Source: Planotetraspora silvatica (GTDB lineage Bacteria; Actinomycetota; Actinomycetes; Streptosporangiales; Streptosporangiaceae). Taken from it: a stretch of 64,000 nt of DNA. Shown in pieces: positions 1 through 64,000 of the stretch. The notes beneath the pieces are model-generated. The model had not been told where the DNA came from. It made no database searches and saw only the letters and a program-made list of their open reading frames with translations. Each line of letters starts with the position of its first letter. The first letter of the stretch is position 1. The stretch lies in assembly GCF_016863315.1 (NCBI RefSeq), contig NZ_BOOQ01000031.1:62001-126000 (forward strand). Reading direction: 5' to 3'. The translations under genes and the position numbers were made by a program.

Positions 1-864
1 GAGGCCGACTCACTCAACTGCGTCAAGCGGCTGAGCATGCTCGACCACCTCGTCGTGCAGGACATCTTCCTCACCAAGACGGCGCAGATGGCCGACGTGG
101 TGTTGCCGGCGGCCGCGGCCTGGTGCGAGAGCGACGGCACCTTCACCAACAGCGAGCGGAGGGTGCAGCGGGTCCGCAAGGCGCTGGAGGCGCCCGGCGA
201 GGCCCGCGACGACATCTGGATCCTCTGCGAGCTCGCCCGCCGCCTCGGCCACGACTGGGACTACGACGGCTCCGAGCAGGTGTGGGACGAGCTGCGTGCC
301 GTGTCCCCCGCCCACAAGGGCATGACCTACCAGCGGCTGACCGACCTGCAGGGCATCCAATGGCCGTGCCCGTCGGAGGACGCCCTCGAACCGCCCTTCC
401 TGCACGGGCGGCTGTGGGACCCCGACCCCGCCAAGCGCGGCAGGCTCGCGCCGTTCGCCGTGTTGCGGCACTCTCCCCCGGTCGACCTGCTCGACGAGGA
501 GTACCCGCTGCGGCTCACCACGGGCCGCCGGCTCGACTCCTACAACACCGGCGTGCAGTCGTCGGGCTTCGCCTCGCCGCTGCGGCGGGGGGAGAACATC
601 GAGCTGTCCCCCGAGGACGCGGCGCGGCTCGGCGTCACCGCGGGTGAGGAGGTCAGGATCAGCTCCCGGCGGGGCTCGGTGGTCGCCCCCGTCCACATCG
701 ACCCGGCGCTGCGGCCCGGCCTGGTCTTCATGACCATGCACTTCCCCGACGAGGTCGACACCAACGCCCTCACGATCGAGGCCACCTGCCCCATCGCGGG
801 CACGGCCGAGTTCAAGGCGGCGGCCGTGCGCGTCGACAGGCTCGTGCCCGCGAAGGCCGGGTGA
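1..864 (+). CDS. Formate dehydrogenase molybdopterin catalytic subunit, C-terminal part (5' end outside window)
   Basis: This is the C-terminal part of a molybdopterin-dependent oxidoreductase of the formate dehydrogenase alpha family, which oxidises formate to CO2. The frame is open from base 1, so the start lies upstream. The first visible stretch (LTKTAQMADVVLPAAAAWCE, then a GTFTNSERRVQ segment) is the conserved domain before the cofactor-binding C-terminal domain. That last domain starts near PLRLTTGRRLDSYNTG, carries the molybdopterin-dinucleotide contacts, and ends with the usual hydrophobic and NALT segment. The active-site Cys or Sec is not visible. The next gene starts 7 bases after the stop. 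Linkage to a NuoEF fusion, an iron-sulfur subunit and FdhD supports a soluble NAD-linked enzyme. Confidence 0.9.
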   Translation, partial: EADSLNCVKRLSMLDHLVVQDIFLTKTAQMADVVLPAAAAWCESDGTFTNSERRVQRVRKALEAPGEARDDIWILCELARRLGHDWDYDGSEQVWDELRAVSPAHKGMTYQRLTDLQGIQWPCPSEDALEPPFLHGRLWDPDPAKRGRLAPFAVLRHSPPVDLLDEEYPLRLTTGRRLDSYNTGVQSSGFASPLRRGENIELSPEDAARLGVTAGEEVRISSRRGSVVAPVHIDPALRPGLVFMTMHFPDEVDTNALTIEATCPIAGTAEFKAAAVRVDRLVPAKAG

Positions 865-871
865 CGGGCGC

Positions 872-2701
872 ATGGATCTGCGGTTCCGCGACGTCGAACC
901 CACCCCCGAGGAACGCGCCGCGATCGACGCCGTGCTCGGCCCTCCCCCATCGGCGTGGGAGGGCGGAGCACGCACCGAGGCGGACCTCCGGTTCGCCTCC
1001 GGCGGTCACGCCGCCCGCGAGCGGCGTGACCAGCTCCTCCCCGCGCTCCACGCGGTCAACGACCGGATCGGCTGGATCAGCGAGGGGGCGCTCGACCACA
1101 TCTGCCGCCGGCTGACCGTCCCCCCGGCCGAGGCGTACGGCGTGGCCACGTTCTACTCGCTCTTCTCGGTGAAACCGCGCCCCAAGCGCGTCCTGCACGT
1201 CTGCACCGACCTCGCCTGCCAGGCGCGGGGGGCCGACGCCGTACGGCGCAGCGTCGAGGAGCAGTACGGCCCGCCGGGGGTGTCGTGGACGCCGAGCCCA
1301 TGCCTGGGGTTGTGCGAGCGCGCTCCGGCGGCGCTCGCGCTCGAGGCCGGCGAGACCCCGAAGGCGGCGGTCTACGGCGACCTCCCCCACGACGAGCCCG
1401 TCGACCTGACCGAGCGCGACGAGCCCGCGGCGGAGGCGGCGGTCCCCCAGGCCGGCGACCCGTCCCTGGTGCTGCTGCGCCGCATCGGCAGGGCCGATCC
1501 CGCGAGCCTCGACGACTACCGCGCCAACGGCGGCTACGCCGCGCTGCGCCGCGCCTTCGACCTCGGGCCCGCCGGGGTCATCAGGGAGGTGCTCGAATCC
1601 GGGCTCGTCGGCCGCGGCGGCGCGGCGTTCCCGACCGGGCGCAAGTGGGAGGCGACGGCCCGTCAGCCCGACCACCCCCACTACCTCGTCTGCAACGCCG
1701 ACGAGAGCGAGCCCGGCACCTTCAAGGATCGCGTGATCATGGAGGGCGACCCGTACGCGCTGGTGGAGGCCATGACGGTCGCGGCGTACGCCGTCGGCTG
1801 CCCGAAGGGTTTCATCTATCTGCGCGGCGAGTACCCCAGGGCGCTGCGGCGGCTGGAGCTCGCCATCGCCACCGCACGCTCGCGCGGCTTCCTCGGCGAC
1901 GACATCCTCGGCCACGGCTTCTCCTTCGACATCGAGATCCGCCGGGGCGCGGGCGCCTACATCTGCGGCGAGGAGACCGCCATCTTCAACTCGATCGAGG
2001 GCCATCGCGGCGAGCCGCGCACCAAGCCCCCGTTCCCGGTCGAGAAGGGCCTGTTCGGCAAGCCGACGGTGGTCAACAACGTCGAGACCCTCGTCAACGT
2101 GCTGCCCATCCTGACCATGGGCGCCCCGGCGTACGCCGCGGTGGGCACCCCGTCCTCCACCGGCACCAAGCTGTTCTGCCTGTCGGGTTCGGTGCACAGG
2201 CCCGGCATCTACGAGTTGCCGTTCGGGGCGACCCTGCGCGACCTGCTCGAACTGGCGGGAGGCGCGACCGGCGGCGGCCTGCGGGCGGTCCTGCTGGGCG
2301 GCGCGGCCGGCGCGTTCGTCCGGGCCGACGAACTCGACGTGCCGCTCACGTTCGAGGGCACCCGGGCGGCCGGCGCGACGCTCGGCTCCGGCGTGGTCCT
2401 GGTGCTCGACGACACCGTGGACATGGCCAGGATCCTGCTGCGCATCGCGGAGTTCTTCCGCGACGAGTCATGCGGGCAGTGCGTGCCCTGCCGGGTGGGA
2501 ACCGTACGGCAGGAGGAGGCCCTGCACCGGATCAGCCGGCGGCCCCCGGGCGCCGACTCCGCCGACGACCTCACGCTGCTGCGCGATGTCGGGCGGGCCA
2601 TGCGTGACGCGTCCATCTGCGGACTCGGCCAGACGGCGTGGAACGCGGTCGAGTCCGCCATCGACCGGCTCGGCGTCTTCTCTCCCTCGGAGGCGAAATG
2701 A
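872..2701 (+). CDS. NuoE-NuoF fusion, NAD-reducing diaphorase subunit of formate dehydrogenase
   Basis: A 609-residue flavoprotein subunit passing electrons from the formate-oxidising subunit to NAD+. The N-terminal third is a thioredoxin-like NuoE domain with all four [2Fe-2S] ligands (C111, C116, C144, C148). The rest is NuoF-like. It has the FMN/NADH-binding GRGGAAFPTGRKWE segment at about 247-260, a second glycine-rich segment GAGAYICGEET, and the [4Fe-4S] ligands C534, C537, C540 and C583. NuoE and NuoF are separate proteins in complex I but fused in many NAD-dependent formate dehydrogenases and hydrogenases. The stop overlaps the next start in an ATGA, so translation is probably coupled. 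Confidence 0.92.
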   Translation: MDLRFRDVEPTPEERAAIDAVLGPPPSAWEGGARTEADLRFASGGHAARERRDQLLPALHAVNDRIGWISEGALDHICRRLTVPPAEAYGVATFYSLFSVKPRPKRVLHVCTDLACQARGADAVRRSVEEQYGPPGVSWTPSPCLGLCERAPAALALEAGETPKAAVYGDLPHDEPVDLTERDEPAAEAAVPQAGDPSLVLLRRIGRADPASLDDYRANGGYAALRRAFDLGPAGVIREVLESGLVGRGGAAFPTGRKWEATARQPDHPHYLVCNADESEPGTFKDRVIMEGDPYALVEAMTVAAYAVGCPKGFIYLRGEYPRALRRLELAIATARSRGFLGDDILGHGFSFDIEIRRGAGAYICGEETAIFNSIEGHRGEPRTKPPFPVEKGLFGKPTVVNNVETLVNVLPILTMGAPAYAAVGTPSSTGTKLFCLSGSVHRPGIYELPFGATLRDLLELAGGATGGGLRAVLLGGAAGAFVRADELDVPLTFEGTRAAGATLGSGVVLVLDDTVDMARILLRIAEFFRDESCGQCVPCRVGTVRQEEALHRISRRPPGADSADDLTLLRDVGRAMRDASICGLGQTAWNAVESAIDRLGVFSPSEAK

Positions 2702-3564
2702 CCGTCCCCCTCCAGCCGCCCCGCCGGCTTCTCGAGATCACCGTCGACGGCGAGGCCGTACGGGTCCCGGAAGGCTCGACCATCCTCGACGCGTGCACGG
2801 CCACCGGGACCGGCGTCCCGACCCTCTGCTACGGCGACACGCTCACCCCGAAGAACGCGTGCCGGGTGTGCGTCGTCGAGGTCGAGGGCTCACGGACGCT
2901 CGTGCCCGCCTGCTCGCGCAAGGCGGAGGCCGGCATGGTCGTCGGGACGTCGACCGAGCGGGCCGAGCACAGCCGCAAGGTCGTCCTGGAACTGCTCGCG
3001 TCGTCGGTCGACCTGTCGACCACGCCGCGGGCGGCCGAGTGGATCGAGGAGTACGGCGCGAGACCCGAGCGGTTCGGGCCGGACGCGGCCACGGTCGAGC
3101 AGCCTGTGAAGGTCGACAACGACCTGTACGTGCGCGACTACAACAAGTGCATCCTGTGCTACAAGTGCGTCGACGCCTGTGGCGACCAGTGGCAGAACAG
3201 CTTCGCCATCGCAGTCGCGGGGCGCGGTTTCGACGCGACGATCTCCACCGAGCACGACGCGCCGCTGACCGATTCGGCCTGTGTGTACTGCGGAAACTGC
3301 GTCGAGGTCTGCCCCACGGGGGCGTTGTCGTTCAAGTCCGAGTTCGACATGCGGACCGCCGGCACCTGGAACGAGGCCGAGCAGACGCGGACCACGACGA
3401 TCTGCAGCTACTGCGGCGTGGGCTGCAACCTCACCCTCCACGTCCAGGAGAACCGGATCGTCAAGGTCACCTCGCCGCACGACAACCCGGTGACCCACGG
3501 CAACCTGTGCATCAAGGGGCGCTTCGGGTTCCAGCACGTCCAGAACGTGGCGAGCGATGGGTAG
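2698..3564 (+). CDS. Iron-sulfur subunit matching the N-terminal part of formate dehydrogenase alpha
   Basis: 288 residues with four cofactor-binding modules in order: a plant-type [2Fe-2S] domain (C44, C55, C58, C72), two ferredoxin [4Fe-4S] motifs (C151/154/157/161 and C195/198/201/205), and at the very end the [4Fe-4S] motif that normally opens a molybdopterin enzyme (C236, C239, C243, C271, then IKGRFG). The protein stops 13 residues after C274-region GRFG, where a normal alpha subunit would continue into its molybdopterin domains. The His-Cys3 cluster usually found between the [2Fe-2S] and ferredoxin modules is missing: residues 90-125 contain no cysteine. It looks like the detached N-terminus of the alpha subunit. 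The ATG at 2698 overlaps the preceding stop; fdhD overlaps its end by 8 bases. Confidence 0.88.
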
Positions 3565-4390
3565 GGTCACCGTCCAGCGCCGCATCCTGCGGCTGCGCGA
3601 CTCGGCCGCCACGCGCAAGGTCGACATGCTGGCAGCGGAGGAACCGCTGGAGATCCGGCTGAACGGGAGTCCGCTCACCATCACGATGCGGACTCCCGGC
3701 GACGACTTCGACCTCGCCGCGGGGTTCCTCGTGAGCGAGGGGGTCATCGGCTCAGCGGAGGACGTCGACACCATCCGCTACTGCGCCGGGGCGACGGTGG
3801 ACGGCGAGAACACCTACAACGTCCTCGACGTACGGCTCGCGCCCGGCGTCGAGCCCCCGGCCGTCTCGCTGGAGCGCAACTTCTACACCACCTCCTCCTG
3901 CGGGGTGTGCGGCAAGGCCTCGCTCGAAGCGGTCACCACCGTGGCCCGGTGGGAGGTCGCGGGCGATCCCGTACGGCTGGAGCCCGCGCTGATCTCGACC
4001 CTGCCCGACCGGCTCAGATCCGCCCAGCGGGTGTTCGACCGGACCGGCGGCCTGCACGCGGCGGGCCTGTTCACGTCCTCGGGCGAGATGTTGTGCGTGC
4101 GCGAGGACGTCGGGAGGCACAACGCCGTCGACAAGCTGCTGGGCTGGGCGCTGCGCGGCGGCCGGCTCCCCCTGGCCTCCACGGTGCTGATGGTATCGGG
4201 GCGCGCCTCGTTCGAGCTGGTGCAGAAGGCGGTCATGGGCGGTGTCCCGGCGCTCGCCGCCGTGTCCGCTCCCTCGTCGCTGGCCGTCGAGCTCGCCGCG
4301 GAGCGAGGGCTGACGTTGCTGGGCTTCGTCCGCGGCACCTCCATGAACGTCTATGCCGGCGAGGAGAGGATCACGCGGAAGGCCGCCTGA
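3557..4390 (+). CDS. fdhD: FdhD, sulfurtransferase required for formate dehydrogenase activity
   Basis: 277 residues matching the FdhD family, which moves sulfur from a cysteine desulfurase to the molybdenum cofactor of formate dehydrogenase. The sulfur-carrying C-x-x-C is C115-G-V-C118 within [14 protein letters not shown]. Other family segments are present: [16 protein letters not shown] near 50-65, [21 protein letters not shown] and the C-terminal [12 protein letters not shown]. The ATG overlaps the end of the iron-sulfur subunit, so it is the last gene of the formate dehydrogenase operon. It is the only maturation gene in view. Confidence 0.95.
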
Positions 4391-4395
4391 AATCC

Positions 4396-4419
4396 GAATA
4401 TGCCTTGCCAAGTATATTC
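4396..4419. promoter_or_regulatory. Inverted repeat GAATAT-N12-ATATTC, candidate ArsR operator
   Basis: Perfect 6-base arms at 4396-4401 and 4414-4419, in an AT-rich patch 21 bases upstream of the ArsR-type start. Dyads of this kind are usual binding sites for ArsR repressors that control their own operon. The assignment is from position and symmetry only. Confidence 0.5.
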
Positions 4420-4440
4420 CGGCTATGGCATGTTAAGGGA

Positions 4441-4755
4441 GTGTCCGACGCGATCTGGTCCGTGCTGATCGACCCCAACCGCCGCGCGATGCTCGATCTG
4501 CTGCGCGAGCGTCCCCGCACGGTGGGCGAACTGGTCGATGAGCTCGACCTGACCCAGCCGGCCACGTCCAAGCACCTCAGGGTGCTGCGTGACTCGGGCT
4601 TCGTGCGCGTCCACAAGGACGCGCAACGTCGCGTCTACGCCATCGACCCGGCTCCGCTCGCCGCGCTCGACGCGTGGCTCGCGCCGTACCGGCGGTTGTG
4701 GAACGACCGGCTCGACGCCCTCGGACATCACCTCGACACCACGAAGGAGCCCTGA
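4441..4755 (+). CDS. ArsR-family winged-helix regulator
   Basis: A 104-residue single-domain winged-helix protein. LTQPATSKHLRVLRDSGFV at about 40-58 is the recognition helix region of ArsR proteins, and DAQRRVYAIDP is the beta wing. No metal-binding cysteine pair is seen. It therefore belongs to the ArsR subgroup commonly paired with SRPBCC proteins, not to the metal sensors. The GTG at 4441 is the first usable start in frame. The stop overlaps the next ATG (TGATG). A dyad upstream suggests autoregulation. Confidence 0.88.
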   Translation: MSDAIWSVLIDPNRRAMLDLLRERPRTVGELVDELDLTQPATSKHLRVLRDSGFVRVHKDAQRRVYAIDPAPLAALDAWLAPYRRLWNDRLDALGHHLDTTKEP

Positions 4756-5279
4756 TGGACCGCGGAACGTTCGTCCAGCACGAAGGCCGCCCCGCCGTGC
4801 GCTTCGAGCGCACCTACGCGCACCCGGTCGAGCGGATCTGGGCGGCCGTCGCCACCCCGGAGGGACTGGCCCACTGGTTCCCCTCCAGGGTCGAACTGGA
4901 GCCGCACACCGGGGGAAAGATCACTTTCTCCGACGATCCGAACACCGAGCCGACGGCCGGCACGGTCCTGGCGTTCGAGCCGCCCCTGCGTCTGGCCTTC
5001 TCGTGGGGCGGCGACGAACTGCGCTTCGACCTCGAACCGGTCGACGCGCACCACTGCCGCCTCATCCTGATCAACGTCCTCGAGGCACGGGACACCGCCG
5101 CGCGCAACGCCGCCGGCTGGTCGGTCTGCCTCGCCGAACTCGGCAAGCACCTGTCCGGTGCGCTCACGGACGGACCGCACGGTGAGGCGGCCGAGCCCTG
5201 GAAGCCCCTCTACGACGCGTACGTGGCGTCGGGCATGCCGTACGGCGCGGCCATTCCGGGAGCCCCTTCCGGCGCCTGA
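4755..5279 (+). CDS. SRPBCC (AHSA1-like) domain protein
   Basis: 174 residues with the START/Bet v1-like fold of the AHSA1 group: FERTYAHPVERIWAAVATPEGLAHWFP near the N-terminus, a central G-x-I/T-F-S beta region, and ENAAGWSVCLAEL-type C-terminal helix (here RNAAGWSVCLAEL). These proteins bind hydrophobic ligands; no enzyme activity can be assigned. Translational overlap with the ArsR gene is a recurrent arrangement in actinomycetes, so the pair probably acts as a sensor and effector unit. The C-terminal 35 residues are poorly conserved and low in complexity. Confidence 0.82.
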   Translation: MDRGTFVQHEGRPAVRFERTYAHPVERIWAAVATPEGLAHWFPSRVELEPHTGGKITFSDDPNTEPTAGTVLAFEPPLRLAFSWGGDELRFDLEPVDAHHCRLILINVLEARDTAARNAAGWSVCLAELGKHLSGALTDGPHGEAAEPWKPLYDAYVASGMPYGAAIPGAPSGA

Positions 5280-5799
5280 ACCCGAGGGATCCCGGGTCGT
5301 CGATCCGCGCCGCCGCACGGTCACCCTGAGGCGACCGCGATTGACGCAAAGTTATCGGAATTTGGACCCGCCGCCGTCCTTACACGGGAGATGTCACGGA
5401 TGTAATGTGAGCGTAAATCGGGGGCTCCACCAATGGTTACACCCCGGATTTGGAAGCCAATCGTGCACCGCCTGACGATCAGGGGAGAATCAGGCATGCA
5501 GCACAGACGCGCCCCTCCATGTCCGCCGTCGAAGCCTATGGGCGTCTTCACGTTCCGCCACGTCTTGGCCTGAACGTTCCTCATTAAATGCCGAGCCGCA
5601 CCCGGGCGACGAGTCACCGTTTCCGGCCCGTGGATTCGAGCGGGCTGCGGCATTTCCGTCGACGACGTGTTCTCGCGCGCCGAGAGAGCAATAAGACGCC
5701 TCTCGGTGACACCCGCGCGCCGACGATTCACCGAATGATCCAGGGCGGCTCATCAATGCTGCCCGAACGGAGAAGATTCCACGAAGAAGGGAATTCGGC
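5280..5799. other. Long intergenic leader before the lectin gene
   Basis: About 520 bases with no convincing long gene and lower GC than the surroundings. TTGACG at 5341 could be a -35 element. A 25-codon reading frame at 5496-5573 is preceded by GGGGAGAA and is listed separately. The last 30 bases hold the GAAGAAGG ribosome binding site of the lectin gene. The length suggests a substantial untranslated leader or a regulated promoter. Confidence 0.4.
5496..5573 (+). CDS. Possible 25-residue small protein or leader peptide
   Basis: ATG at 5496 is preceded by a strong ribosome binding site (GGGGAGAA, centred about 8 bases upstream) and opens a 25-codon frame ending at TGA 5571-5573. The peptide begins MQHRRAPPCPP and ends FRHVLA. 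It matches no family I know. The good binding site is the only support, so it may be chance. It lies 230 bases upstream of the lectin gene. Confidence 0.25.
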   Translation: MQHRRAPPCPPSKPMGVFTFRHVLA

Positions 5800-6417
5800 A
5801 TGAGCATGCTTCGCCGGAGGTTCACCCGATTAACCATGGCGCTGATCACCGCGGCCGCCGCCCTCGTGGCCGTGCCACTGGTCACCGCCCAACCCGCTCA
5901 GGCCGCGGCCAGCATCTGCTCGTCCCGCTACGGCGCCGACTGGAACGTCGGCAACCAGGGATTCTGGTGGGGAGCGGCCGCGGCCAGCAGGGCGCAGAGC
6001 ACGCGCATGGTCATCGACATCGCCGGTCCGTCCACGGCCAACGGCGCGTTGTCGCATATTTGGAACTGGTACAACGGCGAAAGCCAGTACTGGTGCCTGC
6101 ACCGCATCAACTTCGCCGACGGCTCGTACGCGTACCAGATGCGGAATTACTACACCGGAAAGTGCCTCGACCTCGTCACGAATCCCGCCAACGGATCCCG
6201 CGTGAAGCAACAGGACTGCAACTCGGGCTATCCGAACCAGCGGTGGGTTCAGGAATACGTAGGCTCGGTGACGACGCCCGAGGGATCGAAGTCCGGTTAT
6301 TCGTTCCGTCGCGACGACACGAACTACTGCCTTGACGTACTGGGTCAGGGAACGGTCGCGGGAACTCCTCTTCAGGTGTGGGGTTGCAAATACTCCGGCA
6401 ACCAGGTGTTCTACTGA
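5800..6417 (+). CDS. Secreted ricin-type beta-trefoil lectin-like protein
   Basis: 205 residues. Residues 1-37 are a Sec signal peptide: MSMLRRRF, a hydrophobic stretch LITAAAALVAVPLV, and cleavage after AQPAQAA. The remainder shows ricin B-lectin features: YYTGKCLDLV and NYCLDVLGQG as the two beta-trefoil C-L-D units, and QQDCNSGYPNQRW as the C-(N)-x-Q-x-W motif. Several Trp and Cys residues in the first half suggest an additional stabilised region. These proteins bind carbohydrate outside the cell; no catalytic domain is attached. The AAGAAGG ribosome binding site fixes the start at 5800. A perfect hairpin follows the stop. Confidence 0.85.
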   Translation: MSMLRRRFTRLTMALITAAAALVAVPLVTAQPAQAAASICSSRYGADWNVGNQGFWWGAAAASRAQSTRMVIDIAGPSTANGALSHIWNWYNGESQYWCLHRINFADGSYAYQMRNYYTGKCLDLVTNPANGSRVKQQDCNSGYPNQRWVQEYVGSVTTPEGSKSGYSFRRDDTNYCLDVLGQGTVAGTPLQVWGCKYSGNQVFY

Positions 6418-6420
6418 CCG

Positions 6421-6446
6421 GAATGAGATCCGCAACGATCTCATTC
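6421..6446 (+). terminator. Hairpin after the lectin gene
   Basis: A perfect 10-base stem, GAATGAGATC paired with GATCTCATTC, with a 6-base loop, begins 4 bases after the lectin stop codon. There is no U-tract, as usual for actinomycete terminators. Confidence 0.7.
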
Positions 6447-6615
6447 TGCCGGACCATTCCGCCGCATAACGGGCCGGTCCGTCGAGATTGAGATCCGAGT
6501 AGTGACCTCCGTACGCCGGCGTGAGTGATTCGCATTCAGCGACGATCCGCGGACCAGGGCGGCATGCAAGAACTCACGCCGGCTTCGGGTATGTACCCCT
6601 TCGGGGGTGGGGGTG

Positions 6616-8082
6616 ATGACCCGGTGTCTGGTGACGGGGGCCACGGGCTACATCGGCGGAAGGCTGGTGCCGCAACTGCTGGACGCCGGTTATGAGGTGC
6701 GGTGCATGGCCAGGGCCGCCGGCAGGCTGCGTGACCAGACCTGGCGCGACCGGGTGGAGGTCCGCGAGGCCGACGCGCTGACGCCCCGGCAGACCCGGGC
6801 CGCACTCGACGGCGTCGAGGTCGCCTATTACCTCATCCACACGATGGGGTCAGGACGCGACTTCGCCAGGAGGGACCGGCGGGCGGCCGAGGTCTTCGCC
6901 TCCGCGGCAGGGGAGGCCGGTGTCCGCCGGATCGTCTACCTCGGCGGCCTCACCACGGCCACCAGGCCGTCGCCGCACATGCGCTCACGGGGAGAGGTCG
7001 AGCGGATCCTGCTCGGCTCCGGTGTCCCGGCCGTCGCGTTCCGCGCAGCGATGATCATCGGCTCGGGGTCGGTGTCGTTCGAGATGTTGCGCCACCTCAC
7101 CGAGCGTCTGCCGATCATGACCACGCCCCGCTGGGTGCGCACGCTGACACAGCCGATCGCGATCAGGGACGTGCTTCGCTACCTGGTGGCCGGCGCGGAA
7201 CTGCCCACCCAGGTGAGCCGGGCCTTCGACATCGGCGGCCCCGACGTCCTGTCCTACGCGGACATGATGCAGGGATACGCCGACGTCGCCGGCCTGCCTC
7301 CACGAGTGATCATCCCCGTGCCGGTGCTCACCCCGCGGTTGTCGAGCTACTGGGTCGGGCTGGTCACTCCGGTGCCCGCCGGAGTCGCCCGCCCGCTCGT
7401 GGAGTCGCTGCGCAACGAGGCGATCTGCCACGAGCACGACATCACCCGGTACGTCCCCGACCTCCCTGAAGGGCTCATCGGATTCCGTCAGGCCGTGGAT
7501 CTGGCCCTCCGGCGGATCAAGGAGGCCGACGTCGCCACCCGCTGGTCGTCGGCCTCGACCCCGGGCGCGCCGAGCGACCCGCTTCCGACGGACCCCGACT
7601 GGGCGGGCGGCAGCCTCTACGTCGACGAACGCAGCAAAGTCGTCGACGCCTCCCCTGCCGCGCTGTGGCAGGTCATCGAGGGCGTCGGAGGCGACAACGG
7701 GTGGTACTCCCTGCCCGTCGCCTGGCGGATCCGCGGGCTGCTGGACCGCCTCATGGGCGGAGTGGGCCTGCGCCGGGGCCGCCGCGACGCCCGCAGGCTG
7801 CGCGTCGGGGACGCGGTCGACTTCTGGCGGGTGGAGGAGATCGTCCCCGGGACGCTGCTCCGGCTGCGCGCCGAGATGCGGCTGCCCGGCCTGGCCTGGC
7901 TGGAGCTCGCCTGCCACGAGGAGGACGGCCGGACGGTCTACCACCAGCGGGCGATCTTCCACCCGCACGGCCTGCTCGGCCACCTCTACTGGCGGGGCAT
8001 CTCCCCCTTGCACGGCCTGATCTTCGGCCGTATGCCGGGCAACGTGGCCAGGGCCGCGGCGCGGCTGCCGCACCCCGTCTGA
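6616..8082 (+). CDS. SDR-type NAD(P)-binding protein fused to a DUF2867 domain
   Basis: 488 residues. The N-terminal 300 residues are an atypical short-chain dehydrogenase: TGATGYIGG at 6-14 is the Rossmann glycine motif, followed by the YYLIHTMGS and VYLGGL segments of the NmrA/complex I 39-kDa-like subgroup, which often lacks catalytic Tyr-Lys function. From about 330 on, LYVDERSKVVDASPAALWQVIEGVGG-type sequence opens a DUF2867 (START-like) domain. This fusion is known in actinobacteria without an established substrate. The ATG at 6616 gives the usual N-terminus; a GTG at 6607 is the alternative. The only good ribosome binding bases are GGGGGT just upstream of 6616. Confidence 0.85.
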   Translation: MTRCLVTGATGYIGGRLVPQLLDAGYEVRCMARAAGRLRDQTWRDRVEVREADALTPRQTRAALDGVEVAYYLIHTMGSGRDFARRDRRAAEVFASAAGEAGVRRIVYLGGLTTATRPSPHMRSRGEVERILLGSGVPAVAFRAAMIIGSGSVSFEMLRHLTERLPIMTTPRWVRTLTQPIAIRDVLRYLVAGAELPTQVSRAFDIGGPDVLSYADMMQGYADVAGLPPRVIIPVPVLTPRLSSYWVGLVTPVPAGVARPLVESLRNEAICHEHDITRYVPDLPEGLIGFRQAVDLALRRIKEADVATRWSSASTPGAPSDPLPTDPDWAGGSLYVDERSKVVDASPAALWQVIEGVGGDNGWYSLPVAWRIRGLLDRLMGGVGLRRGRRDARRLRVGDAVDFWRVEEIVPGTLLRLRAEMRLPGLAWLELACHEEDGRTVYHQRAIFHPHGLLGHLYWRGISPLHGLIFGRMPGNVARAAARLPHPV

Positions 8083-8085
8083 CGG

Positions 8086-8386
8086 TCAGCGGGCGGTCAC
8101 CGCCGGGACCAGGGCTCCCACGGCGTCGGCGTAGTAAATCGATCCGCCCAGGTGGAGGGCGAGCCGGCGGAAGGTCCAGCCGTCGCCGGGCGAGTGGTCG
8201 AGCTGCTCAGGCGTGAGTGCGTCCAGCCGGTCCGTCCAGATCTGGGCGAGGCGGGTGATGCGGCTGCGGGCCTCATCCAGGTCCTGCGCGGTGAAAGGGG
8301 CGAGGTCGGCGGGGGTCGTGGTCGGTCATCGCGGTCACCACCAGCGCGGGCCTGCGGTCATCGGTGATCGGGGATTCGTCGGTCAT
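8086..8386 (-). pseudogene. Frameshifted DinB-like small protein remnant
   Basis: The ATG at 8386 opens a frame that starts MTDESPITDDRRP but stops after 37 codons. One frame over, coding continues from about 8312 as DLAPFTAQDLDEARSRITRL and later GDGWTFRRLALHLGG, ending at the stop 8086-8088. The second part resembles the helices of the DinB/maleylpyruvate-isomerase-like superfamily but has no start codon after its upstream stop. The simplest reading is one gene of about 95 codons broken by a 1-base shift. A sequencing error would give the same picture. Confidence 0.5.
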
Positions 8387-8421
8387 GATCGGTCTCCGTT
8401 TCAGCCAAGGGGCAGCTCTCT

Positions 8422-8460
8422 CGGTTCTCATGGAATCTCTGAAGGTTTCCGTGAGAACGG
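8422..8460. repeat. Inverted repeat between divergent genes
   Basis: Arms at 8422-8435 and 8447-8460 match at 12 of 14 positions, with a perfect core GTTCTCA / TGAGAAC. It lies 36 bases upstream of the broken DinB-like gene, within the 8387-8691 gap before the membrane hydrolase gene. It could be an operator for either gene. I see nothing else in that gap apart from the GGGAGG binding site at its right end. Confidence 0.45.
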
Positions 8461-8691
8461 GAAGAGACGCGGCCATCGGATCGGCCGCGTTCGCTGAGGA
8501 CGCGAGTACGAGGCCGGCCTCGACACCGTAGGCTCCGGAAATTTCGGCGGCCGACGAAGCGCAGCGGCATGCCGTCCAGGTGGCGGGCCTTCGGGAACCG
8601 CGGGAGATCATGTCGCGGAATATCGTGCGTTGCACCGTTCCATATGGTCCAATCGCGGCACAACCGATCAGCGGACCAACGGGAGGCCGTG

Positions 8692-11178
8692 ATGGCCGTG
8701 TCCGAGACGGAGTCAGTGTCAGGCCTGGTGGCAGGGCTCGTCCCGCCGGAGCCCCACTCCGACGGCGTGACCGAGATCCGCCTCCACGGCGTGGGCGGCG
8801 CGTCACCGCGGAGTCTGCTGGGCGAGTATCCGCTTCAGCAGGTCGGCGGAGACGCGATCGCGGGGTTCTACCGCAGGCCCGACGGGGAGGGCCGCCACAT
8901 CGAGGCGTACTCCTGGGGTGGGCTGACCTCGCGGAGCGGCGCCCGGGTGTTGTGGTTGCTGCTCCTGCCGTTCCTGCTGGCGAACCTCGCCGGATGGATG
9001 TTCCCGTCCCGGTTGCTGGACCGTCCACGCACCTTCGCGGTCTACCGGGCGGCGGTCCGCTGGGCGGCGCTCGCCGTGACGCTGAACGCCGTGTTGTTCC
9101 TCACCTGGATCCCCGTCGACTACCTCGGATACCAGTGCGGCGGCCGCGCCGAGTGCGTCGACCCGTGGCCGCTGTACGGGTTCGGGCTCCAGTTCGGGTT
9201 CGTCCAGGACCATCCCGGGCGGCGGATCCTCCTCGCCGCGGCCGTCCCCCTGCTGGCGATCGCGATCATGATCGTGCTCTCCCGCCGGACGCTGGGCCGG
9301 TATGAGACGGTGCGGCCGCCGGCCCGCGGCCCTCTTCCCGCGCCCGATCCCGCACGCAGCGCGGCCGCGCTGACCGCCGGGCTCGCACATCCCGATTTCT
9401 GGAACGGCAGGCGTGCGACCTCCCGGCTGGGCACGGCGCACCTGGCGGCGGCGGTCGCCATGCTGGCCGCGCTGATCGCCCACACCGTACGGTCGACGGT
9501 CGACGTGGAGCAGCGGCCCCTCGCGGTGGGCGCGCTGATGCTGAGCGGCATCGTCCTGGCCGGTGTGGCCGTCGCGCTGGTCGCCGAGACGGCGAAACGG
9601 TGGCCCGAGAAGCTGGCCGGGACCATGCTCGGGTTCGCCGTGGCCGCCCTGGTCCTGTCGGCGATCTTCGCCTGGCTCCAGCCGGCCGTCGCCTTCGTGG
9701 AGGGCGAATTGCCCGGCATGGGGCAGGCCGTGAACCTCACCAACGGCGCGGTCGCCGCGACTCTCACGCTGTTGCTGCTCGCGGTGCTCGCCGGCACGGC
9801 CCTGCGGACGAGCGGGTGGCTCCTGTTGATCGCCACCGTGGCGGCGACGCTGCTGGCGCTCTGGGTCACGGACGTGGCGGAGTTGACCGGCGTCCGGATG
9901 GTCGCCGTTCTGGCGCTCGCCGCAGGGCTGGGCCTCGCGGGCCAGGTGGCACGCCGAAGCTACGACAGGTTCCGCTGGGCGGCGCCGTTCGTCGTGATGG
10001 CGCTCGCGGCGGGGGTGCTCAACGTTTTCATGCTCGGGTTGCTGATCAGGGTCGCGGACACGGTGGGCGCGATCCACTACTCGGAGACGGACTACCTTCT
10101 GCCGCCCGAGGAGCCCGTCATCGCCGTGTTCCAGGTCATCCGGCCGTTCGCGCCGTACCTGGTCCTGCTTCCGGGGGCGGTTCTCCTGCTGTTCCTGCTC
10201 TGGCAGGGCGTCCTGATCTGGCGTGCCGCGAGCGGCCCGACCGCGGAACGGACCCGGCAGGCGTATCTCGCGCAGGAGAGGGACGGCGCCCCACCCCTCG
10301 ACGGTCCCGCGGAATGGGTGGCCTCCACCGTCTCCGACCCTGCCGTACAGGACCCGGCCGTCCACGACTGGCTGCGCGTCCGGCCCTGGGCCCGGACCGT
10401 GGCCGCCTGGCAGCGCATCGGCCGGTCACCCCTGGATCTGGACCTGCTCTTCACCGCCGTCGTCGTCGCGGGGGTGTTCCTGGTCGCCTCCATGCAACTG
10501 GACGACGCCGGTGGGGCGCCCCCGTGGATGATCGGCCTCGGCACGACGGTCGCCGCGGCGCTCCCCCCGCTGCTCATCGTGTTGTTGCGATCCGGCTGGA
10601 GCGACCTCGGGCGGCGCAAGGTGATCGGCGTCCTGTGGGACGTCGGCACGTTCTGGCCGCGTTCCTACCATCCGTTCGCTCCGCCGTCGTACGCCGAGCG
10701 CGCGGTGCCGGAACTCCAGCGCCGGATCTGGTGGTTGCACGACAACGGTGGCCGGATTCTGCTCACCGCGCACAGCCAGGGCTCGGTGCTGGCCGCCGCC
10801 GCTCTCGCGCAGCCGGATCGCCGCAGCCCGGACGACCGGGTGTCGCTCGTGACGTTCGGCGCTCCGGTTCACAAGCTTTACAACTGGGGCTTTCCCGCAT
10901 ACTTCAACCAGGACGTGCTGAGCCGCCTGCGGATCGAACGATGGGAGAACCTGTACTACCTGACCGACTACGTGGGCGGTCCCGCCGCCGTCGGTGCCGC
11001 CTGCGATGACGTCGAGATACCCGACCCGCCCACCAGCACGTTCCGGTACGGCGAGCCGGCACCCCGGGTCGGCAGCCACACCGGTTACTGGGACGACCCC
11101 GCGCTGTGGAAGGCCGTCGGCCAGGCGGCGGCGCTGCTCGCGGCCCGACGGACGCCGGTTGAGGAGTCGCAGGTGTGA
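8692..11178 (+). CDS. Large integral membrane protein with alpha/beta-hydrolase (lipase-like) motifs
   Basis: 828 residues. The N-terminal cytosolic-type region has EIRLHGVGG (HGVGG at 32-36), a beta strand ending in an oxyanion-hole-like loop. A long middle section (roughly 80-640) contains many hydrophobic spans, with loops around 180-250 and 500-580. After it, RILLTAHSQGS carries a GxSxG-type nucleophile elbow (S695; first Gly replaced by Ala), followed by VTFGAPVHKLYNWGFP, a typical lipase sequence. SHTGYWDD near residue 790 may supply the histidine. The hydrolase fold thus seems divided by the membrane section. GGGAGG upstream supports the ATG at 8692. The substrate is unknown. Confidence 0.75.
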   Translation: MAVSETESVSGLVAGLVPPEPHSDGVTEIRLHGVGGASPRSLLGEYPLQQVGGDAIAGFYRRPDGEGRHIEAYSWGGLTSRSGARVLWLLLLPFLLANLAGWMFPSRLLDRPRTFAVYRAAVRWAALAVTLNAVLFLTWIPVDYLGYQCGGRAECVDPWPLYGFGLQFGFVQDHPGRRILLAAAVPLLAIAIMIVLSRRTLGRYETVRPPARGPLPAPDPARSAAALTAGLAHPDFWNGRRATSRLGTAHLAAAVAMLAALIAHTVRSTVDVEQRPLAVGALMLSGIVLAGVAVALVAETAKRWPEKLAGTMLGFAVAALVLSAIFAWLQPAVAFVEGELPGMGQAVNLTNGAVAATLTLLLLAVLAGTALRTSGWLLLIATVAATLLALWVTDVAELTGVRMVAVLALAAGLGLAGQVARRSYDRFRWAAPFVVMALAAGVLNVFMLGLLIRVADTVGAIHYSETDYLLPPEEPVIAVFQVIRPFAPYLVLLPGAVLLLFLLWQGVLIWRAASGPTAERTRQAYLAQERDGAPPLDGPAEWVASTVSDPAVQDPAVHDWLRVRPWARTVAAWQRIGRSPLDLDLLFTAVVVAGVFLVASMQLDDAGGAPPWMIGLGTTVAAALPPLLIVLLRSGWSDLGRRKVIGVLWDVGTFWPRSYHPFAPPSYAERAVPELQRRIWWLHDNGGRILLTAHSQGSVLAAAALAQPDRRSPDDRVSLVTFGAPVHKLYNWGFPAYFNQDVLSRLRIERWENLYYLTDYVGGPAAVGAACDDVEIPDPPTSTFRYGEPAPRVGSHTGYWDDPALWKAVGQAAALLAARRTPVEESQV

Positions 11179-11191
11179 ACGCCCCTCAGGC

Positions 11192-12022
11192 TCAGCCGAG
11201 AGCGAGCGCCACCGGGAGGAACAACCGGTCTCGGTCGCCGGGCAGGTCCGCGCCGCGAATCATGACGGCCGTCGTGAACGCCCGGCTGAGGCCGTGTTCC
11301 ACGGCCCAGTCGATCAGGGCCGGCCATCGGTGCTCCACGTCGACGCGCAGCGTGCCCTCGGCCTCCGCCGCCAGGTCGGAGAGCAGCGCCAAGGCCGTCG
11401 GCTCGTCACCGGCGATCAGTGGTCCGAGCGCGGTGACGCTCTCGTTGCGCCAGGCACCGCCGTACCCCGTGATGCCCGAGGGCCCTTCCACGACTCGCAT
11501 CGACGTGCAGAACGCGGGCAGCCGGGTGACGAGTTCGGTGCGCGGCACGCCGCACACCTCGGCGTCCAGAGCGAGCACCGCGGGGAGGTCGGAGGCGGCC
11601 ATCGGGCGCGACACAGGCCGGGCCGGGTCCGAGCGCGAGGAGCGGAACGACCCCGTGTACGCGCTGCAATGGCCGATGGCGCGAAAGCCCAGGCGTTCGT
11701 AGAGGGGACGCCCGTAGTCGGTGGCGCTCAGCCAGACGCTTGCCGTGCCGCTCCGGTCCAGTGCGTGCGTCATGAGCCGCCTGCCGAGGCCCCGGCGTTC
11801 GTGTTCGCGCGCGACGAGCATCATGCCGATCGCGGCGATCCCCGTGCCGTACCGGCTCGACACCACCGCCCCGGCCAGCCCGCCGCCGGGGGCGTCGATG
11901 CCGTAGACCTCGCCCACATCGAACAGCAGGCGCCATCTGTGCTCTTCGCTCAGCCACTCCCGGTCCTGCGCCAGCAGCATGCAGTCGGGGAGGTCGTCGA
12001 TGCCGAGCCGGCGGATGGGCAT
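11192..12022 (-). CDS. GNAT-fold N-acetyltransferase (two-domain)
   Basis: 276 residues counted from the ATG at 12022; the frame is open further upstream without family-like sequence. Residues 1-125 are a GNAT domain with the acetyl-CoA loop REHERRGLGRRLMTHAL (R-x-x-G-x-G) and LYERLGFRAIG at the usual end. The second half (about 150-276) has a weaker GNAT-like repeat, LITKLPAF-type helix and DWAVEHGLSRAF near the end, as in tandem GNAT proteins. No substrate can be inferred. It converges with the membrane hydrolase gene 13 bases away. Confidence 0.8.
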   Translation of the reverse strand: MPIRRLGIDDLPDCMLLAQDREWLSEEHRWRLLFDVGEVYGIDAPGGGLAGAVVSSRYGTGIAAIGMMLVAREHERRGLGRRLMTHALDRSGTASVWLSATDYGRPLYERLGFRAIGHCSAYTGSFRSSRSDPARPVSRPMAASDLPAVLALDAEVCGVPRTELVTRLPAFCTSMRVVEGPSGITGYGGAWRNESVTALGPLIAGDEPTALALLSDLAAEAEGTLRVDVEHRWPALIDWAVEHGLSRAFTTAVMIRGADLPGDRDRLFLPVALALG

Positions 12023-12133
12023 GTCCGCCGGAAGCCGCGTGCCGCGGTTCTGGTCGACATCTGCCTTGATTTCCGCATCGATTTCCTGCACGACCAGGGA
12101 GAATAGCGGCCCGCGGCACGCCACGTCGATCGA

Positions 12134-12820
12134 TTAACCGGCCGCGTCCTGCTCGTCGAGGAGGCCGGCGTCGTGGACCAGCAGGGCGATCTGCACGCGG
12201 TTGTTGAGCCCGAGCTTGGTGAGGATTCTCGACACGTGTGTCTTGACCGTGGGCACGCCGAGATAGAGGACGGCGGCGATCTGCGCGTTGGACCTGCCTT
12301 CTCCGACCGCGACGGCCACCTCGCGTTCGCGGTCGTTGAGAAGCGCGAGGCGCCGCCCGGCGTCAGCGCGGCGCCGGTCCTGGCCGGAGCCGGCGACCCG
12401 GGCGATGAGGCGCCGGGTGACCGCCGGGGAGAGCACGGGGTGGCCCTTGGCGACCTGGCGCACCGCGGCCACGATCTCGTCGGGCGGGGTGTCCTTGAGG
12501 AGGAATCCGGCCGCTCCGGCGCGCAGGGCGCGGAGCACGTGCTCGTCGGCGTCGAAGGTGGTCAGGACGACGACCTCGGGCGCGTCCGGGCGCGCGCGCA
12601 GGGCCTCGGTGGCGGAGAGCCCGTCCATCGCGGGCATCCGGATGTCCATCAGCACCACGTCGGGGCCGTGGAGGTCGACGAGGGCCAGCACTTGGGTGCC
12701 GTCGCCCGCTTCGGCGACCACGCGGATGTCGGACGCGCCGCCGAGCATCATCGTCAGCCCGGCACGCACCAGGGGATCGTCGTCGACGATGAGCACGCCC
12801 ACGGGGAGAGGGTCTGTCAT
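12134..12820 (-). CDS. NarL/LuxR-family response regulator
   Basis: 228 residues. The receiver domain (about 5-125) has DDDPLVRAG, the phosphoacceptor Asp in VLMDIRMPAMDG and the conserved Lys in FLLKDTPPDE. The C-terminal HTH_LuxR domain reads LNDREREVAVAVGEGRSNAQIA and TVKTHVSRILTKLGLNNR. The ATG at 12820 overlaps the stop of the histidine kinase gene (ATGA), so this is a co-translated two-component pair. It is a DNA-binding regulator; the targets are not evident, since no exporter genes follow. Confidence 0.95.
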   Translation of the reverse strand: MTDPLPVGVLIVDDDPLVRAGLTMMLGGASDIRVVAEAGDGTQVLALVDLHGPDVVLMDIRMPAMDGLSATEALRARPDAPEVVVLTTFDADEHVLRALRAGAAGFLLKDTPPDEIVAAVRQVAKGHPVLSPAVTRRLIARVAGSGQDRRRADAGRRLALLNDREREVAVAVGEGRSNAQIAAVLYLGVPTVKTHVSRILTKLGLNNRVQIALLVHDAGLLDEQDAAG

Positions 12821-13974
12821 GTCGGCCAGGGTAACCACGCCGTCAGCCGCCAGCCGCCCTCCTCGGTCGGGCCGTGCTCCAGCCGCCCGCCGGCGAGCGC
12901 GACGCGTTCGGCCAGCCCGAGGAGTCCCTGGCCGTGCCGCCACTGACGGTGCCGCTCACCCGGCCGCCGCTCTCCGGGCAGGGCGCCGTTGCCCACCTCG
13001 ACGGTCAGCCCCTGTCCGGGCGCTCCCGCCGCCCGCAGCCGCACATCGGCCCCCGCGGCGTGCTTTCTGGCGTTGGTCAGGCCTTCCTGGATCACGCGGT
13101 AGGCCGTGCGGCCCATGCTGTCGGGGACCGGGCCGCCGGTCTCCTCGCGCAGGTCGACCCGCATCCCCGCCTCGACCGACTCGGCGACGAGCTGGTGGAT
13201 GTCCGCGAAGGTGGGCTGTGGCAGCTCGCCGACCGGGGCGCGGAGGACGCCGATGACCTCGCGCAGGTCCTGCAGCGCCTGGTGGGCGCTCTCCCTGATG
13301 ACCTTGGCCGCGCGGGCGATGTCCTCGGGCGGGGCGTCGGGGCGGTACTCCAGCGCACCGGCATGCACGCTGAGCAGGGACAACCGGTGGCCGAGCACGT
13401 CGTGCATCTCCCTGGCGATGGCCTCACGCGTGCGCGACTGGGCCTGCTCCGCACGGAGGTGCGCCTCGGTCTCCGCACGGGCCGCCCGGTCACGCCAGGA
13501 CTCCACCAGCTGCCGCCGGTGATGGATGAACATGCCCCAGCCCACTGCGGCGCCCTGGATCGTGAGGCCGAGCAGCCACAGCAGGAACCCGGGTGTGTCC
13601 GGCTCAGGACGCAGCTCGACGTAGACGACGCCGGCGACCAGGCTCAGCCCGAAGACGATCCCCGTCGTCCGGGGCGGCCGGTGGACCGCGACCGTGAACA
13701 GGGCCACCAGCATCGCGCCCGCGACCAGCTCGGAGAACGTCGACAGGGCGATCAGCACCATGGACAGCTCGACCGGCCTGCGGCGGCGCAGCCACAACGC
13801 GGCGCAACCCGCTGCGGCGACGATCTGGTCGACGTTGAAGAGCCACGCGGGCTCCGGCATGGCGATCTGAACGCGCTCGGCGCCCGTGAGCAGTCCGAAG
13901 CCTGCCGCGAACAGGAACAGGCAGGTGTCCACGATCCAGTCCCGGGTGCTGCGCCGGGCCGCGGAGGTGTCCAT
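12817..13974 (-). CDS. NarL/DesK-type sensor histidine kinase
   Basis: 385 residues. The first 160 residues contain about five hydrophobic spans forming a membrane sensor. A short coiled linker leads to the HisKA_3 dimerisation helix with the phospho-accepting His in REMHDVLGHRLSLLS. The ATP-binding domain follows, with the N-box-like EGLTNARKHA and the G-box HGQGLLGLAERV. It phosphorylates the response regulator whose start overlaps its stop. The frame is open upstream, but sequence before the ATG at 13974 is not protein-like. Confidence 0.93.
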   Translation of the reverse strand: MDTSAARRSTRDWIVDTCLFLFAAGFGLLTGAERVQIAMPEPAWLFNVDQIVAAAGCAALWLRRRRPVELSMVLIALSTFSELVAGAMLVALFTVAVHRPPRTTGIVFGLSLVAGVVYVELRPEPDTPGFLLWLLGLTIQGAAVGWGMFIHHRRQLVESWRDRAARAETEAHLRAEQAQSRTREAIAREMHDVLGHRLSLLSVHAGALEYRPDAPPEDIARAAKVIRESAHQALQDLREVIGVLRAPVGELPQPTFADIHQLVAESVEAGMRVDLREETGGPVPDSMGRTAYRVIQEGLTNARKHAAGADVRLRAAGAPGQGLTVEVGNGALPGERRPGERHRQWRHGQGLLGLAERVALAGGRLEHGPTEEGGWRLTAWLPWPT

Positions 13975-14151
13975 CGCCTCGAGGCTACCGATCGGCCGGG
14001 ATCCGGTCCCCTGCGGAAAGGGCGACGGTACCGAAGTCCGGCAAGACGCTACTTTGGTCGGCGGTGGCCCTCCGGACGGATACGCCGGGCGGGCCGCGGA
14101 AAGCCTCATGGCCGTTCCGCGGCCCGGCGACGGTTCCCTAGCGTTCCGACC

Positions 14152-14382
14152 ATGCGAAAAACCGTGCAGTTCGCCGGGTTCGTCATGATCCTCCAGGGTG
14201 TCAGCGGCGCGATCGACCATCTGGCGGTCCAGCCGTTCTTCGGGATCGTGCTGAACCTCTTCAACCGCGTCGTCGTCCCCCGCGTGAGCCTCCTGTCCGA
14301 GTATCCGCTCTTCGCGAACCTGACGCTGGCCTTCCTCGGCGTGATCGTGGTCATCGCCGCGGAGCCGCCCAAGCGGTCATGA
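14152..14382 (+). CDS. Small two-span membrane protein
   Basis: 76 residues: MRKTVQFAGFVMILQGVSG begins one hydrophobic span, and NLTLAFLGVIVVIAAEP is a second near the C-terminus. It matches no named family I recognise. The start is supported by a TAGCGT -10-like hexamer at 14139-14144, only 7 bases before the ATG, which implies leaderless translation. It is divergent from the histidine kinase gene and its stop overlaps that of the MarR gene by 6 bases. Confidence 0.7.
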   Translation: MRKTVQFAGFVMILQGVSGAIDHLAVQPFFGIVLNLFNRVVVPRVSLLSEYPLFANLTLAFLGVIVVIAAEPPKRS

Positions 14383-14874
14383 CAGGGCTTCGACCCCGGT
14401 CCCCGTCAGGTTCTCCAGCATCCGCTGGAGCATCCCGGTGAGCTCCCGCACCTCCGCCTCGGAGAATCCGGCGAGCAGCCGCCCGGTGACGCGCCCGAAG
14501 ACGGGGGCCACCCGAGGGATGATCGCGCGCCCCTCGTCGGTCACCTCGATGACGATTGACCGCCGGTCGCCGGGGTGCCTGCGCCGCCGTACCAGCCCTT
14601 TGTCCTCCAGGCGGTCCAGCAGTCTGGTCATGCCCGCCGTGTCGGTCCCGAGCTGCGGCGCGAGCTGGTTGGGGCTCGCCTCCTGCCGCGCGGCGTGAAG
14701 AAGGAGCGCCGCCTGCTGGGACGTGACGTCGAACGGGGCCAGCTGGCTCTCCACGGCGGTGCGCAGCTCGCGGCCTACCTGGTTGAGAAGCGAGCCGCCT
14801 CCCAGGACGAGCGCGATCGGGACGTTGCGGCTCTGGTCCTGGAACGGCCGGCTTCCGGCTGATGGGGTTTCCAT
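14377..14874 (-). CDS. MarR-family transcriptional regulator
   Basis: 165 residues with a central winged helix: NQLAPQLGTDTAGMTRLLDRLEDKGLV contains the recognition helix, and RRRHPGDRRSIVIEVTDEG the wing with the MarR D-x-R-S-x-x-V-x-x-T motif. Flanking helices form the dimer interface. It lies divergent to the FAD monooxygenase gene across 83 bases that contain a perfect 14-base palindrome. It probably represses that gene and itself in response to an aromatic or lipophilic ligand. Confidence 0.92.
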   Translation of the reverse strand: METPSAGSRPFQDQSRNVPIALVLGGGSLLNQVGRELRTAVESQLAPFDVTSQQAALLLHAARQEASPNQLAPQLGTDTAGMTRLLDRLEDKGLVRRRRHPGDRRSIVIEVTDEGRAIIPRVAPVFGRVTGRLLAGFSEAEVRELTGMLQRMLENLTGTGVEALS

Positions 14875-14901
14875 CGCGTCATGGTAGCTGGCACGACTGT
14901 T

Positions 14902-14915
14902 GCTGTCGCGACAGC
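14902..14915. promoter_or_regulatory. Palindrome GCTGTCGCGACAGC, candidate MarR operator
   Basis: A perfect 14-base palindrome midway between the divergent MarR and FAD monooxygenase genes, 27 bases upstream of the MarR start. A further TAGCTG/CAGCTA pair (14885-14890 and 14912-14917) surrounds it. Position and symmetry suggest the MarR binding site. Confidence 0.6.
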
Positions 14916-14957
14916 TATCGGGCTACGGTGAGGCCGTTCCCCCGAAAGGACCCCCAC

Positions 14958-16205
14958 ATGAATGAAGATCCTTTGAACGGCCCGCACGTCCTCGTCGTCG
15001 GTGGCGGCGTCGGCGGGCTCTGCCTCGCCCAGGGACTGCGGAAGTCCGGCATCCGTGTCGACGTCTACGAACGCGACGAGTCCGCCCGGTTCCGCGGCCA
15101 GGGCTGGCGCATCTCACTCAAGGAGGAGGGCACGTCCGCCCTCAGAAGCTGCCTGCCGGACCACCTGTTCCAGCTCTGCGTCGCGACGGCCATCAGGCCG
15201 GCCACGCGGATGGCCTTCCTCGACCACCTGCTGAATCCCAAGTTCGAAAAGCCCATTCCGCCGCTGCCCGACGACGTCTTCTTCGGAGTCAACCGGCTGA
15301 CGCTGCGCGAGATCCTGCTGTCCGGCCTCGACGACGTCCGCCACTTCGGCAAGACGTTCGTACGGTACGACCATGCCGAGGACGGCCGGGTTCGGGCGCA
15401 CTTCGCCGACGGGACCTCCGCCGCCGGCGACCTGCTCGTCGGCGCCGACGGGACCAACTCGGCGGTCCGCCGCCAATTGCTGCCCGGCGCCGAGGTCGAC
15501 GACCTCGGGAACGTCGTCTACGGCAGGACGCCCATCACAACCGGCATGCTCGACTGGGTCCCCGAGGTCCTCGTCGACAGCTTCAACCGCCTGATCTCAC
15601 CTGACGGCGCGGCGATGTCGGTGGTCACGTGCAGGACCAGGGAGCCCGCGCCCGAGGCCGCCGCACGGCTCGCCCCCGGCGCACGGCTGACGGACATGCC
15701 CGGCTACTTCGCCTGGATGGTCTCCAGCGACGGGCCGGCAGGCTGGTCGGCCGGGGCACCGCTCAGCACCGAGCAGTTCAGGCAGGCCGACGGGGAGAGC
15801 CTGCACCGGCTGGCGTACGAGATGGTCGCCGGCTTCCACCCGCTGGCCCGGCGGATCCTCGACGAGGCCGACGTCCCGGCCACCTTCCCGGTCGGACTGC
15901 GCAGCGCGCGGCCCGTCGCGCCCTGGGCCACGACCGACGTCACGCTTCTCGGCGACGCCGTGCACACCATGTCGCCCGGTCGCGGCGAGGGCGCCAACAC
16001 CACCCTTCGCCACGCCGAACTCCTGCGGCAGGCGCTGGCAGGCGTCGCGGCGAAGGGCGTGCCCCTGCTCGACGCCGTGGGCCGTTACGAGGCGGAGATG
16101 CTCCGGCACGGCTTCCAGGTCGTCTCCGCCTCGCTGGGCAACCCGCTCATGCCGCGTCCCGCCGTCACGATCCCGTCTCGGCCAGGCCCGCGCGGCGCCG
16201 GATGA
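14958..16205 (+). CDS. FAD-dependent aromatic-ring-hydroxylase-type monooxygenase
   Basis: 415 residues of the PHBH-like flavoprotein monooxygenases, which insert oxygen from O2 using NAD(P)H. VLVVGGGVGGLCLAQGL at about 11-27 is the FAD dinucleotide-binding motif. GDLLVGADGTNSAVRR is the DG motif, and VTLLGDAVHTMSPGRGEGANT the second FAD motif (GD). The conserved Pro before the glycine-rich stretch is present. GAAAGGA precedes the ATG at 14958. It is divergent to a MarR regulator and is probably induced by its substrate. The 3' end overlaps the opposite gene by 41 bases. Confidence 0.92.
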   Translation: MNEDPLNGPHVLVVGGGVGGLCLAQGLRKSGIRVDVYERDESARFRGQGWRISLKEEGTSALRSCLPDHLFQLCVATAIRPATRMAFLDHLLNPKFEKPIPPLPDDVFFGVNRLTLREILLSGLDDVRHFGKTFVRYDHAEDGRVRAHFADGTSAAGDLLVGADGTNSAVRRQLLPGAEVDDLGNVVYGRTPITTGMLDWVPEVLVDSFNRLISPDGAAMSVVTCRTREPAPEAAARLAPGARLTDMPGYFAWMVSSDGPAGWSAGAPLSTEQFRQADGESLHRLAYEMVAGFHPLARRILDEADVPATFPVGLRSARPVAPWATTDVTLLGDAVHTMSPGRGEGANTTLRHAELLRQALAGVAAKGVPLLDAVGRYEAEMLRHGFQVVSASLGNPLMPRPAVTIPSRPGPRGAG

Positions 16206-17058
16206 CCTCGGCGACGGCCGCCCAGTCGAGGTCGGCGTCGCCGTGCGCGATCGCGTCGACGAAGGAGTCGCGCAGCACGCTCCCGAACGGCAGCGGCACG
16301 TTCGCCTCCGCCCCGGCGGTCAGCGCGAGGGAGATGTCCTTGAGCCCGAGTGCGAGGCGGAAACCCGCGGGCTCGTAGCGCCGCTCGGCGACCATGGATC
16401 CGTAGCCGGTGTAGATCACGCCCGGGAAGATCGTGCTCGTGAGCAGGTCGACGAGATCGGCGGACCTGATCCCCCTCGCCTCCGCGAGGGCGCAGGCCTC
16501 GGCGACGGACTCGATCGCGCAGGCGACGAGGAAGTTGCCCGCGATCTTGACCACGTTGGCCTGGTGCGGCCTGTCACCCATCCGCCATGTGCGCTGCCCC
16601 ATGGCCGCGAACAGCGGCTCCACATGGTCGATCAGCCCGCTGTCGCCCGCAGCGACGATGTTGAGCTTCCCGGCGGCCGCCACGTCGGAGCGGCCCATCA
16701 CCGGCGCGGCGAGGTAGCCGAGGCCGTGCTCGGCGTGGAGGGCGGCGGCGCGGTCGGTCAGTTCGACCGAGACCGTCGCCATGTTGACGTGGACGGTCGC
16801 CTCCGCTCCTTCGAGCAGACGCGGATCCAGCAGGACCGACTCGACGGCCTTGTCGTCGGACAAGATCGAGACGACGACGTCGTTGGCGAAGACGTCCTCC
16901 AGCCCGGCCGCCTCGGAGGCGCCCTGGGCGACGAGTTCGGCCACCGGCTCAGGAGATCGGTTCCAGACCTGTACGGCATGGCCCGCGCGAACCAGGTTGG
17001 CCGCCATCCCCCTTCCCATGGCGCCGAGCCCCACGAAGCCGACGTTCATCGCTGTCAT
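16165..17058 (-). CDS. NAD(P)-dependent beta-hydroxyacid dehydrogenase / imine reductase-like
   Basis: 297 residues. The N-terminal Rossmann domain shows NVGFVGLGAMGRGMAANLVRAGH with the family glycine pattern. The motif around the substrate-binding site is APVMGRSDVAAAGKLNIVAAG, and catalytic Lys is in NVVKIAGNFLVACAIES. These fit the 3-hydroxyisobutyrate dehydrogenase superfamily, including glyoxylate/succinic semialdehyde reductases. Substrate cannot be decided: the usual D-A-P-V-x-G is here AAPVMG. GAGGGG lies 7 bases before the ATG at 17058; an internal ATG at 17049 is the alternative. Confidence 0.88.
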   Translation of the reverse strand: MTAMNVGFVGLGAMGRGMAANLVRAGHAVQVWNRSPEPVAELVAQGASEAAGLEDVFANDVVVSILSDDKAVESVLLDPRLLEGAEATVHVNMATVSVELTDRAAALHAEHGLGYLAAPVMGRSDVAAAGKLNIVAAGDSGLIDHVEPLFAAMGQRTWRMGDRPHQANVVKIAGNFLVACAIESVAEACALAEARGIRSADLVDLLTSTIFPGVIYTGYGSMVAERRYEPAGFRLALGLKDISLALTAGAEANVPLPFGSVLRDSFVDAIAHGDADLDWAAVAEVIRRRAGLAETGS

Positions 17059-17196
17059 CTCTGGATCCCCTCGATCTTCCGCTCGCGAGACGGGGAGGCC
17101 GTGCACGCCTCTCATCGTCAGGGTCTGGCGCTCGTCCTACCCAGCACCCACCGGACGTGCACGTTAGCACCGGGCCGCAGCTAATGGTGAACCGGT

Positions 17197-17202
17197 TATA
17201 GT
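17197..17202 (+). promoter_or_regulatory. TATAGT -10 element, leaderless start of the CGNR gene
   Basis: TATAGT lies 6 bases before the GTG of the next gene, so the transcript would begin at or next to the start codon. There is no ribosome binding site, consistent with leaderless translation. AACCGGTT at 17190-17197 overlaps it and could be an operator. Confidence 0.5.
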
Positions 17203-17208
17203 GGTTCC

Positions 17209-17793
17209 GTGGCGAATTCGGACGGCATCGGGGACAGCGGTTTCAGGTTCGGCAACGGGCGACTGTGCTTCACGTTCACCGCGACTCTCGGCGACCGGGG
17301 CGCGCCCGTCCCCCTTGAACGGCTCGCCGTCCCCGGCGATCTCGCGCGGTGGTGTGTGGAAGCCGGACTGCTCGACGAGACTCCCCCGGCCGGCGCCGCC
17401 GCGCTCGCCGGAGCACGCCGCCTGCGCGAGGCGATCGACCGCGCCGCCGAGCGGGTTCGCACCGGAGCCTCACCCGGCCCGCAGGACGCGGAGATCCTCA
17501 ACGACTGGGCCGCGCGGCCGGCCCTCGCGCCCCAACTGGACGCGACCGGCGGGCTCGGCTGGCGCCAGGAGGGTGCCCAGGTGCGGCACGTTCTCGCTCT
17601 CGTCGCACGCGACGCGGTGGACGTCCTCACCGGTCCGATGAGATCGCGCCTGCGCCGCTGCGCCGGCCCGGACTGCGACGGCCTGTTCGTCGACGTCTCC
17701 CGGCCGGGGAACCGCCGCTGGTGCTCCATGAACACCTGCGGCAACCGCGTCAAGAAGGCGGCCTACCGGCAGCGCCACGCGCAGTCCGGGTGA
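17209..17793 (+). CDS. CGNR zinc-finger / ABATE-domain protein
   Basis: 194 residues. The N-terminal part (about 12-130) is an ABATE stress-sensing-type domain starting FRFGNGRLCFTFTATLGDRG. The C-terminus is the CGNR zinc finger: C-AGPD-C-DGLFVD, then WCSMNTCGNRVKKAAYRQR. Proteins of this family are probable transcription regulators, with the finger binding DNA. The GTG start sits 6 bases from a -10-like hexamer. It converges with the DUF1275 gene one base after its stop. Confidence 0.88.
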   Translation: MANSDGIGDSGFRFGNGRLCFTFTATLGDRGAPVPLERLAVPGDLARWCVEAGLLDETPPAGAAALAGARRLREAIDRAAERVRTGASPGPQDAEILNDWAARPALAPQLDATGGLGWRQEGAQVRHVLALVARDAVDVLTGPMRSRLRRCAGPDCDGLFVDVSRPGNRRWCSMNTCGNRVKKAAYRQRHAQSG

Positions 17794-17794
17794 T

Positions 17795-18505
17795 TCACGC
17801 CGCCGTACGGCTCGGCCGTACGGCGAGCGGCCACAGACCGGCGAGCACGAGCGCCAGGAGCGCGGCGGGCACCACGGGGCCAAAAGACCCCCCGTGATCG
17901 ACCATCCACCCGCCGGCCGCGGCCCCGACCGCCACTGATGTGAGCAGCACGACGTTGTGCCACTGCACCTTTCCCTCGGTGACCAGGCCCGCCACCACAC
18001 CTGTGAGCGTCCCGGTGAAGAAGGTGGTCGACAGGCCGGGGATCCCGAAGGTCCTGACCACCGCGCTCTGCGCGCCCATGGCCAGTGAGGCCACGCCGGC
18101 CAGCGTGAGACGCACGCCACCCGTGGGGTGACCCCCCTCCACCGCCCACACCCCCAGCAGGCCGGCCAGCATCAGGAACTCGGCCCCCAGCACGACCGCC
18201 ACCCGGACGCCCCAGCCCGGATGGCCCGGCCCGGTCCGGCCGATCACGTGGCTGCCCGCGAGCACGCCGGCGACGAACCCGGCGATCGCTCCCGTCGCGT
18301 GCGCGGCGAGTGTCGCGTCGGGACGGCCCGCGGCGAGGCCGAGCAGGACGAGGTTCCCGGTCATGACGCTGGTGAAGACGCCGCCCAGCCCGAAGAAGCT
18401 GATCGCGTTGGTGGCTCCCGTCGCCAGCGTCAGCGCGGTCGCCAGGATCTGCGGCCCGAGCCGGACCCACCTTCCCGCGTTCGCGGCGGTCGCCGAAGCC
18501 CGCAT
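17795..18505 (-). CDS. DUF1275 (YoaK-like) membrane protein
   Basis: 236 residues, almost entirely hydrophobic with six or seven spans. ATGATNAISFFGLGGVFTSVMTGN is the defining DUF1275 segment, and a related AQSAVVRTFGIPGLSTTFFTGTLTG repeat lies in the second half. Function is unknown. The ATG at 18505 is chosen because GGGGGAGA precedes it at proper distance; a GTG at 18523 lies inside that sequence's upstream region. It follows the TetR gene by 36 bases on the same strand and could be cotranscribed. Confidence 0.85.
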   Translation of the reverse strand: MRASATAANAGRWVRLGPQILATALTLATGATNAISFFGLGGVFTSVMTGNLVLLGLAAGRPDATLAAHATGAIAGFVAGVLAGSHVIGRTGPGHPGWGVRVAVVLGAEFLMLAGLLGVWAVEGGHPTGGVRLTLAGVASLAMGAQSAVVRTFGIPGLSTTFFTGTLTGVVAGLVTEGKVQWHNVVLLTSVAVGAAAGGWMVDHGGSFGPVVPAALLALVLAGLWPLAVRPSRTAA

Positions 18506-18541
18506 CCCGTCTCCCCCGCCCACCGCCCCGGACGGACGGAC

Positions 18542-19333
18542 CTACCGTTCAGCATCCCCGGACTCGGCCGGGCGCACCGCGTGGGACCCGATGAACGTCT
18601 CGATGCCGTCGAGCACCCGCTGCAGGCCGAACTCGAACGCGTGCCGGGGGTCGTAGGCCGCGTTGTGCGCCTCACCCGCCGCCGCGCCGACGCGGGTCGC
18701 GATCGGGTAGCGGGCGGGATCGAAGACCTTCGCGAAAAACGGGGAATGGGCGTACCACCACTCCTCATCGGTCATCCCGGTGCTCCCCTCGGCCTGGGCC
18801 GCCTCCACAGCGCCTCGCGCGGCGCCGGCGACGTAGCCGTCGATCAGTGTGATCACCGAGTCCATCTCGAGGTCGTCCAGCCCGATGCCGTCGACCGCGC
18901 GCAGCTCGTAGTCGTACTTGGCGACGATGTTCGGCCCCAGCGGCGGACGGCTGGCGGAGACCTGCGACATCCACGGGTGCCGCTGGAAGAGGGCGAGGTT
19001 CTCCCTGGCGATCAGCTCCAGCCTGCCGCGCCAGCCCCCGGGGACGTCCTCGGGCATGGCCACCTCGCCGCACACGGTGTCGAGCATGACGTCGAGCAGC
19101 TCGGCCTTGCCCGGCACGTAGGTGTAGAGCGACATCGTGCCGACGCCGAGCCGTTCGGCCACCTTGCGCATCGACAGCGCGGCGATCCCCTCGGCGTCGG
19201 CCACCTCAATGGCCGCCCGCACGATCAGGTCCACGCTCAGGTCGGGCTTGCCCTTCCTGCTCGCCCGCTCGCCCGTGCGCCACAGGATGGCCAGGCTGCG
19301 TGCCGGATCTCCCCTGCCCGTGTACTCCGTCAT
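18542..19333 (-). CDS. TetR-family repressor of the adjacent ABC exporter
   Basis: 263 residues. The N-terminal helix-turn-helix reads [45 protein letters not shown] (about 36-80). The C-terminal domain, with [18 protein letters not shown]-type helices and a C-terminal [13 protein letters not shown], is the TetR_C_1 ligand-binding type found in TetA and drug-exporter regulators. It is divergent to drrA-like and drrB-like genes across 78 bases that hold a perfect 10+10 dyad. It should repress both directions until a drug binds. Confidence 0.93.
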
Positions 19334-19356
19334 CGCCGCGAAGTCTATCCTCGCGG

Positions 19357-19381
19357 CCGTACCGTATGGTGTACGGTACGG
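19357..19381. promoter_or_regulatory. Dyad CCGTACCGTA-N5-TACGGTACGG, candidate TetR operator
   Basis: Perfect 10-base arms with a 5-base spacer, between the divergent TetR and ABC exporter genes (start codons at 19333 and 19412). The region is the only AT-richer patch between the genes and includes GTATGGTGTAC-type promoter sequence. This is the expected architecture of a TetR-repressed divergent promoter. Confidence 0.75.
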
Positions 19382-19411
19382 CGTACGGAATCGACTGGAC
19401 GGAGACTGAGA

Positions 19412-20374
19412 ATGACGTTCGCAGTGGTCGCGGAGGGGCTGCGCAAGCGCTATGGCGACACCTGGGCGGTCGAGGGCTTCGACCTGGCCGTGCCCGAGGG
19501 CACGGTGTGCGGGCTGCTGGGCCCCAACGGCGCGGGCAAGACGACGGTCGTGCGGATGCTGACCACGCTGCTCCGGCCCGACGGCGGCTGCGCCGCGGTG
19601 GCGGGTCACGACGTCGTACGGCAGGCCGCACAGGTGCGCTCGCGCATGGGACTGGTCGGTCAGAACGCCGCCGTCGACGAGATCTTGAGCGCGCGGCAGA
19701 ACCTGGTCATGTTCGGGCGGCTGTCCCATCTGGGCCTCGCCCGGGCCCGCTCCCGCGCCGAGGAGCTGATCGAACGGTTCGACCTCGCGGAGACGGGCGG
19801 CAAGCCGGTCAAGCAGTTCTCCGGTGGCATGCGCCGCCGCCTCGACCTGGCGGTCAGCATGATCCTCTCCCCGCCGGTGCTGTTCCTCGACGAGCCCACG
19901 GCGGGGCTGGACCCGCGTGGCCGCAACGAGGTGTGGGAGGCCGTGCGGGCGCTCGTCGCCACAGGCTGCACGGCGCTGCTCACCACGCAGTATCTGGAGG
20001 AGGCCGACCAGCTCGCCGACCGGATCTCCATCATGGACACGGGCAAGGTCATCGCCGAGGGGACGCCGGGAGAGCTCAAGTCGGCGCTGGGCGGCGACCG
20101 CGTCGAGGTGGTCCTCCACGACGCCGCCGACCTGCCGGCCGCGGCCGGCCTCGTCGAGCGGGCGACCGGCACGGAGCCCTCGCTCGATCCGGACACCCGC
20201 CGCGTCGGTGCGCCCGTGCGCGAGAAGGCGGCGGCCCTGGCCGAGCTCGCCCGCCTGCTGGAGGCCGCCGGTCTGGCCGTGGAGGACATCGGGGTCCGCA
20301 GGCCCACCCTGGACGAGGTGTTCCTCCACCTGACCGGAGACGCCCGCGACCCGCACAAGGAGGTGGCCGCATGA
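19412..20374 (+). CDS. Drug-resistance ABC exporter ATP-binding protein (DrrA family)
   Basis: 320 residues. Walker A is GPNGAGKTT (about 39-47), the signature is [13 protein letters not shown], Walker [14 protein letters not shown], and the switch His is replaced by Gln in [16 protein letters not shown], which is characteristic of DrrA-type ATPases. The C-terminal 90 residues are the DrrA regulatory domain ending in the [12 protein letters not shown] motif. It energises the permease encoded by the overlapping next gene. GGAGA lies before the ATG. Confidence 0.93.
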
Positions 20375-21195
20375 CGCCGGGCACCGCGGAGGTTCCGTAC
20401 GACCCGATCACACGGCTGCGGTGGGCGGTCGCCGACTGCTGGACCATGACGCTGCGCATCCTCGCGCACTGGGCCCGCCGGCCCGGTCAGGTGGCCGTCG
20501 GCCTGCTGTTCCCCGTCATGATCGTGCTGATGTTCGGCTACCTGTTCGGCGGCGGCATGGCCGTACCCGGGGGCGGCGACTACCGGGAGTACCTCATGCC
20601 CGGCATGTTCGCCATCAGCATGCTCTTCGGCATCGAGACGACCTTCACCGCGGTCGCCGCCGACGCGGCCAAGGGCGTGACCGACAGGTTCCGGTCGATG
20701 CCGGTGGCCCGGTCCGCGGTCGTGGCCGGCCGGTGCGTGGCCGACATGCTCAACGCGGCACTCGGCCTCGCCGTGCTGATCCTGTGCGGGCTCGCCGTCG
20801 GCTGGCGGTGGCACGACGGCTGGGGCAGGTCGGCCGCGGCGATCGGGCTGCTGTTGCTGCTGCGTCTGGCGTTCCTGTGGGTCGGCATCCACCTCGGGCT
20901 CGTCGTCGGCTCCCCCGACGCCGTCGTGGCCGTCCAGATCCTGGTGTGGCCGGTGGGCTTCCTGTCCAACGCGTTCGTGTGGACGGACACGATGCCCGGC
21001 TGGCTCGCGGCCGTCGCGGAGTGGAATCCGCTGGCCGCCACGGTCACCGCCACCCGTGAACTGTTCGGCAATCCCACCGGCGGCGGATCGTGGATCGCCG
21101 GGCACGCGACGCTGATGGCCGTGGTCTGGCCGCTGGCGCTGATCGCGGTCTTCTTCCCGCTCGCCGTACGCCGCTACGCCCGGCTCGACCGCTGA
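20371..21195 (+). CDS. ABC-2 type exporter permease (DrrB family)
   Basis: 274 residues with six predicted membrane spans. [19 protein letters not shown] (about 105-123) is the DrrB signature between spans two and three, and [21 protein letters not shown] is the conserved C-terminal ABC-2 segment. It overlaps the ATPase gene (ATGA). Together they form a homodimeric-type drug exporter, under the control of the divergent TetR. Confidence 0.93.
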
Positions 21196-21323
21196 CGCGA
21201 GATTCCACAAGCGGCCCGACCACAGCCGCGAGACCACAGCCTCGACGCCGGCCGCCGCCGGGCACGTGAGCCGGGGGCGTGAGCCGGGGGTATAGCCGCC
21301 CTCCACCTCCCGCTGTGTCCGTT

Positions 21324-21335
21324 ATAAGGCCTTAT
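21324..21335. promoter_or_regulatory. Palindrome ATAAGGCCTTAT upstream of the ACT gene
   Basis: A perfect 12-base AT-containing palindrome 17 bases upstream of the ACT-domain start, in the 157-base gap after the exporter operon. It may be an operator or overlap the promoter. The remaining gap contains only two copies of GTGAGCCGGGGG next to each other (about 21267-21292). Confidence 0.4.
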
Positions 21336-21352
21336 GGGAAAATTGAAGGGCC

Positions 21353-21787
21353 ATGTCGACGGACATAGAAGTGATCCTCAACGATCAACCTGGTGAGCTG
21401 GCCCGGCTGGGGGAGATCACCGGGGAGTCGGGCGTGAACGTCCTCGGCCTGGCCGCCGTCACGGGCGAGGGCAAGGGCGTCGTCCACATACTCGTCGACG
21501 ACGAACTGGCCCCCAGATGCCGGAGAGCACTCGAAGCCGCCGGAATGGGCGTGGCGGAGGTGCGCCCGGTCATGGTCGTCGACGTCGAGCACCGCCCCGG
21601 CACACTCGGCGAGCTGGCCAGGGAACTCGCCGAGGCCGGCGTCAACATCGACCTGGCCTACACGACCTTCGGCGGCGTGCGGCTCGTGATCGCCACCGAC
21701 GATCTCGACGCCGCGTCCGCCGCGCTCGACTGGCCGCCGGATCGCCCGGCGCCCGATCCCCCCAGCATCTGGGATCAGCCCGAGTGA
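21353..21787 (+). CDS. Tandem ACT-domain protein
   Basis: 144 residues with two ACT folds: IEVILNDQPGELARLGEITGESGVNVLGLA (about 5-35) and VVDVEHRPGTLGELARELAEAGVNIDLAY (about 75-105). ACT pairs bind small ligands such as amino acids and regulate enzymes or transcription. No catalytic or DNA-binding domain is attached, so it may be a free ligand-sensing subunit. The C-terminus is proline-rich. GAAGGG precedes the ATG. Confidence 0.85.
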   Translation: MSTDIEVILNDQPGELARLGEITGESGVNVLGLAAVTGEGKGVVHILVDDELAPRCRRALEAAGMGVAEVRPVMVVDVEHRPGTLGELARELAEAGVNIDLAYTTFGGVRLVIATDDLDAASAALDWPPDRPAPDPPSIWDQPE

Positions 21788-22025
21788 TCCCCGCGGCGCA
21801 TGCCCGGCGAGACGGCGCTCCTCGACCACCTCGCCGAACCGGCGCCGGACGCCGGCTGCGGGCCGGCGCCGCCACCTGACCCTCCGCCCGTGCGCGCGGT
21901 AGGAGACGCGGGCCGATCGGACGACGGGAGTACTCTCCGTCTCCTCCTTGTGGCCGAGGGGAATCAGGGGCGTCTCAGGGTCGCGCCCGATGTCCCCTGC
22001 ATCCTGCTCGACGAGGCTTGATCTC

Positions 22026-22631
22026 GTGCTGGACGTCCTGCGAGACCAGAATCTCCTTATCGTCTGCGTGGCCCTGTTCGGGTTCCTCGTCCTCGACGGC
22101 ATGCTGCTGATCGGTCTCGTCATCCCGGCCGACGCGCTCATCCTCCTGGCGGGCACCACGGCGGCGGGGCCGGCGGAGGTGGCGGCGGTGATCGCCTCAG
22201 GCGCGGCCGGGTGCGTCACGGGCGCCTCCGCCGGCCATCTCCTCGGCCACCGGTACGGCTCTCGCGTGCTGCGCGGCCGGTGGGGCTCCCGAATCGGCGA
22301 AGACCGGTGGCGGCGGGCCCGCGACGTCCTCGACCGCAACGGCCTGGCACTCGCGCTGTCGTATTTCCTCCCGGTCATGGACTCGCTCATCCCGGTCCTG
22401 GCCGGGACGCTGGGCATGCCGTACCGGCGGTTCATCGGCTGGGTCGTCCTCGGCGGAACCGCATGGGTGTCGACGGACGCGATCGCGGGATACGCCGCGG
22501 CGGAGATCGGGAACGGCTATCTGCTGGTCATCGTCGCGGTCGTGCTGATCGGCGCGTCCACCGCGGTCCGGCTGCGCCGCTCCCGCCGCACGGAGGACGT
22601 CGAGACGCCCGAGACCGCCGACGCCGCATGA
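22026..22631 (+). CDS. DedA/SNARE-associated-type membrane protein
   Basis: About 201 residues from the GTG at 22026. Four or five hydrophobic spans are visible. VIPADALILLAGTTAAGP and the later ALSYFLPVMDSLIPVLAGTLGMPYRRFIGW segment correspond to the E-x-G and R-x-x-P-x-x-R-x-x-x-x-x-x-G regions of DedA, though the usual Arg before the proline is missing (YFLPVMD). DedA proteins flip undecaprenyl phosphate or phospholipid. This divergent copy may not. The start is uncertain: upstream sequence in frame is not protein-like and no clear binding site is seen. Confidence 0.75.
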   Translation: MLDVLRDQNLLIVCVALFGFLVLDGMLLIGLVIPADALILLAGTTAAGPAEVAAVIASGAAGCVTGASAGHLLGHRYGSRVLRGRWGSRIGEDRWRRARDVLDRNGLALALSYFLPVMDSLIPVLAGTLGMPYRRFIGWVVLGGTAWVSTDAIAGYAAAEIGNGYLLVIVAVVLIGASTAVRLRRSRRTEDVETPETADAA

Positions 22632-22646
22632 TCACGCACGGTGCCT

Positions 22647-22740
22647 CCCCTGGTCATGGGGTGAATCCCCGAACCTGTGCATGATCATGATCGGCGTTCG
22701 CCCTGGTGGGAGGGCATCTCGCCGAACCTGTGCATGATCA
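22647..22740. repeat. Two 41-base direct repeats, each opening with a short stem
   Basis: Units at 22647-22687 and 22700-22740 share an exact 19-base 3' part (CCGAACCTGTGCATGATCA). Their 5' parts differ in sequence but both form a C-rich/G-rich stem: CCCC with GGGG in the first and GCCCT with AGGGC in the second. They lie between the DedA gene and the GntR operon. The pattern resembles a dispersed intergenic repeat family. Confidence 0.7.
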
Positions 22741-22794
22741 CGGCCGAGGTGGGGGTGGCATATGGGGTATCGCTGCCGAAACGCAACTTCGGAG

Positions 22795-22822
22795 TAATAG
22801 ATTAGAAACTTATAATCTATTA
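22795..22822. promoter_or_regulatory. Dyad TAATAGATTA-N8-TAATCTATTA, candidate GntR operator
   Basis: Perfect 10-base arms, entirely of low GC content in a GC-rich genome, ending 10 bases before the GntR start codon. It should overlap the promoter of the whole ureide/kinase operon. Autoregulation by the GntR protein is the expected role. Confidence 0.8.
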
Positions 22823-22832
22823 GGTTCCCTCT

Positions 22833-23861
22833 ATGAGGCCGACAGAGTCGACGGACTCCCCATCCGCTGAACTGCCCGTGGAGATCGACCGTGCGTCACC
22901 GCTCCCCTACCACGAGCAGATCTACCGGCTGCTGCTCGACCTGATCGTCTCCGGACGCCTGGCACCCGGTCAGAAGCTGGTGCAGGAGAAGGAGTACGCG
23001 GCGCGCCTGGGAGTCAGCCTCGCCCCGGTACGGCAGGCCATCCTGGCGCTCACCAAGGACGGCTACCTGACCAGGACACGGGGACGTGGCACCTACGTCC
23101 GCGAGGTCAAGGTCGGCACCGACATCCAGCTGCTGTCCAGCTTCACCGCGACGCTCGCCGCGACCGGCCTGCCCGTCGCCATGCGCATCCTGGCCGCGGA
23201 GACCGTCCCGGCCTCCGAGCAGGTCGCCGCCGCACTGGGGCTGCCCGTCGGAGCCGAGGTCCTCCATCTGCGCCGGGTCGCGTTCCTGGCGGGCGAGCCC
23301 GTGGTGCTGCTGTCGGCGTCGTTACCGGTGGCGCTGTTCCCCGGCCTTCCCGACGCCGACCTCAGCGGCTCGCTCTACGACCTGCTGCGCGAGCGGCACG
23401 GGACGGTGATGACCTCCGCGCGCAACGTCATCGAGGTCGTCAGGGCGCTCCCCGAACACGCCGGCCACCTCCAGGTCCCCGTCGGCGAGGCACTGCTCCG
23501 CATCGAGTCCGTCACCCGGGACCAGCGCGGCACGGCGGTGGAGTTCTCCCGGGTCCTCTACCAGGCCGACCGGTTCAGGTTCGAGATCGAAAGCCGCCCC
23601 GAACACGGCGTCGGCTTCCACCCGTCCCCGGCATCTGCCCAGCCGGCCGCCACCAGCACTCCCAGTACTCCCACCGCGACCACCGCGACCACCGCGACCA
23701 CCACGACCACCGCGACCACCGCGACCACCACGACCACCGCCTCCACTCCCCACCCCCCATCCGGCCAGACCTCCCAGGTCTCCCAGACCCCTGAGACACC
23801 CCCGACGGCACCACGCGAGAGCCCCGCCGCACCAGCGCTGCCCGGCTCCGCAGCTCCATAG
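22833..23861 (+). CDS. GntR-family regulator with UTRA domain and repetitive tail
   Basis: 342 residues. The winged helix at about 25-90 reads PYHEQIYRLLLDLIVSGRLAPGQKL, and the recognition helix lies in AARLGVSLAPVRQAILALTKDGYLTRTRGRGTYV. UTRA effector-binding domain follows (about 100-245) with VLHLRRVAFLAGEPVVLLSASLP and FSRVLYQADRFRFEI. UTRA domains typically sense sugars, amino sugars or amines. Residues 265-342 are a Pro/Thr/Ala tail encoded partly by a 9-base tandem repeat, unusual for this family. It is the first gene of the operon and probably its repressor. Confidence 0.92.
   Translation: MRPTESTDSPSAELPVEIDRASPLPYHEQIYRLLLDLIVSGRLAPGQKLVQEKEYAARLGVSLAPVRQAILALTKDGYLTRTRGRGTYVREVKVGTDIQLLSSFTATLAATGLPVAMRILAAETVPASEQVAAALGLPVGAEVLHLRRVAFLAGEPVVLLSASLPVALFPGLPDADLSGSLYDLLRERHGTVMTSARNVIEVVRALPEHAGHLQVPVGEALLRIESVTRDQRGTAVEFSRVLYQADRFRFEIESRPEHGVGFHPSPASAQPAATSTPSTPTATTATTATTTTTATTATTTTTASTPHPPSGQTSQVSQTPETPPTAPRESPAAPALPGSAAP
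23672..23740. repeat. 9-base tandem repeat inside the GntR coding region
   Basis: Seven full copies of CACCGCGAC or CACCACGAC (order G,G,G,A,G,G,A at the variable base), plus six bases of an eighth. They encode a Thr/Ala stretch in the regulator's tail. Copy number is a multiple of the codon length, so slippage would lengthen or shorten the tail without a frameshift. Confidence 0.9.
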
Positions 23862-23894
23862 CACCACCGCTCCGCAGAGAGAGGGGCCATCGCC

Positions 23895-25574
23895 GTGGCC
23901 ATACCGAGTCAACTCCCAGCGTCGTCCTCTGACGGGCAGGCAGGCGTCTTCATCCGGAACGCCACCGGGCTGATCCGCGAGGTGTCGTTCTTCGACGCCT
24001 TCGTCATGAACACCTTCGGCATGAACGTCGCGGTCGGCGGCGTCTTCCTGTTCCTCCAGGCACAGACGGCGTTCTCCGGGGGCAACATGCTGCTCTCGGT
24101 CGTCATCGGCACCGTGCTCATGGCGTTCACGCTGCTCCGGGTGTACGCGGAGTTCTCCGCCGCGATGCCGCGCTCCGGCGGGGACTACGTGTTCGTCAGC
24201 CGGACCCTGCACCCCATCCTCGGTTTCCTCCTCTCCTGGAGCCAGGGCCTCTGGATGATCTTCTTCTGGATCGGGTTCAACGCCTACTTCGCCCTGACCT
24301 TCGCGGTCCCCGCGGCGCTGGCCACCCTCTCCTCGGTCACCGGCCAGTCGGTGTGGCTCGACATGAGCAACGGCCTGCTCGCCAAGCACGACCTGCTCGG
24401 CATCACCACCCAGTGGTGGGTGCTCGGACTCGGCACGATCATCACGGTCGGCTTCGGCGTGCTCATCGTCCTGGGCGGCCAGCGCTACTGGCGGTGGCAG
24501 AAGGTCCTGTTCGCCGTCGCGGGGCTCAGCCTGCTCGTCTCCTTCGCCCTGCTGCTCTTCAGCGGCGGTCACATCTCCGCCGGCTGGAACGACTTCGCCG
24601 GCAGGAACCACGGCCTGGCCTTCGACCAGATCATCCCCGCGGCCGAGAAGGCCGGCTACACCGGCAACGGCGCGTCGTTCAGCTTCAGCGACACCCTGCT
24701 CATGCTCCCGTGGGTGTTCTTCGTCGTCGGGTACGCCCAGGGCTCCGCGCAGATCGGCGGCGAGATCAAGCGCGCGTCCAAGACCCAGTACCGGGCCATG
24801 GTCGGCGGCGTCCTGATCAACGGCCTCGTCCTCGCCCTGATCACGATCGTGCTCACCGCGCACGTGAGCCCCAAGTGGCTGGGCAGCCTGGGATACCTGG
24901 CCGCTTCCGCCCCCGACACCCTCGGCCTGCCCGCCGGGCTGCCTCCGGGGTTCAACTTCCTCGCGGCCCTGCTCACCCACAACGTCGTCCTGCTCCTCCT
25001 GATCGGCATCGGCTTCGTGATCTGGGCGGTCATGGGCACCCCGCTGTCGATGATGCAGTCGACCAGGTACATGCTGGCCTGGTCCCTGGACCGGACGGTC
25101 CCGCAGCGGCTCGGCGACGTCAGCGAGCGATTCCACACCCCGGTCAAGGCCATCGCCCTGTGCGTCGTCACCGGCGAGATCGCCCTGGTCGCGCTGGTCA
25201 ACTGGTCCGACGCCAGCCTCCTCGGCGCCCTGCTGGCGCAGATCCTGGCGTTCATCATCGTGTCGCTGGCCGGAATGGTGTTCCCGTACCGGCTGCGCAA
25301 CATCTGGGAGTCGGCCGGCGGGAAGCGCGTGCTCGGCGTCCCGGCGGTCGCCCTGGCCGGGGCGGGCGGCGTCATCGCCCTCGGCGCCCTGATGGTCATG
25401 TTCATCACCGACGACACGATCAACTCGACGTTCGCGGTCACGCGGCAGCTGTCCCTGTGGTTCATGGTCGGCGTCCTCGTGATCGGAGTCGTCTGGTACG
25501 CCGGCGCCCACCTCGTCAACAAGAGCCGGGGAGTCGACCTCGGCCTGGTCTACCGGGAGATCCCCCCGGAGTGA
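23895..25574 (+). CDS. APC-superfamily amino acid/ureide permease
   Basis: 559 residues with about 12-14 membrane spans. SFFDAFVMNTFGMNVAVGGVFLF is the first-span region, and FSAAMPRSGGDYVFVSRTLHPILGF is the conserved loop of the amino acid-polyamine-organocation family. A large loop with ARKHD/KHDLLG occurs near 155-165. The GTG at 23895 follows an AGAGAGAGGGG binding site. In this operon it should import the substrate. Its place after a GntR gene and before a PfkB-SIS gene mirrors frlR/frlA/frlB/frlD of fructoselysine operons. The transported compound is not established. Confidence 0.88.
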   Translation: MAIPSQLPASSSDGQAGVFIRNATGLIREVSFFDAFVMNTFGMNVAVGGVFLFLQAQTAFSGGNMLLSVVIGTVLMAFTLLRVYAEFSAAMPRSGGDYVFVSRTLHPILGFLLSWSQGLWMIFFWIGFNAYFALTFAVPAALATLSSVTGQSVWLDMSNGLLAKHDLLGITTQWWVLGLGTIITVGFGVLIVLGGQRYWRWQKVLFAVAGLSLLVSFALLLFSGGHISAGWNDFAGRNHGLAFDQIIPAAEKAGYTGNGASFSFSDTLLMLPWVFFVVGYAQGSAQIGGEIKRASKTQYRAMVGGVLINGLVLALITIVLTAHVSPKWLGSLGYLAASAPDTLGLPAGLPPGFNFLAALLTHNVVLLLLIGIGFVIWAVMGTPLSMMQSTRYMLAWSLDRTVPQRLGDVSERFHTPVKAIALCVVTGEIALVALVNWSDASLLGALLAQILAFIIVSLAGMVFPYRLRNIWESAGGKRVLGVPAVALAGAGGVIALGALMVMFITDDTINSTFAVTRQLSLWFMVGVLVIGVVWYAGAHLVNKSRGVDLGLVYREIPPE

Positions 25575-25623
25575 CCCTCCGCCCGCGTCCCCGCCATCCC
25601 GCGATATCGAAGGAGCCGTTCAG

Positions 25624-27684
25624 ATGCGTCCCACCCGTGCCGCCGGCCCGCGGCGAGTACTGGTCATCGGCAACCTGACCATCGACGACGTCGTACGGTC
25701 CGACGGCACGGTGCGCATGGCGAGCCCGGGCGGCAACGTCGTGTACGCGGCGCTCGCGGCGCGGCTGTGGAACCCGGCGACGGGGATCGTCACCCGGCGT
25801 GGCGACGACCTCCCCGCCGAGATCCTGACCACCCTCGAGCGCCTGGATGTGGACACCTCGGGGGTGCGGACCGTGGACGGCCCCACGATCCGCAACTGGG
25901 TGATCTACGAGGACGACGGACGGCGGCACTGGATCTACCGCACGCCCGCGGAACGCTCGACGGAGGTGGCGGTCCGGCCGGACGACATCCCCTCAGGCCG
26001 GCTGGGCGGAGCCCCGGTCGTGCACCTCGCGGCGATGCCGCTCGCCGCGGCCGCCGCCCTGGTCGAGCACATCAGGACCGAGGCCCCCGACGCCCTCATC
26101 ACCCTCGACACCCACGAGGACTGGGTGGGCGATCCCGAGGCCGTGCTCGACCTGGCCGCCCGCGTCGACGTGTTCGTCCCGAGCCGGGAGGAGCTCGCCG
26201 GGGTGACCGGCTACGACGACCCCGCCGAAGCCGCGGCCGGCCTGCGGCGGCGGGGGGTTCCCGCCGTGGTGGTGAAGCTCGGCTCAGACGGCGCGCTCGT
26301 CGACGCGGAGGGGCTGCCCGGCCAGGCGCGCGTCGCCGCCTACCCGGCCGATGTCGCGGACACCACCGGCGCCGGCGACACCTTCTGCGGTGCGCTGGCG
26401 GCCGCGCTCGCCGCGGGACTCCCCCTGCTCGACGCCGTACGGCGCGGCGCGGCGACCGCGGCCTGGGCCATCGCCGAGTTCGGGTCGCTCGCGCTGGCCG
26501 GACTCGACGCGGATACGGCACAACGAAGGTTCGAGGCCCTCCAACCCGACCACGTCCCGAGGGCCTCGGCACCGGGTTCCGCCGCCATGCCGTACGACAT
26601 CGACGTGATGCGCCGGGAGATCGACATGATCCCGGAAGTGATCGTCCAGCGGCTGGCCGACCCGGACGGGCAGTCGGAGCGGATCGCGCGCATCCTCACC
26701 GAACGCGGCATCGAACACCTTTTCCTGGTCGGCTGCGGCGACTCCTACTTCGCGGGCCTGGCCACCGCCCTGGCCTTCCAGCGGCACACCGCGATCTCCG
26801 CACGCGCCGTGCACGCCCTCGACTTCGCCCGTTACCAGGTGCGTTACCTGCCCGAACGCAGTGCCGTCATCTGCGTCTCGTTCTCCGGGAAGGTGGGCCG
26901 CACCACGGAGGCGGCGACGCAGGCCCGCCGCTTCGGGCACCTGTCCATCGCGCTGACCAACAACCAGACCGGCGCCCTGGCCGAGGCGGCCGAACTGGTG
27001 CTTCCCATCGGCGTGCCCACCCTGGGGTTCTCCCCCGGCACCAGCACCTACCTCGGCATGGTCGCCACCCTCGACGACCTGGCGCTGCGCTGGGCCGCCG
27101 CCCGGGGACGCGACACCACGGCCGCCCGCGACGCGCTCCTCGCGATCCCGCGGCTGGCCGAGCAGACTCTGCGGGCCAACGCCGGCTCCGCGGAGAAGGC
27201 GGCCCGCTCCCTCGCGGGGCAGAGCTGGATCACCTTCCTCGGCGGCGGTCCCAACGAGTCGTCGGCCAAGTTCGGCGCGGCCAAGCTGTTCGAAGGCCCC
27301 CAGGTCGTCGGGGTGAGCACGAACATCGAGGAATGGGCGCACGAGGAGTACTTCGTCAGCTCCGCAGGCACCCCCGTGGTCATGGTGGCGCCCTCAGGAG
27401 CGTCGGCCGACCGGGCCGCGGAGATCCTGAGTGAACTCGACTTCATCGGAGCCTTCCCGATCGTCGTGAGCGACGTCGCCCCCCGAGTGCCCGCGCTGCA
27501 CCTGCCCCTCGCCGCCGCCGTGCCGGAGGAGTTCTCGCCCCTGCTCGCCGCGCTCCCGCTGAGCCTCCTCGGATTCCATCTCGCCGAGACCCTGGGCAAG
27601 AAGAGCTACAACTTCCCCAGTGAAGCGGCGAAGACCGAGCATTACGACACGATCCACCGCATCGTGATTGGAGAGCCGGCATGA
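25624..27684 (+). CDS. PfkB-family kinase fused to an SIS sugar isomerase/deglycase domain
   Basis: 686 residues. Residues 1-320 form a complete PfkB kinase: VLVIGNLTIDDVV, the SPGGNVVYAA substrate loop, and DTTGAGDTFCG with catalytic D252. Residues 322-686 form a tandem SIS protein: LFLVGCGDSYFAG, ICVSFSGKVGRTTEA, and NIEEWAHEEYF where GlmS/FrlB proteins have their catalytic Glu/His. The SIS half even begins at a Met codon (26587), and each half has the length of a stand-alone enzyme. In fructosamine catabolism, FrlD (PfkB) phosphorylates and FrlB (SIS) cleaves the product; a fusion of the two roles is the most economical reading. It overlaps the next gene by 4 bases. Confidence 0.88.
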   Translation: MRPTRAAGPRRVLVIGNLTIDDVVRSDGTVRMASPGGNVVYAALAARLWNPATGIVTRRGDDLPAEILTTLERLDVDTSGVRTVDGPTIRNWVIYEDDGRRHWIYRTPAERSTEVAVRPDDIPSGRLGGAPVVHLAAMPLAAAAALVEHIRTEAPDALITLDTHEDWVGDPEAVLDLAARVDVFVPSREELAGVTGYDDPAEAAAGLRRRGVPAVVVKLGSDGALVDAEGLPGQARVAAYPADVADTTGAGDTFCGALAAALAAGLPLLDAVRRGAATAAWAIAEFGSLALAGLDADTAQRRFEALQPDHVPRASAPGSAAMPYDIDVMRREIDMIPEVIVQRLADPDGQSERIARILTERGIEHLFLVGCGDSYFAGLATALAFQRHTAISARAVHALDFARYQVRYLPERSAVICVSFSGKVGRTTEAATQARRFGHLSIALTNNQTGALAEAAELVLPIGVPTLGFSPGTSTYLGMVATLDDLALRWAAARGRDTTAARDALLAIPRLAEQTLRANAGSAEKAARSLAGQSWITFLGGGPNESSAKFGAAKLFEGPQVVGVSTNIEEWAHEEYFVSSAGTPVVMVAPSGASADRAAEILSELDFIGAFPIVVSDVAPRVPALHLPLAAAVPEEFSPLLAALPLSLLGFHLAETLGKKSYNFPSEAAKTEHYDTIHRIVIGEPA

Positions 27685-28496
27685 CCACCGCCGGGCCGTC
27701 TTCCGCATCCCCTCCGGGCGCGCCCCTCGCCGACATCGAGGCCGAGGCGGCCCGCCTCATCTCCGCCTTCGCCACGCGCGGCCTGGCCGTACGGCTGGTC
27801 GGCGGTCTCGCGGTCGCCCGGCACCGGCACCGCGACGTCCCCGCCACGCTGCGCCGCACCTACGGCGACATCGACCTGGTGATCCACCCGAAAGACGGCA
27901 AGGCGTTCAAATCTGCAATGGTGGACCTCGGCTACGCGCCCAACGTGCGCTTCAACAACATGCGCGGCGACCGGCGGATGTTGTTCACCGACGAGCCGAA
28001 CGGCCGCAAACTCGACGTCTTCGTCGGCGGCTTCCAGATGTGCCACAGCATGGACCTGGCCGGACGCCTGTCCCTGCATCCGGAGACCCTCTCGCCCGCC
28101 GACCTGCTCCTGACCAAACTGCAGATCGTGGAGGTCAATCGCAAGGACCTGACCGACGCCCTCACGATCCTGCTGACCCACGAGGTCGCGCCCCCCGACG
28201 TCCGCGGCGCCGATCCCGACCACGTCAGCTCCGACCGGCTCGTCGAGGTGACCAGCGGCGACTGGGGCTGGTACACGACCGTCACCGACAACCTCGCCCG
28301 CCTGCCCGAACTCGCCGCGGAGCTCCTGCCGGGACCGGAGGCGACGGCCGTCACCGACCGGGCGCGCGGGATCGCCGACACCCTGTCCGCCGCCCCGAAG
28401 TCGCTCAAGTGGCGCGCCCGCAACACCGTGGGCCGTCGTATGACCTGGTTTGACCTCCCTGACGAGATCGGAGGGCCGATCGATGCGCAGCCATGA
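27681..28496 (+). CDS. Nucleotidyltransferase-fold protein of unknown role
   Basis: 271 residues. VRLVGGLAVARH followed by YGDIDLVIHPKDGKAF gives the GG...DxD pattern of the nucleotidyltransferase fold, and RKLDVFVGGFQMCHSMDL supplies the third acidic position. TPADLLLTKLQIV-like sequence (here SPADLLLTKLQIVEVNRKDLTD) is common to the minimal NTases related to aminoglycoside transferases and AbiEii. It is translationally coupled to both neighbours. Possible roles are adenylylation of a small molecule or a regulatory function. No closer assignment is justified. Confidence 0.75.
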   Translation: MTTAGPSSASPPGAPLADIEAEAARLISAFATRGLAVRLVGGLAVARHRHRDVPATLRRTYGDIDLVIHPKDGKAFKSAMVDLGYAPNVRFNNMRGDRRMLFTDEPNGRKLDVFVGGFQMCHSMDLAGRLSLHPETLSPADLLLTKLQIVEVNRKDLTDALTILLTHEVAPPDVRGADPDHVSSDRLVEVTSGDWGWYTTVTDNLARLPELAAELLPGPEATAVTDRARGIADTLSAAPKSLKWRARNTVGRRMTWFDLPDEIGGPIDAQP

Positions 28497-29442
28497 CATC
28501 AAGATCTTCTTCGCCACCGACATCCATGGTTCCGACCGCTGCTTCCGCAAGTTCGTCAACGCCGGCAAGTTCTACGGCGCCGACGTGCTCATCATGGGCG
28601 GCGACATCACCGGCAAGATGCTCGTCCCGATCGTGGAGACCGCGGGCGGACGGTACCGGTCCCACGTGTTCGGCCGGGACCGCGAGGTGGAAGCCGAGGA
28701 ACTGCCCGCCCTGCGCAAGCTGATCGCCGACGGCGGCCTCTACGCCTACGACACCACGCCCGATGAGATCGCCGAGTTCCGCCGGCGGCCCGAACTCGTC
28801 GAGGAGACCTTCCGCAAGCGCATGCACGCGACGCTGACGGCCTGGATGTCCCTCGCGGAGGAACGCCTGGCCGGGACCGGCATCATGTGCCTGCTCGCTC
28901 CCGGCAACGACGACCCGTTCTTCATCGACGACGTGCTCCGCTCCTCCACCATGCTGATCAACCCCGAGGGACAGCTGGTCGAGCTGCCCGGAGGATTCAC
29001 GATGATCTCCGTCGGCTACTCCAACCCGACGCCGTGGGCCTCCCCCCGGGAACTGCCGGAAGACCAGCTCGCCGAGCGCATCGACCGCGAGGCCGCCAAA
29101 GTCGCCGACACCTCCAAGGCGATCTTCAACCTGCACGTGCCGCCCAAGGACACCCCGATCGACCAGGCCATGGCACTGGACGAGGAGTTCCGCCCCGTGC
29201 TGAAGTCCGGCAGCCCGGTGATCACCGGAGTCGGCTCGTCGGCCGTCCGCGACGCGATGGCGACCTACCAGCCCCTCCTCGGCCTGCACGGGCACATCCA
29301 CGAGTCCCGGGGCGAGGCCGCGATCGGCAGGTCCCGCTCGATCAACCCCGGCAGCGAGTACTCCGAAGGCGTCCTGCGCGGCGCGCTGATCAGCCTGTCG
29401 ACCAGGAAGGGCGTCCGTGGGTACCAGCTCGTCGCCGGATGA
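28483..29442 (+). CDS. Calcineurin-like metallophosphoesterase
   Basis: 319 residues from the ATG at 28483, which has GGAGGG about 7 bases upstream. All metal-binding motifs are present: D-x-H in ATDIHGSDRCF, GGD in LIMGGDITGK, GNDD in LAPGNDDPF (His is more usual in the fourth position), a His in IFNLHVPPKD, and GHxH in LGLHGHIHES. These enzymes hydrolyse phosphoesters in nucleotides, sugars or phospholipids with a dinuclear metal centre. In this operon it may remove a phosphate introduced by the PfkB kinase. Both gene ends overlap neighbours. Confidence 0.85.
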   Translation: MRSHDIKIFFATDIHGSDRCFRKFVNAGKFYGADVLIMGGDITGKMLVPIVETAGGRYRSHVFGRDREVEAEELPALRKLIADGGLYAYDTTPDEIAEFRRRPELVEETFRKRMHATLTAWMSLAEERLAGTGIMCLLAPGNDDPFFIDDVLRSSTMLINPEGQLVELPGGFTMISVGYSNPTPWASPRELPEDQLAERIDREAAKVADTSKAIFNLHVPPKDTPIDQAMALDEEFRPVLKSGSPVITGVGSSAVRDAMATYQPLLGLHGHIHESRGEAAIGRSRSINPGSEYSEGVLRGALISLSTRKGVRGYQLVAG

Positions 29443-30013
29443 CGCCCCCACGTCGCCGTCACCGGTCGTGGCCGTCATCGGTTCCGCGCGCATCGAGGAA
29501 CCCGACCCGGCCTGGCAGGAGGCCCACACCCTCGGCACCGCGCTCGCCGCACGCGGCTGGACGGTCATGACCGGCGGGTACGGCGGCCTCATGGGCGCGA
29601 CCGCACGCGGCGCCCACGAGGCCGGCGCCACCGTGATCGGGCTGCCCATGCGCGGCTGGGCGGCGCTGACCCCGAGCCCGTGGTGCACCGAGCTGCGCTG
29701 GGCCGGCGACTACTCCGACAGGCTGCGCCACCTGCTCACCGCCGACGCGGTCGTCGCCCTGCCCGGAGGGATCGGCACGCTCGCCGAGGCCGCCGTCGTC
29801 TGGTCGGCCCTGCAGACCGAGCCCTGCGCGGCCCGGCTGGTCCTGCTCGGACCGCGATGGCGCAGGCTGCGCGAGTCCTTCGCCGCCGACCTGGTCATCG
29901 GCCCCGACGACCTCGGCCTGGCGCCCGTGGCCGGCGATGTCACCGAGGCGGTCTCCCTGCTGGACGCCGCGCTGGCCTCCGGACCCGCCACCGCGCCGGG
30001 CCCCCGTGGCTGA
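29417..30013 (+). CDS. LOG-family protein (nucleoside monophosphate phosphoribohydrolase-like)
   Basis: 198 residues with a Rossmann-like fold: VVAVIGSARIEEPDPAW near the N-terminus, GGYGGLMGATARGAHEAG, and the catalytic/sugar-phosphate-binding PGGIGTLAEAAVVW (P-G-G-x-G-T-x-x-E). LOG enzymes cleave the N-glycosidic bond of nucleoside 5'-monophosphates to base and ribose 5-phosphate. Next to a PfkB kinase this could act on a phosphorylated riboside, or it could be a lysine-decarboxylase-like protein of other function. The GTG lies 26 bases inside the phosphoesterase gene. Confidence 0.8.
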   Translation: MGTSSSPDDAPTSPSPVVAVIGSARIEEPDPAWQEAHTLGTALAARGWTVMTGGYGGLMGATARGAHEAGATVIGLPMRGWAALTPSPWCTELRWAGDYSDRLRHLLTADAVVALPGGIGTLAEAAVVWSALQTEPCAARLVLLGPRWRRLRESFAADLVIGPDDLGLAPVAGDVTEAVSLLDAALASGPATAPGPRG

Positions 30014-31445
30014 CCTGCCCGCACCCTCACCAGAGGCGGCACCCGACCTCGTGATCCGGGCCGCCCGGGCCGTCACCCCCGAGGGAGAGGTCCCGGCCGT
30101 CGTGACCGTCCGGGCCGGCCGGATCGTGACGGTCGAACCGTACGTGACGGACGCACCGCCCGGCCGCGGGATGTCCGCCCGAACCCATAGCCGGTCGGCC
30201 TTCCCCAGGCGCGGCTTCGCGGAGGTCGTCGACCTCGGCCCCGACGTGGTGCTGCTCCCCGGGCTGGTCGACACACACGTGCACGTCAACGAACCCGGCC
30301 ACTCCGACTGGGAGGGCTTCGCCAGCGCCACCCTGGCCGCCGCGGCCGGCGGCATCACCACCCTCGTAGACATGCCGGTCGACAGCGTCCCCGCTACCGT
30401 CGACGTCGCGGCCCTCACCGCCAAGCGGACCGCCGCCGCCGGCCGATGCCACGTCGACGTCGGCTTCTGGGCCGGAGCCACCCCCGGCAACACCGCGGAA
30501 CTCGCCGCGCTCCACCACGCGGGCGTGCTGGGCTTCAAATGTTTCCTGGCGGACGCCGGCGCCCCCGACCTGCCGCCGCTGTCGCCCGACCAGCTCACCT
30601 CGGCGATGCGGACGCTGCGCGACTTCGACGGCCTGCTCCTCGTCCACGCCGAGAGCGACGCCGAACTCGCCGTCAGCCCGCCCGCACACGGGCGGCGCTA
30701 CGCGGACTTCCTCGCCTCACGGCCCGGCCGGGTCGAGGACACCGCCGTGGCCGCGGTCGTCGACGCCGCACGGCAAACCGGAGCACGCGCCCACATCGTC
30801 CACCTGTCCAGCGCCACCGCGCTGCCGCTGATCGCCGCCGCGCGACGCGACGGAATCAGAATCACCGCCGAGACGTGCCCCCACTACCTGGCGCTGACCG
30901 CGGAGGAGATCCCCGACGGCGCAACCGAGTATGCGTGCTGCCCGCCGATCAGGGACGCCGCCAACCGCGACCTTCTCTGGTCGGCGCTGCGCGACGGCAT
31001 CCTCGACCTCGTCGTCTCCGACCACTCCCCCTGCGCCGCCGCGCTCAAGCACCTCGACACCGGGGACTTCGGCGCCGCCTGGGGAGGCGTCTCCTCCCTC
31101 CAGCTCGCCCTGCCCGTCGTGTGGACCGAGGCCCGCGGGCGCGGGATCCCCCTGGCCGAGGTCACCCGGTGGATGAGCGAACGACCGGCGCGCCTCGCGG
31201 GCCTCACCGCCAAAGGCCGGATCGCCCCCGGCCACGACGCCGACCTGTGCGCCTTCGCCCCCGACGAGCAGTGGACGGTCCACCCGGACGACCTGCACCA
31301 CCGGCAGCCCGTCACCCCCTACGCCGGCCGCCGCCTCCACGGAGTCGTCCGCCGCACCTGGCTGCGCGGACGCGACATCGACCCGCTCCGCCCCGCCGGA
31401 CGACTGCTGACCCCTACGGCCGACCGCCTGGAGGACACCCCGTGA
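30006..31445 (+). CDS. Allantoinase/dihydropyrimidinase-type amidohydrolase
   Basis: 479 residues from the GTG at 30006. The cyclic-amidohydrolase metal site is complete: H91-x-H93 in VDTHVHVNEPG, the lysine to be carboxylated K178 in GFKCFLADAG, further His in AHIVHLSS and ETCPHYL, and D339 in VVSDHSPC. The NEPG and DHSPC sequences are typical of allantoinase (AllB), which opens the hydantoin ring of allantoin to give allantoate. An extra segment at about 55-75 (GRGMSARTHSRSAFPRRG) is not usual. An allantoicase and a hydantoin-racemase-fold protein follow directly. Confidence 0.88.
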   Translation: MADLPAPSPEAAPDLVIRAARAVTPEGEVPAVVTVRAGRIVTVEPYVTDAPPGRGMSARTHSRSAFPRRGFAEVVDLGPDVVLLPGLVDTHVHVNEPGHSDWEGFASATLAAAAGGITTLVDMPVDSVPATVDVAALTAKRTAAAGRCHVDVGFWAGATPGNTAELAALHHAGVLGFKCFLADAGAPDLPPLSPDQLTSAMRTLRDFDGLLLVHAESDAELAVSPPAHGRRYADFLASRPGRVEDTAVAAVVDAARQTGARAHIVHLSSATALPLIAAARRDGIRITAETCPHYLALTAEEIPDGATEYACCPPIRDAANRDLLWSALRDGILDLVVSDHSPCAAALKHLDTGDFGAAWGGVSSLQLALPVVWTEARGRGIPLAEVTRWMSERPARLAGLTAKGRIAPGHDADLCAFAPDEQWTVHPDDLHHRQPVTPYAGRRLHGVVRRTWLRGRDIDPLRPAGRLLTPTADRLEDTP

Positions 31446-32197
31446 AGATCCTCGTCGTCAACCCCAACACCTCGGCGTCGACGACCCGCGCCATCGAGGA
31501 GACCGCCCTGCGCGCGGCCTCACCGGGCACCGAGATCCTCGCCGTGCAGCCGGCTTACGGAGCCGACGCCATCGACTCCGCGATGGAGAGCTACCTGTCC
31601 GCGGTCGCCGTGATGGACCGCGTCCTGAGCGTCGCCGAGCCGTACGACGCCGTGGTGATGGCCGGGTTCGGCGAGCACGGGCGAGAGGGCGTGCAGGAGA
31701 TCGTCGACGTCCCCGTCCTCGACATCGCCGAGAGCTCCGCGCACGTGGCCCAGATGATCGGCCGCAGCTACTCGGTCGTCACCACCCTGCAGCGGTCGGT
31801 CGGCGCCATCGAGGACCGGCTGCGGCTCGCCGGCCTGGCCGACCGCTGCGCCTCCGTCCGCGCCTGCGGCCTGTCCACCTCGGACGTCGACCGCGACCCG
31901 GCCGCCGCCATGGAGGCGATCGTCGCGGAGGCCTCCATCGCCGTACGGTCCGACCACGCCGAGGTCGTCTGCCTCGGCTGCGGCGGCATGGCCGGCCTGG
32001 ACGAGGCCATCTCCGCACGCCTCGGAGTGCCCGTCGTCGACGGCGTCGCCGCGGGTGTGCGCCTGGCCGAGGCGGTGGTGGGACTCGGCCTGCGCACCAG
32101 CAAGGTCTGCACCTACGCGCCCCCGGAACCCAAGGAGATCACCGGGTGGCCGATTTCCCGCAACCTCGGCGGCGATGCCGGCATGGAGGCCCGATGA
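31442..32197 (+). CDS. Asp/Glu/hydantoin racemase-fold protein lacking the first catalytic Cys
   Basis: 251 residues. MKILVVNPNTSASTT is the start of hydantoin/allantoin racemases. These carry two catalytic cysteines, one in a C-F-G-D-P-G motif and one in G-C-x-G-M. Here the second is present (C180 in CLGCGGMAGL) but the first motif reads AGFGEHG, with G75 in place of Cys. A Gly/Cys pair is found in the related arylmalonate decarboxylases. The protein may therefore be a one-cysteine decarboxylase or isomerase, not an allantoin racemase. It is coupled to allantoinase and allantoicase genes by 4-base overlaps. Confidence 0.82.
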   Translation: MKILVVNPNTSASTTRAIEETALRAASPGTEILAVQPAYGADAIDSAMESYLSAVAVMDRVLSVAEPYDAVVMAGFGEHGREGVQEIVDVPVLDIAESSAHVAQMIGRSYSVVTTLQRSVGAIEDRLRLAGLADRCASVRACGLSTSDVDRDPAAAMEAIVAEASIAVRSDHAEVVCLGCGGMAGLDEAISARLGVPVVDGVAAGVRLAEAVVGLGLRTSKVCTYAPPEPKEITGWPISRNLGGDAGMEAR

Positions 32198-33381
32198 ACA
32201 CCTTCCCACTCGGAAGCGCCGACCTGGCGTCCCGCCGGCTCGGCGGCAGCGTCGTCTCCGCGAGTGACGAGTCGTTCGGCTTCAAGGAGAACCTGCTGGT
32301 CCCGGCCGCCCCCGATTTCACCCCCGGCCGCTACGACCATCGGGGTGAGATCGTCGACGGCTGGGAGACCCGGCGCAGGCGCGGCGAACCCGGCCACGAC
32401 TGGGCCGTCGTCCGGCTCGGCGCGCCCGGCGTGATCACCCGCATCGACGTGGACACCAGCTTCTTCACCGGCAACTTCCCGCCGGTCTGCCAGGTCGAGG
32501 CGTGCGGGCTCGAGGGCTATCCAGCATCCGCCGAACTCGCCGCCGCCGACTGGGCCGAGATCGTGCCGGTCAGCCCCCTCAAGGGAGACAGCCACAACCT
32601 CTTCACCGTGACCGACCTCCGCAGGTTCACCCATGTCCGCCTGTCGATCCACCCCGACGGAGGAGTCGCCCGGCTCCGCGTGCACGGCGAGGTGGTCCCC
32701 GACCCCCGGCTATGGGACGGCCTCACCATCGACCTGGCGTCGCAGGAACACGGCGGACTCGTGGTGGCCGCGAGCGACGACTTCTACAGCTCGGCCGAGG
32801 TGCTCAACCGCCCCGACCGCGCCCGCACGATGGGCGAAGGCTGGGAGACCGGCCGCCGCCGCGACGACGGCCACGACTTCGCCGTCATCAACCTCGCGGC
32901 GACCGGCCGGCTCCGCCAGATCGAGATCGACACCAGCCACTTCAAGTACAACGCCTCCGCGGAGGTCGAACTGCACGGCTGCGCGCTCGTCGACGGCACG
33001 CCGCCTCCCCCAGCCGACTCCTCCTCGTGGTTCCGGCTGCTGCCGCGCACCGCCGTACGGCCGGACACGCGGCACCTGTTCACGCTCGACCGGCCCAGCG
33101 CCCCGGTGACCGCCGTGCGGATCGACGCCTATCCCGACGGGGGCATCTCACGAGTGCGGCTCGTCGGAGCGCCGGAGCCGGGCGCCCGCCGCCGGGCGGG
33201 ACTGCGCTGGTTCGACCGGCTCCCCGACAGCCAGGCGACGGCCTGCCTGACCGGCGCCGGGGTCTCCGCGGAAGACGTCTCCGCGGTGCTGGCCGCCCGG
33301 CCGCTCGGTGAGGACCTCTCCGCGGTGCCGGCGGGCCTCGCCGTGACGGTCCTCACCGAATGGATCGACGGCCGGCCGTAA
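32194..33381 (+). CDS. alc: Allantoicase with a short C-terminal extension
   Basis: 395 residues. Two allantoicase repeats are clear: the first (about 10-165) with SDESFGFKENLL, GWETRRRRGEPGHDW and VDTSFFTGNFP, the second (about 185-335) with SDDFYSSAEVL, GWETGRRRDDGHDF and IDTSHFKYNAS. The enzyme converts allantoate to ureidoglycolate and urea. The last 60 residues, from RWFDRLPDSQATACLTGAG to the end, are additional. They look like the first two helices of OHCU decarboxylase (UraD), which would be truncated. It is the last gene of the operon; a weak hairpin follows. Confidence 0.93.
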   Translation: MNTFPLGSADLASRRLGGSVVSASDESFGFKENLLVPAAPDFTPGRYDHRGEIVDGWETRRRRGEPGHDWAVVRLGAPGVITRIDVDTSFFTGNFPPVCQVEACGLEGYPASAELAAADWAEIVPVSPLKGDSHNLFTVTDLRRFTHVRLSIHPDGGVARLRVHGEVVPDPRLWDGLTIDLASQEHGGLVVAASDDFYSSAEVLNRPDRARTMGEGWETGRRRDDGHDFAVINLAATGRLRQIEIDTSHFKYNASAEVELHGCALVDGTPPPPADSSSWFRLLPRTAVRPDTRHLFTLDRPSAPVTAVRIDAYPDGGISRVRLVGAPEPGARRRAGLRWFDRLPDSQATACLTGAGVSAEDVSAVLAARPLGEDLSAVPAGLAVTVLTEWIDGRP

Positions 33382-33388
33382 GCGCGTT

Positions 33389-33413
33389 CTTCAGGACCAC
33401 ATGCTCACTGAAG
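33389..33413. terminator. Possible weak bidirectional terminator
   Basis: CTTCAG and CTGAAG pair across 13 bases, between the convergent allantoicase and GNAT genes and overlapping the end of the latter. The short stem makes this tentative. Confidence 0.3.
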
Positions 33414-33842
33414 CCTCAGGGTGATGAACGGGTCGTCGTCCTCCGGCGGGAGGTAGCGGGACACCTCCACGAATCCGTGGGACAGCGCGAACCGCAACCC
33501 GTCCACATTGGAGGCCAGAACTATGGTCTCGATCGTCCTGGCGCCCGACGCCCGGGCGTGCGCCATCTCCCGCGCGAAGAACTCCTCCCCGTATCCGTTT
33601 CGCCGATGAGCGGGAAGCACCCGGACGATCACCGTGGCGGTCGCCGAGTCGCCCACCGGGGGGCGCACGGTCGCGCAGCCGACGAGCACGTCGTCGAGAT
33701 ACGCCACCTCCAGGTGGTTGCGCACGACCCGCTCACGCACCTCGTCGGACGACAGGGGATCGGTCGGAATGATCGTGTTGTGGACGTGCCGCCAGTCTTC
33801 GAGCGTGGCGTCGCCCACCGGTTCGATCCGGAGGAGAGGCAT
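33405..33842 (-). CDS. GNAT-family N-acetyltransferase
   Basis: 145 residues from the ATG at 33842 (ATG at 33860 is an alternative). IEPVGDATLEDWRHVHNTII is the first strand and helix, VRVLPAHRRNGYGEEFFAREMAHA contains the acetyl-CoA loop R-x-x-G-x-G, and LRFALSHGFVEVSR is the typical terminal strand-helix. The acetyl acceptor is unknown. It faces the end of the ureide operon. Confidence 0.82.
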   Translation of the reverse strand: MPLLRIEPVGDATLEDWRHVHNTIIPTDPLSSDEVRERVVRNHLEVAYLDDVLVGCATVRPPVGDSATATVIVRVLPAHRRNGYGEEFFAREMAHARASGARTIETIVLASNVDGLRFALSHGFVEVSRYLPPEDDDPFITLRLQ

Positions 33843-34060
33843 CGCGACACTCAACGGCATCGGCCACGGGAGCGTCAACTACTTAACCGCCCAGTACCCC
33901 CACACCGCGCGGACTTCGGGCGCTCTTCCACCGGCCACGGCGACACCCCCCTTCTCGGCACCCGCCGCGAGTCAGCGACGGCGGCCCAGGCCGACCCGGC
34001 GCGTTGTGGTCGGGGCCGGTTTGGGGGTTTTGGCGGGTTGAGGGAAATTTCTCAGTGCCA

Positions 34061-34080
34061 GCGCCTTTACATTGTAGATT
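34061..34080. promoter_or_regulatory. AT-rich motif shared with a second site at 53599
   Basis: GCGCCTTTACATTGTAGATT lies 20 bases before the recombinase start codon. The same 20 bases recur with one mismatch at 53599-53618, upstream of a GntR gene. It is probably a promoter or operator element; see findings. Confidence 0.5.
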
Positions 34081-34099
34081 TCTATTACGATCGGACGTG

Positions 34100-35059
34100 A
34101 TGGACACCCCCGCCGTACCGGATCGCAGCCCGGCTCCCCGGTCCGCGCCCGATCCCTACAACGCCTACCTCGACGCGCTCCCCAGCCCCGAGTCCAAGCG
34201 CACCATGCGCGGGTGCCTCGACCGGGTCGCCCGCCTCATCACGGGAGACCCGGACGCGACGGGGGCCGGTCAGCCGTGGGAACGGCTGCGCTACGAGCAC
34301 ACCGTCCGCCTCCGGACCGTGATGCGCGAGCAGGGGTGGTCGCCCGCGCACGTCAACAAGCATCTGGTGGCACTGCGCCGTGTGCTCAAGGAGGCCTGGC
34401 GACTCGGGCTGATGACAGGTGAGGACTACCAGCGGGCCGCCGACCTGCCCGCCTTCAAACACACCCGGCTCCCCGCGGGCGACCATGTGCCGGCGGAAGT
34501 CCTCGCGGCGTGCCTGGACGCGTGCGACGACGACCACTCCCCCGCGGGACGGCGGGACGGCGCCATGCTCGCGGTCCTGTATTCGACCGGGTGCCGCAGA
34601 GCCGAGCTCGCCGGCCTGAAACTCGGCGACTTCGACCGGCCGGCCCGATCGCTGCGCGTCCGGGGAAAGGGCGACAAGGAGCGTCTCGTCTACCTGACGG
34701 CCGAAGCCGTGCAGCGCCTCGACCTGTGGCTGTCGGAACGCGGGAAGCAGGCCGGGCCGCTCTTCTGCCCCATCAACAAGGCCGGACGGCTCCGCCTGTC
34801 CCACATGACCGGCCAGGCCGTCGCCGACATCGTGGCGCGCCGGCTCACCTCGGCAGGGGCGTCGAAGAGGACCCCGCACGACTTCCGCCGCACGTTCATC
34901 GGCGAGCTGCTCGACGCCGGCGTCGACCTCGCGACCGCTCAGGCCCTGGTGGGGCACGCCTCGCCCGCCACGACCGCCCGGTACGACCGGCGCCCGGAAC
35001 GCCGGCGCAGAGAGGCCGTCGACCGTCTCCGGATCCCCGGGGCCCCACCACCGCGCTGA
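34100..35059 (+). CDS. Tyrosine recombinase (XerC/integrase family)
   Basis: 319 residues. An N-terminal SAM-like DNA-binding domain spans about 15-115, and the catalytic domain about 130-310. All catalytic residues are visible: R166 (GCRRAEL), K190 (GKGDKERLVYL), H260 and R263 (PHDFRR), H286 (VGHASPATT) and nucleophile Y295. The arrangement is that of XerC/D-like and integron/plasmid-type recombinases. No attachment repeats, excisionase or other phage genes surround it, and no tRNA lies beside it, so it is an orphan. Its target site is not evident. Confidence 0.92.
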   Translation: MDTPAVPDRSPAPRSAPDPYNAYLDALPSPESKRTMRGCLDRVARLITGDPDATGAGQPWERLRYEHTVRLRTVMREQGWSPAHVNKHLVALRRVLKEAWRLGLMTGEDYQRAADLPAFKHTRLPAGDHVPAEVLAACLDACDDDHSPAGRRDGAMLAVLYSTGCRRAELAGLKLGDFDRPARSLRVRGKGDKERLVYLTAEAVQRLDLWLSERGKQAGPLFCPINKAGRLRLSHMTGQAVADIVARRLTSAGASKRTPHDFRRTFIGELLDAGVDLATAQALVGHASPATTARYDRRPERRRREAVDRLRIPGAPPPR

Positions 35060-35529
35060 CGGCGCGCTCGTGGACAGGGCCGCCGCATGAGCGCCTGCCC
35101 CGCCGAGGGTATCGGCTCGAATGCCGACTCAGAAAAAGATTCCCCCCAAACAGGTCTATAACGGACATTCGGTCTCGCCACCGGAATAGGCACCTCGGAG
35201 AGTCCGTTAAGCTCAGTGTTGGCCGATGTGGTTTGTGTCCCCCGGGCCGCAATTACCGCCTTCACGGAATACCGTTCGGCTGGAGCCGTGTTGTGCATCT
35301 CGCCGAGGAGGCGACCGCCACATCGGCCCTCGGCATGACCGCCCCGCGAGACATCGTCTCGCGGGGCGTTCGTCTGTCCGGCGACGGTGAAGGCGGCTTG
35401 CTCCAACCCGGCGGGCGCCGATTTGGCGGAGACGTACAAAATATGTGAACGGCAGTTGCCCGAGCCACACACTCCGCACGGCATCGGCCAGGCCTAGGGT
35501 TGATCGCGTCGCCCGTCGGAGGAGATCCC
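35060..35529. other. Intergenic stretch after the recombinase
   Basis: About 470 bases without a convincing gene. There is an AT-richer part at 35140-35260, a strong hairpin at 35340-35368 and an AT-rich spot (TACAAAATATGTG) around 35438. Frames run open on both strands through parts of it, but none starts with a binding site or resembles a protein. A small RNA ending at the hairpin is possible. The PlsC binding site GGAGGAG closes the stretch. Confidence 0.4.
35340..35368. terminator. Strong 12-base hairpin
   Basis: CGCCCCGCGAGA pairs perfectly with TCTCGCGGGGCG around a 5-base loop (CATCG). On the plus strand it is followed by TTCGTCT. No gene ends just before it on either strand, so it may terminate an unannotated transcript or the recombinase mRNA 280 bases downstream of its stop. 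Confidence 0.7.
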
Positions 35530-36180
35530 GTGCTTTACCGCAGTGCCAAGATGGTCACCGCTCCGCTGGTCCGCCTGTTGTGGTTGCCGAAGGTGGAAGG
35601 CCGGGAGCACGTTCCCGCGAACGGCCCGGCGATCCTGGCCTCCAACCATCTCTCGGTGCTGGACTCCTTCTTCCTGCCCGCCCTGCTGCGGCGCCCGATG
35701 CGGTTCGTCGCCAAGAAGGAGTACTTCACCGGCAACCGGCTGACCGCCACGTGGATGGGGGCCATGGGGACGATGCCGATCGACAGGGAGAACGCGTCCG
35801 CCGCCCAGGCCATGCTCGACTCGGCGGTGGAGGTCCTCAACGCCGGCGAGATGTTCGGGATCTACCCCGAGGGCACCCGTTCCCCCGACGGCCGCCTCTA
35901 CCGCGGCAAGATCGGTGTGGCGTGGCTCACTCTCACGACGGGCGCCCCCGTGATCCCCGTGGCGATGCTGGGGACCGAGAGGGTGCTGCCGCCCGGGACG
36001 TCCGTTCCGCGGCTACACCGGTTCGGCATCCGCCTCGGCGCCCCCATGACCTTCACCGGAGACGCGGCCAGCGCCCGTGACCGCCGTGACGTGACCGACG
36101 AGGTGATGACGGCCATCCAGAAGCTCTCCGGTCAGGAGTACGTCCCGCGGTACGCCGCCAGCGTGAAGAACGCCACCTGA
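35530..36180 (+). CDS. 1-acylglycerol-3-phosphate acyltransferase (PlsC-like)
   Basis: 216 residues of the PlsC family, which acylates lysophosphatidate to phosphatidate at the membrane. Motif I is NHLSVLD (N-H-x4-D), motif II FVAKKEYF, motif III EGTRSPDG and motif IV VIPVAMLG. The GTG at 35530 follows GGAGGAG. The N-terminal hydrophobic segment is short. The gene stands alone, with the PBP gene 98 bases further on. Confidence 0.92.
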   Translation: MLYRSAKMVTAPLVRLLWLPKVEGREHVPANGPAILASNHLSVLDSFFLPALLRRPMRFVAKKEYFTGNRLTATWMGAMGTMPIDRENASAAQAMLDSAVEVLNAGEMFGIYPEGTRSPDGRLYRGKIGVAWLTLTTGAPVIPVAMLGTERVLPPGTSVPRLHRFGIRLGAPMTFTGDAASARDRRDVTDEVMTAIQKLSGQEYVPRYAASVKNAT

Positions 36181-36186
36181 CATCAG

Positions 36187-36208
36187 TGTGGATAACGATT
36201 TGTCCACG
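36187..36208. other. Two DnaA-box-like 9-mers in opposite orientation
   Basis: TGTGGATAA at 36187-36195 is the exact complement of the consensus DnaA box TTATCCACA. TTGTCCACG at 36200-36208 differs by one base from the actinomycete variant TTGTCCACA. They lie in the 98-base gap before the PBP gene. A pair is too few for an origin, but could bind DnaA as a regulator or titration site. Confidence 0.45.
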
Positions 36209-36278
36209 CTAGGCTCTCCGTCGTCCCGCAATCTCGGCTCCGGGGTTGCCGTGCTGGTTCAAGGACATGGGGGTGCAC

Positions 36279-37901
36279 ATGCCGCGAGGACGCACAATCG
36301 CCATCACATCGGTCGCCGGTGTGCTCGTGGTGGCCGCGGCCGCCGGAGGCGCCTACTACGTGCTCCACACCCGCGGCACGCCCCAGGAGACGGCGCAGCG
36401 ATTCACCGCGGCATGGACGGACGGTGACCTCACGGCCATGAAGAGCGATCTCGTGGCCCCCGCACCGGAGTTCGACGCCGCCTACGCGGAGCTCACCAAG
36501 AACCTCGGCGCGACCAAGGTGGCCGTGAGCGACCTCACCGTGGGACAGCCGGTGAACGACCACGCCACGGCCACCTACACCGTCACCGCCACGCTCAAGA
36601 ACATCGGCGATTGGTCCTACAAGGGCACGCTCGACCTCGCGGTCAAGGATCACTACTGGAAGGTGGACTGGTCGCCGAAGGCGGTCCACCCCGACCTCGA
36701 CGGCTCCGACCACCTGGCGATCAAGACGTCGTGGCCCGAGCGCGCGGTGATCATGGCCTCGAACGGCGAGCGCATCGACACCGGGGACGTCGGCGGCTCG
36801 GTCCAGCAGCTCGTGGGATACCTCGACAAGGCCACCGCGAAGGACGTCAAGAAGCTCGGCGCCGCCTATCACGTGGGGAACGCCGTGGGCCGGGGCGGTC
36901 TCCAGGAGACCTTCCAGAAGCAGTTGGCGGGCACGCCCACCACCGAGATCCAAGTGACCGGGCCGGAGAAGAAGACCCTTCACACGATCAAGGGCAAGCC
37001 CGGCAAGGACGTCACCACGAGCATCGACCTGCGCGTGCAGACCGCCGCGGCCAATGCCGTACGCGACAACAAGAAGCCCACGTCGCTCGTCGCCATCCGC
37101 CCCTCGACCGGCGAGATCGTGGCCGTAGCGAACAGCGTGGGCGGCTTCAACAGGGCACTGGGCGGCACCTATCCCCCGGGCTCCACGTTCAAGACGATCA
37201 CCGCGGCCGGACTGCTCAACGAAGGGCTGACGCCCTCCTCCAAGGTCACCTGCCCGGAGAAGTCGAAGATCGGCGGACTGGACATCCGCAACTCCGACCA
37301 CGAGGCGTTCGGCTCGTTGTCCTTCCTCGACTCCTACGCCCACTCGTGCAACACGACCTTCGCGCCGCTGGCCGCGTCGAAGCTGGGGGCGCAGAAGCTC
37401 TACGACATGGCCACGCTGCTCGGTTTCAACCAGCCGCTCAACATCGGCGTGACGACGACGAAGGCCAGCATGCCCAAGGCCACCAGTGACGCCGAACTGG
37501 CCGCGGAGGCTTTCGGGCAGGCCAGGATCACCTCGAGCCCCCTGGTCATGGCCACCGTCGCGGCGGCCGTGGCCGACGGCAACTGGCGGCCCCCCACGCT
37601 GGTCCCCACGCTCAAGCAGAAGCTGAAGGTCAAGCCGCTGCCCGGCGGGGTGAAGGCCCCGCTCCAGCAGATGATGCGGGCCGTCGTCACCAAGGGCACC
37701 GCGCACGCGGCGGGACTGCCCGCCGGCACCGGGGGCAAGACCGGGACGGCCGAGTTCGGCCCTGCGGGCAAGATCCAGACTCACGCCTGGTTCATCGGTT
37801 TCCGGGGGGACATCGCGTTCGCCGTGGTCGTCGAGGCCGGCGGCATGGGCGGGGACGTGGCGGCTCCGATCGCCGCCGACTTCCTCAAGTCCCTCGGGTG
37901 A
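36279..37901 (+). CDS. Penicillin-binding protein (transpeptidase with NTF2-like N-terminal domain)
   Basis: 540 residues. An N-terminal membrane anchor (IAITSVAGVLVVAAAAGGAYYV) is followed by an NTF2/MecA_N-like domain (about 45-155), a dimerisation-type linker, and the transpeptidase domain. The active-site motifs are S302-T-F-K, S356-C-N and K487-T-G-T. It is a class B-type PBP without glycosyltransferase domain, resembling low-affinity PBPs of the MecA/PbpA group, and crosslinks peptidoglycan outside the cell. The ATG at 36279 is supported by GGGGGT; an ATG at 36267 is close by. Confidence 0.92.
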   Translation: MPRGRTIAITSVAGVLVVAAAAGGAYYVLHTRGTPQETAQRFTAAWTDGDLTAMKSDLVAPAPEFDAAYAELTKNLGATKVAVSDLTVGQPVNDHATATYTVTATLKNIGDWSYKGTLDLAVKDHYWKVDWSPKAVHPDLDGSDHLAIKTSWPERAVIMASNGERIDTGDVGGSVQQLVGYLDKATAKDVKKLGAAYHVGNAVGRGGLQETFQKQLAGTPTTEIQVTGPEKKTLHTIKGKPGKDVTTSIDLRVQTAAANAVRDNKKPTSLVAIRPSTGEIVAVANSVGGFNRALGGTYPPGSTFKTITAAGLLNEGLTPSSKVTCPEKSKIGGLDIRNSDHEAFGSLSFLDSYAHSCNTTFAPLAASKLGAQKLYDMATLLGFNQPLNIGVTTTKASMPKATSDAELAAEAFGQARITSSPLVMATVAAAVADGNWRPPTLVPTLKQKLKVKPLPGGVKAPLQQMMRAVVTKGTAHAAGLPAGTGGKTGTAEFGPAGKIQTHAWFIGFRGDIAFAVVVEAGGMGGDVAAPIAADFLKSLG

Positions 37902-37951
37902 TCGTGGCCTCCGCGCCCCGGTAAGGGCTCATCCGGACAGGCCTGCGCGGG

Positions 37952-37968
37952 GCCCGGCCAGGCCGGGC
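37952..37968. terminator. Hairpin between convergent PBP and XRE genes
   Basis: GCCCGGC pairs with GCCGGGC across a 3-base loop. It lies 50 bases after the PBP stop and one base before the stop of the XRE gene. It could serve both transcripts. Confidence 0.5.
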
Positions 37969-37969
37969 G

Positions 37970-38830
37970 CTAGTTGTCCGATTTCGCCCGTCCGGACCAC
38001 TCGACCGGCCGGGAACCGCCGGCGAGTCCGGACAGCAGGGCCAGCCCCTGCTCGGAGGCGCTTCCCGGCTCGGCATGGTAGACGACCAGGACCTGGCCCT
38101 CCGTGCCGACGACGGCCAGTTTCTCGAAGCGCAGTTCGAGCGGTCCGACCTGGGGATGGTCCAGGTGCGAGATCCCGCTGCTTCTCGGCTTGACGTCCTG
38201 ACGGGCCCACAGGCGCCGGAACCGCTCGCTGCACACCGACAGCTCTCCCACCAGTTCGGCGACACGCGCGTCGTGCGTCTCATCGCCGACGAGCGCACGC
38301 AGACCCGCCACGGTGCTCGCGGTGATCTTCTCCCAGTCGCGGTAGAGGACCCGCACGGCGGGGTCGAGGAACGCGGCCCGCACCTGGTTCACTCCCCGGG
38401 CGTAGATGGGCGACAACGCCGTCGCCAGGGGGTTGGCGAGCAGGACGTCCAGGTGGCGGCTGTGGACGTAGGCGGGGGTGTCCGACCACGACATGACGAG
38501 CTGCTGAATGCCTGACGGCACCCGCTCGGGCTTGCGCTGCGCGCGCCGGCGTGTCGTGGGACGCGCGAGCCGGTACAGGTGGGCGATGCCGTCGGCGTCG
38601 AGTCGCAGCGCCTGGGCCAGCGCGTCGAGCACCTGCTCGGACGGGTGCTGGTCGCGGCCCTGCTCCAACCGGACGCAGTAGTCGATGCTGATGCCCGCCA
38701 GCATGGCGAGCTCCTCGCGGCGCAGGCCGGGCACCCGGCGGCGCCCCATGGCAGGCAGCCCGACGTCCTCCGGGCGCACCAGCTCCCGCCGCGCCCGCAG
38801 GAATTCCCCCAGCGAGTTGCCTTCGTCCAT
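37970..38830 (-). CDS. XRE-family regulator with MmyB-like ligand-binding domain
   Basis: 286 residues. The N-terminal helix-turn-helix is LGEFLRARRELVRPEDVGLP, then GLRREELAMLAGISIDYCVRLEQGRDQHPSEQVLDALAQAL, the usual signature of the MmyB-like family. The C-terminal PAS-like domain (about 105-275) begins with LVMSWSDTPAYVHSRHLDVLLANPLA and includes FLDPAVRVLYRDWE and LRFEKLAVVGTEGQVLVVYHAEPGS. The family binds fatty-acid-like ligands and commonly controls a neighbouring oxidoreductase gene, but none is adjacent. The start could also be a GTG at 38839. Confidence 0.88.
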   Translation of the reverse strand: MDEGNSLGEFLRARRELVRPEDVGLPAMGRRRVPGLRREELAMLAGISIDYCVRLEQGRDQHPSEQVLDALAQALRLDADGIAHLYRLARPTTRRRAQRKPERVPSGIQQLVMSWSDTPAYVHSRHLDVLLANPLATALSPIYARGVNQVRAAFLDPAVRVLYRDWEKITASTVAGLRALVGDETHDARVAELVGELSVCSERFRRLWARQDVKPRSSGISHLDHPQVGPLELRFEKLAVVGTEGQVLVVYHAEPGSASEQGLALLSGLAGGSRPVEWSGRAKSDN

Positions 38831-38936
38831 GCCTTCCACGTTATGTGCGTGGCGGCGAAAGATCCTGTCCCTGCTACTCCCAGGAACACCGGATCCCGGC
38901 CCCCGAGGGCGAGGTTGCCCGGAACTGCGACCTGGC

Positions 38937-39203
38937 TCACATGGGGAACGCGGCGGCGTCGTTCCGGATGGCCATGACCAGTAACGTGGCGATCAATGTG
39001 GCGATCAGGAGCCAGCTCACGATGATGATCACCGTGGAGCGCTGGGGCCGCCTCGCGCGGGCCGGTGTCGCGCGCCGTCCCTGCGAGCGTCGCTCCACGC
39101 GCTCGTTGAACGACTCGAGCCGGGCCGCGAGGCGGGGATCCTCATCGGTGAGATGCCGCTCGATCATCGCCAGCATCCGCGCTTCGTCCTGCGACCAGGC
39201 CAT
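38937..39203 (-). CDS. DUF3040 small membrane protein
   Basis: 88 residues. MAWSQDEARMLAMIERHLTDEDPRLAARL at the N-terminus is the DUF3040 motif, followed by a basic stretch and one C-terminal membrane span (STVIIIVSWLLIATLIATLLVMAI). The family is limited to actinobacteria and its function is unknown. GGGGAGG supports the ATG at 39203. It is divergent from the radical SAM gene. Confidence 0.88.
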   Translation of the reverse strand: MAWSQDEARMLAMIERHLTDEDPRLAARLESFNERVERRSQGRRATPARARRPQRSTVIIIVSWLLIATLIATLLVMAIRNDAAAFPM

Positions 39204-39315
39204 GGCGCACCTCCCCGGAACGCAAGGTGTGTGCGGACGTTCTGCCCAACGATGAAGATCGTTAGCCGCTTTCGAGAGCCCGTATTTACCCGCGCGTTGT
39301 GAGTTGCGATCTTCA

Positions 39316-39331
39316 TCGAACTTTTGTTCCA
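39316..39331. promoter_or_regulatory. LexA (SOS) box TCGAAC-TTTT-GTTCCA
   Basis: It matches the actinobacterial LexA consensus TCGAAC-N4-GTTCGA in 11 of 12 positions. It sits 9 bases before the start of the radical SAM gene, where LexA would block transcription. The mycobacterial counterpart Rv2578c is reported to belong to the LexA regulon. Confidence 0.75.
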
Positions 39332-39339
39332 ATCAAGGA

Positions 39340-40374
39340 ATGCGCTGGGACAATCTGCGTCTGACCGATCACGATGCGGACACGGCGGCCACTCCGCTGT
39401 TCGCGCGGAACGCGGTCGCGAGGACATTCGACACGCCCGATTTCCGCGGCATCACGTTCTACGAGGTCCGCGCCCGGTCGATCATCAACCGCGTCCCGGG
39501 AGCGAGCCGGGTGCCCTTCGAATGGACGATCAACCCCTACCGGGGGTGCAGCCACGCGTGCACCTACTGCTTCGCCAGGAAGACCCACGAATACCTGGAT
39601 CTCGGATCGGGGGAGGACTTCGACTCGAAGATCATCGTCAAGGTCAACGCCCCCGATCTGGTCCGCAGGGAACTCGCCGCCCCGAAGTGGGCGGGCCACC
39701 ACATAGCGATGGGCACCAACGTCGACTGCTACCAGCGGGCCGAGGGCCGGTACAGGCTGATGCCCGGCATCCTGGCGGCCCTCAGGGACGCCGCCAACCC
39801 GTTCTCCATCCTCACCAAGGGGTCCCTCATCCTCCGCGACCTCGACCTCCTCGTCGAGGCCGCCGAGGTGACCGACGTCAGCACGTCCGTGTCCGTCGGC
39901 TTCGTCGACGACGCCCTGTGGCGCGCGGTCGAGCCGGGCACGCCCCATCCGCGCAAGCGACTGGAGGTCTGCGCCACCCTCAACGACCACGGCATCCGCT
40001 GCGGCGTCCTGATGGCCCCGATCCTCCCGTATCTCACCGACTCGCCCGCGATGCTCTCGGAGACCGTCGAACGCATCGCGGACAGCGGCGCGACGCACGT
40101 CGCCCCCATCACGCTCCACCTGCGCCCCGGCGCGCGGGAGTGGTTCATGGCCTGGCTCTCCCGCGAACACCCGCGCCTCGTGCCCCGCTACCTGGAGTTG
40201 TACGGCAGAGGCGCGTACGCCCCCAAGGCCTACCAGGAGCGCGTCCGCCGGGAGGTGGAGGCACTCGCCCGGCGATACGGCATCGGCAGGACGAACGCCC
40301 GCGACGCCCGGCGGATCACCCCGCGGCCGCGGCCCGCCGCACCTCCGGCGCCGGAGCAACTCACCCTCATCTGA
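39340..40374 (+). CDS. Rv2578c-family radical SAM protein, probably SOS-induced
   Basis: 344 residues. The radical SAM cluster is bound by C70, C74 and C77 in NPYRGCSHACTYCFAR. The TRAARKTHEYLDL-like stretch (here ARKTHEYLDLGSGEDFDSKI) and GTNVDCYQRAEGRYRLMPGI define the Rv2578c/SplB-like group related to spore photoproduct lyase. The reaction is not known, but the relationship and the LexA box suggest repair of a DNA or nucleotide lesion. The ATG at 39340 has AAGGA directly before it. It is a single gene followed closely by a methyltransferase. Confidence 0.9.
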   Translation: MRWDNLRLTDHDADTAATPLFARNAVARTFDTPDFRGITFYEVRARSIINRVPGASRVPFEWTINPYRGCSHACTYCFARKTHEYLDLGSGEDFDSKIIVKVNAPDLVRRELAAPKWAGHHIAMGTNVDCYQRAEGRYRLMPGILAALRDAANPFSILTKGSLILRDLDLLVEAAEVTDVSTSVSVGFVDDALWRAVEPGTPHPRKRLEVCATLNDHGIRCGVLMAPILPYLTDSPAMLSETVERIADSGATHVAPITLHLRPGAREWFMAWLSREHPRLVPRYLELYGRGAYAPKAYQERVRREVEALARRYGIGRTNARDARRITPRPRPAAPPAPEQLTLI

Positions 40375-40424
40375 GACCTCCGCGCGCCATGACCACGGGA
40401 TCCGGCCCGATACGATCGCCCGCC

Positions 40425-41192
40425 GTGGAGGAGTACACCGAGTTCGACGATCCGGGTGGGTTCGACCGGTTCATCCGCGCCCATACGGCGCTCGGGGCCG
40501 TGCCGTACGTGCCGGAGATCCGGCTGCACCTGGCCCGCCCGGGCACCGCCCCGCCGGGCGACCTCGCGGCCGACGCCGGGCCGACGGCCGCGGGCGCACG
40601 CGGCCACCAGGCCGCCGATCCCCCCGCCGGTGGGAACCCGGGGGCGGCGACCGGCGAGGAGGCGGACGACCGGCTCTACGAGATGTGGGAGCGACTGGGG
40701 CGGCTGCCGTTCTGGGCCTACGCCTGGGCGGGCGGCCAGGCCCTCGCCCGCCACGTCCTCGACAACCCGGAACTCGTGCGCGGCCGCACGGTGCTCGATC
40801 TGGCCACCGGCTCGGGCCTGGTCGCCGTCGCCGCCGCCATGGCGGGCGCGGCCCGGGTGATCGCCAACGACGTCGACCCGCACGCCCTCGCCGCAGCGGC
40901 CCTGAACGCACGCGCCAACGCGGTGGCGGTGACGGTCCGGGGAGGCGATCTGCTCGATTCGACGCCCGCGGAGGATGTGATCCTCGCGGGGGACGTCTTC
41001 TACGAGCGCCCTCTCGCCCGCCGGGTCATGCCCTTCCTGGAGCGGGCAGGCGGCGTGGTGCTGGTCGGCGATCCTGAGCGCGCATGCTCCTACCTGCCCC
41101 GGGATCGATTTCAGCCGGCCGGGCGGCACATGGTGCCTGCGCCGCTGGAGAACGCACCCGTCACGACCACCACGATCTGGCATCGAGTGTGA
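40425..41192 (+). CDS. SAM-dependent methyltransferase (nicotinamide N-methylase/ETFB-like)
   Basis: About 255 residues. VPYVPEIRLHLARPG near the N-terminus, LPFWAYAWAGGQALARHVLDNPELVRGRTVLDLATGSGLVAVAAAMAGA with the SAM-binding DLATGSG, and LAGDVFYERPLARRVMPFLERAG are features of the ETFB lysine methyltransferase/NNT1 group. A Pro/Ala/Gly insertion lies at about 45-75. The GTG at 40425 is preferred because a TACGAT -10-like hexamer precedes it by 8 bases, indicating a leaderless start. An ATG at 40389 lacks a binding site. The target is unknown. Confidence 0.82.
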   Translation: MEEYTEFDDPGGFDRFIRAHTALGAVPYVPEIRLHLARPGTAPPGDLAADAGPTAAGARGHQAADPPAGGNPGAATGEEADDRLYEMWERLGRLPFWAYAWAGGQALARHVLDNPELVRGRTVLDLATGSGLVAVAAAMAGAARVIANDVDPHALAAAALNARANAVAVTVRGGDLLDSTPAEDVILAGDVFYERPLARRVMPFLERAGGVVLVGDPERACSYLPRDRFQPAGRHMVPAPLENAPVTTTTIWHRV

Positions 41193-41203
41193 CGTATATC
41201 ACA
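41188..41203. promoter_or_regulatory. Crp-type site TGTGA-N6-TCACA
   Basis: An exact match to the enterobacterial and mycobacterial Crp consensus TGTGA-N6-TCACA; the dyad extends to GTGTGA/TCACAC. It overlaps the methyltransferase stop codon and lies 68 bases before the glycosyltransferase start, a plausible activator position. Confidence 0.65.
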
Positions 41204-41210
41204 CCAACGC

Positions 41211-41231
41211 GAGACGCCTTGATCGCGTCTC
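41211..41231 (+). terminator. Small hairpin between methyltransferase and glycosyltransferase genes
   Basis: GAGACGC pairs with GCGTCTC across a 7-base loop. It could end the methyltransferase transcript or lie in the leader of the glycosyltransferase gene, next to the Crp-like site. Confidence 0.45.
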
Positions 41232-41270
41232 AGGAAGGGGAATTTGAACACGAGATAAACGAGGCATGAC

Positions 41271-42557
41271 TTGTCATATACCTTCGTCCATCCAGGCCGC
41301 GTCGCGAAGAAGGCAGGCCGGGCAGTGCTCCGGTCGTTGCTCAACGTGGTCCGGCGGACGCTCCTCGCGGCCATGAGTGCCCGCGACTGGCAGCGCGCCC
41401 GCTCGGCGCCGCCGCCGAGTGACCGTCAGATCCGGATCCTGCTCCTGCACGCCAACGGTATGGGCGGCACCATCCGCACGGTCTTCAACCTGGCCGGCCA
41501 CCTCGCCCGGACCCACGACGTCGAGGTCGTCAGCGTGGTCAGGGCCCGTGAGAAACCCTTCTTCCCCATCCCGCCAGGTGTCCGGGTGCGCTACCTCGAC
41601 GATCGGGTGTCCGGGCGCAAGGGTTTCCTGTCGCGGATCCCCGGCGTCCTCGTCCCGAGGGAGGAGGCGGCCTCCGACTCGTTCACGCTCGCAGCCGAGA
41701 TCAAACTGATCCGGTACATCCGTTCACGCCGCGAGGGCATCCTCATCAGCACCCGGCCCGCCCTGAACCTCCTCACCGCACTGTTCGCGCCGCCCGAGGT
41801 CGTCACCGTGGGACAGGAGCACCTCAACCTCGCGTCCCACAAGAAGCCGGTGCGCCGGCAGATCGTCCGCCGGTACGGCAAGCTCGACGCCCTCGTCACG
41901 CTGACGGAGACCGACCTCGTGGCCTACGACGCCGCGCTGCTCAGCAGGCCGAAGGTCCTCACCCAGATGCCGAACGCGGTGACGGCTCTCAACGGCGGCA
42001 TCTCCCCGCTCACCGGAAAGACGGCCATCACCGTGGGCCGTCTCACCCACGCCAAGGGCCATGACCTGCTGATCCGGACCTGGGTGCACGTCGCGGCACG
42101 CCACCCCGACTGGACCATGCGCATCTTCGGCAGCGGGCGCAAGCGCGGCAAGTTGCTGGCGTCCATCGAAGAGCACGGGCTCACCAGCAAGGTCGTCCTG
42201 GAGGGCGCGGCCACGGATGTCGGCTCGGAGATGGCCAAGGCGTCGATGTTCGTGCTGAGTTCACGCCTCGAAGGCATGCCGATGGTCCTCCTCGAGGCCA
42301 TGAGCAAGGGCCTGCCGGTCGTGAGCTTCAACTGCCCCACCGGGCCCGCCGAGCTGATCACGAGCGGCCACGACGGGCTCGTGGTCGACATGGGCGACGT
42401 CGAGGCCCTCGCCGACGCCATCTGCACGGTCATCGAGGACCAGAGCCTGCGCGGCACGCTCGGCGCCCACGCGGTGAAGACCGCGGCGGGCTACGACATG
42501 GAGATCATCGGCAAGAGGTGGGAGGACCTCCTCGCGTCACTCGTCCAGCCGAGGTGA
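41271..42557 (+). CDS. GT4-type glycosyltransferase
   Basis: 428 residues with the two Rossmann domains of GT-B enzymes. HANGMGGTIRTVFNLAGHLARTHDVEVVS is the acceptor-side N-terminal domain. In the C-terminal domain, AITVGRLTHAKGHDLLIRTW and SSRLEGMPMVLLEAMSKGLPVVSFNCPTGPAELI contain the E-x7-E nucleotide-sugar-binding motif. It probably transfers a sugar to a cell-surface glycan or teichoic-acid-like polymer. The TTG at 41271 is supported by GAGG 6 bases upstream. Its end overlaps the opposite WYL gene by 21 bases. A Crp-like site lies in the leader. Confidence 0.88.
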   Translation: MSYTFVHPGRVAKKAGRAVLRSLLNVVRRTLLAAMSARDWQRARSAPPPSDRQIRILLLHANGMGGTIRTVFNLAGHLARTHDVEVVSVVRAREKPFFPIPPGVRVRYLDDRVSGRKGFLSRIPGVLVPREEAASDSFTLAAEIKLIRYIRSRREGILISTRPALNLLTALFAPPEVVTVGQEHLNLASHKKPVRRQIVRRYGKLDALVTLTETDLVAYDAALLSRPKVLTQMPNAVTALNGGISPLTGKTAITVGRLTHAKGHDLLIRTWVHVAARHPDWTMRIFGSGRKRGKLLASIEEHGLTSKVVLEGAATDVGSEMAKASMFVLSSRLEGMPMVLLEAMSKGLPVVSFNCPTGPAELITSGHDGLVVDMGDVEALADAICTVIEDQSLRGTLGAHAVKTAAGYDMEIIGKRWEDLLASLVQPR

Positions 42558-43514
42558 GCCCGGCTTCGGCGTCTCCGCGAACATCAGGAGGCGCCGGGCC
42601 AGCGCCCTGACCTCGTCCCTGAGCCCGTCCGGCCTGATCACGGTGAACGGCCAGCCGAGCCCGGCCAGCAACTGCGCCATGCCGTCCAGCCGCTCGGCCC
42701 GGCCGGTCATCCGCGTGCCGCCTTCGTCCGGGACGAGCGTGGCCACGGAGGCGGGGATCCGCCGCCGCGCCTCCTCAGGCGTCGTGGCCAGCACGACCTC
42801 GACCTCGTGCCGGTACGGCACGGCGGCCAGAGACTCCATGACGTGGCCCACCGGATCGAACCGTCCCGGCGGGGAGAACGTCGCCTCGGTGACATGCGCC
42901 CCCGCGACCCGGTCGACGCGGAAGGTCCGCACCTGCCCGCTGCGGTGATCGAGGCCGGTCGTGTACCACCTGCCGGAGTGGAAGACCAGGCCGTAGGGGT
43001 CGAGGTCCCGCTCGCTGTCCTCCCCTTTGAAGGAGCGGTAGGCCAGCCGTACTCGCCGGCGGCGCCGGACCGCCTCCGCGAGCGTGAGCAGTGCCGCGGC
43101 GCTCGGCCGGTGATTCCCGGCCGCCCGCGTCGTGAGCGCGACGATCTCCTGCACCGCGCCCACCCGCTCGCGCAGGTCCTTCGGCAGAACCCGCTGGATC
43201 TTGGCGAGCGCGCTCTCGGTCGCCGTCTCCCCCACCGACAGTCCCGTGCGCCGCCCGGACAGCAGGCCCAGCACCACGGCCGTCGCCTCGTCGTCGGTCA
43301 GCATCAGCGGCGGCAGTTTGTATCCCGGCGTCAGGCGGTAGCCGCCGTAGCGGCCGCGCCCGGCCTCGACGGGCACGCCCAGGTCGCACAGCCGTACGGC
43401 GTAGCGCCTGACGGTGCGCTCGCCCACCTCGAGGCGCGCGGCGATCTCCGGGCCGGTGAGGCCGGGGCGGGCCTGGAGGAGTTCCAGGAAGGCGAGCACA
43501 CGATTCGTCGACAT
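42537..43514 (-). CDS. WYL-domain transcriptional regulator (YafY/PafBC type)
   Basis: 325 residues. An N-terminal winged helix, NRVLAFLELLQARPGLTGPEIAARLEVGERTVRRYAVRL, is followed by the WYL domain (about 135-225: AVRRRRRVRLAYRSFKGEDSERDLDPYGLVFHSGRWYTTGL) and a C-terminal WCX extension. Such proteins sense a small ligand or single-stranded nucleic acid and control neighbouring genes. It is divergent to an alpha/beta hydrolase gene across 42 bases with a perfect 8+8 dyad. The ATG at 43514 fits the HTH start. Confidence 0.92.
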   Translation of the reverse strand: MSTNRVLAFLELLQARPGLTGPEIAARLEVGERTVRRYAVRLCDLGVPVEAGRGRYGGYRLTPGYKLPPLMLTDDEATAVVLGLLSGRRTGLSVGETATESALAKIQRVLPKDLRERVGAVQEIVALTTRAAGNHRPSAAALLTLAEAVRRRRRVRLAYRSFKGEDSERDLDPYGLVFHSGRWYTTGLDHRSGQVRTFRVDRVAGAHVTEATFSPPGRFDPVGHVMESLAAVPYRHEVEVVLATTPEEARRRIPASVATLVPDEGGTRMTGRAERLDGMAQLLAGLGWPFTVIRPDGLRDEVRALARRLLMFAETPKPGSPRLDE

Positions 43515-43517
43515 ATC

Positions 43518-43545
43518 AGGACCGATTCTGACCGGATTCGGTCCT
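43518..43545. promoter_or_regulatory. Dyad AGGACCGA-N12-TCGGTCCT, candidate WYL-regulator operator
   Basis: Perfect 8-base arms fill most of the 42 bases between the divergent regulator and hydrolase genes. The hydrolase gene also has TACCGT at 43545-43550, 6 bases before its ATG, consistent with a leaderless transcript whose -10 element touches the dyad. Confidence 0.7.
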
Positions 43546-43556
43546 ACCGTCGACTC

Positions 43557-44282
43557 ATGACGACATACGTACTCGTTCCTGGTTTCTGGCTCGGCGCCTG
43601 GGCGTGGCAGGGCGTGGCGGCTCCGCTGCGCGCGGCCGGGCACAGCGTCTTCCCGCTCTCTCTCACCGGCCTCGCCGAGCGCTCGCACCTGGCGTCACCG
43701 GATCTGGACCTCGACACCCACATCTCCGACATCACGAATCTGCTCGCCTTCGAGGACCTGCGCGACGTCGTCCTGGTCGGGCACAGCGGCAGCGGCGCCG
43801 CGGTCACCGGAGCGGCCGACAGGGCGGCGGACCGGATCGGCCGCGTCGTCTATGTCGACAGCGGGCCGGTGCCGTCCGGGGTCGCGCAGATCGACCTCAC
43901 CGGCCGCGAGGCCGTCGAGGCGAACGCGGCCGACGGGTGGCGGTACCCGTTCCCCGCGTGGGAGGAGTTCGCAGGCTCGGAGGTGAGCCTCGAAGGGCTG
44001 GGACCCCGCGAGCGGGAGCTCATGTCCGCCCGGGCCACCGATCAGCCCATCGGCACGATCACGCAACCGCTGATCCTCACCGGCGCCTTCGACAAACTGC
44101 CCAAGACGCTCATCAGTTGCTCATTCCCTCTCGACAAGGTCAACGCGATGATCGCCGCAGGACACCCGTTCTTCGCGGCGCTGTCGGGCCCGGAGTGGGA
44201 GCTGCTCTCCCTGCCGACGGGTCACTGGCCGATGTTCTCCCGGCCCGCCGACCTGGCGTCGCTTCTCGCGGGCATCGGCTGA
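43557..44282 (+). CDS. Alpha/beta hydrolase (esterase of the salicylate-esterase/hydroxynitrile-lyase-like group)
   Basis: 241 residues. TYVLVPGFWLGAWAWQGVAAPLRAAGHSV is the strand and oxyanion region, VVLVGHSGSGAAVTGAAD carries the nucleophile Ser in G-H-S-G-S-G, and the C-terminal LSLPTGHWPMFSRP provides the catalytic His. It resembles plant-type methyl esterase and EstC-like enzymes. It should be regulated by the divergent WYL protein. The stop codon lies inside a terminator stem. Confidence 0.88.
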   Translation: MTTYVLVPGFWLGAWAWQGVAAPLRAAGHSVFPLSLTGLAERSHLASPDLDLDTHISDITNLLAFEDLRDVVLVGHSGSGAAVTGAADRAADRIGRVVYVDSGPVPSGVAQIDLTGREAVEANAADGWRYPFPAWEEFAGSEVSLEGLGPRERELMSARATDQPIGTITQPLILTGAFDKLPKTLISCSFPLDKVNAMIAAGHPFFAALSGPEWELLSLPTGHWPMFSRPADLASLLAGIG

Positions 44283-44310
44283 TCCGAGGCCGCGTGCGGC
44301 CTCGGATCAG
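44279..44310. terminator. 15-base bidirectional hairpin containing both stop codons
   Basis: CTGATCCGAGGCCGC pairs perfectly with GCGGCCTCGGATCAG with only GT between, so the terminal pairs open into a slightly larger loop. The stop codons of the hydrolase (plus strand) and protease (minus strand) both lie in the stem. Confidence 0.75.
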
Positions 44311-45221
44311 ATCGTGGACAGGCCGAGCTCGACCGGTTCGGCGATGACGTCGACGAGCGCGTCGTTGCGCAGGACCGTGATCGGCAGCGGTTTCCCGATC
44401 GCGTCGGCGAACATCAGCCGCTGCAGGCCCTGGGCGTCCTCCACCGGCGTCCTGCCCGCGGTCAGCATCAGGTCGCCCGCGCGCAGGCCCGCCCTGGCCG
44501 CGGGGGATCCGGGCACGACCTCCATCACCCGCAGCGCGCTGCGCTGCGCGACGCGTTCGCGGATGTCGGGCGGGAGCGGCGCCGGCGTCGTCACCAGCCC
44601 CAGGTAGGCGCGCCGGACCCGGCCGTCGCTCATCAGCGCGGCGATGATCGAGCGGGTGGTGGAGTTGATCGGCACCGCGAGCCCGAGGCCCGCGCCCGCC
44701 ACCGCCGTGTTGATCCCGACGACGTGGCCGTCGGCGTCGGCCAGGGCTCCCCCGGAGTTGCCCGGATTGAGCGCGGCGTCCGTCTGGATGACGTCCTCGA
44801 TCAGTCGCACGGCGGAGCCGCTCCTGGCAGGCAGCGACCGCCCGAGCGCGGACACGACGCCCGCGGTCACCGACCCGGCCAGGCCGAGGGGATTGCCGAC
44901 GGCGACGACCAACTGCCCGACGACCAGGGCGTCGCTGTCGCCCAGCACGGCGGGTCGCGGGGTCGTCCCGAGCGCGCGGATCACGGCCAGGTCCGACAGC
45001 GGGTCGGCGCCCACGACGGTGAAGTCGCCTGAGACGCCGTCGGAGAACGCGACCGTGCCGGTCTTCGCGCGGCCGACCACGTGGGCGTTGGTGAGCAGGA
45101 AGCCGTCCGAGGTGAAGACGACCGCCGACCCGCTCCCCCGCCCGGCCGTGACGGCCGCGACCTTCGGGGTGAGCTCGGCGGCGACCGAGGAGACGATCTG
45201 GGAGTACGCGTCGAGCGCCAC
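44307..45221 (-). CDS. HtrA/DegP-like trypsin-fold protease with one PDZ domain, no export signal
   Basis: 304 residues. The catalytic triad is visible: His in LTNAHVVG, Asp in DPLSDLAVI and Ser in NPGNSGGAL. A C-terminal PDZ domain follows from about 215 (YLGLVTTPAPLPPD to PITVLRNDAL). HtrA proteases degrade damaged extracytoplasmic proteins. This copy begins MALDAYSQIVSSVAAELTP and has neither signal peptide nor membrane span, so it should be cytosolic, unless the true start is elsewhere. The GTG at 45221 is used; upstream sequence is not protein-like. Confidence 0.85.
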   Translation of the reverse strand: MALDAYSQIVSSVAAELTPKVAAVTAGRGSGSAVVFTSDGFLLTNAHVVGRAKTGTVAFSDGVSGDFTVVGADPLSDLAVIRALGTTPRPAVLGDSDALVVGQLVVAVGNPLGLAGSVTAGVVSALGRSLPARSGSAVRLIEDVIQTDAALNPGNSGGALADADGHVVGINTAVAGAGLGLAVPINSTTRSIIAALMSDGRVRRAYLGLVTTPAPLPPDIRERVAQRSALRVMEVVPGSPAARAGLRAGDLMLTAGRTPVEDAQGLQRLMFADAIGKPLPITVLRNDALVDVIAEPVELGLSTI

Positions 45222-45350
45222 AGGACCTCCCGCCAGTGCTGCTTACTTGATTACACGATAAGCGCGCGGCAGATCCGCCGGTATTCCCTGAGGACTTTTG
45301 TCCCATCGAAGCGCGGATCGATGGATCTACTGGCGACGATCACGCCTTTC

Positions 45351-45356
45351 TAGCGT
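45351..45356 (+). promoter_or_regulatory. TAGCGT -10-like element, leaderless start of the ABC exporter
   Basis: TAGCGT lies 7 bases before the ATG at 45364, the same element and spacing as before the small membrane gene at 14152. It indicates a transcript starting at the initiation codon. No ribosome binding site is present. Confidence 0.5.
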
Positions 45357-45363
45357 TGTCCTC

Positions 45364-46251
45364 ATGGAAATCGACGCTGTGTCACTGACCGCGGTGACCA
45401 AGAGCTTCGGAGCCGTCCGCGCCGTCGACGGCCTCACCCTCGCCATCCCCCGGGGCCAGACCGTGGCCCTCCTCGGCCCGAACGGCGCCGGCAAGTCGAC
45501 CACGATCGGCATGCTCCTCGGCCTGATCCCCCCGGACTCCGGGAAGACCGCCATCTTCGGCATCGACCCCGGCCAGGCCGTACGGCAGGGCCTCGCGGGC
45601 GCGATGCCCCAGGAGGGCGGGCTCATCCCCCGCGTCACGATCCGCGAGTTGCTCACCTTCATCGCGGGCACCTATCGCGCGCCGCTGCCCCTGGAGCAGG
45701 TGCTCGCGCTGGCGCAGATGACCGGCCTGGAGAACCGGCGGGTGGACAAGCTCTCCGGTGGCCAGGCCCAGCGGGTGCGCTTCGCCATGGCACTGGTCGG
45801 CGACCCCGACCTGATCGTGCTCGACGAGCCGACCGCAGCCCTCGACGTGGAGGCGCGGCGGGAGTTCTGGAACGGCATGCGGACGCTGACCGGCCGGGGC
45901 AAGACCGTCCTGTTCTCCACCCACTACCTCGACGAGGCCGACGAGCAGGCCGACCGCGTCGTGGTCGTCGACCGGGGCCACGTGGTCGCGGACGGCACCA
46001 GCACGGACATCAAGAAGATCGTCGCCCTCACCACGGTGAGCGTGACGGCCGTCGGCGAGGTCGCCTGGCTCGGCGACCTTCCCGGCGTGACCCGCCTGGA
46101 GGTCAGGGGTGACCGGGTGCACCTGCGCAGCGCCGATCCTGACGCCACCGTGATGGCCCTCGCCCAGGCGGGAGCCGTACGGAATCTCGAAGTGACCCCC
46201 GCCGACCTCGAGGACGCCTTCGTCGCCCTCACCGCCAAGGAGACCGTGTGA
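45364..46251 (+). CDS. ABC exporter ATP-binding protein
   Basis: 295 residues. Walker A GPNGAGKST, signature KLSGGQAQRVRFA, Walker B LIVLDEPTAALDVE and switch His in LFSTHYLDEADEQADR are all present. The C-terminal 80 residues form an accessory domain ending PADLEDAFVALT. It is partnered with the permease that follows with a GTGATG junction and with the two-component system after it. Such sets are typical of DesKR/LiaRS-like systems which respond to membrane or antibiotic stress. Confidence 0.92.
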   Translation: MEIDAVSLTAVTKSFGAVRAVDGLTLAIPRGQTVALLGPNGAGKSTTIGMLLGLIPPDSGKTAIFGIDPGQAVRQGLAGAMPQEGGLIPRVTIRELLTFIAGTYRAPLPLEQVLALAQMTGLENRRVDKLSGGQAQRVRFAMALVGDPDLIVLDEPTAALDVEARREFWNGMRTLTGRGKTVLFSTHYLDEADEQADRVVVVDRGHVVADGTSTDIKKIVALTTVSVTAVGEVAWLGDLPGVTRLEVRGDRVHLRSADPDATVMALAQAGAVRNLEVTPADLEDAFVALTAKETV

Positions 46252-46976
46252 TGTTCGGCTACATCAGGCTCGAGCTGCTCAGGACCATCAGGGACGGCGG
46301 CTTCATCATCTTCGGGATCGCCTCCCCCGTCGTCATGTACCTCGTGCTCTCCAATCTCGCCCTCGCCCCCGGCGACAAGCACGCCGGCGCGATCGTCACG
46401 ATGGTCAGCATGGCCGCGTACGGGGCGCTCGGCGGCGCGTTCAACAACGGCAGCGGCATCGCCGAGGATCGGGCCGCCGGCTGGCTGCGGCAGTTGCGCC
46501 TCACCCCGCTGGCGCCGGCCCAGGTGGTGAGCGGCAAGGTCATCACCGGCGTGCTCGGAGTCGTGCCCAGCATCGCGGCCGTCCTGCTCACCGGTGTGCT
46601 CGTCAACCACGTCACGCTGAGCGCCGGGCAGTGGCTCGCCATCGTGGGACTGCTGTGGGCGGGGACGGTCCCGTTCTCACTGCTCGGGCTCGGCAACGGC
46701 TACAACCTCACCGGGCAGACCGCCGCCATGGCCAACATCGCGGCGCTCCTCGGCCTGTCCATCGTCGGGGGCCTCTGGGTCCCCACCGCCGGATTCCCCG
46801 GCTGGCTGCGCGCGATAGCCGAATGGACGCCGTCGAACAGCTACGCCGCACTCTCCTGGGACGTCGCCTCCGGCACGGCTCCCGGGCCGCGCGCGATCGC
46901 GATCCTGTGCGGATGGCTGGTCGTGTTCGGCCTCTACGCCCGGTACGGCTACCGCCGCGCGGGCCGGACCGCGTGA
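46251..46976 (+). CDS. ABC-2 type exporter permease
   Basis: 241 residues with six membrane spans. FNNGSGIAEDRAAGWLRQLRLTPLAPAQVVSGKVITG contains the ABC-2 coupling-helix region (R-x-x-G-W-x-R-x-L-R-x-T-P), and GGLWVPTAGFPGWLRAIAEWTPSNSYAAL is the conserved C-terminal part. It overlaps the ATPase stop codon by one base. A GTG at 46248 directly before the ATG is the alternative start. Confidence 0.9.
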   Translation: MFGYIRLELLRTIRDGGFIIFGIASPVVMYLVLSNLALAPGDKHAGAIVTMVSMAAYGALGGAFNNGSGIAEDRAAGWLRQLRLTPLAPAQVVSGKVITGVLGVVPSIAAVLLTGVLVNHVTLSAGQWLAIVGLLWAGTVPFSLLGLGNGYNLTGQTAAMANIAALLGLSIVGGLWVPTAGFPGWLRAIAEWTPSNSYAALSWDVASGTAPGPRAIAILCGWLVVFGLYARYGYRRAGRTA

Positions 46977-46999
46977 CGCCTGTGGGACGATCGCAGCCG

Positions 47000-48136
47000 A
47001 TGAAGCAGAACAGAAGACCGGTCGAAGAGAGCTGGCTGAACCCGCTCGGCGAGGACGAGCAGGGCCCGGACGCCAAGGGCATGTACATCTGGGTCATCCT
47101 CGCCGGCGGCCCCGTGTGGGACATCGCGCACGGGCGGTCCCATCCGCTCTGGGCCGCCTGGGCGGTGACGGCGGTCTGCGCCGTGCTCTACATCGTCACC
47201 GTCCAGCTCGCCTTCGCCGGCTCGCGCCGGGCGGAGCGCCTCTTCCTGCCGCTACTGGCCGCGACGACGATCGCCGCCGCCGTGTTCTTCCACGGCAACT
47301 GGACCTACCTCCTGGTCATGCTCGCGATCGCCATGGGGGTGGCCGTGCAGGGACGCTGGCTCCCCGTCCTGCTGATCGCACTCGTCCTGACCGCTCTCGG
47401 CTTGCAACTCGCCGCCGGAGCCGGTGTCGGCGACACCGTGTTCCTGATGTGGGGGCTGTTCACGGCGGGGCTCATCCCGGCCATCATGATCCGGCTGTGG
47501 GACGCCATCAGGGAGCTCAAGCACACCCGGGAGGAGCTCGCCCACGCCGCCGTGTCCGAAGAGAGACTGCGCTTCTCCCGGGACCTCCACGACCTCCTCG
47601 GGCACACGTTGTCGGTCATGGTCGTGAAGGCGGAGGCCGTACGCCGCCTGGCCCACAAGGATCCGGACGGGGCCGCCCGGCAGGCCGCGGACATCGAGCA
47701 GATCGGGCGGGAGGCGCTCACCGAGGTCCGCGCGGCCGTCACCGGCTATCGCGGGCGGGGGCTGACCGCCGAGCTGGAGTCGGCCCGCGCGGTGCTCGCC
47801 GACGCGGACATCGACCTCACGATCCGCACCCCCGTCGTACGGCTCCCGCCGGAGACCGACGCCCTGCTCGGCTGGGCCGTACGCGAGGGGGTGACCAACG
47901 TCATCCGCCACAGCGGCGCGCGCTCGTGCGAGATCGACCTGGGCGGATCGGGCGACCTCGTGCTCGAGGTCCGTGACGACGGCGCGTCCGCGACCGGCCC
48001 GGCCCGCCGCGGCAACGGCCTCGTCGGGCTCGGCGAGCGGGTGGCCGCGGCGGACGGGACGCTGGACGCCGGGCCGCGGCCCGGCGGCGGCTTCCTGCTC
48101 CGCGTGACGCTGCCCGAGCAGGGAGAGAACGCGTGA
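47000..48136 (+). CDS. DesK-type sensor histidine kinase
   Basis: 378 residues. An N-terminal membrane domain of five or six spans (about 20-150) is followed by a coiled-coil (IRELKHTREELAHAAVSEERLRF) and the HisKA_3 helix with phospho-His in SRDLHDLLGHTLSVMVVKAEA. The ATPase domain has REGVTNVIRHSGAR and GNGLVGLGERVAAADG. It probably senses a membrane property and controls the exporter encoded upstream. The ATG at 47000 is 23 bases after the permease stop. Confidence 0.92.
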   Translation: MKQNRRPVEESWLNPLGEDEQGPDAKGMYIWVILAGGPVWDIAHGRSHPLWAAWAVTAVCAVLYIVTVQLAFAGSRRAERLFLPLLAATTIAAAVFFHGNWTYLLVMLAIAMGVAVQGRWLPVLLIALVLTALGLQLAAGAGVGDTVFLMWGLFTAGLIPAIMIRLWDAIRELKHTREELAHAAVSEERLRFSRDLHDLLGHTLSVMVVKAEAVRRLAHKDPDGAARQAADIEQIGREALTEVRAAVTGYRGRGLTAELESARAVLADADIDLTIRTPVVRLPPETDALLGWAVREGVTNVIRHSGARSCEIDLGGSGDLVLEVRDDGASATGPARRGNGLVGLGERVAAADGTLDAGPRPGGGFLLRVTLPEQGENA

Positions 48137-48738
48137 TCAAGGTTCTGCTGGCGGAGGACCAGGGCATGATGCGGGGCGCCCTGGCCCTGCTTCTCGGCCT
48201 GGAGGACGACATCGAGGTCGTCGCCCAGGTGGCGTCCGGTGACGACGTCGTCACGGCCGCCCTGGAGGAGCGGCCCGACGTGGCCCTGCTGGACATCGAG
48301 ATGCCCGGCCGCACCGGGCTCGACGCGGCGGCCGACCTGCGCGACCGCCTGCCGGCCTGCCGGGTCGTGATCCTCACCACGTTCGGCAGGCCCGGATACC
48401 TGCGGCGGGCGATGGAGGCGGGCGCCTACGGCTTCCTCGTCAAGGACGGCCCCGTCGAGGAACTGGCCACCGCGATCCGCCGGGTGCTCCAAGGCGAGCG
48501 GGTCATCGACCCGGCGCTGGCCGCGGCCGCGCTCAGCGCCGGGTCGAGCCCGCTGACCGACCGGGAGCGTGACGTGCTCGCCGCGGCGTCCGACGGCTCG
48601 ACCATCGCCGACATCGCGCTGCGCCTCCACCTGTCGGAGAGCACGGTCCGCAACTACCTGTCGTCGTCGATCGGCAAGACCGGGACGCGCAACCGGATCG
48701 AGGCGGCCAGGACCGCCCGCCACAACGGCTGGCTCTGA
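48133..48738 (+). CDS. DesR-type response regulator
   Basis: 201 residues. The receiver domain has AEDQGMMRGALA, phospho-Asp in VALLDIEMPGRTG and Lys in FLVKDGPVEELA. The HTH_LuxR output domain reads LTDRERDVLAAASDGSTIADIALRLHLSESTVRNYLSSSIGKTGTRNR. Its GTG overlaps the kinase stop (GTGA). It is the final gene of the ABC exporter/two-component operon. Confidence 0.94.
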   Translation: MIKVLLAEDQGMMRGALALLLGLEDDIEVVAQVASGDDVVTAALEERPDVALLDIEMPGRTGLDAAADLRDRLPACRVVILTTFGRPGYLRRAMEAGAYGFLVKDGPVEELATAIRRVLQGERVIDPALAAAALSAGSSPLTDRERDVLAAASDGSTIADIALRLHLSESTVRNYLSSSIGKTGTRNRIEAARTARHNGWL

Positions 48739-48765
48739 CCCGCCTCCCGGCTGTCGCTGTGGGAC

Positions 48766-48903
48766 TCACTGCACGTCGAACTCGTCGCCCTCGGGGCCGG
48801 CCATGGTCCTCCACGACCTCGTAGCCGAGGGCCTCCGCCCAGAAGGCGGCCTACGCGGAGAAATGCAGCTCCTACGGTCGGTCGCAATGACGACATTGGA
48901 CAT
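48766..48903 (-). pseudogene. Decayed VOC/glyoxalase-family gene
   Basis: Three pieces in different frames match a VOC protein: the ATG at 48903 opens MSNVVIATD; a second frame gives AAFWAEALGYEVVED (about 48810-48855), the usual helix after the first strand; and the last gives GPEGDEFDVQ before the stop at 48766-48768, the usual C-terminal end. About 80 residues between the second and third pieces are missing. It is a deleted, frameshifted relic. Confidence 0.6.
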
Positions 48904-48997
48904 CTCCGATAAGTGAAGATCACAAAGTTCTGTCGTTAACTGGACGCCCGTCCAGTATAACGATGTGCGGGTCAGCCCCTCCACGTAAGGGACATTC

Positions 48998-49927
48998 ATG
49001 GCCATCCGCACCTCCGCCCGCCGAAAACTCCTGTCGACCGTCATCGCGACCGCCGCGCTCGTCCTCTCGAGCCTCGTGGCGACGACCACCATGGCCGCAC
49101 CCGCTCTCGCCGCCGCGCCCTGCGCCGGCGGCGGTATGGCGATTCCCGTCGAAGGCACTGATCCCACGGCACCGGAGAACCCGGAAGATCAGGGCCAGCA
49201 GATGACGCTTGAGCAGATGCAGGCCTACGTGGCCTACAACGAAGGCCCCTACGGGCTCGCCGGCAACGCCCACGTTTACCCTGACAGCGCCACCCCGCCG
49301 AACCCGACCGTGGGCATCGGATTCAATCTCAACCGGGCCGGCGCCCGTGAGACGATCACCGCTGTCGGAGCCGACTACGACGCGGTGCGGGCAGGCACCC
49401 AGAACCTGACACAATTCCAGATCACCACATTGTTCGTTAACGACTGGAACGCCGCGGTCAAGACCCTCCGCACCGCGATACCGAACTTCGACCAGTTGTC
49501 GTCGGCCAGGCAGGTGGTGCTGATCGACATGGCGTTCGCAATGGGCGGCGCGAAATTCCTGACGTTCAAGAAGATGATCGCGGCCGTGAACAGCGGTGAG
49601 TGGAACGCGGCGGGCTACGAGATCGTCCACTCCGACTGGGCGTCACAGGTCGGGCAGCGAGCCCAGAAGAACCAGCGGCTCATGACCGCCGGAGCGGTGT
49701 GCCGGCCGACCGACATGCCGAAGAAGACCACGGCCACGCCCCGAGGTGGCAACTCCGGTGGCACGGTCTACCCGGGCGGCATCTACAGCGAGCCCCTGCC
49801 GGGCGGCGGCGGGATCCGAACCTTCTGGGTGGTGACTGTCTGCACGATCACCGATGTCTATCAGGTCAGGGACGGCGTGCCGGTCTACATCGGTTCGAAC
49901 ATGGTGTGCTCCAGCACGGCGACCTGA
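48998..49927 (+). CDS. Secreted T4-lysozyme-type (GH24-like) protein
   Basis: 309 residues. A signal peptide covers 1-39 (ARRKLLSTVIATAALVLSSLVATTTMAAPALAAA region). The central domain resembles phage T4 lysozyme: E82 (AYNEGPYG), D96 (VYPD) and T104 (PTVGIGFNL) match its Glu-Asp-Thr catalytic triad. FVNDWNAAVKTLR, VLIDMAFAMG and SDWASQVGQRAQKNQRLMTAG match later helices. It should hydrolyse peptidoglycan outside the cell. The C-terminal 75 residues (Gly/Pro-rich, then a Cys-containing FWVVTVCTITDVY) are additional. GTAAGGGA supports the start. A hairpin follows. Confidence 0.8.
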   Translation: MAIRTSARRKLLSTVIATAALVLSSLVATTTMAAPALAAAPCAGGGMAIPVEGTDPTAPENPEDQGQQMTLEQMQAYVAYNEGPYGLAGNAHVYPDSATPPNPTVGIGFNLNRAGARETITAVGADYDAVRAGTQNLTQFQITTLFVNDWNAAVKTLRTAIPNFDQLSSARQVVLIDMAFAMGGAKFLTFKKMIAAVNSGEWNAAGYEIVHSDWASQVGQRAQKNQRLMTAGAVCRPTDMPKKTTATPRGGNSGGTVYPGGIYSEPLPGGGGIRTFWVVTVCTITDVYQVRDGVPVYIGSNMVCSSTAT

Positions 49928-49984
49928 TGTCCGTGGGCCCTACAGCGCTCATCTTCTGACCTTCTGACCGAACGTCGAAGGGCC

Positions 49985-50013
49985 GGCAGCGGTGGGTCGA
50001 TCCCACCGCTGCC
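49985..50013. terminator. 12-base bidirectional hairpin
   Basis: GGCAGCGGTGGG pairs perfectly with CCCACCGCTGCC across a 5-base loop, between the convergent lysozyme and SGNH hydrolase genes. It can terminate both. Confidence 0.8.
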
Positions 50014-50029
50014 GCGGTGTCTCCGGGAC

Positions 50030-50860
50030 TCAGGGTTGCGTCGCCGAGGGGACGAACCCGGCGTCGAAGGTGATCGCGGCGAGGGCCTTCTGTCCCTCGG
50101 CGTTGGGGTGGAAGTAGTCCCAGCCGCTCAGGTGCCTCAGCGTGAAGGGGAAGGAGAAGACCGCGCCGCCGTCGTACCGGCAGGCCGTGCCGTACAGGGC
50201 GCACGCCTGGCTGAGCTGTTCGTTGTAGGCGATCACCCGCTCGCGGACCCGGTCCCGGCGCGCCTCGTCGGTCTTGCTGAGGGACGCCGCGTTCGCCAGC
50301 ATCGACGGGCAGATCCGGCCGAGGGCCCAGAACGCACGGGCCCAGGCGTTGTCCTTGCCCACCCGCCACAGACGCTTCAGGTCGGGAACGCTGGCGACGA
50401 AGACGCGGGCGCCCGTGGTCCGCAGGACCGCGAGCGCGGCGTCGATCCGCTGGCGGTAGGTGGCGACCGGCGTCATGGCCGCCTCCGAATCTCTGCAGGC
50501 GTCCTGCGCTCCGATCAGGATCGTCACGTACTCGGCGCCCCTGGCCACCGCCTGGCGGGCCTGCGCCAGGAGGTCGGCACTCGTCGCGCCGGGTACGGCG
50601 AAGTTCAGGTTGTGCCCGTTGATCGCCGGCCCCTGCGCCAGCAGTCGCAGGTAGTGACTGTCGACGCCCGGATTGTCACCCGCCGCCCACGAGCGTGACG
50701 TACACGACACATACCAGCCACAAGCATTGAATCCAGAACTAATAGAGTCCCCCAGCGCGGCCATTACCCTGGGCATCGCCTGCGGCAGCGTCTGCGCGTG
50801 GGCCGTGCCGGCTCCGACGAGGACCGACGCGACGACGACCGATGTGATCTTCTTGATCAT
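50030..50860 (-). CDS. Secreted SGNH/GDSL hydrolase with altered block III
   Basis: 276 residues. A signal peptide (MIKKITSVVVASVLVGAGTAHA) is followed by block I with nucleophile S39 in ALGDSISSGF, block II Gly in VPGATSADLL, and block V D248-x-x-H251 in WDYFHPNAEG. Block III, normally G-x-N-D, reads GAQD (117-120), with Gln where Asn helps form the oxyanion hole. Several cysteine pairs (ACGWYVSC, DACRD, QACALYGTAC) suggest disulfides, as in streptomycete extracellular lipases. GGAGGTG precedes the ATG at 50860. Confidence 0.88.
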   Translation of the reverse strand: MIKKITSVVVASVLVGAGTAHAQTLPQAMPRVMAALGDSISSGFNACGWYVSCTSRSWAAGDNPGVDSHYLRLLAQGPAINGHNLNFAVPGATSADLLAQARQAVARGAEYVTILIGAQDACRDSEAAMTPVATYRQRIDAALAVLRTTGARVFVASVPDLKRLWRVGKDNAWARAFWALGRICPSMLANAASLSKTDEARRDRVRERVIAYNEQLSQACALYGTACRYDGGAVFSFPFTLRHLSGWDYFHPNAEGQKALAAITFDAGFVPSATQP

Positions 50861-51026
50861 GAGCACCTCCGGGAGACCAAAGTTAGGGATCACCCCGGGG
50901 ATCGCTCTATGACCACAAGGAGAGCCGAGCCTTCCATGACCAAGTCCCTATCGGTGCTTGACACGGCCGTCCCGGCGTTCGGGGGTCGGTGTCGAACGTG
51001 TTCAGTTCCTGCGTAAAGTGAGGCAA

Positions 51027-52250
51027 ATGAGTGTCGCGCTGATCCGCCCCCTCACGGTTCGCACGATCGCCGTGAGCGATCCGGACAATCTGCTCTCGCG
51101 CCTTCCCGGCGCGGGGCCGTACGCCTGGGTGAGGCATGGCGAGGGTCTCGTGGGCTGGGGAGAGGCCGCCCGCGCCACGGTCCCGCCGGGCCCCGGCCGC
51201 TTCCAGTGGGCGCGTGAGTGGTTGTCGTCGGTCTTCGACGACGCGTGGATCGACGACGAGGTCGGGATGCCGGGATCCGGCCCCGTGGCGTTCGGGTCGT
51301 TCACCTTCGACGCCAACGCCGAGGGCTCCACCCTGGTGGTCCCCCAGGTGATCCTCGCCCGCTCCGGTGGCCGCGCCTGGCTCACCACGGTCGGCGACGC
51401 CGGGTCCGACGCCGTCGCCCCGTTAGTCACCGCCCGGGGGATCACGTACGGCGACGGCTCGCTGACCGCCCCCGAGTGGCAGGAAAGGGTCGCGAGAGCC
51501 GTACGGAAGATCAAGGGCGGCACGCTGGACAAGGTGGTGCTGGCCCGCGACCTCCTGGCCACGGCGGACCGGGAGATCGACATCCGGGTGCTGCTGTCCC
51601 GGCTGGCCTCGCGGTATCCGGAGTGCTACACCTTCTCCGTCGACGGGCTCGTCGGCGCCACCCCTGAGCTCCTCGTCCGCCACAAGGGCCAGTCGATCGA
51701 GTCGCTGGTCCTCGCGGGCACCATCGCGCGCGGGTCGGGCCCCGCCGACGACGCCGCCCGCGGCGAGGCGTTGCTCGCCTCGGAGAAGGACCGCTATGAG
51801 CACGTCTGCGCGGTCGTGTCCGTCAGGGAGGCGCTGGCACCCCTCTGCGCCGCCCTCGACGTGCCGGACAAGCCGGAGCTGCTCGTGCTGCCCAACGTGC
51901 AGCACCTCGCCAGCCGGGTGACCGGCCGCCTGTCCGACGGCGCCTCGGTGCTCGACGTGGTGGCGGCCATGCACCCCACCGCCGCCGTCGGAGGCACGCC
52001 CACGGCGAAGGCGCTGAGCGTCATCCGCGAGCTGGAGGGCATGGACCGCGGCCGATACGCGGGACCGGTGGGATGGATCGACTCGCGCGGCGACGGTGAG
52101 TGGGGCATCGCCCTGCGCTGTGCCGAGGTCTCCGGCGACCGCGCCCGCCTGTTCGCCGGCTGCGGCATCATGGGCGGGTCCGATCCCGTCGCGGAGCTCG
52201 CCGAGGCGCAGGCGAAGTTCCGCGCCATGCAGTACGCCCTGGAGGGCTGA
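51027..52250 (+). CDS. menF: Isochorismate synthase
   Basis: 407 residues of the chorismate-utilising enzyme family. Motifs in the C-terminal catalytic half are KVVLARDLL, VGATPELLVRH, SLVLAGTIARG, MHPTAAVGGTPTAKAL, GWIDSRGDGEWGIALR and CGIMGGSDPVAELAEAQAKF. The AGTIARG and GG-TP-TA segments are typical of isochorismate synthases (MenF/EntC/DhbC), which convert chorismate to isochorismate. With menD, menB and menE nearby, a role in menaquinone is most likely; no siderophore genes are in view. GAGG lies before the ATG at 51027. Confidence 0.9.
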   Translation: MSVALIRPLTVRTIAVSDPDNLLSRLPGAGPYAWVRHGEGLVGWGEAARATVPPGPGRFQWAREWLSSVFDDAWIDDEVGMPGSGPVAFGSFTFDANAEGSTLVVPQVILARSGGRAWLTTVGDAGSDAVAPLVTARGITYGDGSLTAPEWQERVARAVRKIKGGTLDKVVLARDLLATADREIDIRVLLSRLASRYPECYTFSVDGLVGATPELLVRHKGQSIESLVLAGTIARGSGPADDAARGEALLASEKDRYEHVCAVVSVREALAPLCAALDVPDKPELLVLPNVQHLASRVTGRLSDGASVLDVVAAMHPTAAVGGTPTAKALSVIRELEGMDRGRYAGPVGWIDSRGDGEWGIALRCAEVSGDRARLFAGCGIMGGSDPVAELAEAQAKFRAMQYALEG

Positions 52251-52332
52251 GGCCCGCCGCCGAACCGCGGGTCCGGAGCCGGGCCCGGACCCGCCGGAAC
52301 CGGCAGGCCCTGATCCGCCGGCCCGCGTTCGC

Positions 52333-52953
52333 TCAGCCGGCCAGGTAGACCAGGCCCCCGAGCGTCACCACGGCACGTCCGGCGGTGACGGTCGCCAGCC
52401 ACTCCTCGAAGGCCGGAACCCTCTCCTGCGCGACGGCGACCTCGAAGGTGACGCCCGGCCCGTAGGCCACGCCCCGCAACGCGTACGGCGAGGCCCGCAG
52501 GTCGTTGTCCAGGCGCCCCGCGTGGGCGTGGTCGATCGTCACCGTGGCGACCGTCGCCGGGACCATCGCGACGCTCTCCGCGCGGTCGAGCGTCTCCCCC
52601 ACGGCACCGCCATACGCCCGGGCGAGACCGCCCGCGCCCAGCAGCACCCCACCGAAATGCCGGGTGACCACGGCGACGACGTCGGCGAAGCCCCGGCGGC
52701 CGAGCATCTCCAGCATGGGCGTGCCCGCCGTACCTCCCGGCTCACCGTCGTCGTCCGCCTTCCGGACCCGGTCGCCGATGATGTACGCCGTGCAGTTGTG
52801 CGTGGCGTCGGCATGCCGGCGCCTGATCCCGGCGATGAACTCGCGGGCCGCCTCCTCGGTTCCCGCCGGAGCGAGGGCGCAGATGAAGCGCGAACGGCGG
52901 ACCTCGATCTCGTGCTCGGTGATGTTCTTGATCGTCAGGTACGGCGCGGCCAC
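52333..52953 (-). CDS. YigZ/IMPACT-family protein
   Basis: 206 residues. The UPF0029 N-terminal domain shows EVRRSRFICALAPAGTEEAAREFI, ADATHNCTAYIIG, ADDDGEPGGTAGTPMLEML and VVAVVTRHFGGVLLGAGGLARAYGGAV, the unmistakable signature of YigZ. A ferredoxin-like C-terminal domain follows. The family has been linked to translation regulation (IMPACT) but its bacterial role is unclear. The GTG at 52953 lies 25 bases after the cupin gene on the same strand. Confidence 0.93.
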   Translation of the reverse strand: MAAPYLTIKNITEHEIEVRRSRFICALAPAGTEEAAREFIAGIRRRHADATHNCTAYIIGDRVRKADDDGEPGGTAGTPMLEMLGRRGFADVVAVVTRHFGGVLLGAGGLARAYGGAVGETLDRAESVAMVPATVATVTIDHAHAGRLDNDLRASPYALRGVAYGPGVTFEVAVAQERVPAFEEWLATVTAGRAVVTLGGLVYLAG

Positions 52954-52978
52954 CGCGTCAGGCTACACACCCGCCGGC

Positions 52979-53461
52979 TCAGCCGACGCGCCCGTCATGC
53001 CCCCGGGCCACCGGGCCCTCCCATCGCAGGTCCGGCAGGTTGACCACGATGGCCTCCTGGGTGCTACGCGCGATGACGACGACCGCCTCGTTGCCGGGGT
53101 CGGGGTTCTCCTCGCGATGCGGCACGAACGGCGGGACGAAGATGAAGTCGCCCGGCCGGGTGTCGATCCGGGTCTCACGTTCTTCCTCCCCCTCCACGTC
53201 GAGGAAGACGAATGACGGAGTCCCGCTGACGATGTAGATGGCGGTCTCGGAATCACCGTGGTGGTGGTTGGCCGAGATCGTCGCCGGTGCGACGCGGGCC
53301 TGTCCCATCCACAGCCGCTCGGAGTGCACGCTGGCGCCGCTGATGGCGGCCTGGCGGTACATTCCCGACGTCTGCGCCGTCTCCGATGTGAGCGCGGCGG
53401 GTGCGATGCGGTGCAGCCGCCGGTGGAACGGGTCCTCCGGCAGCACCAGGCCTTCCGCCAT
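52979..53461 (-). CDS. Single-domain cupin protein
   Basis: 160 residues. HHHGDSETAIYIVSGTPSFVFLD is cupin motif 1 (three His then Glu) and PGDFIFVPPFVPHREENPD motif 2 with the fourth ligand His. A metal-dependent dioxygenase, isomerase or ligand-binding role is possible. GGAGAAGGAG precedes the ATG at 53461. It is probably cotranscribed with yigZ and is divergent to a GntR gene. Confidence 0.85.
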   Translation of the reverse strand: MAEGLVLPEDPFHRRLHRIAPAALTSETAQTSGMYRQAAISGASVHSERLWMGQARVAPATISANHHHGDSETAIYIVSGTPSFVFLDVEGEEERETRIDTRPGDFIFVPPFVPHREENPDPGNEAVVVIARSTQEAIVVNLPDLRWEGPVARGHDGRVG

Positions 53462-53598
53462 CAGGCTTCTCCTTCTCCGTGTCCAGTGATCCGAGTGTCC
53501 GGTGTTCCGCAATCATGACCCCCGGCGCGCCTTCGTGCGTGCGGCTGGCCCGTCGCCGATCGGTTTCTCGGGATGTGCGGCCGCGCGGACCCCGCCCG

Positions 53599-53618
53599 GC
53601 GCCTTTACATAGTAGATT
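53599..53618. promoter_or_regulatory. Second copy of the 20-base AT-rich motif
   Basis: GCGCCTTTACATAGTAGATT matches 34061-34080 in 19 of 20 bases. It lies between the divergent cupin and GntR genes, 115 bases before the GntR start. TTGACA at 53642 and the palindrome TGTCCGGACA (53683-53692) lie further downstream. Confidence 0.5.
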
Positions 53619-53668
53619 CATTAGCGGCGACATCCGCGCAGTTGACAACCAGGTATCGGAGGACTTTC

Positions 53669-53707
53669 TTGCCCGTGTTCTTTGTCCGGACATTCTGCGC
53701 TCGGTAA
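53669..53707 (+). CDS. Possible 12-residue leader peptide before the GntR gene
   Basis: TTG at 53669 follows GGAGG with a 6-base gap and opens MPVFFVRTFCAR, then TAA. It ends 26 bases before the GntR gene. Only the binding site and tidy position support it. Confidence 0.2.
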   Translation: MPVFFVRTFCAR

Positions 53708-53732
53708 GATCGATCCGGCTGAGGAGGAGAAC

Positions 53733-54470
53733 ATGAGCGAGCTCCAGATCGACCTCGACCGGTCGAGCCCGGTGCCCCTCTACTTCCAGGTCGCCGAACA
53801 GATCTCCGAGGCCATCAGGCGCGGCGACCTCCCGCCCGGTTCCCGGCTCGACAACGAGATCCTGCTCGCCGACCGCCTGGGCCTGTCCCGGCCGACGGTC
53901 CGCCAGGCGATCCAGTACCTCGTCGACAAGGGGCTGCTCGTCCGCAAACGGGGAGTCGGCACGCAGGTCGTGCACGGCCAGGTGAAGCGCTCGGTCGAGC
54001 TGACGAGCCTCTACGACGACCTCCGGCGGGCCGGCCAGGAGCCCGCGACCAGCGTGCTCGCCATCGACACCGTCGCCTCCGACGAGAGCATCGCCCAGGT
54101 GCTCGGTCTCACCACCGGGGCGGAGGTGCTCAGGATCGAACGGCTCCGCTACGCCTCAGGTGAGCCGCTCGCAATCCTCCACAACTGGCTGCCGCCGGGG
54201 CCCGCCACCCTCACCGCGGCGGCGCTGGAGGAGCGCGGCCTCTACGAGGTGCTCCGGGCCGCGGGGGTCCGGCTGAGGGTCGCCAACCAGCGGATCGGCG
54301 CGAAGGTCGCGAGCCCGGCGGAGGCCCGGCTGCTCGGCGAGCGCCGGGGCGCGCCGCTGATCACGATGGTCCGCACGACGTACGACGACCAGGGAAAGGC
54401 CGTCGAGCACGGATCGCACGTCTACCGTGCGTCGCACTACTCCCTCGAGGTGACGCTGATCGAGCGGTAG
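53733..54470 (+). CDS. GntR-family regulator with UTRA domain
   Basis: 245 residues. The winged helix is PLYFQVAEQISEAIRRGDLPPGSRL and LADRLGLSRPTVRQAIQYLVDKGLLVRKRGVGTQV. The UTRA domain (about 95-240) includes VLRIERLRYASGEPLAILHNWLP and MVRTTYDDQGKAVEHGSHVYRASHYSLEV. It belongs to the sugar- or inositol-sensing type. GGAGGAG supports the start. No catabolic genes follow, so its targets lie elsewhere or include the divergent cupin operon. Confidence 0.92.
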   Translation: MSELQIDLDRSSPVPLYFQVAEQISEAIRRGDLPPGSRLDNEILLADRLGLSRPTVRQAIQYLVDKGLLVRKRGVGTQVVHGQVKRSVELTSLYDDLRRAGQEPATSVLAIDTVASDESIAQVLGLTTGAEVLRIERLRYASGEPLAILHNWLPPGPATLTAAALEERGLYEVLRAAGVRLRVANQRIGAKVASPAEARLLGERRGAPLITMVRTTYDDQGKAVEHGSHVYRASHYSLEVTLIER

Positions 54471-54483
54471 CCCCCGTGCGAGG

Positions 54484-55134
54484 TCAGGCGCCGACGGCCT
54501 CGGTCGCGGCGGCCTGCTCCTCCTCGGCGGCGACCGACTTGGCCGCCTTGCGCTTCAGCCACATCGTGGTCGCGATGCCGAAGACCACCGCGACGCCCAG
54601 GCCGGCCCAGGAGAAGTTCTTCATCCACTTGTCGGCCACCACGCCCAGGTAGTAGACGCCCGCCGTGGTGCCGCCCGCCCACAGGACGCCGCCCAGGATG
54701 TTCGCGACGGCGAAGCGCCAGTACGGCATGCGCAGCGCCCCGGCGAGAGGTCCGGCGAGGATGCGCAGCAAGGCGACGAACCGGCCGAAGAACACCGCCC
54801 ACATGCCCCACCGGTGGAAGACCTGCTCCGCCTTGGCGATGTGAGCCGGCCCGAAATGCTTGGGGAAGCGCCTGCCGAGCCGATCGAACAGCGGCTGCCC
54901 GCCCTTGCGCCCGATGACGTAGCCGATCGAGTCGCCCACGATCGCCCCCGCGCTGGCGCAGATCCCGACGACGAGGGGATGGACCACGCCCTGGGCCGCC
55001 AGCAACGCGGCGCTCACCAGCACGATCTCTCCCGGAAGGGGGATCCCGAGACTCTCGAGACCGACCACCAGGCCCACGAGAACGTAGACCCAGACAGAGG
55101 GAATGGTCTGCAACCACTCGTCGACGACGTGCAT
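54484..55134 (-). CDS. DedA-family membrane protein
   Basis: 216 residues with five or so membrane spans. GLESLGIPLPGEIVLVSAALLA carries the conserved E-x-x-x-x-P-x-P-x-E region, and FFGRFVALLRILAGPLAGALRMPYWRFAVANILGG the F-x-R-x-x-P/R...G motif. This is a canonical DedA protein (undecaprenyl-phosphate/phospholipid flippase family), unlike the divergent one at 22026. The Lys-rich and Glu-rich C-terminus is cytosolic. It converges with the GntR gene. Confidence 0.92.
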   Translation of the reverse strand: MHVVDEWLQTIPSVWVYVLVGLVVGLESLGIPLPGEIVLVSAALLAAQGVVHPLVVGICASAGAIVGDSIGYVIGRKGGQPLFDRLGRRFPKHFGPAHIAKAEQVFHRWGMWAVFFGRFVALLRILAGPLAGALRMPYWRFAVANILGGVLWAGGTTAGVYYLGVVADKWMKNFSWAGLGVAVVFGIATTMWLKRKAAKSVAAEEEQAAATEAVGA

Positions 55135-55236
55135 GTCACTCCACTTCTGTCCGGCGAACCAGGTACATCATGCCGCCGCGCCCGGGGCGGCGCATCCCTC
55201 TCGGGGACCAACGGGGATCGGCCACGAGGACGAGGC

Positions 55237-56886
55237 CTAGGCGCGCATCGCCTCCCGCACGGCGTCGCGCATCGCGACGTGGACGGCCGCGTTCTCCGCG
55301 CGGTCCGTGCGCACCTCGACCATCCGGAGACCATCCCCCTTGATCGCCCTCGGCAGGTCGTCGATGTCCTCCACGAGCGTGTGCGGCACCCCGCTCGCCG
55401 CCGCGACGTAGCCGAGGTCCACCCCGTGCGGCGTGCCGAAGACCCGCTCGAACGGCCCCTCGAGAGCGGCCTGCGGCAGCAACGAGAAGATCCCTCCGCC
55501 GTCGTTGTTCACGACGACCAGGCACAGGTCGGGCCGCGGCTCACGCGGGCCGAGCACCAGCCCGTTCTGGTCGTGCAGCAACGTCAGGTCGCCGATCAGC
55601 GCGTACGTGGGGCCGTTGTGGGCGAGCGCGGCGCCCATGGCCGTGGAGACGAGGCCGTCGATCCCCGACGCCCCCCGGTTGGCCATCAGGCGCAGCCCGC
55701 GGCGGGGCCGCATGGTCTGGTCGAGTTCCCTGATCGGCGTCGAGGACCCGCAGAAGAACAGCGAACCGTTGGGGAGCAGTCCGGCGAGGTCACGGGCGAG
55801 GCGCGGCTCCGTCAGCCCCGCTGAGCCGAGGACGCCGTCGATCGCCTCCCTGGCCACATGGTCGGCCTGCCGCCAGGAACGCAGCCACGAGTCGTCGCCC
55901 GCCGCGATGGGGATCTCCACGGCCTGGGCCACCTGCGTGGCCGACCTGGTGGGATCGGGCCAGCGGGTGAGGTCGGTGGCGACGACGATGTGCTCGTCGG
56001 CCCGCCGCAGCCACGACATCAGGGGCCGGGACAGGCCCGGACGGCCGAGGGTCACCACCACGTCGGGCCGGTGGGCCCGCGCGAACTCCGGGTCGGACAG
56101 GAGGAAGTGATAGGCCGAGATGGCGTGGTCGCCGTACCGGCCGCCGCCGTTGGGCTCCGACAGGACCGGCCAGCCGGCCATCCCCGCCGCCGCGACGTAG
56201 CGCCGGACACCGGGTGCGCCGTCGCCCACGACGAGGACGCCCCTGCGGGTGGGCGGGATGTGCAGGGCGGACGAGGGCGGCGCGACCCTGGCCCTGATCC
56301 ACGCGCCTCCGGCGTCGCCGTCGAGCGACTCGCACCACGTCGTGTCGCCGTCCGGGATCAGCGGCTCCCTGAACGCCACGTTCAGGTGGACCGGTCCCGG
56401 GTCGGACGGGCCGAGCGCCCGCTGGTAGGCCCGGCCGGCGAGCGACCGCCAGTAGGCCACCTGGCCCGGCCGATCCTCCGGCACGCCGATCTCGGCGTAC
56501 CACCGTACGGCCGAGCCGTACAGCTTGACCTGGTCGATGGTCTGGTTGGCGCCGGTGCCTCGCAACTCGGCCGGCCGGTCGGCGGTCAGCACGAGCAGCG
56601 GCACACCCGACTCCGAGGCCTCGATGACGGCCGGGTGGAAGTTCGCCGCCGCCGTGCCCGACGTGCAGATCACCGCCACCGGCCGCTCGGACCGCTTCGC
56701 CAGCCCGAGCGCGAGGAAGGAGGCCGACCTCTCGTCGATGCGCACGTGCAGCCTGAGACGGGACTCGGCGTGCATGGCCAGCGCGAGCGGCGCGGAGCGC
56801 GATCCCGGCGCGAGGACGACGTCGGTCACGCCGCAGCGGACGAGTTCGTCGGCCAGCACGGTGGCGAGCGCGGTCGCGGGGTTCAC
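55237..56886 (-). CDS. menD: SEPHCHC synthase (MenD)
   Basis: 549 residues, thiamine-diphosphate dependent, adding a 2-oxoglutarate-derived unit to isochorismate in menaquinone synthesis. The N-terminal PYR domain has VTDVVLAPGSRSAPLALA and RIDERSASFLALGLAKRSERPVAVICTSGTAAANF; the C-terminal PP domain has GDLTLLHDQNGLV and VVNNDGGGIFSLLPQA, the metal/ThDP motif. The AADRPAELRGTGANQTIDQ-like stretch (TADRPAELRGTGANQTIDQ) is diagnostic. The GTG at 56886 is used; menB lies 68 bases upstream in the same direction. Confidence 0.95.
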   Translation of the reverse strand: MNPATALATVLADELVRCGVTDVVLAPGSRSAPLALAMHAESRLRLHVRIDERSASFLALGLAKRSERPVAVICTSGTAAANFHPAVIEASESGVPLLVLTADRPAELRGTGANQTIDQVKLYGSAVRWYAEIGVPEDRPGQVAYWRSLAGRAYQRALGPSDPGPVHLNVAFREPLIPDGDTTWCESLDGDAGGAWIRARVAPPSSALHIPPTRRGVLVVGDGAPGVRRYVAAAGMAGWPVLSEPNGGGRYGDHAISAYHFLLSDPEFARAHRPDVVVTLGRPGLSRPLMSWLRRADEHIVVATDLTRWPDPTRSATQVAQAVEIPIAAGDDSWLRSWRQADHVAREAIDGVLGSAGLTEPRLARDLAGLLPNGSLFFCGSSTPIRELDQTMRPRRGLRLMANRGASGIDGLVSTAMGAALAHNGPTYALIGDLTLLHDQNGLVLGPREPRPDLCLVVVNNDGGGIFSLLPQAALEGPFERVFGTPHGVDLGYVAAASGVPHTLVEDIDDLPRAIKGDGLRMVEVRTDRAENAAVHVAMRDAVREAMRA

Positions 56887-56954
56887 GGCCGCGGCTCCAC
56901 GATCCGCCTGACGGCGCGGCGTCCCTCCGGGGACGGGTCGGCGATCATTCCCAT

Positions 56955-57785
56955 CTACGGGCGGCGCGGGAACTTCGAGAAGTCAGGGGTGCGCTTCTCC
57001 TTGAAGGCGTCACGGCCCTCCTGGGCCTCCTCGCTCATGTAGTACAGGAGCGTGGCGTCACCGGCGAACTGCTGCATGCCGGCGGCGCCGTCGGTCACGG
57101 CGTTGAGCGCGCCCTTGAGCATCCGCAGGGCGAGCGGGGACTTGTCCAGCAACTCGCGCGCCCACTGGACGGTCTCCTCCTCGAGCCGCTCGAGGGGCAC
57201 GACGGCGTTGACGAGGCCCCACTGCAGGGCGGTCTCCGCGTCGTACTGGCGGCAGAGGTACCAGATCTCGCGGGCCCGCTTGAGCCCGACCGTCTCGGCG
57301 AGCAGCCAGGAGCCGTAACCGCCGTCGAACGAGCCCACCTTGGGGCCCGTCTGGCCGAACTTGGCGTTGTCGGCGGCGATCGTCAGGTCGCAGCAGACGT
57401 GCAGCACGTGGCCGCCGCCGATCGCGTAACCCGCGACCATCGCGATGACCGGCTTGGGGCAGCGGCGGATCTGGACCTGGAGGTCGAGCACGTTCAGGCG
57501 CCCGATGCCGTGGGTCTTGTCGTCGACGTAGCCGTCGTCACCGCGGATCTTCTGATCGCCGCCCGAGCAGAACGCCTTGTCGCCCGCGCCGGTGAAGATG
57601 ATCACACCGACCTCGGGGTCCTCCTGGGCCACGTTGAACGCGTCCCGGAGTTCGAAGAGCGTCGTCGGGCGGAACGCGTTGTGCCGCTCGGGCCGGTTGA
57701 TCGTGATCTTCGCGATTCCCTCCACCGTCTCGTAGACGATGTCCTCGTAATCGCCGGACCGCTTCCAGTCGAGCCCGATGGTCAC
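56955..57785 (-). CDS. menB: 1,4-dihydroxy-2-naphthoyl-CoA synthase (MenB)
   Basis: 276 residues of the crotonase fold. [80 protein letters not shown] are the MenB signature, which includes the Gly/Asp that stabilise the oxyanion and ring-closing Tyr region. It closes the second ring of the naphthoquinone from o-succinylbenzoyl-CoA. The GTG at 57785 is divergent from menE across 87 bases. Confidence 0.96.
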
Positions 57786-57859
57786 GCTCGCTCCTCAGTC
57801 GTCTCGTATCCGCGGTCGTCACGTATCGGCCCCCGCACCGGACGCGCCCGTACCCGGAC

Positions 57860-57865
57860 TAACCT
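57860..57865 (+). promoter_or_regulatory. TAACCT -10-like element, leaderless start of menE
   Basis: TAACCT lies 7 bases before the GTG of menE. No ribosome binding site is present, so the mRNA probably begins at the start codon. The opposite menB promoter must lie in the same 87 bases. Confidence 0.45.
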
Positions 57866-57872
57866 TACGACC

Positions 57873-59021
57873 GTGCCGACCCGATTTGGACAGCGACCGG
57901 TCCATGCCCTGCTCATGCCGCCGGGACCCGCCCTGTTCGACGCCGTACGGCACGCCCTGTCGGGGGACGGCCCCGCCGTGTTGCCGCTCTCTCCCGACCT
58001 GCCGCGACCCGCATTGGAGGCGGCCCTCGCCGCCCTGCGGCCCACCCACGTCGTCACCCCCGACGGCGTACGACGAGAACCGGACGGCGTGCCGACCGAC
58101 GCGACTGTGATCATCGCCACATCGGGGTCCACCGGGCCGCCGAAGGGCGTCGAACTGACGGCCGCCGCGCTCACGGCGTCGGCGCGGGCGTCCCTCGCCC
58201 GTGTGGGCGCGCGTGAGGGGGAACGCTGGTTGTGCTGCCTGCCACCGGCGCACATCTCCGGGATGCAGGTGCTGGTCAGGTCGCTCCTGAGCGGGAGCGA
58301 GCCGATCATCCACGAGGGCTTCTCCCCCGGCGACGTCGCCGCGAGCGGCGCGGACCACGTGTCCCTCGTGCCCACCCAGTTGCGGCGGCTGCTCGACACG
58401 GGCGCGGACGTCTCCGCCTTCCGCACGATCCTCCTCGGAGGCGCGGCCGCTCCCCCCGGCCTGATCGACGAGGCGACCCTGGCCGGCGCGCGGATCGTCA
58501 CGACGTACGGCATGAGCGAGACCAGCGGCGGAAGCGTGTACGACGGCGTCCCCCTTGACAATGTAGATCTCGAAATCGGCGCCGACGGCCGGGTCCGGAT
58601 CGCCGGGCCCGTCGTCTTCTCCGGTTACCGCCTGCGCGAGGACCGCCCCTTCGACGGGAGGTGGTTCGTCACGTCCGACCTCGGGGTGATCACCGACGGC
58701 CGGCTCTCCGTGCTGGGCCGGGCCGACGACGTGATCAACACCGGCGGCCAGAAGGTCGTCGCGGGGGTCGTGGCGAAGGTCCTCGCCGGCCATCCGGGCG
58801 TGCGGGACGTCGCCGTCGTCGGCAGGCCCGACCCCGAATGGGGCGAGATCGTCGTGGCGGTCGTCGTCGGCGAGGTGACCCTCGGCGATCTCCGTTCCTT
58901 CGCGAAGGAACGGCTGCCCGCCTACGCGGCCCCCCGCGTGGTGGAGGTGGTTCAGGCGATCCCGGTCCTGGCCAACGGGAAACCCGATCTCACCGCCCTC
59001 AGGCATCCGTCCCGGCGATAG
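57873..59021 (+). CDS. menE: o-Succinylbenzoate-CoA ligase (MenE)
   Basis: 382 residues, an adenylate-forming enzyme activating o-succinylbenzoate with ATP and CoA. IIATSGSTGPPKGVELT is the P-loop, YGMSETSGG the adenine-binding motif, and VTSDLGVITDGRLSVLGRADDVINTGGQKV the hinge region. The catalytic Lys is in LANGKPDLTAL. It is shorter than E. coli MenE, as in other actinobacteria. The GTG at 57873 is chosen because of the adjacent -10-like hexamer; an in-frame ATG at 57915 is possible. Confidence 0.92.
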   Translation: MPTRFGQRPVHALLMPPGPALFDAVRHALSGDGPAVLPLSPDLPRPALEAALAALRPTHVVTPDGVRREPDGVPTDATVIIATSGSTGPPKGVELTAAALTASARASLARVGAREGERWLCCLPPAHISGMQVLVRSLLSGSEPIIHEGFSPGDVAASGADHVSLVPTQLRRLLDTGADVSAFRTILLGGAAAPPGLIDEATLAGARIVTTYGMSETSGGSVYDGVPLDNVDLEIGADGRVRIAGPVVFSGYRLREDRPFDGRWFVTSDLGVITDGRLSVLGRADDVINTGGQKVVAGVVAKVLAGHPGVRDVAVVGRPDPEWGEIVVAVVVGEVTLGDLRSFAKERLPAYAAPRVVEVVQAIPVLANGKPDLTALRHPSRR

Positions 59022-59170
59022 CCCGGCGGCGGGCCTGGCCCCTCCGGGAACGGCCCTCCGGGAACAAACTGAGGCCGCTGGCGTTATTGCTACTGGTGCG
59101 CGTGCCGTACCGCCACCACCCACCCGACCACCGCACGTATGAGAACTCCGGTAAAGGAGGAGGTGCCTTC

Positions 59171-60508
59171 ATGCCCCGCACTGCCGTGGCGACCGCGCCC
59201 GACAGCGAGGTGCCCCCGACCACCCTCGGCCGCCTTCTGGACCAAGGGCGAGCACAGGGTCACCTTTCCCTGTCGGAACTTCGCGAGGCGTTTGCCCGGT
59301 TCGGGGTCAGCCCCACCGAGGGCCGCTCGATCCTCAGCGAGCTCACCGAGGCGGGCGTGAAGCTGGCCTCGGAGGATGACACCGCCGTACCCGCCCAGAA
59401 CGCGGGGAAGAAGACTCCGGCGAGGAAGACCCGCAGGGCCGCCGCGACCGCCGCGTCCCGGCGCTCCGCGGCGAAGACGACCGCCAAGCCCGGCGACGAC
59501 ACGTCCGGCGAGAACGCCGAAGACGAGGACTGGTCGCCCGAGGACGCCGAGCACACCGGGACGATGGACCTCGACGACAACTCGTCCGTCATGGGCGACT
59601 CGGTGCACACCTACCTCAAGTCGATCGGGCGCCGCACGCTGCTGACCGCCGCGCAGGAGGTCGAGCTCGCCAAGCGCATCGAAGCCGGCCTGTACGCGGA
59701 GTACAAGCTGGAGACGGCCCTGGAGAGCGGCGAGAAGCTCGCCCCGGGCGTCCGCGAGGACCTCCAGTGGGTCATCGACGACGGCAAGCGCGCCAAGGAC
59801 CACATGCTGGAGGCCAACCTCCGCCTGGTCGTGTCGGTCGCCAAGAAGTACACCGACCGCGGCATGTCCCTCCTCGACGTCGTCCAGGAGGGGAACCTCG
59901 GCCTGATCCGGGCCGTGGAGAAGTTCGACTACACCAAGGGCTACAAGTTCTCGACCTACGCCATGTGGTGGATCAGACAGGCGATCCAGCGCGGCTTCGC
60001 CGACTCCGCCCGCACGATCCGCCTGCCCGTCCACGTGCTGGAGATGTTGTCCAAGCTGTCACGCGTCGAGCGTGACATGCACCAGCGTCTCGGCCGTGAG
60101 CCCACGCCGGAGGAGCTGGCGGTGGAGCTCGACAAGACGCCCGACCAGATCGAGGAGCTGCTCCGTACGAGCAGGCAGCCGATCAGCCTCGACTCCACGA
60201 TCGGCGAGGACGGCGAGACGAGGATCGGCGACCTGATCGAGGACGTCGACTCTCCCGAGGCGTCCGAGGTCGTGGACCGCCAGCTGCTGGCGGAGCAGCT
60301 CAAGGGCGTGCTGGGCAACCTGAGCCCGCGCGAGGCGAAGATCATGAGTCTTCGTTTCGGGCTGACCGACGGCAAGCCGCACACCCTGGACGAGATCGGC
60401 AGGCACCTGGGCCTCACCCGGGAGCGGATCCGCCAGCTGGAGAAGGAGTCGCTCTCCAAGCTCCGCCACCCGAGTAACGCCCGCCCGCTGCTCGACTGGG
60501 CCAGCTGA
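59171..60508 (+). CDS. RpoD-like sigma-70 factor (group 1/2)
   Basis: 445 residues. The N-terminus (about 18-70) resembles sigma region 1.1. A Lys/Ala-rich then acidic linker spans 75-135. Regions 1.2-2.4 begin at SVHTYLKSIGRRTLLTAAQEVELAKRIEAG and include KFSTYAMWWIRQAIQRGFADSARTIRLPVH. Region 3 has GREPTPEELAVELDKTPDQI, and region 4 TLDEIGRHLGLTRERIRQLEKESLSKLRHP. The sequence departs from the very conserved actinobacterial HrdB/SigA in regions 3 and 4 and ends NARPLLDWAS, so it may be a HrdB paralogue. A perfect binding site (AAAGGAGGAGGT) precedes the ATG. A terminator follows. Confidence 0.92.
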   Translation: MPRTAVATAPDSEVPPTTLGRLLDQGRAQGHLSLSELREAFARFGVSPTEGRSILSELTEAGVKLASEDDTAVPAQNAGKKTPARKTRRAAATAASRRSAAKTTAKPGDDTSGENAEDEDWSPEDAEHTGTMDLDDNSSVMGDSVHTYLKSIGRRTLLTAAQEVELAKRIEAGLYAEYKLETALESGEKLAPGVREDLQWVIDDGKRAKDHMLEANLRLVVSVAKKYTDRGMSLLDVVQEGNLGLIRAVEKFDYTKGYKFSTYAMWWIRQAIQRGFADSARTIRLPVHVLEMLSKLSRVERDMHQRLGREPTPEELAVELDKTPDQIEELLRTSRQPISLDSTIGEDGETRIGDLIEDVDSPEASEVVDRQLLAEQLKGVLGNLSPREAKIMSLRFGLTDGKPHTLDEIGRHLGLTRERIRQLEKESLSKLRHPSNARPLLDWAS

Positions 60509-60514
60509 CCCGAG

Positions 60515-60541
60515 GGGCTCGCGCCCGACCGGCGCGAGCCC
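60515..60541 (+). terminator. 11-base hairpin after the sigma factor gene
   Basis: GGGCTCGCGCC pairs perfectly with GGCGCGAGCCC across a 5-base loop, starting 7 bases after the stop codon. Confidence 0.8.
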
Positions 60542-60623
60542 GAACGGCGTTCCAGCGGCGTCCGGGTTCCCGTCCGCACCTGTTCGCGTGCGTCGGTGTT
60601 CCTGCGTGTCCGTGTCCGTGCCG

Positions 60624-61391
60624 TCAGCCGGCCAGCGTGATGATCGAGAACACGGCGCCACCGGGGTCGTCGACGACGGCGACCCGTCCCGTCTCGATGT
60701 CGAACGGCGGGACGGAGACGACGCCGCCCAACTCGGCGACCTTCGCGCAGGACGCGTCGCAGTCGCCGACCGCGAAGTACACCATCCAGTGGGCGGGGAT
60801 CTCCTCCGGCCACATCTCGTTCATCGCGACCATGCCGGCGACGGTCCGGCCGCCGGTGTCGAAGTCCGTGTAGGTGTTGGCGCCTCCAGGATGCGACCGC
60901 TTGCGGCCCCGCCATCCGAACAGGCGGCCGTAGAACGCGACGGCCTCGGCCGTGTCGCGCACGGCGAGTTCACTCCAGCACAGCGCCCCGGGCACGCCGG
61001 TGACCGCGGCACCGGCGAACCCCGCCGCCTGCCACACCGCCAGAGTGGCGCCCGCAGGATCGGCGAGGTAGGCGCTCCTGCCGTGGTCGAAGATCTCCAG
61101 CGGTCCCGCGGCGAGGCGGCCTCCGGCCTCGACGGCCAGCTTCGCCGCGAGGTCCGCGTCCCGCACCGCGACGTAGGTCGTCCACCAGCGCAGCCCGTCG
61201 TCGGTGGCCGGGCCGATGCCGGCCACCGGAGCTCCATGCAGGTGGGCCACCGCGTAGTCCTCCCGCTCGGGCATGGCGGCGAAGTCCCATCCGAACAGTG
61301 CGGAATAGAAGTCCTTCGCCGCGCCCACATCGGAGGCGCCGAGATCCGCCCAGCAAGGAGTTCCCGGCGCGAACGCGATGTTCTCCGACAT
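60624..61391 (-). CDS. VOC-family protein with two glyoxalase-like domains
   Basis: 255 residues. Each half is a VOC module: PCWADLGASDVGAAKDFYSALFGWDF to YLADPAGATLAVWQ, and LCWSELAVRDTAEAVAFYGRLFGWRG to VVDDPGGAVFSI. This two-module form is common in actinobacteria as hydroxylase/27-kDa antigen CFP30B-like proteins. Metal ligands are incomplete, so binding rather than catalysis is possible. GGAGGGG precedes the ATG at 61391. Confidence 0.9.
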   Translation of the reverse strand: MSENIAFAPGTPCWADLGASDVGAAKDFYSALFGWDFAAMPEREDYAVAHLHGAPVAGIGPATDDGLRWWTTYVAVRDADLAAKLAVEAGGRLAAGPLEIFDHGRSAYLADPAGATLAVWQAAGFAGAAVTGVPGALCWSELAVRDTAEAVAFYGRLFGWRGRKRSHPGGANTYTDFDTGGRTVAGMVAMNEMWPEEIPAHWMVYFAVGDCDASCAKVAELGGVVSVPPFDIETGRVAVVDDPGGAVFSIITLAG

Positions 61392-61484
61392 GGCCGGCCC
61401 CTCCACACGTGCGGCGTCAGCGCCCACGGTACTCAGGTCGCCCGCCCCTGAGAGCCGGAAAGAACAGTCCGGTACGGCCCCCGT

Positions 61485-61880
61485 CTAGCGGGCGGCGGCG
61501 GAAGCCCGCGGAACGCGGGCGATGCCGGTCAGCCGGTGCTCCTCGCGCAGCGTGCGGAGGCGGTTCACCTCGGCGGTCCACTTCGCCCCGTCGGGGGTGG
61601 CCCGGGCCTTGCGCCGCGCGATGCGGTCGTCATAGGCCTTCTCCCCCAGCGTGACCCGCTGCACCGCCTCGGCCGCGCGCAGCGCCTCGGTCAGGGCGCG
61701 GTCGAAGTCGATTCCCGCCGCCCGCAGCTCCTCCACAGAGGCGCCCCCGGCCCGCTTGGCCCGCAGCGCCTGCTCGGCCTCCCTCGCCCTGTCCAGCAGA
61801 GCTCCGAAGTCGCCACCGAGCTCCTGGTCGGCATGGTAGCGGTCCGCCTCACGGCTCACCCGCCGACGGAAAATCGCCAT
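61485..61880 (-). CDS. Helical hypothetical protein
   Basis: 131 residues, soluble, rich in Ala, Arg and Glu, and mostly helical. It begins MAIFRRRVSREADRYHADQE, has a heptad-like EAEQALRAKRAGGASVEELR region (about 33-52), and ends IARVPRASAAAR. I do not recognise a family. GGAGGGG supports the ATG at 61880. It lies downstream of a divergent TetR gene, so the two might share a promoter region. Confidence 0.7.
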   Translation of the reverse strand: MAIFRRRVSREADRYHADQELGGDFGALLDRAREAEQALRAKRAGGASVEELRAAGIDFDRALTEALRAAEAVQRVTLGEKAYDDRIARRKARATPDGAKWTAEVNRLRTLREEHRLTGIARVPRASAAAR

Positions 61881-61994
61881 CGTCAGCCCCTCCAGATCGA
61901 ACAAACCATCGCTGGCGGTAGCGTACGCGCTCCTCACGGGGTCTCGCACACCAGGGTGCGGCGCGCTTTACGAAGTAAGGACGCGTGTGGCAGC

Positions 61995-62570
61995 ATGATC
62001 GATATGCCTGCCAAGCGACCACCCGTCCCGCTGTCCCTGGAACGCATCATCGACGCCGCCCTCCACATCGCCGACGGGCAGGGCCTGCGCAGGCTCACCA
62101 TGCGCCGACTGGGCGACGCGCTTCAGGTCGAGGCGATGGCCATCTACCACCACCTGCCCCGGGGCAAGGACGCGCTCATGGACGCGCTGGCCGAGCACGT
62201 CACCGCCGTCCAGGTCGGCCCGGAGGGTCTGGACGGCTGGCAGGACAGAGCCCGCGCCTGGGCCCGCGCGAGCCGTACGGCGCTGCTCGAGCATCCGGGG
62301 GTGTTGTCCCTCGCGCTGACCAAGCCGCCCAAGGGCTCGGCGCTGATCGCGATCAGGGAGCAGACCGAGCAGCTTCAGGAGGCCGGACTGGGCGACGCCG
62401 GCGAGGCGGTCCGCGCACTGCGCGCCTACGTGTTCGGCAGCGTGGCGGTGGAGGTCCAGCAGTCCGGGTGGGCCGATCCGGACGCGACGGTGCAGCACGC
62501 CAGGACCGCGGACGGCGAGCGGGAGTTCCAGCACGGCCTCGACGCCCTCATCGCCGGCCTGGAACGATGA
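61995..62570 (+). CDS. TetR-family transcriptional regulator
   Basis: 191 residues. The helix-turn-helix is LERIIDAALHIADGQGLRRLTMRRLGDALQVEAMAIYHHLPRGKDALMDALAEHV; the C-terminal domain is of the TetR_C_1-like type with ALRAYVFGSVAVEVQQSGW. The ATG at 61995 (or 62004) follows TTTACGAAGTAAGG, which has a small TTAC/GTAA dyad that might be an operator. Targets are unknown; the nearest genes are the helical protein and DUF5999. Confidence 0.9.
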   Translation: MIDMPAKRPPVPLSLERIIDAALHIADGQGLRRLTMRRLGDALQVEAMAIYHHLPRGKDALMDALAEHVTAVQVGPEGLDGWQDRARAWARASRTALLEHPGVLSLALTKPPKGSALIAIREQTEQLQEAGLGDAGEAVRALRAYVFGSVAVEVQQSGWADPDATVQHARTADGEREFQHGLDALIAGLER

Positions 62571-62952
62571 TCCGCAGGTCAGAGGGCAAAAAACCGACGA
62601 ACCACGCAGAACGCTCAGCGGATCAAAAGAAATGGTAATCAGTCAGTTACCAGACGGACGGCGTGTCGAGGTTGGACCGTTATCGTCCATGGGGCAACCT
62701 TGTGTTACAAGTCACATCAGCGAGGCCGGTCCACTCAGTCCGCACGCGGGCCCCCCACCCGGACCGGCGATATCGTCCGAACGGACTATGTCATGCCGAT
62801 GTGACCGGCCAGCAAACTGGTGAAGTCCACAAATACGTCAACCCCGAAGGCTCGCCCCCCGTACAAAAGAGGGAAGGAAGACATCGGTGACGGCCACCAC
62901 CGTCCGCCGGTGAACGACCACGAGCGATCGATAAAGACACGGAGCCCCGGCG
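62571..62952. other. Regulatory leader of the DUF5999 gene
   Basis: 382 bases without a convincing gene. Three elements stand out: a dyad TGGTAA-N8-TTACCA at 62633-62652; a Crp-like site TGTGT-N6-TCACA at 62701-62716 (one mismatch to consensus); and 8-base complementary arms GCCGGTCC/GGACCGGC at 62725-62732 and 62761-62768. Its length and structure suggest strong regulation of the small gene that follows. Confidence 0.45.
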
Positions 62953-63153
62953 ATGTGCCCTCATGACCCGGCCTGTCCCCACGCGGACGCGAAGGACCGA
63001 GAAGCCGCCCGCACGATAGCGACGCACCCCGAGCAGGGATGGAGCCTGCTCTGCAACGGTGTCGTGCTGTTCGAGGACACGGGAGAGCTCCTGCCGGACG
63101 GAGGCGTGATCGCTCCCCACCGCCCCACCGACATGGCCGTCAACGCAGCCTGA
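62953..63153 (+). CDS. DUF5999 small protein
   Basis: 66 residues: MCPHDPACPHADAKDREAAR, then HPEQGWSLLCNGVVLFEDTGELLPDG and IAPHRP. This matches the conserved small actinomycete family DUF5999. The three N-terminal/central cysteines and His residues could bind a metal. Function is unknown. GGAG lies 9 bases before the ATG. Its 3' end overlaps the convergent hydrolase gene by 14 bases. Confidence 0.88.
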   Translation: MCPHDPACPHADAKDREAARTIATHPEQGWSLLCNGVVLFEDTGELLPDGGVIAPHRPTDMAVNAA

Positions 63154-63736
63154 GCTCCAGCAGCCACCCGGCCACCTCCTCGCCCACGCGGGCGGGATCC
63201 CTCTTCAGATCGTGACCCTCTCCCGCCAGGACCACCAGTCGCGCCGCGTCGGCCGCGTCAGGAACGCCGAACGGGTCCCGGTCTCCGTTGATCACCAGTA
63301 CGTCGGTTCCCGCCTGCCGCAACTCCCCGGCCCGTGAACGCTCGGGCCGGCCCGGCGGGTGCAGGGGGAACGCGAGCGCGACCACCGCGCAGGCCCCGAC
63401 CGCCGATGCCGTACGGCAGGCCACCCGGGCCCCGTTGCTCCGGCCGCCCTGGACGAGCGGCAACCCCGGCCGGCTCTCCCGCAACCCCGCGACGACGCTG
63501 ACCCACGCCTCGTCCTGCTTGACCGCGGACCCCGGCGCCCGCGCGCCCCTGAGCCGGAACGGCTGGACCACCCGCGCCACGGTCCCCCCGATGGCCAGCA
63601 CGGCGTCCCGTACGGCGAGCAGGTCGGGCGCGTCCACTCCCCCCGCCGAGCCGTGCGTCAGCACGAGCAGCAGCCGGGGATCGGCGGCCTCGTCGATCTC
63701 GACCCGCGCGGGACCGTGCGGTGTGGCGACGTCCAT
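63140..63736 (-). CDS. Small alpha/beta hydrolase (TEX30/KANL3-like)
   Basis: 198 residues. RLLLVLTHGSAGGVDAPDL is the first strand with the oxyanion H-G, GGRSNGARVACRTA holds the nucleophile Ser in G-R-S-N-G, TDVLVINGDRDPFGVP the acid Asp, and LAGEGHDLKRDPARVG the catalytic His. It resembles the dienelactone-hydrolase-like TEX30/KANL3 group; substrate unknown. The ATG at 63736 gives a normal N-terminus. Confidence 0.85.
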   Translation of the reverse strand: MDVATPHGPARVEIDEAADPRLLLVLTHGSAGGVDAPDLLAVRDAVLAIGGTVARVVQPFRLRGARAPGSAVKQDEAWVSVVAGLRESRPGLPLVQGGRSNGARVACRTASAVGACAVVALAFPLHPPGRPERSRAGELRQAGTDVLVINGDRDPFGVPDAADAARLVVLAGEGHDLKRDPARVGEEVAGWLLELRLR

Positions 63737-63823
63737 GCAGGTGACCGTACCGGCTCCGACTTTCGCAGGACGGGCGACCCGTCCGGAGGGAGGATGGCGC
63801 GCGGCCCGCGCTACGGCCACAAT

Positions 63824-64000
63824 GTGATCGTGCCCGATAACCCCTCGCAGCAGCACACGACGTCCAACGCCACCCGGCAGGATCTTCGCGCCGTCATCGC
63901 GACGCGCCGGGACCTCGGCCCGGACTACGAGGACGCCCTCGTCGACTCGTTCCTCGACAAGCTCGACGTCGAGATCGCCGCACGCGTCCGGTCGGAGGTG
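63824..64000 (+). CDS. Start of an uncharacterised protein (cut by window edge)
   Basis: From the GTG at 63824 (or 63830) the frame is open to the end, 59 codons. It begins VIVPDNPSQQHTTSN, then RQDLRAVIATRRDLGPDYEDALVDSFLDKLDVEI. The R-R-D-L-G-P-x-Y-E-D-x-L-V-D-S-F pattern occurs at the N-termini of small actinobacterial membrane proteins of unknown function, in which a membrane segment follows. That part is outside the window. It is divergent from the hydrolase gene. Confidence 0.6.
   Translation, partial: MIVPDNPSQQHTTSNATRQDLRAVIATRRDLGPDYEDALVDSFLDKLDVEIAARVRSEV

Follow-up and report, generated by a model that had tools for sequence, protein, structure and literature searches.

Operon structure and upstream element

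The window (the entire 64,000-nucleotide stretch analysed here) contains nine open reading frames, all on the plus strand and spanning 22833-33381, whose products combine a regulator, a permease, a kinase-SIS fusion and a LOG-like protein with a set of allantoin degradation enzymes (Table 1). The host is a soil actinobacterium of the genus Planotetraspora. The head-to-tail arrangement described in the initial annotation is borne out, and the intergenic gaps (in gene order +33, +49, -4, -14, -26, -8, -4 and -4, with starts as chosen, those of AllB and allantoicase being set in this analysis) give the overlaps of 4-26 bases that had been reported for the last seven genes (genes 3-9). The operator-like dyad described as preceding the first gene was likewise located; it occurs at one site only in the 8.66 Mb genome, allowing up to three mismatches. 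The AT-rich element surrounding this dyad is kept upstream of the operon in 8/8 other genomes looked at, and the right arm is perfect, among the genomes compared, solely in the window and in L015 (P. mira). A consensus scan for sigma-70-like promoters gave none (vs. 0.2 expected), and the scan for terminator-like sites gave three (vs. 2.1 expected), none of which falls at a gene junction.

Table 1. Genes and upstream element of the operon, with positions in the window
Feature	Coordinates	Strand	Basis
Operator-like dyad, 10-bp arms, 8-bp spacer	22795..22822	.	TAATAGATTA-N8-TAATCTATTA
GntR/UTRA regulator	22833..23861	+	PF00392, PF07702
APC-family permease, conserved terminal motifs (REIPPE end)	23895..25574	+	PF13520; tails
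PfkB kinase-SIS fusion	25624..27684	+	PF00294, PF01380; Glu557, His573 conserved
Nucleotidyltransferase-fold protein (NTase), probably permease module	27681..28496	+	PF14907 (NTP_transf_5), model, trio
Metallophosphoesterase-fold protein, probably permease module	28483..29442	+	Predicted fold match, trio
LOG-like protein, candidate phosphoribohydrolase	29417..30013	+	LOG-type (SLOG/Lysine_decarbox); PF03641, PF18306
Allantoinase (AllB)	30006..31445	+	Amidohydrolase; TIGR03178 520 bits, cut-off 358
Allantoin racemase-type protein (AllR)	31442..32197	+	PDB 5lfd E=7.8e-92
Allantoicase	32194..33381	+	TIGR02961 368 bits, cut-off 278

Conservation of the gene set

Of the 297 genomes from the order, 10 (window included) carry the PfkB-SIS fusion; they belong to six genera. 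One of the nine other fusion-bearing genomes (G212) was left unscored for gene order, its operon being cut by a contig end; in all nine assessable genomes (the window and 8/8 others) the nine-gene order and strand are unchanged, and this conservation in eight further genomes is beyond chance. Within these nine genomes of the family, the kinase-SIS-LOG half was never found apart from the allantoin half. The initial annotation had called for a neighbourhood search and would have given up its single-pathway reading if the two halves never co-occurred elsewhere; the search was run, and they do co-occur, in conserved order, in six genera.

A second set of allantoin genes

The identification of the distal genes as allantoinase, racemase and allantoicase holds, AllB and allantoicase passing curated cut-offs and the racemase being of the allantoin-racemase type; scores against the further models NF004839 and NF005960 (allantoinase) and NF010371 (allantoicase) lie under their cut-offs. 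AllR matches the Asp/Glu/hydantoin racemase family, its best match being the Pseudomonas fluorescens allantoin racemase, and its motif reads AGFGEHG (AGYGEHG in 5lfd), in which Gly replaces one Cys and a Glu follows three residues on. In allantoin racemase catalysis, Glu reportedly stands in for Cys. A weak NCBIfam hit to an arylmalonate-decarboxylase-like enzyme was rejected because 5lfd, with the same motif, AG(Y)GEHG, is the best match by a wide margin.

Elsewhere in the same genome, a separate canonical purine cluster encodes uricase and OHCU decarboxylase together with an AllB homologue and an allantoicase, so that the allantoin genes of the operon are a second copy. The same holds across genomes by a count that rests on allantoicase: two are present in 10/10 fusion-bearing genomes and one in each of two fusion-less congeners.

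The kinase-SIS fusion and the LOG-like protein

The SIS part has E236 and H252 (residues 557 and 573 in the numbering of the fusion), which are invariant in A1 and align with the corresponding pair of FrlB, likewise 16 residues apart, with that of AgaS, where the spacing is 18, and also with that of GlmS. The Glu and His of SIS domains have catalytic roles. Retention of this deglycase-type pair makes the SIS domain a plausible deglycase. FraB and FrlB have both a general acid and general base in common (PMC9609667).

The LOG-like protein retains the sequence PGGIGTLAE, and its relatives in the PDB include cytokinin riboside 5'-monophosphate phosphoribohydrolases; its scores are under the cut-offs of NF058542 (35.6 of 300 bits) and TIGR00730 (60.6 of 96 bits). 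The LOG motif is PGGxGTxxE, and enzymes of this family cleave nucleoside monophosphates. In the SIS tree, which leaves out L040, L041 and (because of one in-frame stop) L064, a LOG gene lies beside kinase and SIS in 4/4 lineages of the clade that holds the window.

NTase and phosphoesterase as a probable permease module

The NTase gives a weak PF14907 match, yet above cut-off, and keeps D63, D65 and D112 invariant, and the phosphoesterase is without a match in Pfam and NCBIfam. Phosphoesterase matches were found in 57 genomes, and in stretches taken from 20 of these (Chloroflexota loci with other cargo, where ORF calls are crude) an APC permease lies within 5 kb in 18 and an NTase within 5 kb in 18, while SIS, PfkB and LOG matches are all absent from the 20 stretches; in G717 and G736 an SIS match lies on the same contig, about 22 kb from the phosphoesterase match. 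The pair also accompanies an APC permease in haloarchaea, on a plasmid where further catabolic genes adjoin it. Plasmid searches returned four records for PfkB-SIS, two for the phosphoesterase, one each for NTase and LOG, and two for the APC permease. Permease tails were compared among APC ORFs of at least 380 residues, of which L122 yielded none.

On the strength of the Chloroflexota survey, the placing of NTase and phosphoesterase in the same pathway as their neighbours, as originally claimed, is set aside, and the two proteins are probably part of an APC-permease module. That they are true pathway enzymes, which would for example nucleotidylate and then cleave a sugar phosphate, fits their position within the overlapping gene run and their invariant catalytic-type residues but is highly improbable given their recurrence with APC permeases among other catabolic genes.

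Relatives outside the family

Kinase, SIS and LOG occur together in each of the three relatives that are closest outside the family (L029, L031 and L033, from Nocardioides, Ktedonobacteraceae and Alphaproteobacteria MAGs). Allantoin genes were not found near these loci (that of L031 being cut by a contig end), and allantoicase is absent from the three genomes; the core substrate there need not, therefore, be a ureide.

Neighbours of more distant kinase-SIS loci include Bmp/PnrA-type transport proteins, phosphorylase-superfamily proteins, AllG/FdrA-type genes and DeoC, as well as a nucleoside hydrolase with adenine deaminase and a PRA-isomerase homologue. Within 12 kb of kinase-SIS, 5 of 17 genomes have a hydantoinase-type gene (vs. 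0.36 expected, P=1.8e-5), a value that presumes random gene placement, uses a limit fixed after the distances (all <7.7 kb) had been seen, and comes from a control that excludes the four plasmid SIS loci (L038-L041). The hydantoinase-linked loci fall in SIS clades other than that of the window, and five distant SIS loci (L062, L063, L065, L066 and L068) have no neighbour of this kind. By their gene neighbourhoods, these distant kin tie kinase-SIS proteins of this type to transport of the nucleoside type and to enzymes of the hydantoinase type.

Proposed pathway and alternatives

Gene content, conservation of order, family placement, conserved catalytic-type residues and second-copy status are direct observations. 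The interpretation that we favour, tentatively and with slightly less than even confidence, is a single regulated operon by which a ureide conjugated to a sugar is taken up and degraded; the likeliest such ureide is a compound of allantoin type with an N-glycosyl (ribosyl) group. Import of the conjugate would fall to the tailed APC permease, with NTase and phosphoesterase probably controlling or servicing transport; the PfkB domain would phosphorylate the sugar, and the SIS domain may isomerise or deglycate the phosphosugar-nitrogen linkage. Any N-(5-phosphoribosyl) bond could be hydrolysed by the LOG protein, which would release ribose 5-phosphate (or a hexose phosphate) and allantoin. AllB would then open the allantoin ring, and allantoicase would yield urea and ureidoglycolate; the released allantoin is possibly not the S form, which would explain the presence of AllR in the operon. 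The order of the import, kinase, SIS and LOG steps and the substrate of each are inferred, as is the role of NTase and phosphoesterase. Urea-type nitrogens are poor formers of Amadori products, so that allantoin fits poorly with a deglycase substrate of the classical kind. The sugar-conjugated ureide pathway first proposed for this locus is thus upheld in part: the linkage of the two halves, the deglycase-like SIS domain, the allantoin set and the neighbourhoods of more distant kin support it, and it is modified by the probable permease role of NTase and phosphoesterase, the second-copy status of the allantoin genes, the lack of allantoin genes in the nearest outside relatives and the distant likeness to frl.

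Those same relatives favour a possible though rather unlikely alternative, namely that the kinase-SIS-LOG core degrades a purine-unrelated Amadori compound or glycated amine and that the allantoin genes are a nitrogen-scavenging cassette joined to it under one regulator. The weak likeness of PfkB and SIS to FrlD and FrlB and a weak FrlA match of the permease point the same way, but the halves are unseparated throughout the assessable family genomes, dedicated second allantoin copies are maintained despite the canonical cluster, and more distant kin show nucleobase and hydantoin links.

We consider it unlikely that the pathway starts from a purine nucleoside in oxidised or modified form (e.g., a urate or oxidised-guanine riboside) from which kinase and LOG strip the sugar, the base being or becoming a ureide and SIS handling the sugar phosphate. 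The known activity of the LOG family, the nucleoside-type ABC transporters, nucleoside hydrolase and phosphorylase-superfamily genes that adjoin distant relatives, and a racemase suited to a ureide made without stereocontrol would all agree with such a substrate; however, profile searches of the nine genes find neither an oxidase nor a deaminase or uricase, the permease is of APC type and not a nucleoside carrier, and an ordinary nucleoside 5'-phosphate needs no SIS deglycase.

If the sugar-conjugated ureide reading is true, glycosylated ureides serve bacteria as nutrients, and among the papers listed we found no described pathway for such compounds. The operon would then supply genes that can be tested in actinomycetes amenable to culture, and a candidate role is gained for the recurrent APC permease-NTase-phosphoesterase set, which would bear on the control of catabolic uptake in several phyla. 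A broader and distinctly improbable extension is that the operon founds a class of glycosylated-ureide (allantoin/hydantoin riboside) pathways and that the permease undergoes reversible modification by NTase and phosphodiesterase, perhaps on the conserved tail at its C-terminus (in the window, REIPPE), as a transport switch used from haloarchaea to Chloroflexota and Actinomycetota.

Comparison with known systems

Among the papers listed, our literature searches found no published description of this nine-gene combination. A GntR-type regulator and an APC permease are encoded together with PfkB and SIS, so that the gene content is of the frl/fra type (FrlA-FrlB-FrlD-FrlR of E. coli, fra of Salmonella), all four components being common to the operon and the E. 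coli set. Unlike in frl/fra, kinase and SIS are fused in one protein, the permease belongs to another APC subfamily with conserved tails, and LOG and the allantoin set are added. Identity of PfkB and SIS to FrlD and FrlB is about 27%, over parts, and the frl equivalog models are not reached (FrlB 25.6 of 430, FrlD 46.9 of 247 and FrlA 23.2 of 800 bits), which suggests a distant likeness. With allantoin degradation genes the operon shares AllB, allantoin racemase and allantoicase, but here, unlike in the usual case, they are a second copy joined to an import-kinase-SIS-LOG operon. In the PfkB-SIS-BtpA clusters of Bacillota, Spirochaetota, Chloroflexota and a Mesorhizobium plasmid, for which our literature search found no published function and a PDB search no relative of BtpA, kinase and SIS are separate genes, BtpA replaces LOG, and the transporters are of other types (Bmp or ECF). 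Nevertheless, their kinase and SIS are related to those of the window (28-30% identity for SIS), and their neighbours are of ureide/nucleobase type, including, in some, a hydantoinase.

Organization of the operon and its upstream region

The operon consists of nine genes, for a GntR/UTRA regulator, an APC permease, a PfkB-SIS fusion, a nucleotidyltransferase-fold protein (NTase), a phosphoesterase, LOG, AllB, the racemase AllR and allantoicase, which fill the region and lie head to tail as first described (see Table). The described overlap among the last seven genes also holds, with intergenic distances along the operon of +33, +49, -4, -14, -26, -8, -4 and -4, values that depend on the start codons we chose. 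Pfam and NCBIfam provided a family placement for eight of the nine genes and no match for the phosphoesterase product, the predicted model of which matches metallophosphoesterases. The operator-like dyad is present as the sole such site in the P. silvatica genome (at ≤3 mismatches), and the AT-rich element around it is kept upstream of the operon in relatives; the perfect symmetry noted in the initial annotation is shared, among the relatives compared, with P. mira only. A consensus promoter scan of the operon region found none.

Table. Coordinates of features in the window and at two other fetched loci
Location	Coordinates	Strand	Feature
Window	22669-22687 and 22722-22740		CCGAACCTGTGCATGATCA, present twice shortly upstream of the operator
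Window	22795-22822		Operator-like dyad
Window	22833-33381	+	Nine-gene operon
Window	23671-23740		9-bp tandem repeat, 7.8 copies, encoding a Thr/Ala-rich stretch near the GntR regulator C-terminus
Window	23895-29442	+	Tailed APC permease, NTase and metallophosphoesterase
Window	28483-29442	+	Phosphoesterase gene
L039 (Streptosporangium sp. NBC_01495 plasmid)	1578-9954		BtpA and a SIS of the family studied here, close to genes for GTP cyclohydrolase I, QueE and 6-carboxytetrahydropterin synthase
L064	84-5271		Single run: nucleoside hydrolase, adenine deaminase, PfkB, PRA-isomerase homologue, SIS

Conservation of the nine-gene set

The PfkB-SIS fusion was found in 10 of 297 genomes of the order, P. 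silvatica included (6 of 62 genera); carriers include Planotetraspora mira, P. thailandica, Nonomuraea, two Microbispora, Sphaerisporangium and a Streptosporangiaceae MAG. The same search gave no fusion match in two other Planotetraspora genomes, G147 and G169. The joining of the two operon halves, central to the initial annotation, recurs in other genomes: all eight readable operons among the nine other fusion-bearing genomes (G212, at a contig border, was left out) retain the nine genes in the same order and on a single strand, with per-protein identities to the window of 64–99%. The initial annotation was aware of no published system with such genes; our literature search found no paper joining PfkB, an SIS domain and allantoinase, and related searches found nothing relevant, a coverage that takes in few subscription journals and leaves absence unproven.

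Allantoin genes and the proposed pathway

The allantoin half of the operon represents a second copy: a separate cluster in the same genome encodes OHCU decarboxylase, uricase, an amidohydrolase (by eye resembling 8-oxoguanine deaminase; Pfam gives just Amidohydro_1), an AllB homologue and allantoicase. Identity to these copies is 57% for the operon AllB and 55% for the operon allantoicase, vs. 71–93% and 69–95%, respectively, to their counterparts in the eight other operons, a pattern suggestive of either ancient duplication or separate origin. Repeat matches revealed two allantoicases in all ten fusion-bearing genomes, one each in G147 and G169, and none in the MAG genomes of the nearest relatives outside the family (Nocardioides, Ktedonobacteraceae and Alphaproteobacteria).

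The allantoin racemase of Pseudomonas fluorescens reportedly has Glu in place of a missing Cys. The operon racemase matches PDB 5lfd (E=7.8e-92), sharing with it the motifs AG(F/Y)GEHG and CLGCGGMAGLDE. 5LG5, an entry identical in sequence to 5lfd, is identified in PMC12661438 as the P. fluorescens enzyme.

In the proposed pathway, the APC permease would import the substrate, PfkB would phosphorylate it, SIS may cleave or isomerise the product, and LOG might hydrolyse a phosphoribosyl bond; the final steps, by AllR, then AllB, then allantoicase, are predicted from strong family evidence. The coexistence of a racemase and OHCU decarboxylase in one genome suggests that the operon deals with allantoin other than the S form that the canonical route yields.

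A kinase-SIS-LOG core separable from the allantoin set

In a 22-row SIS tree, the window groups with the three MAGs (support 99/99). APC permease, kinase, SIS, phosphoesterase and LOG are present in all four members of this clade (kinase and SIS as separate genes in the Alphaproteobacteria MAG) and NTase in three, the fourth stretch (Ktedonobacteraceae) ending at a contig border. No allantoin gene occurs in the stretches from the three MAGs; the core can thus exist apart from the allantoin genes, an argument against a ureide substrate in these MAG relatives.

Wider surveys by SIS alignment (E up to 1e-60; every count includes the centre genome) gave matches in 1 of 396 Actinomycetota genomes (P. 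silvatica itself), 10 of 201 from the phylum of the Ktedonobacteraceae MAG, 2 of 289 from the class of the Alphaproteobacteria MAG, and 3 of 199 and 1 of 198 from the phyla of fetched loci L034 and L035; this SIS type is therefore rare and patchy in distribution. Pfam/NCBIfam neighbours include BtpA, Bmp/PnrA-like transport proteins, phosphorylase-superfamily proteins, AllG, FdrA-type proteins and DeoC, as well as D-hydantoinase-type amidohydrolases scoring below NCBIfam cut-offs; a Mesorhizobium plasmid has annotated genes for BtpA, Bmp and dihydropyrimidinase. A hydantoinase-type gene lies ≤12 kb from SIS in 5 of 17 genomes (G864, G819, G1568, G695, G696) vs. 0.36 expected (P=1.8e-5, assuming random placement, the limit being fixed after seeing the distances, all <7.7 kb). 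These five represent SIS clades different from that of the window. No nucleobase or ureide link was recognised among the neighbours at L062, L063, L065, L066 and L068. The SIS match of L064 contains one in-frame TGA.

Two observations stand apart. At L070 and L060, PfkB-SIS-BtpA is adjoined by AllG and FdrA-type genes (oxamate carbamoyltransferase type; with DeoC in L070), possibly an energy-yielding ureide route. The L039 gene group looks like a 7-deazapurine cluster.

A recurring gene set, probably an APC permease module

The phosphoesterase is common among Chloroflexota, occurring in 57 of 301 genomes. Among 20 fetched stretches, APC permease and NTase each lie ≤5 kb away in 18, BtpA is found in two, and SIS, PfkB and LOG matches in none; G717 and G736 have an SIS match ~22 kb from a phosphoesterase match on the same contig. 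The remaining genes vary: Pfam identifies an FGGY kinase and a choline-kinase-like protein, and dehydrogenases are among those recognised by eye. Permease, NTase and phosphoesterase genes are also close together on a Halobellus plasmid, and Thermomicrobium has permease and phosphoesterase. The tailed permease, NTase and metallophosphoesterase recur with differing catabolic genes at L105-L124, L036, L037 and in the window.

Among 37 APC ORFs of ≥380 residues (from the loci just described and the operon loci), all end in [I/L/V]Px[E/D] by eye (33 by a script pattern also requiring a preceding aromatic, His or Leu), and 33 have an N-terminal RxATGLxR-form motif. NTase retains D63, D65 and D112, and its model weakly resembles nucleotidyltransferase folds (best E=1.4e-4). 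We infer that NTase and phosphoesterase are transporter-linked, perhaps as a reversible nucleotidylation switch.

Comparison with the frl system

FrlA, the permease of the frl Amadori-product operon, carries neither of the terminal motifs and, being the sole outside control, leaves their specificity unproven. In sequence, the SIS part comes nearest to GlmS chains, whereas chains of the deaminase and deglycase type rank lower; model scores place it outside the frl group. Its Glu and His, 16 residues apart and invariant across eight relatives, which we take to have catalytic-type roles, align with those of GlmS, AgaS (spacing 18) and the deglycase FrlB, matching the latter in spacing as well.
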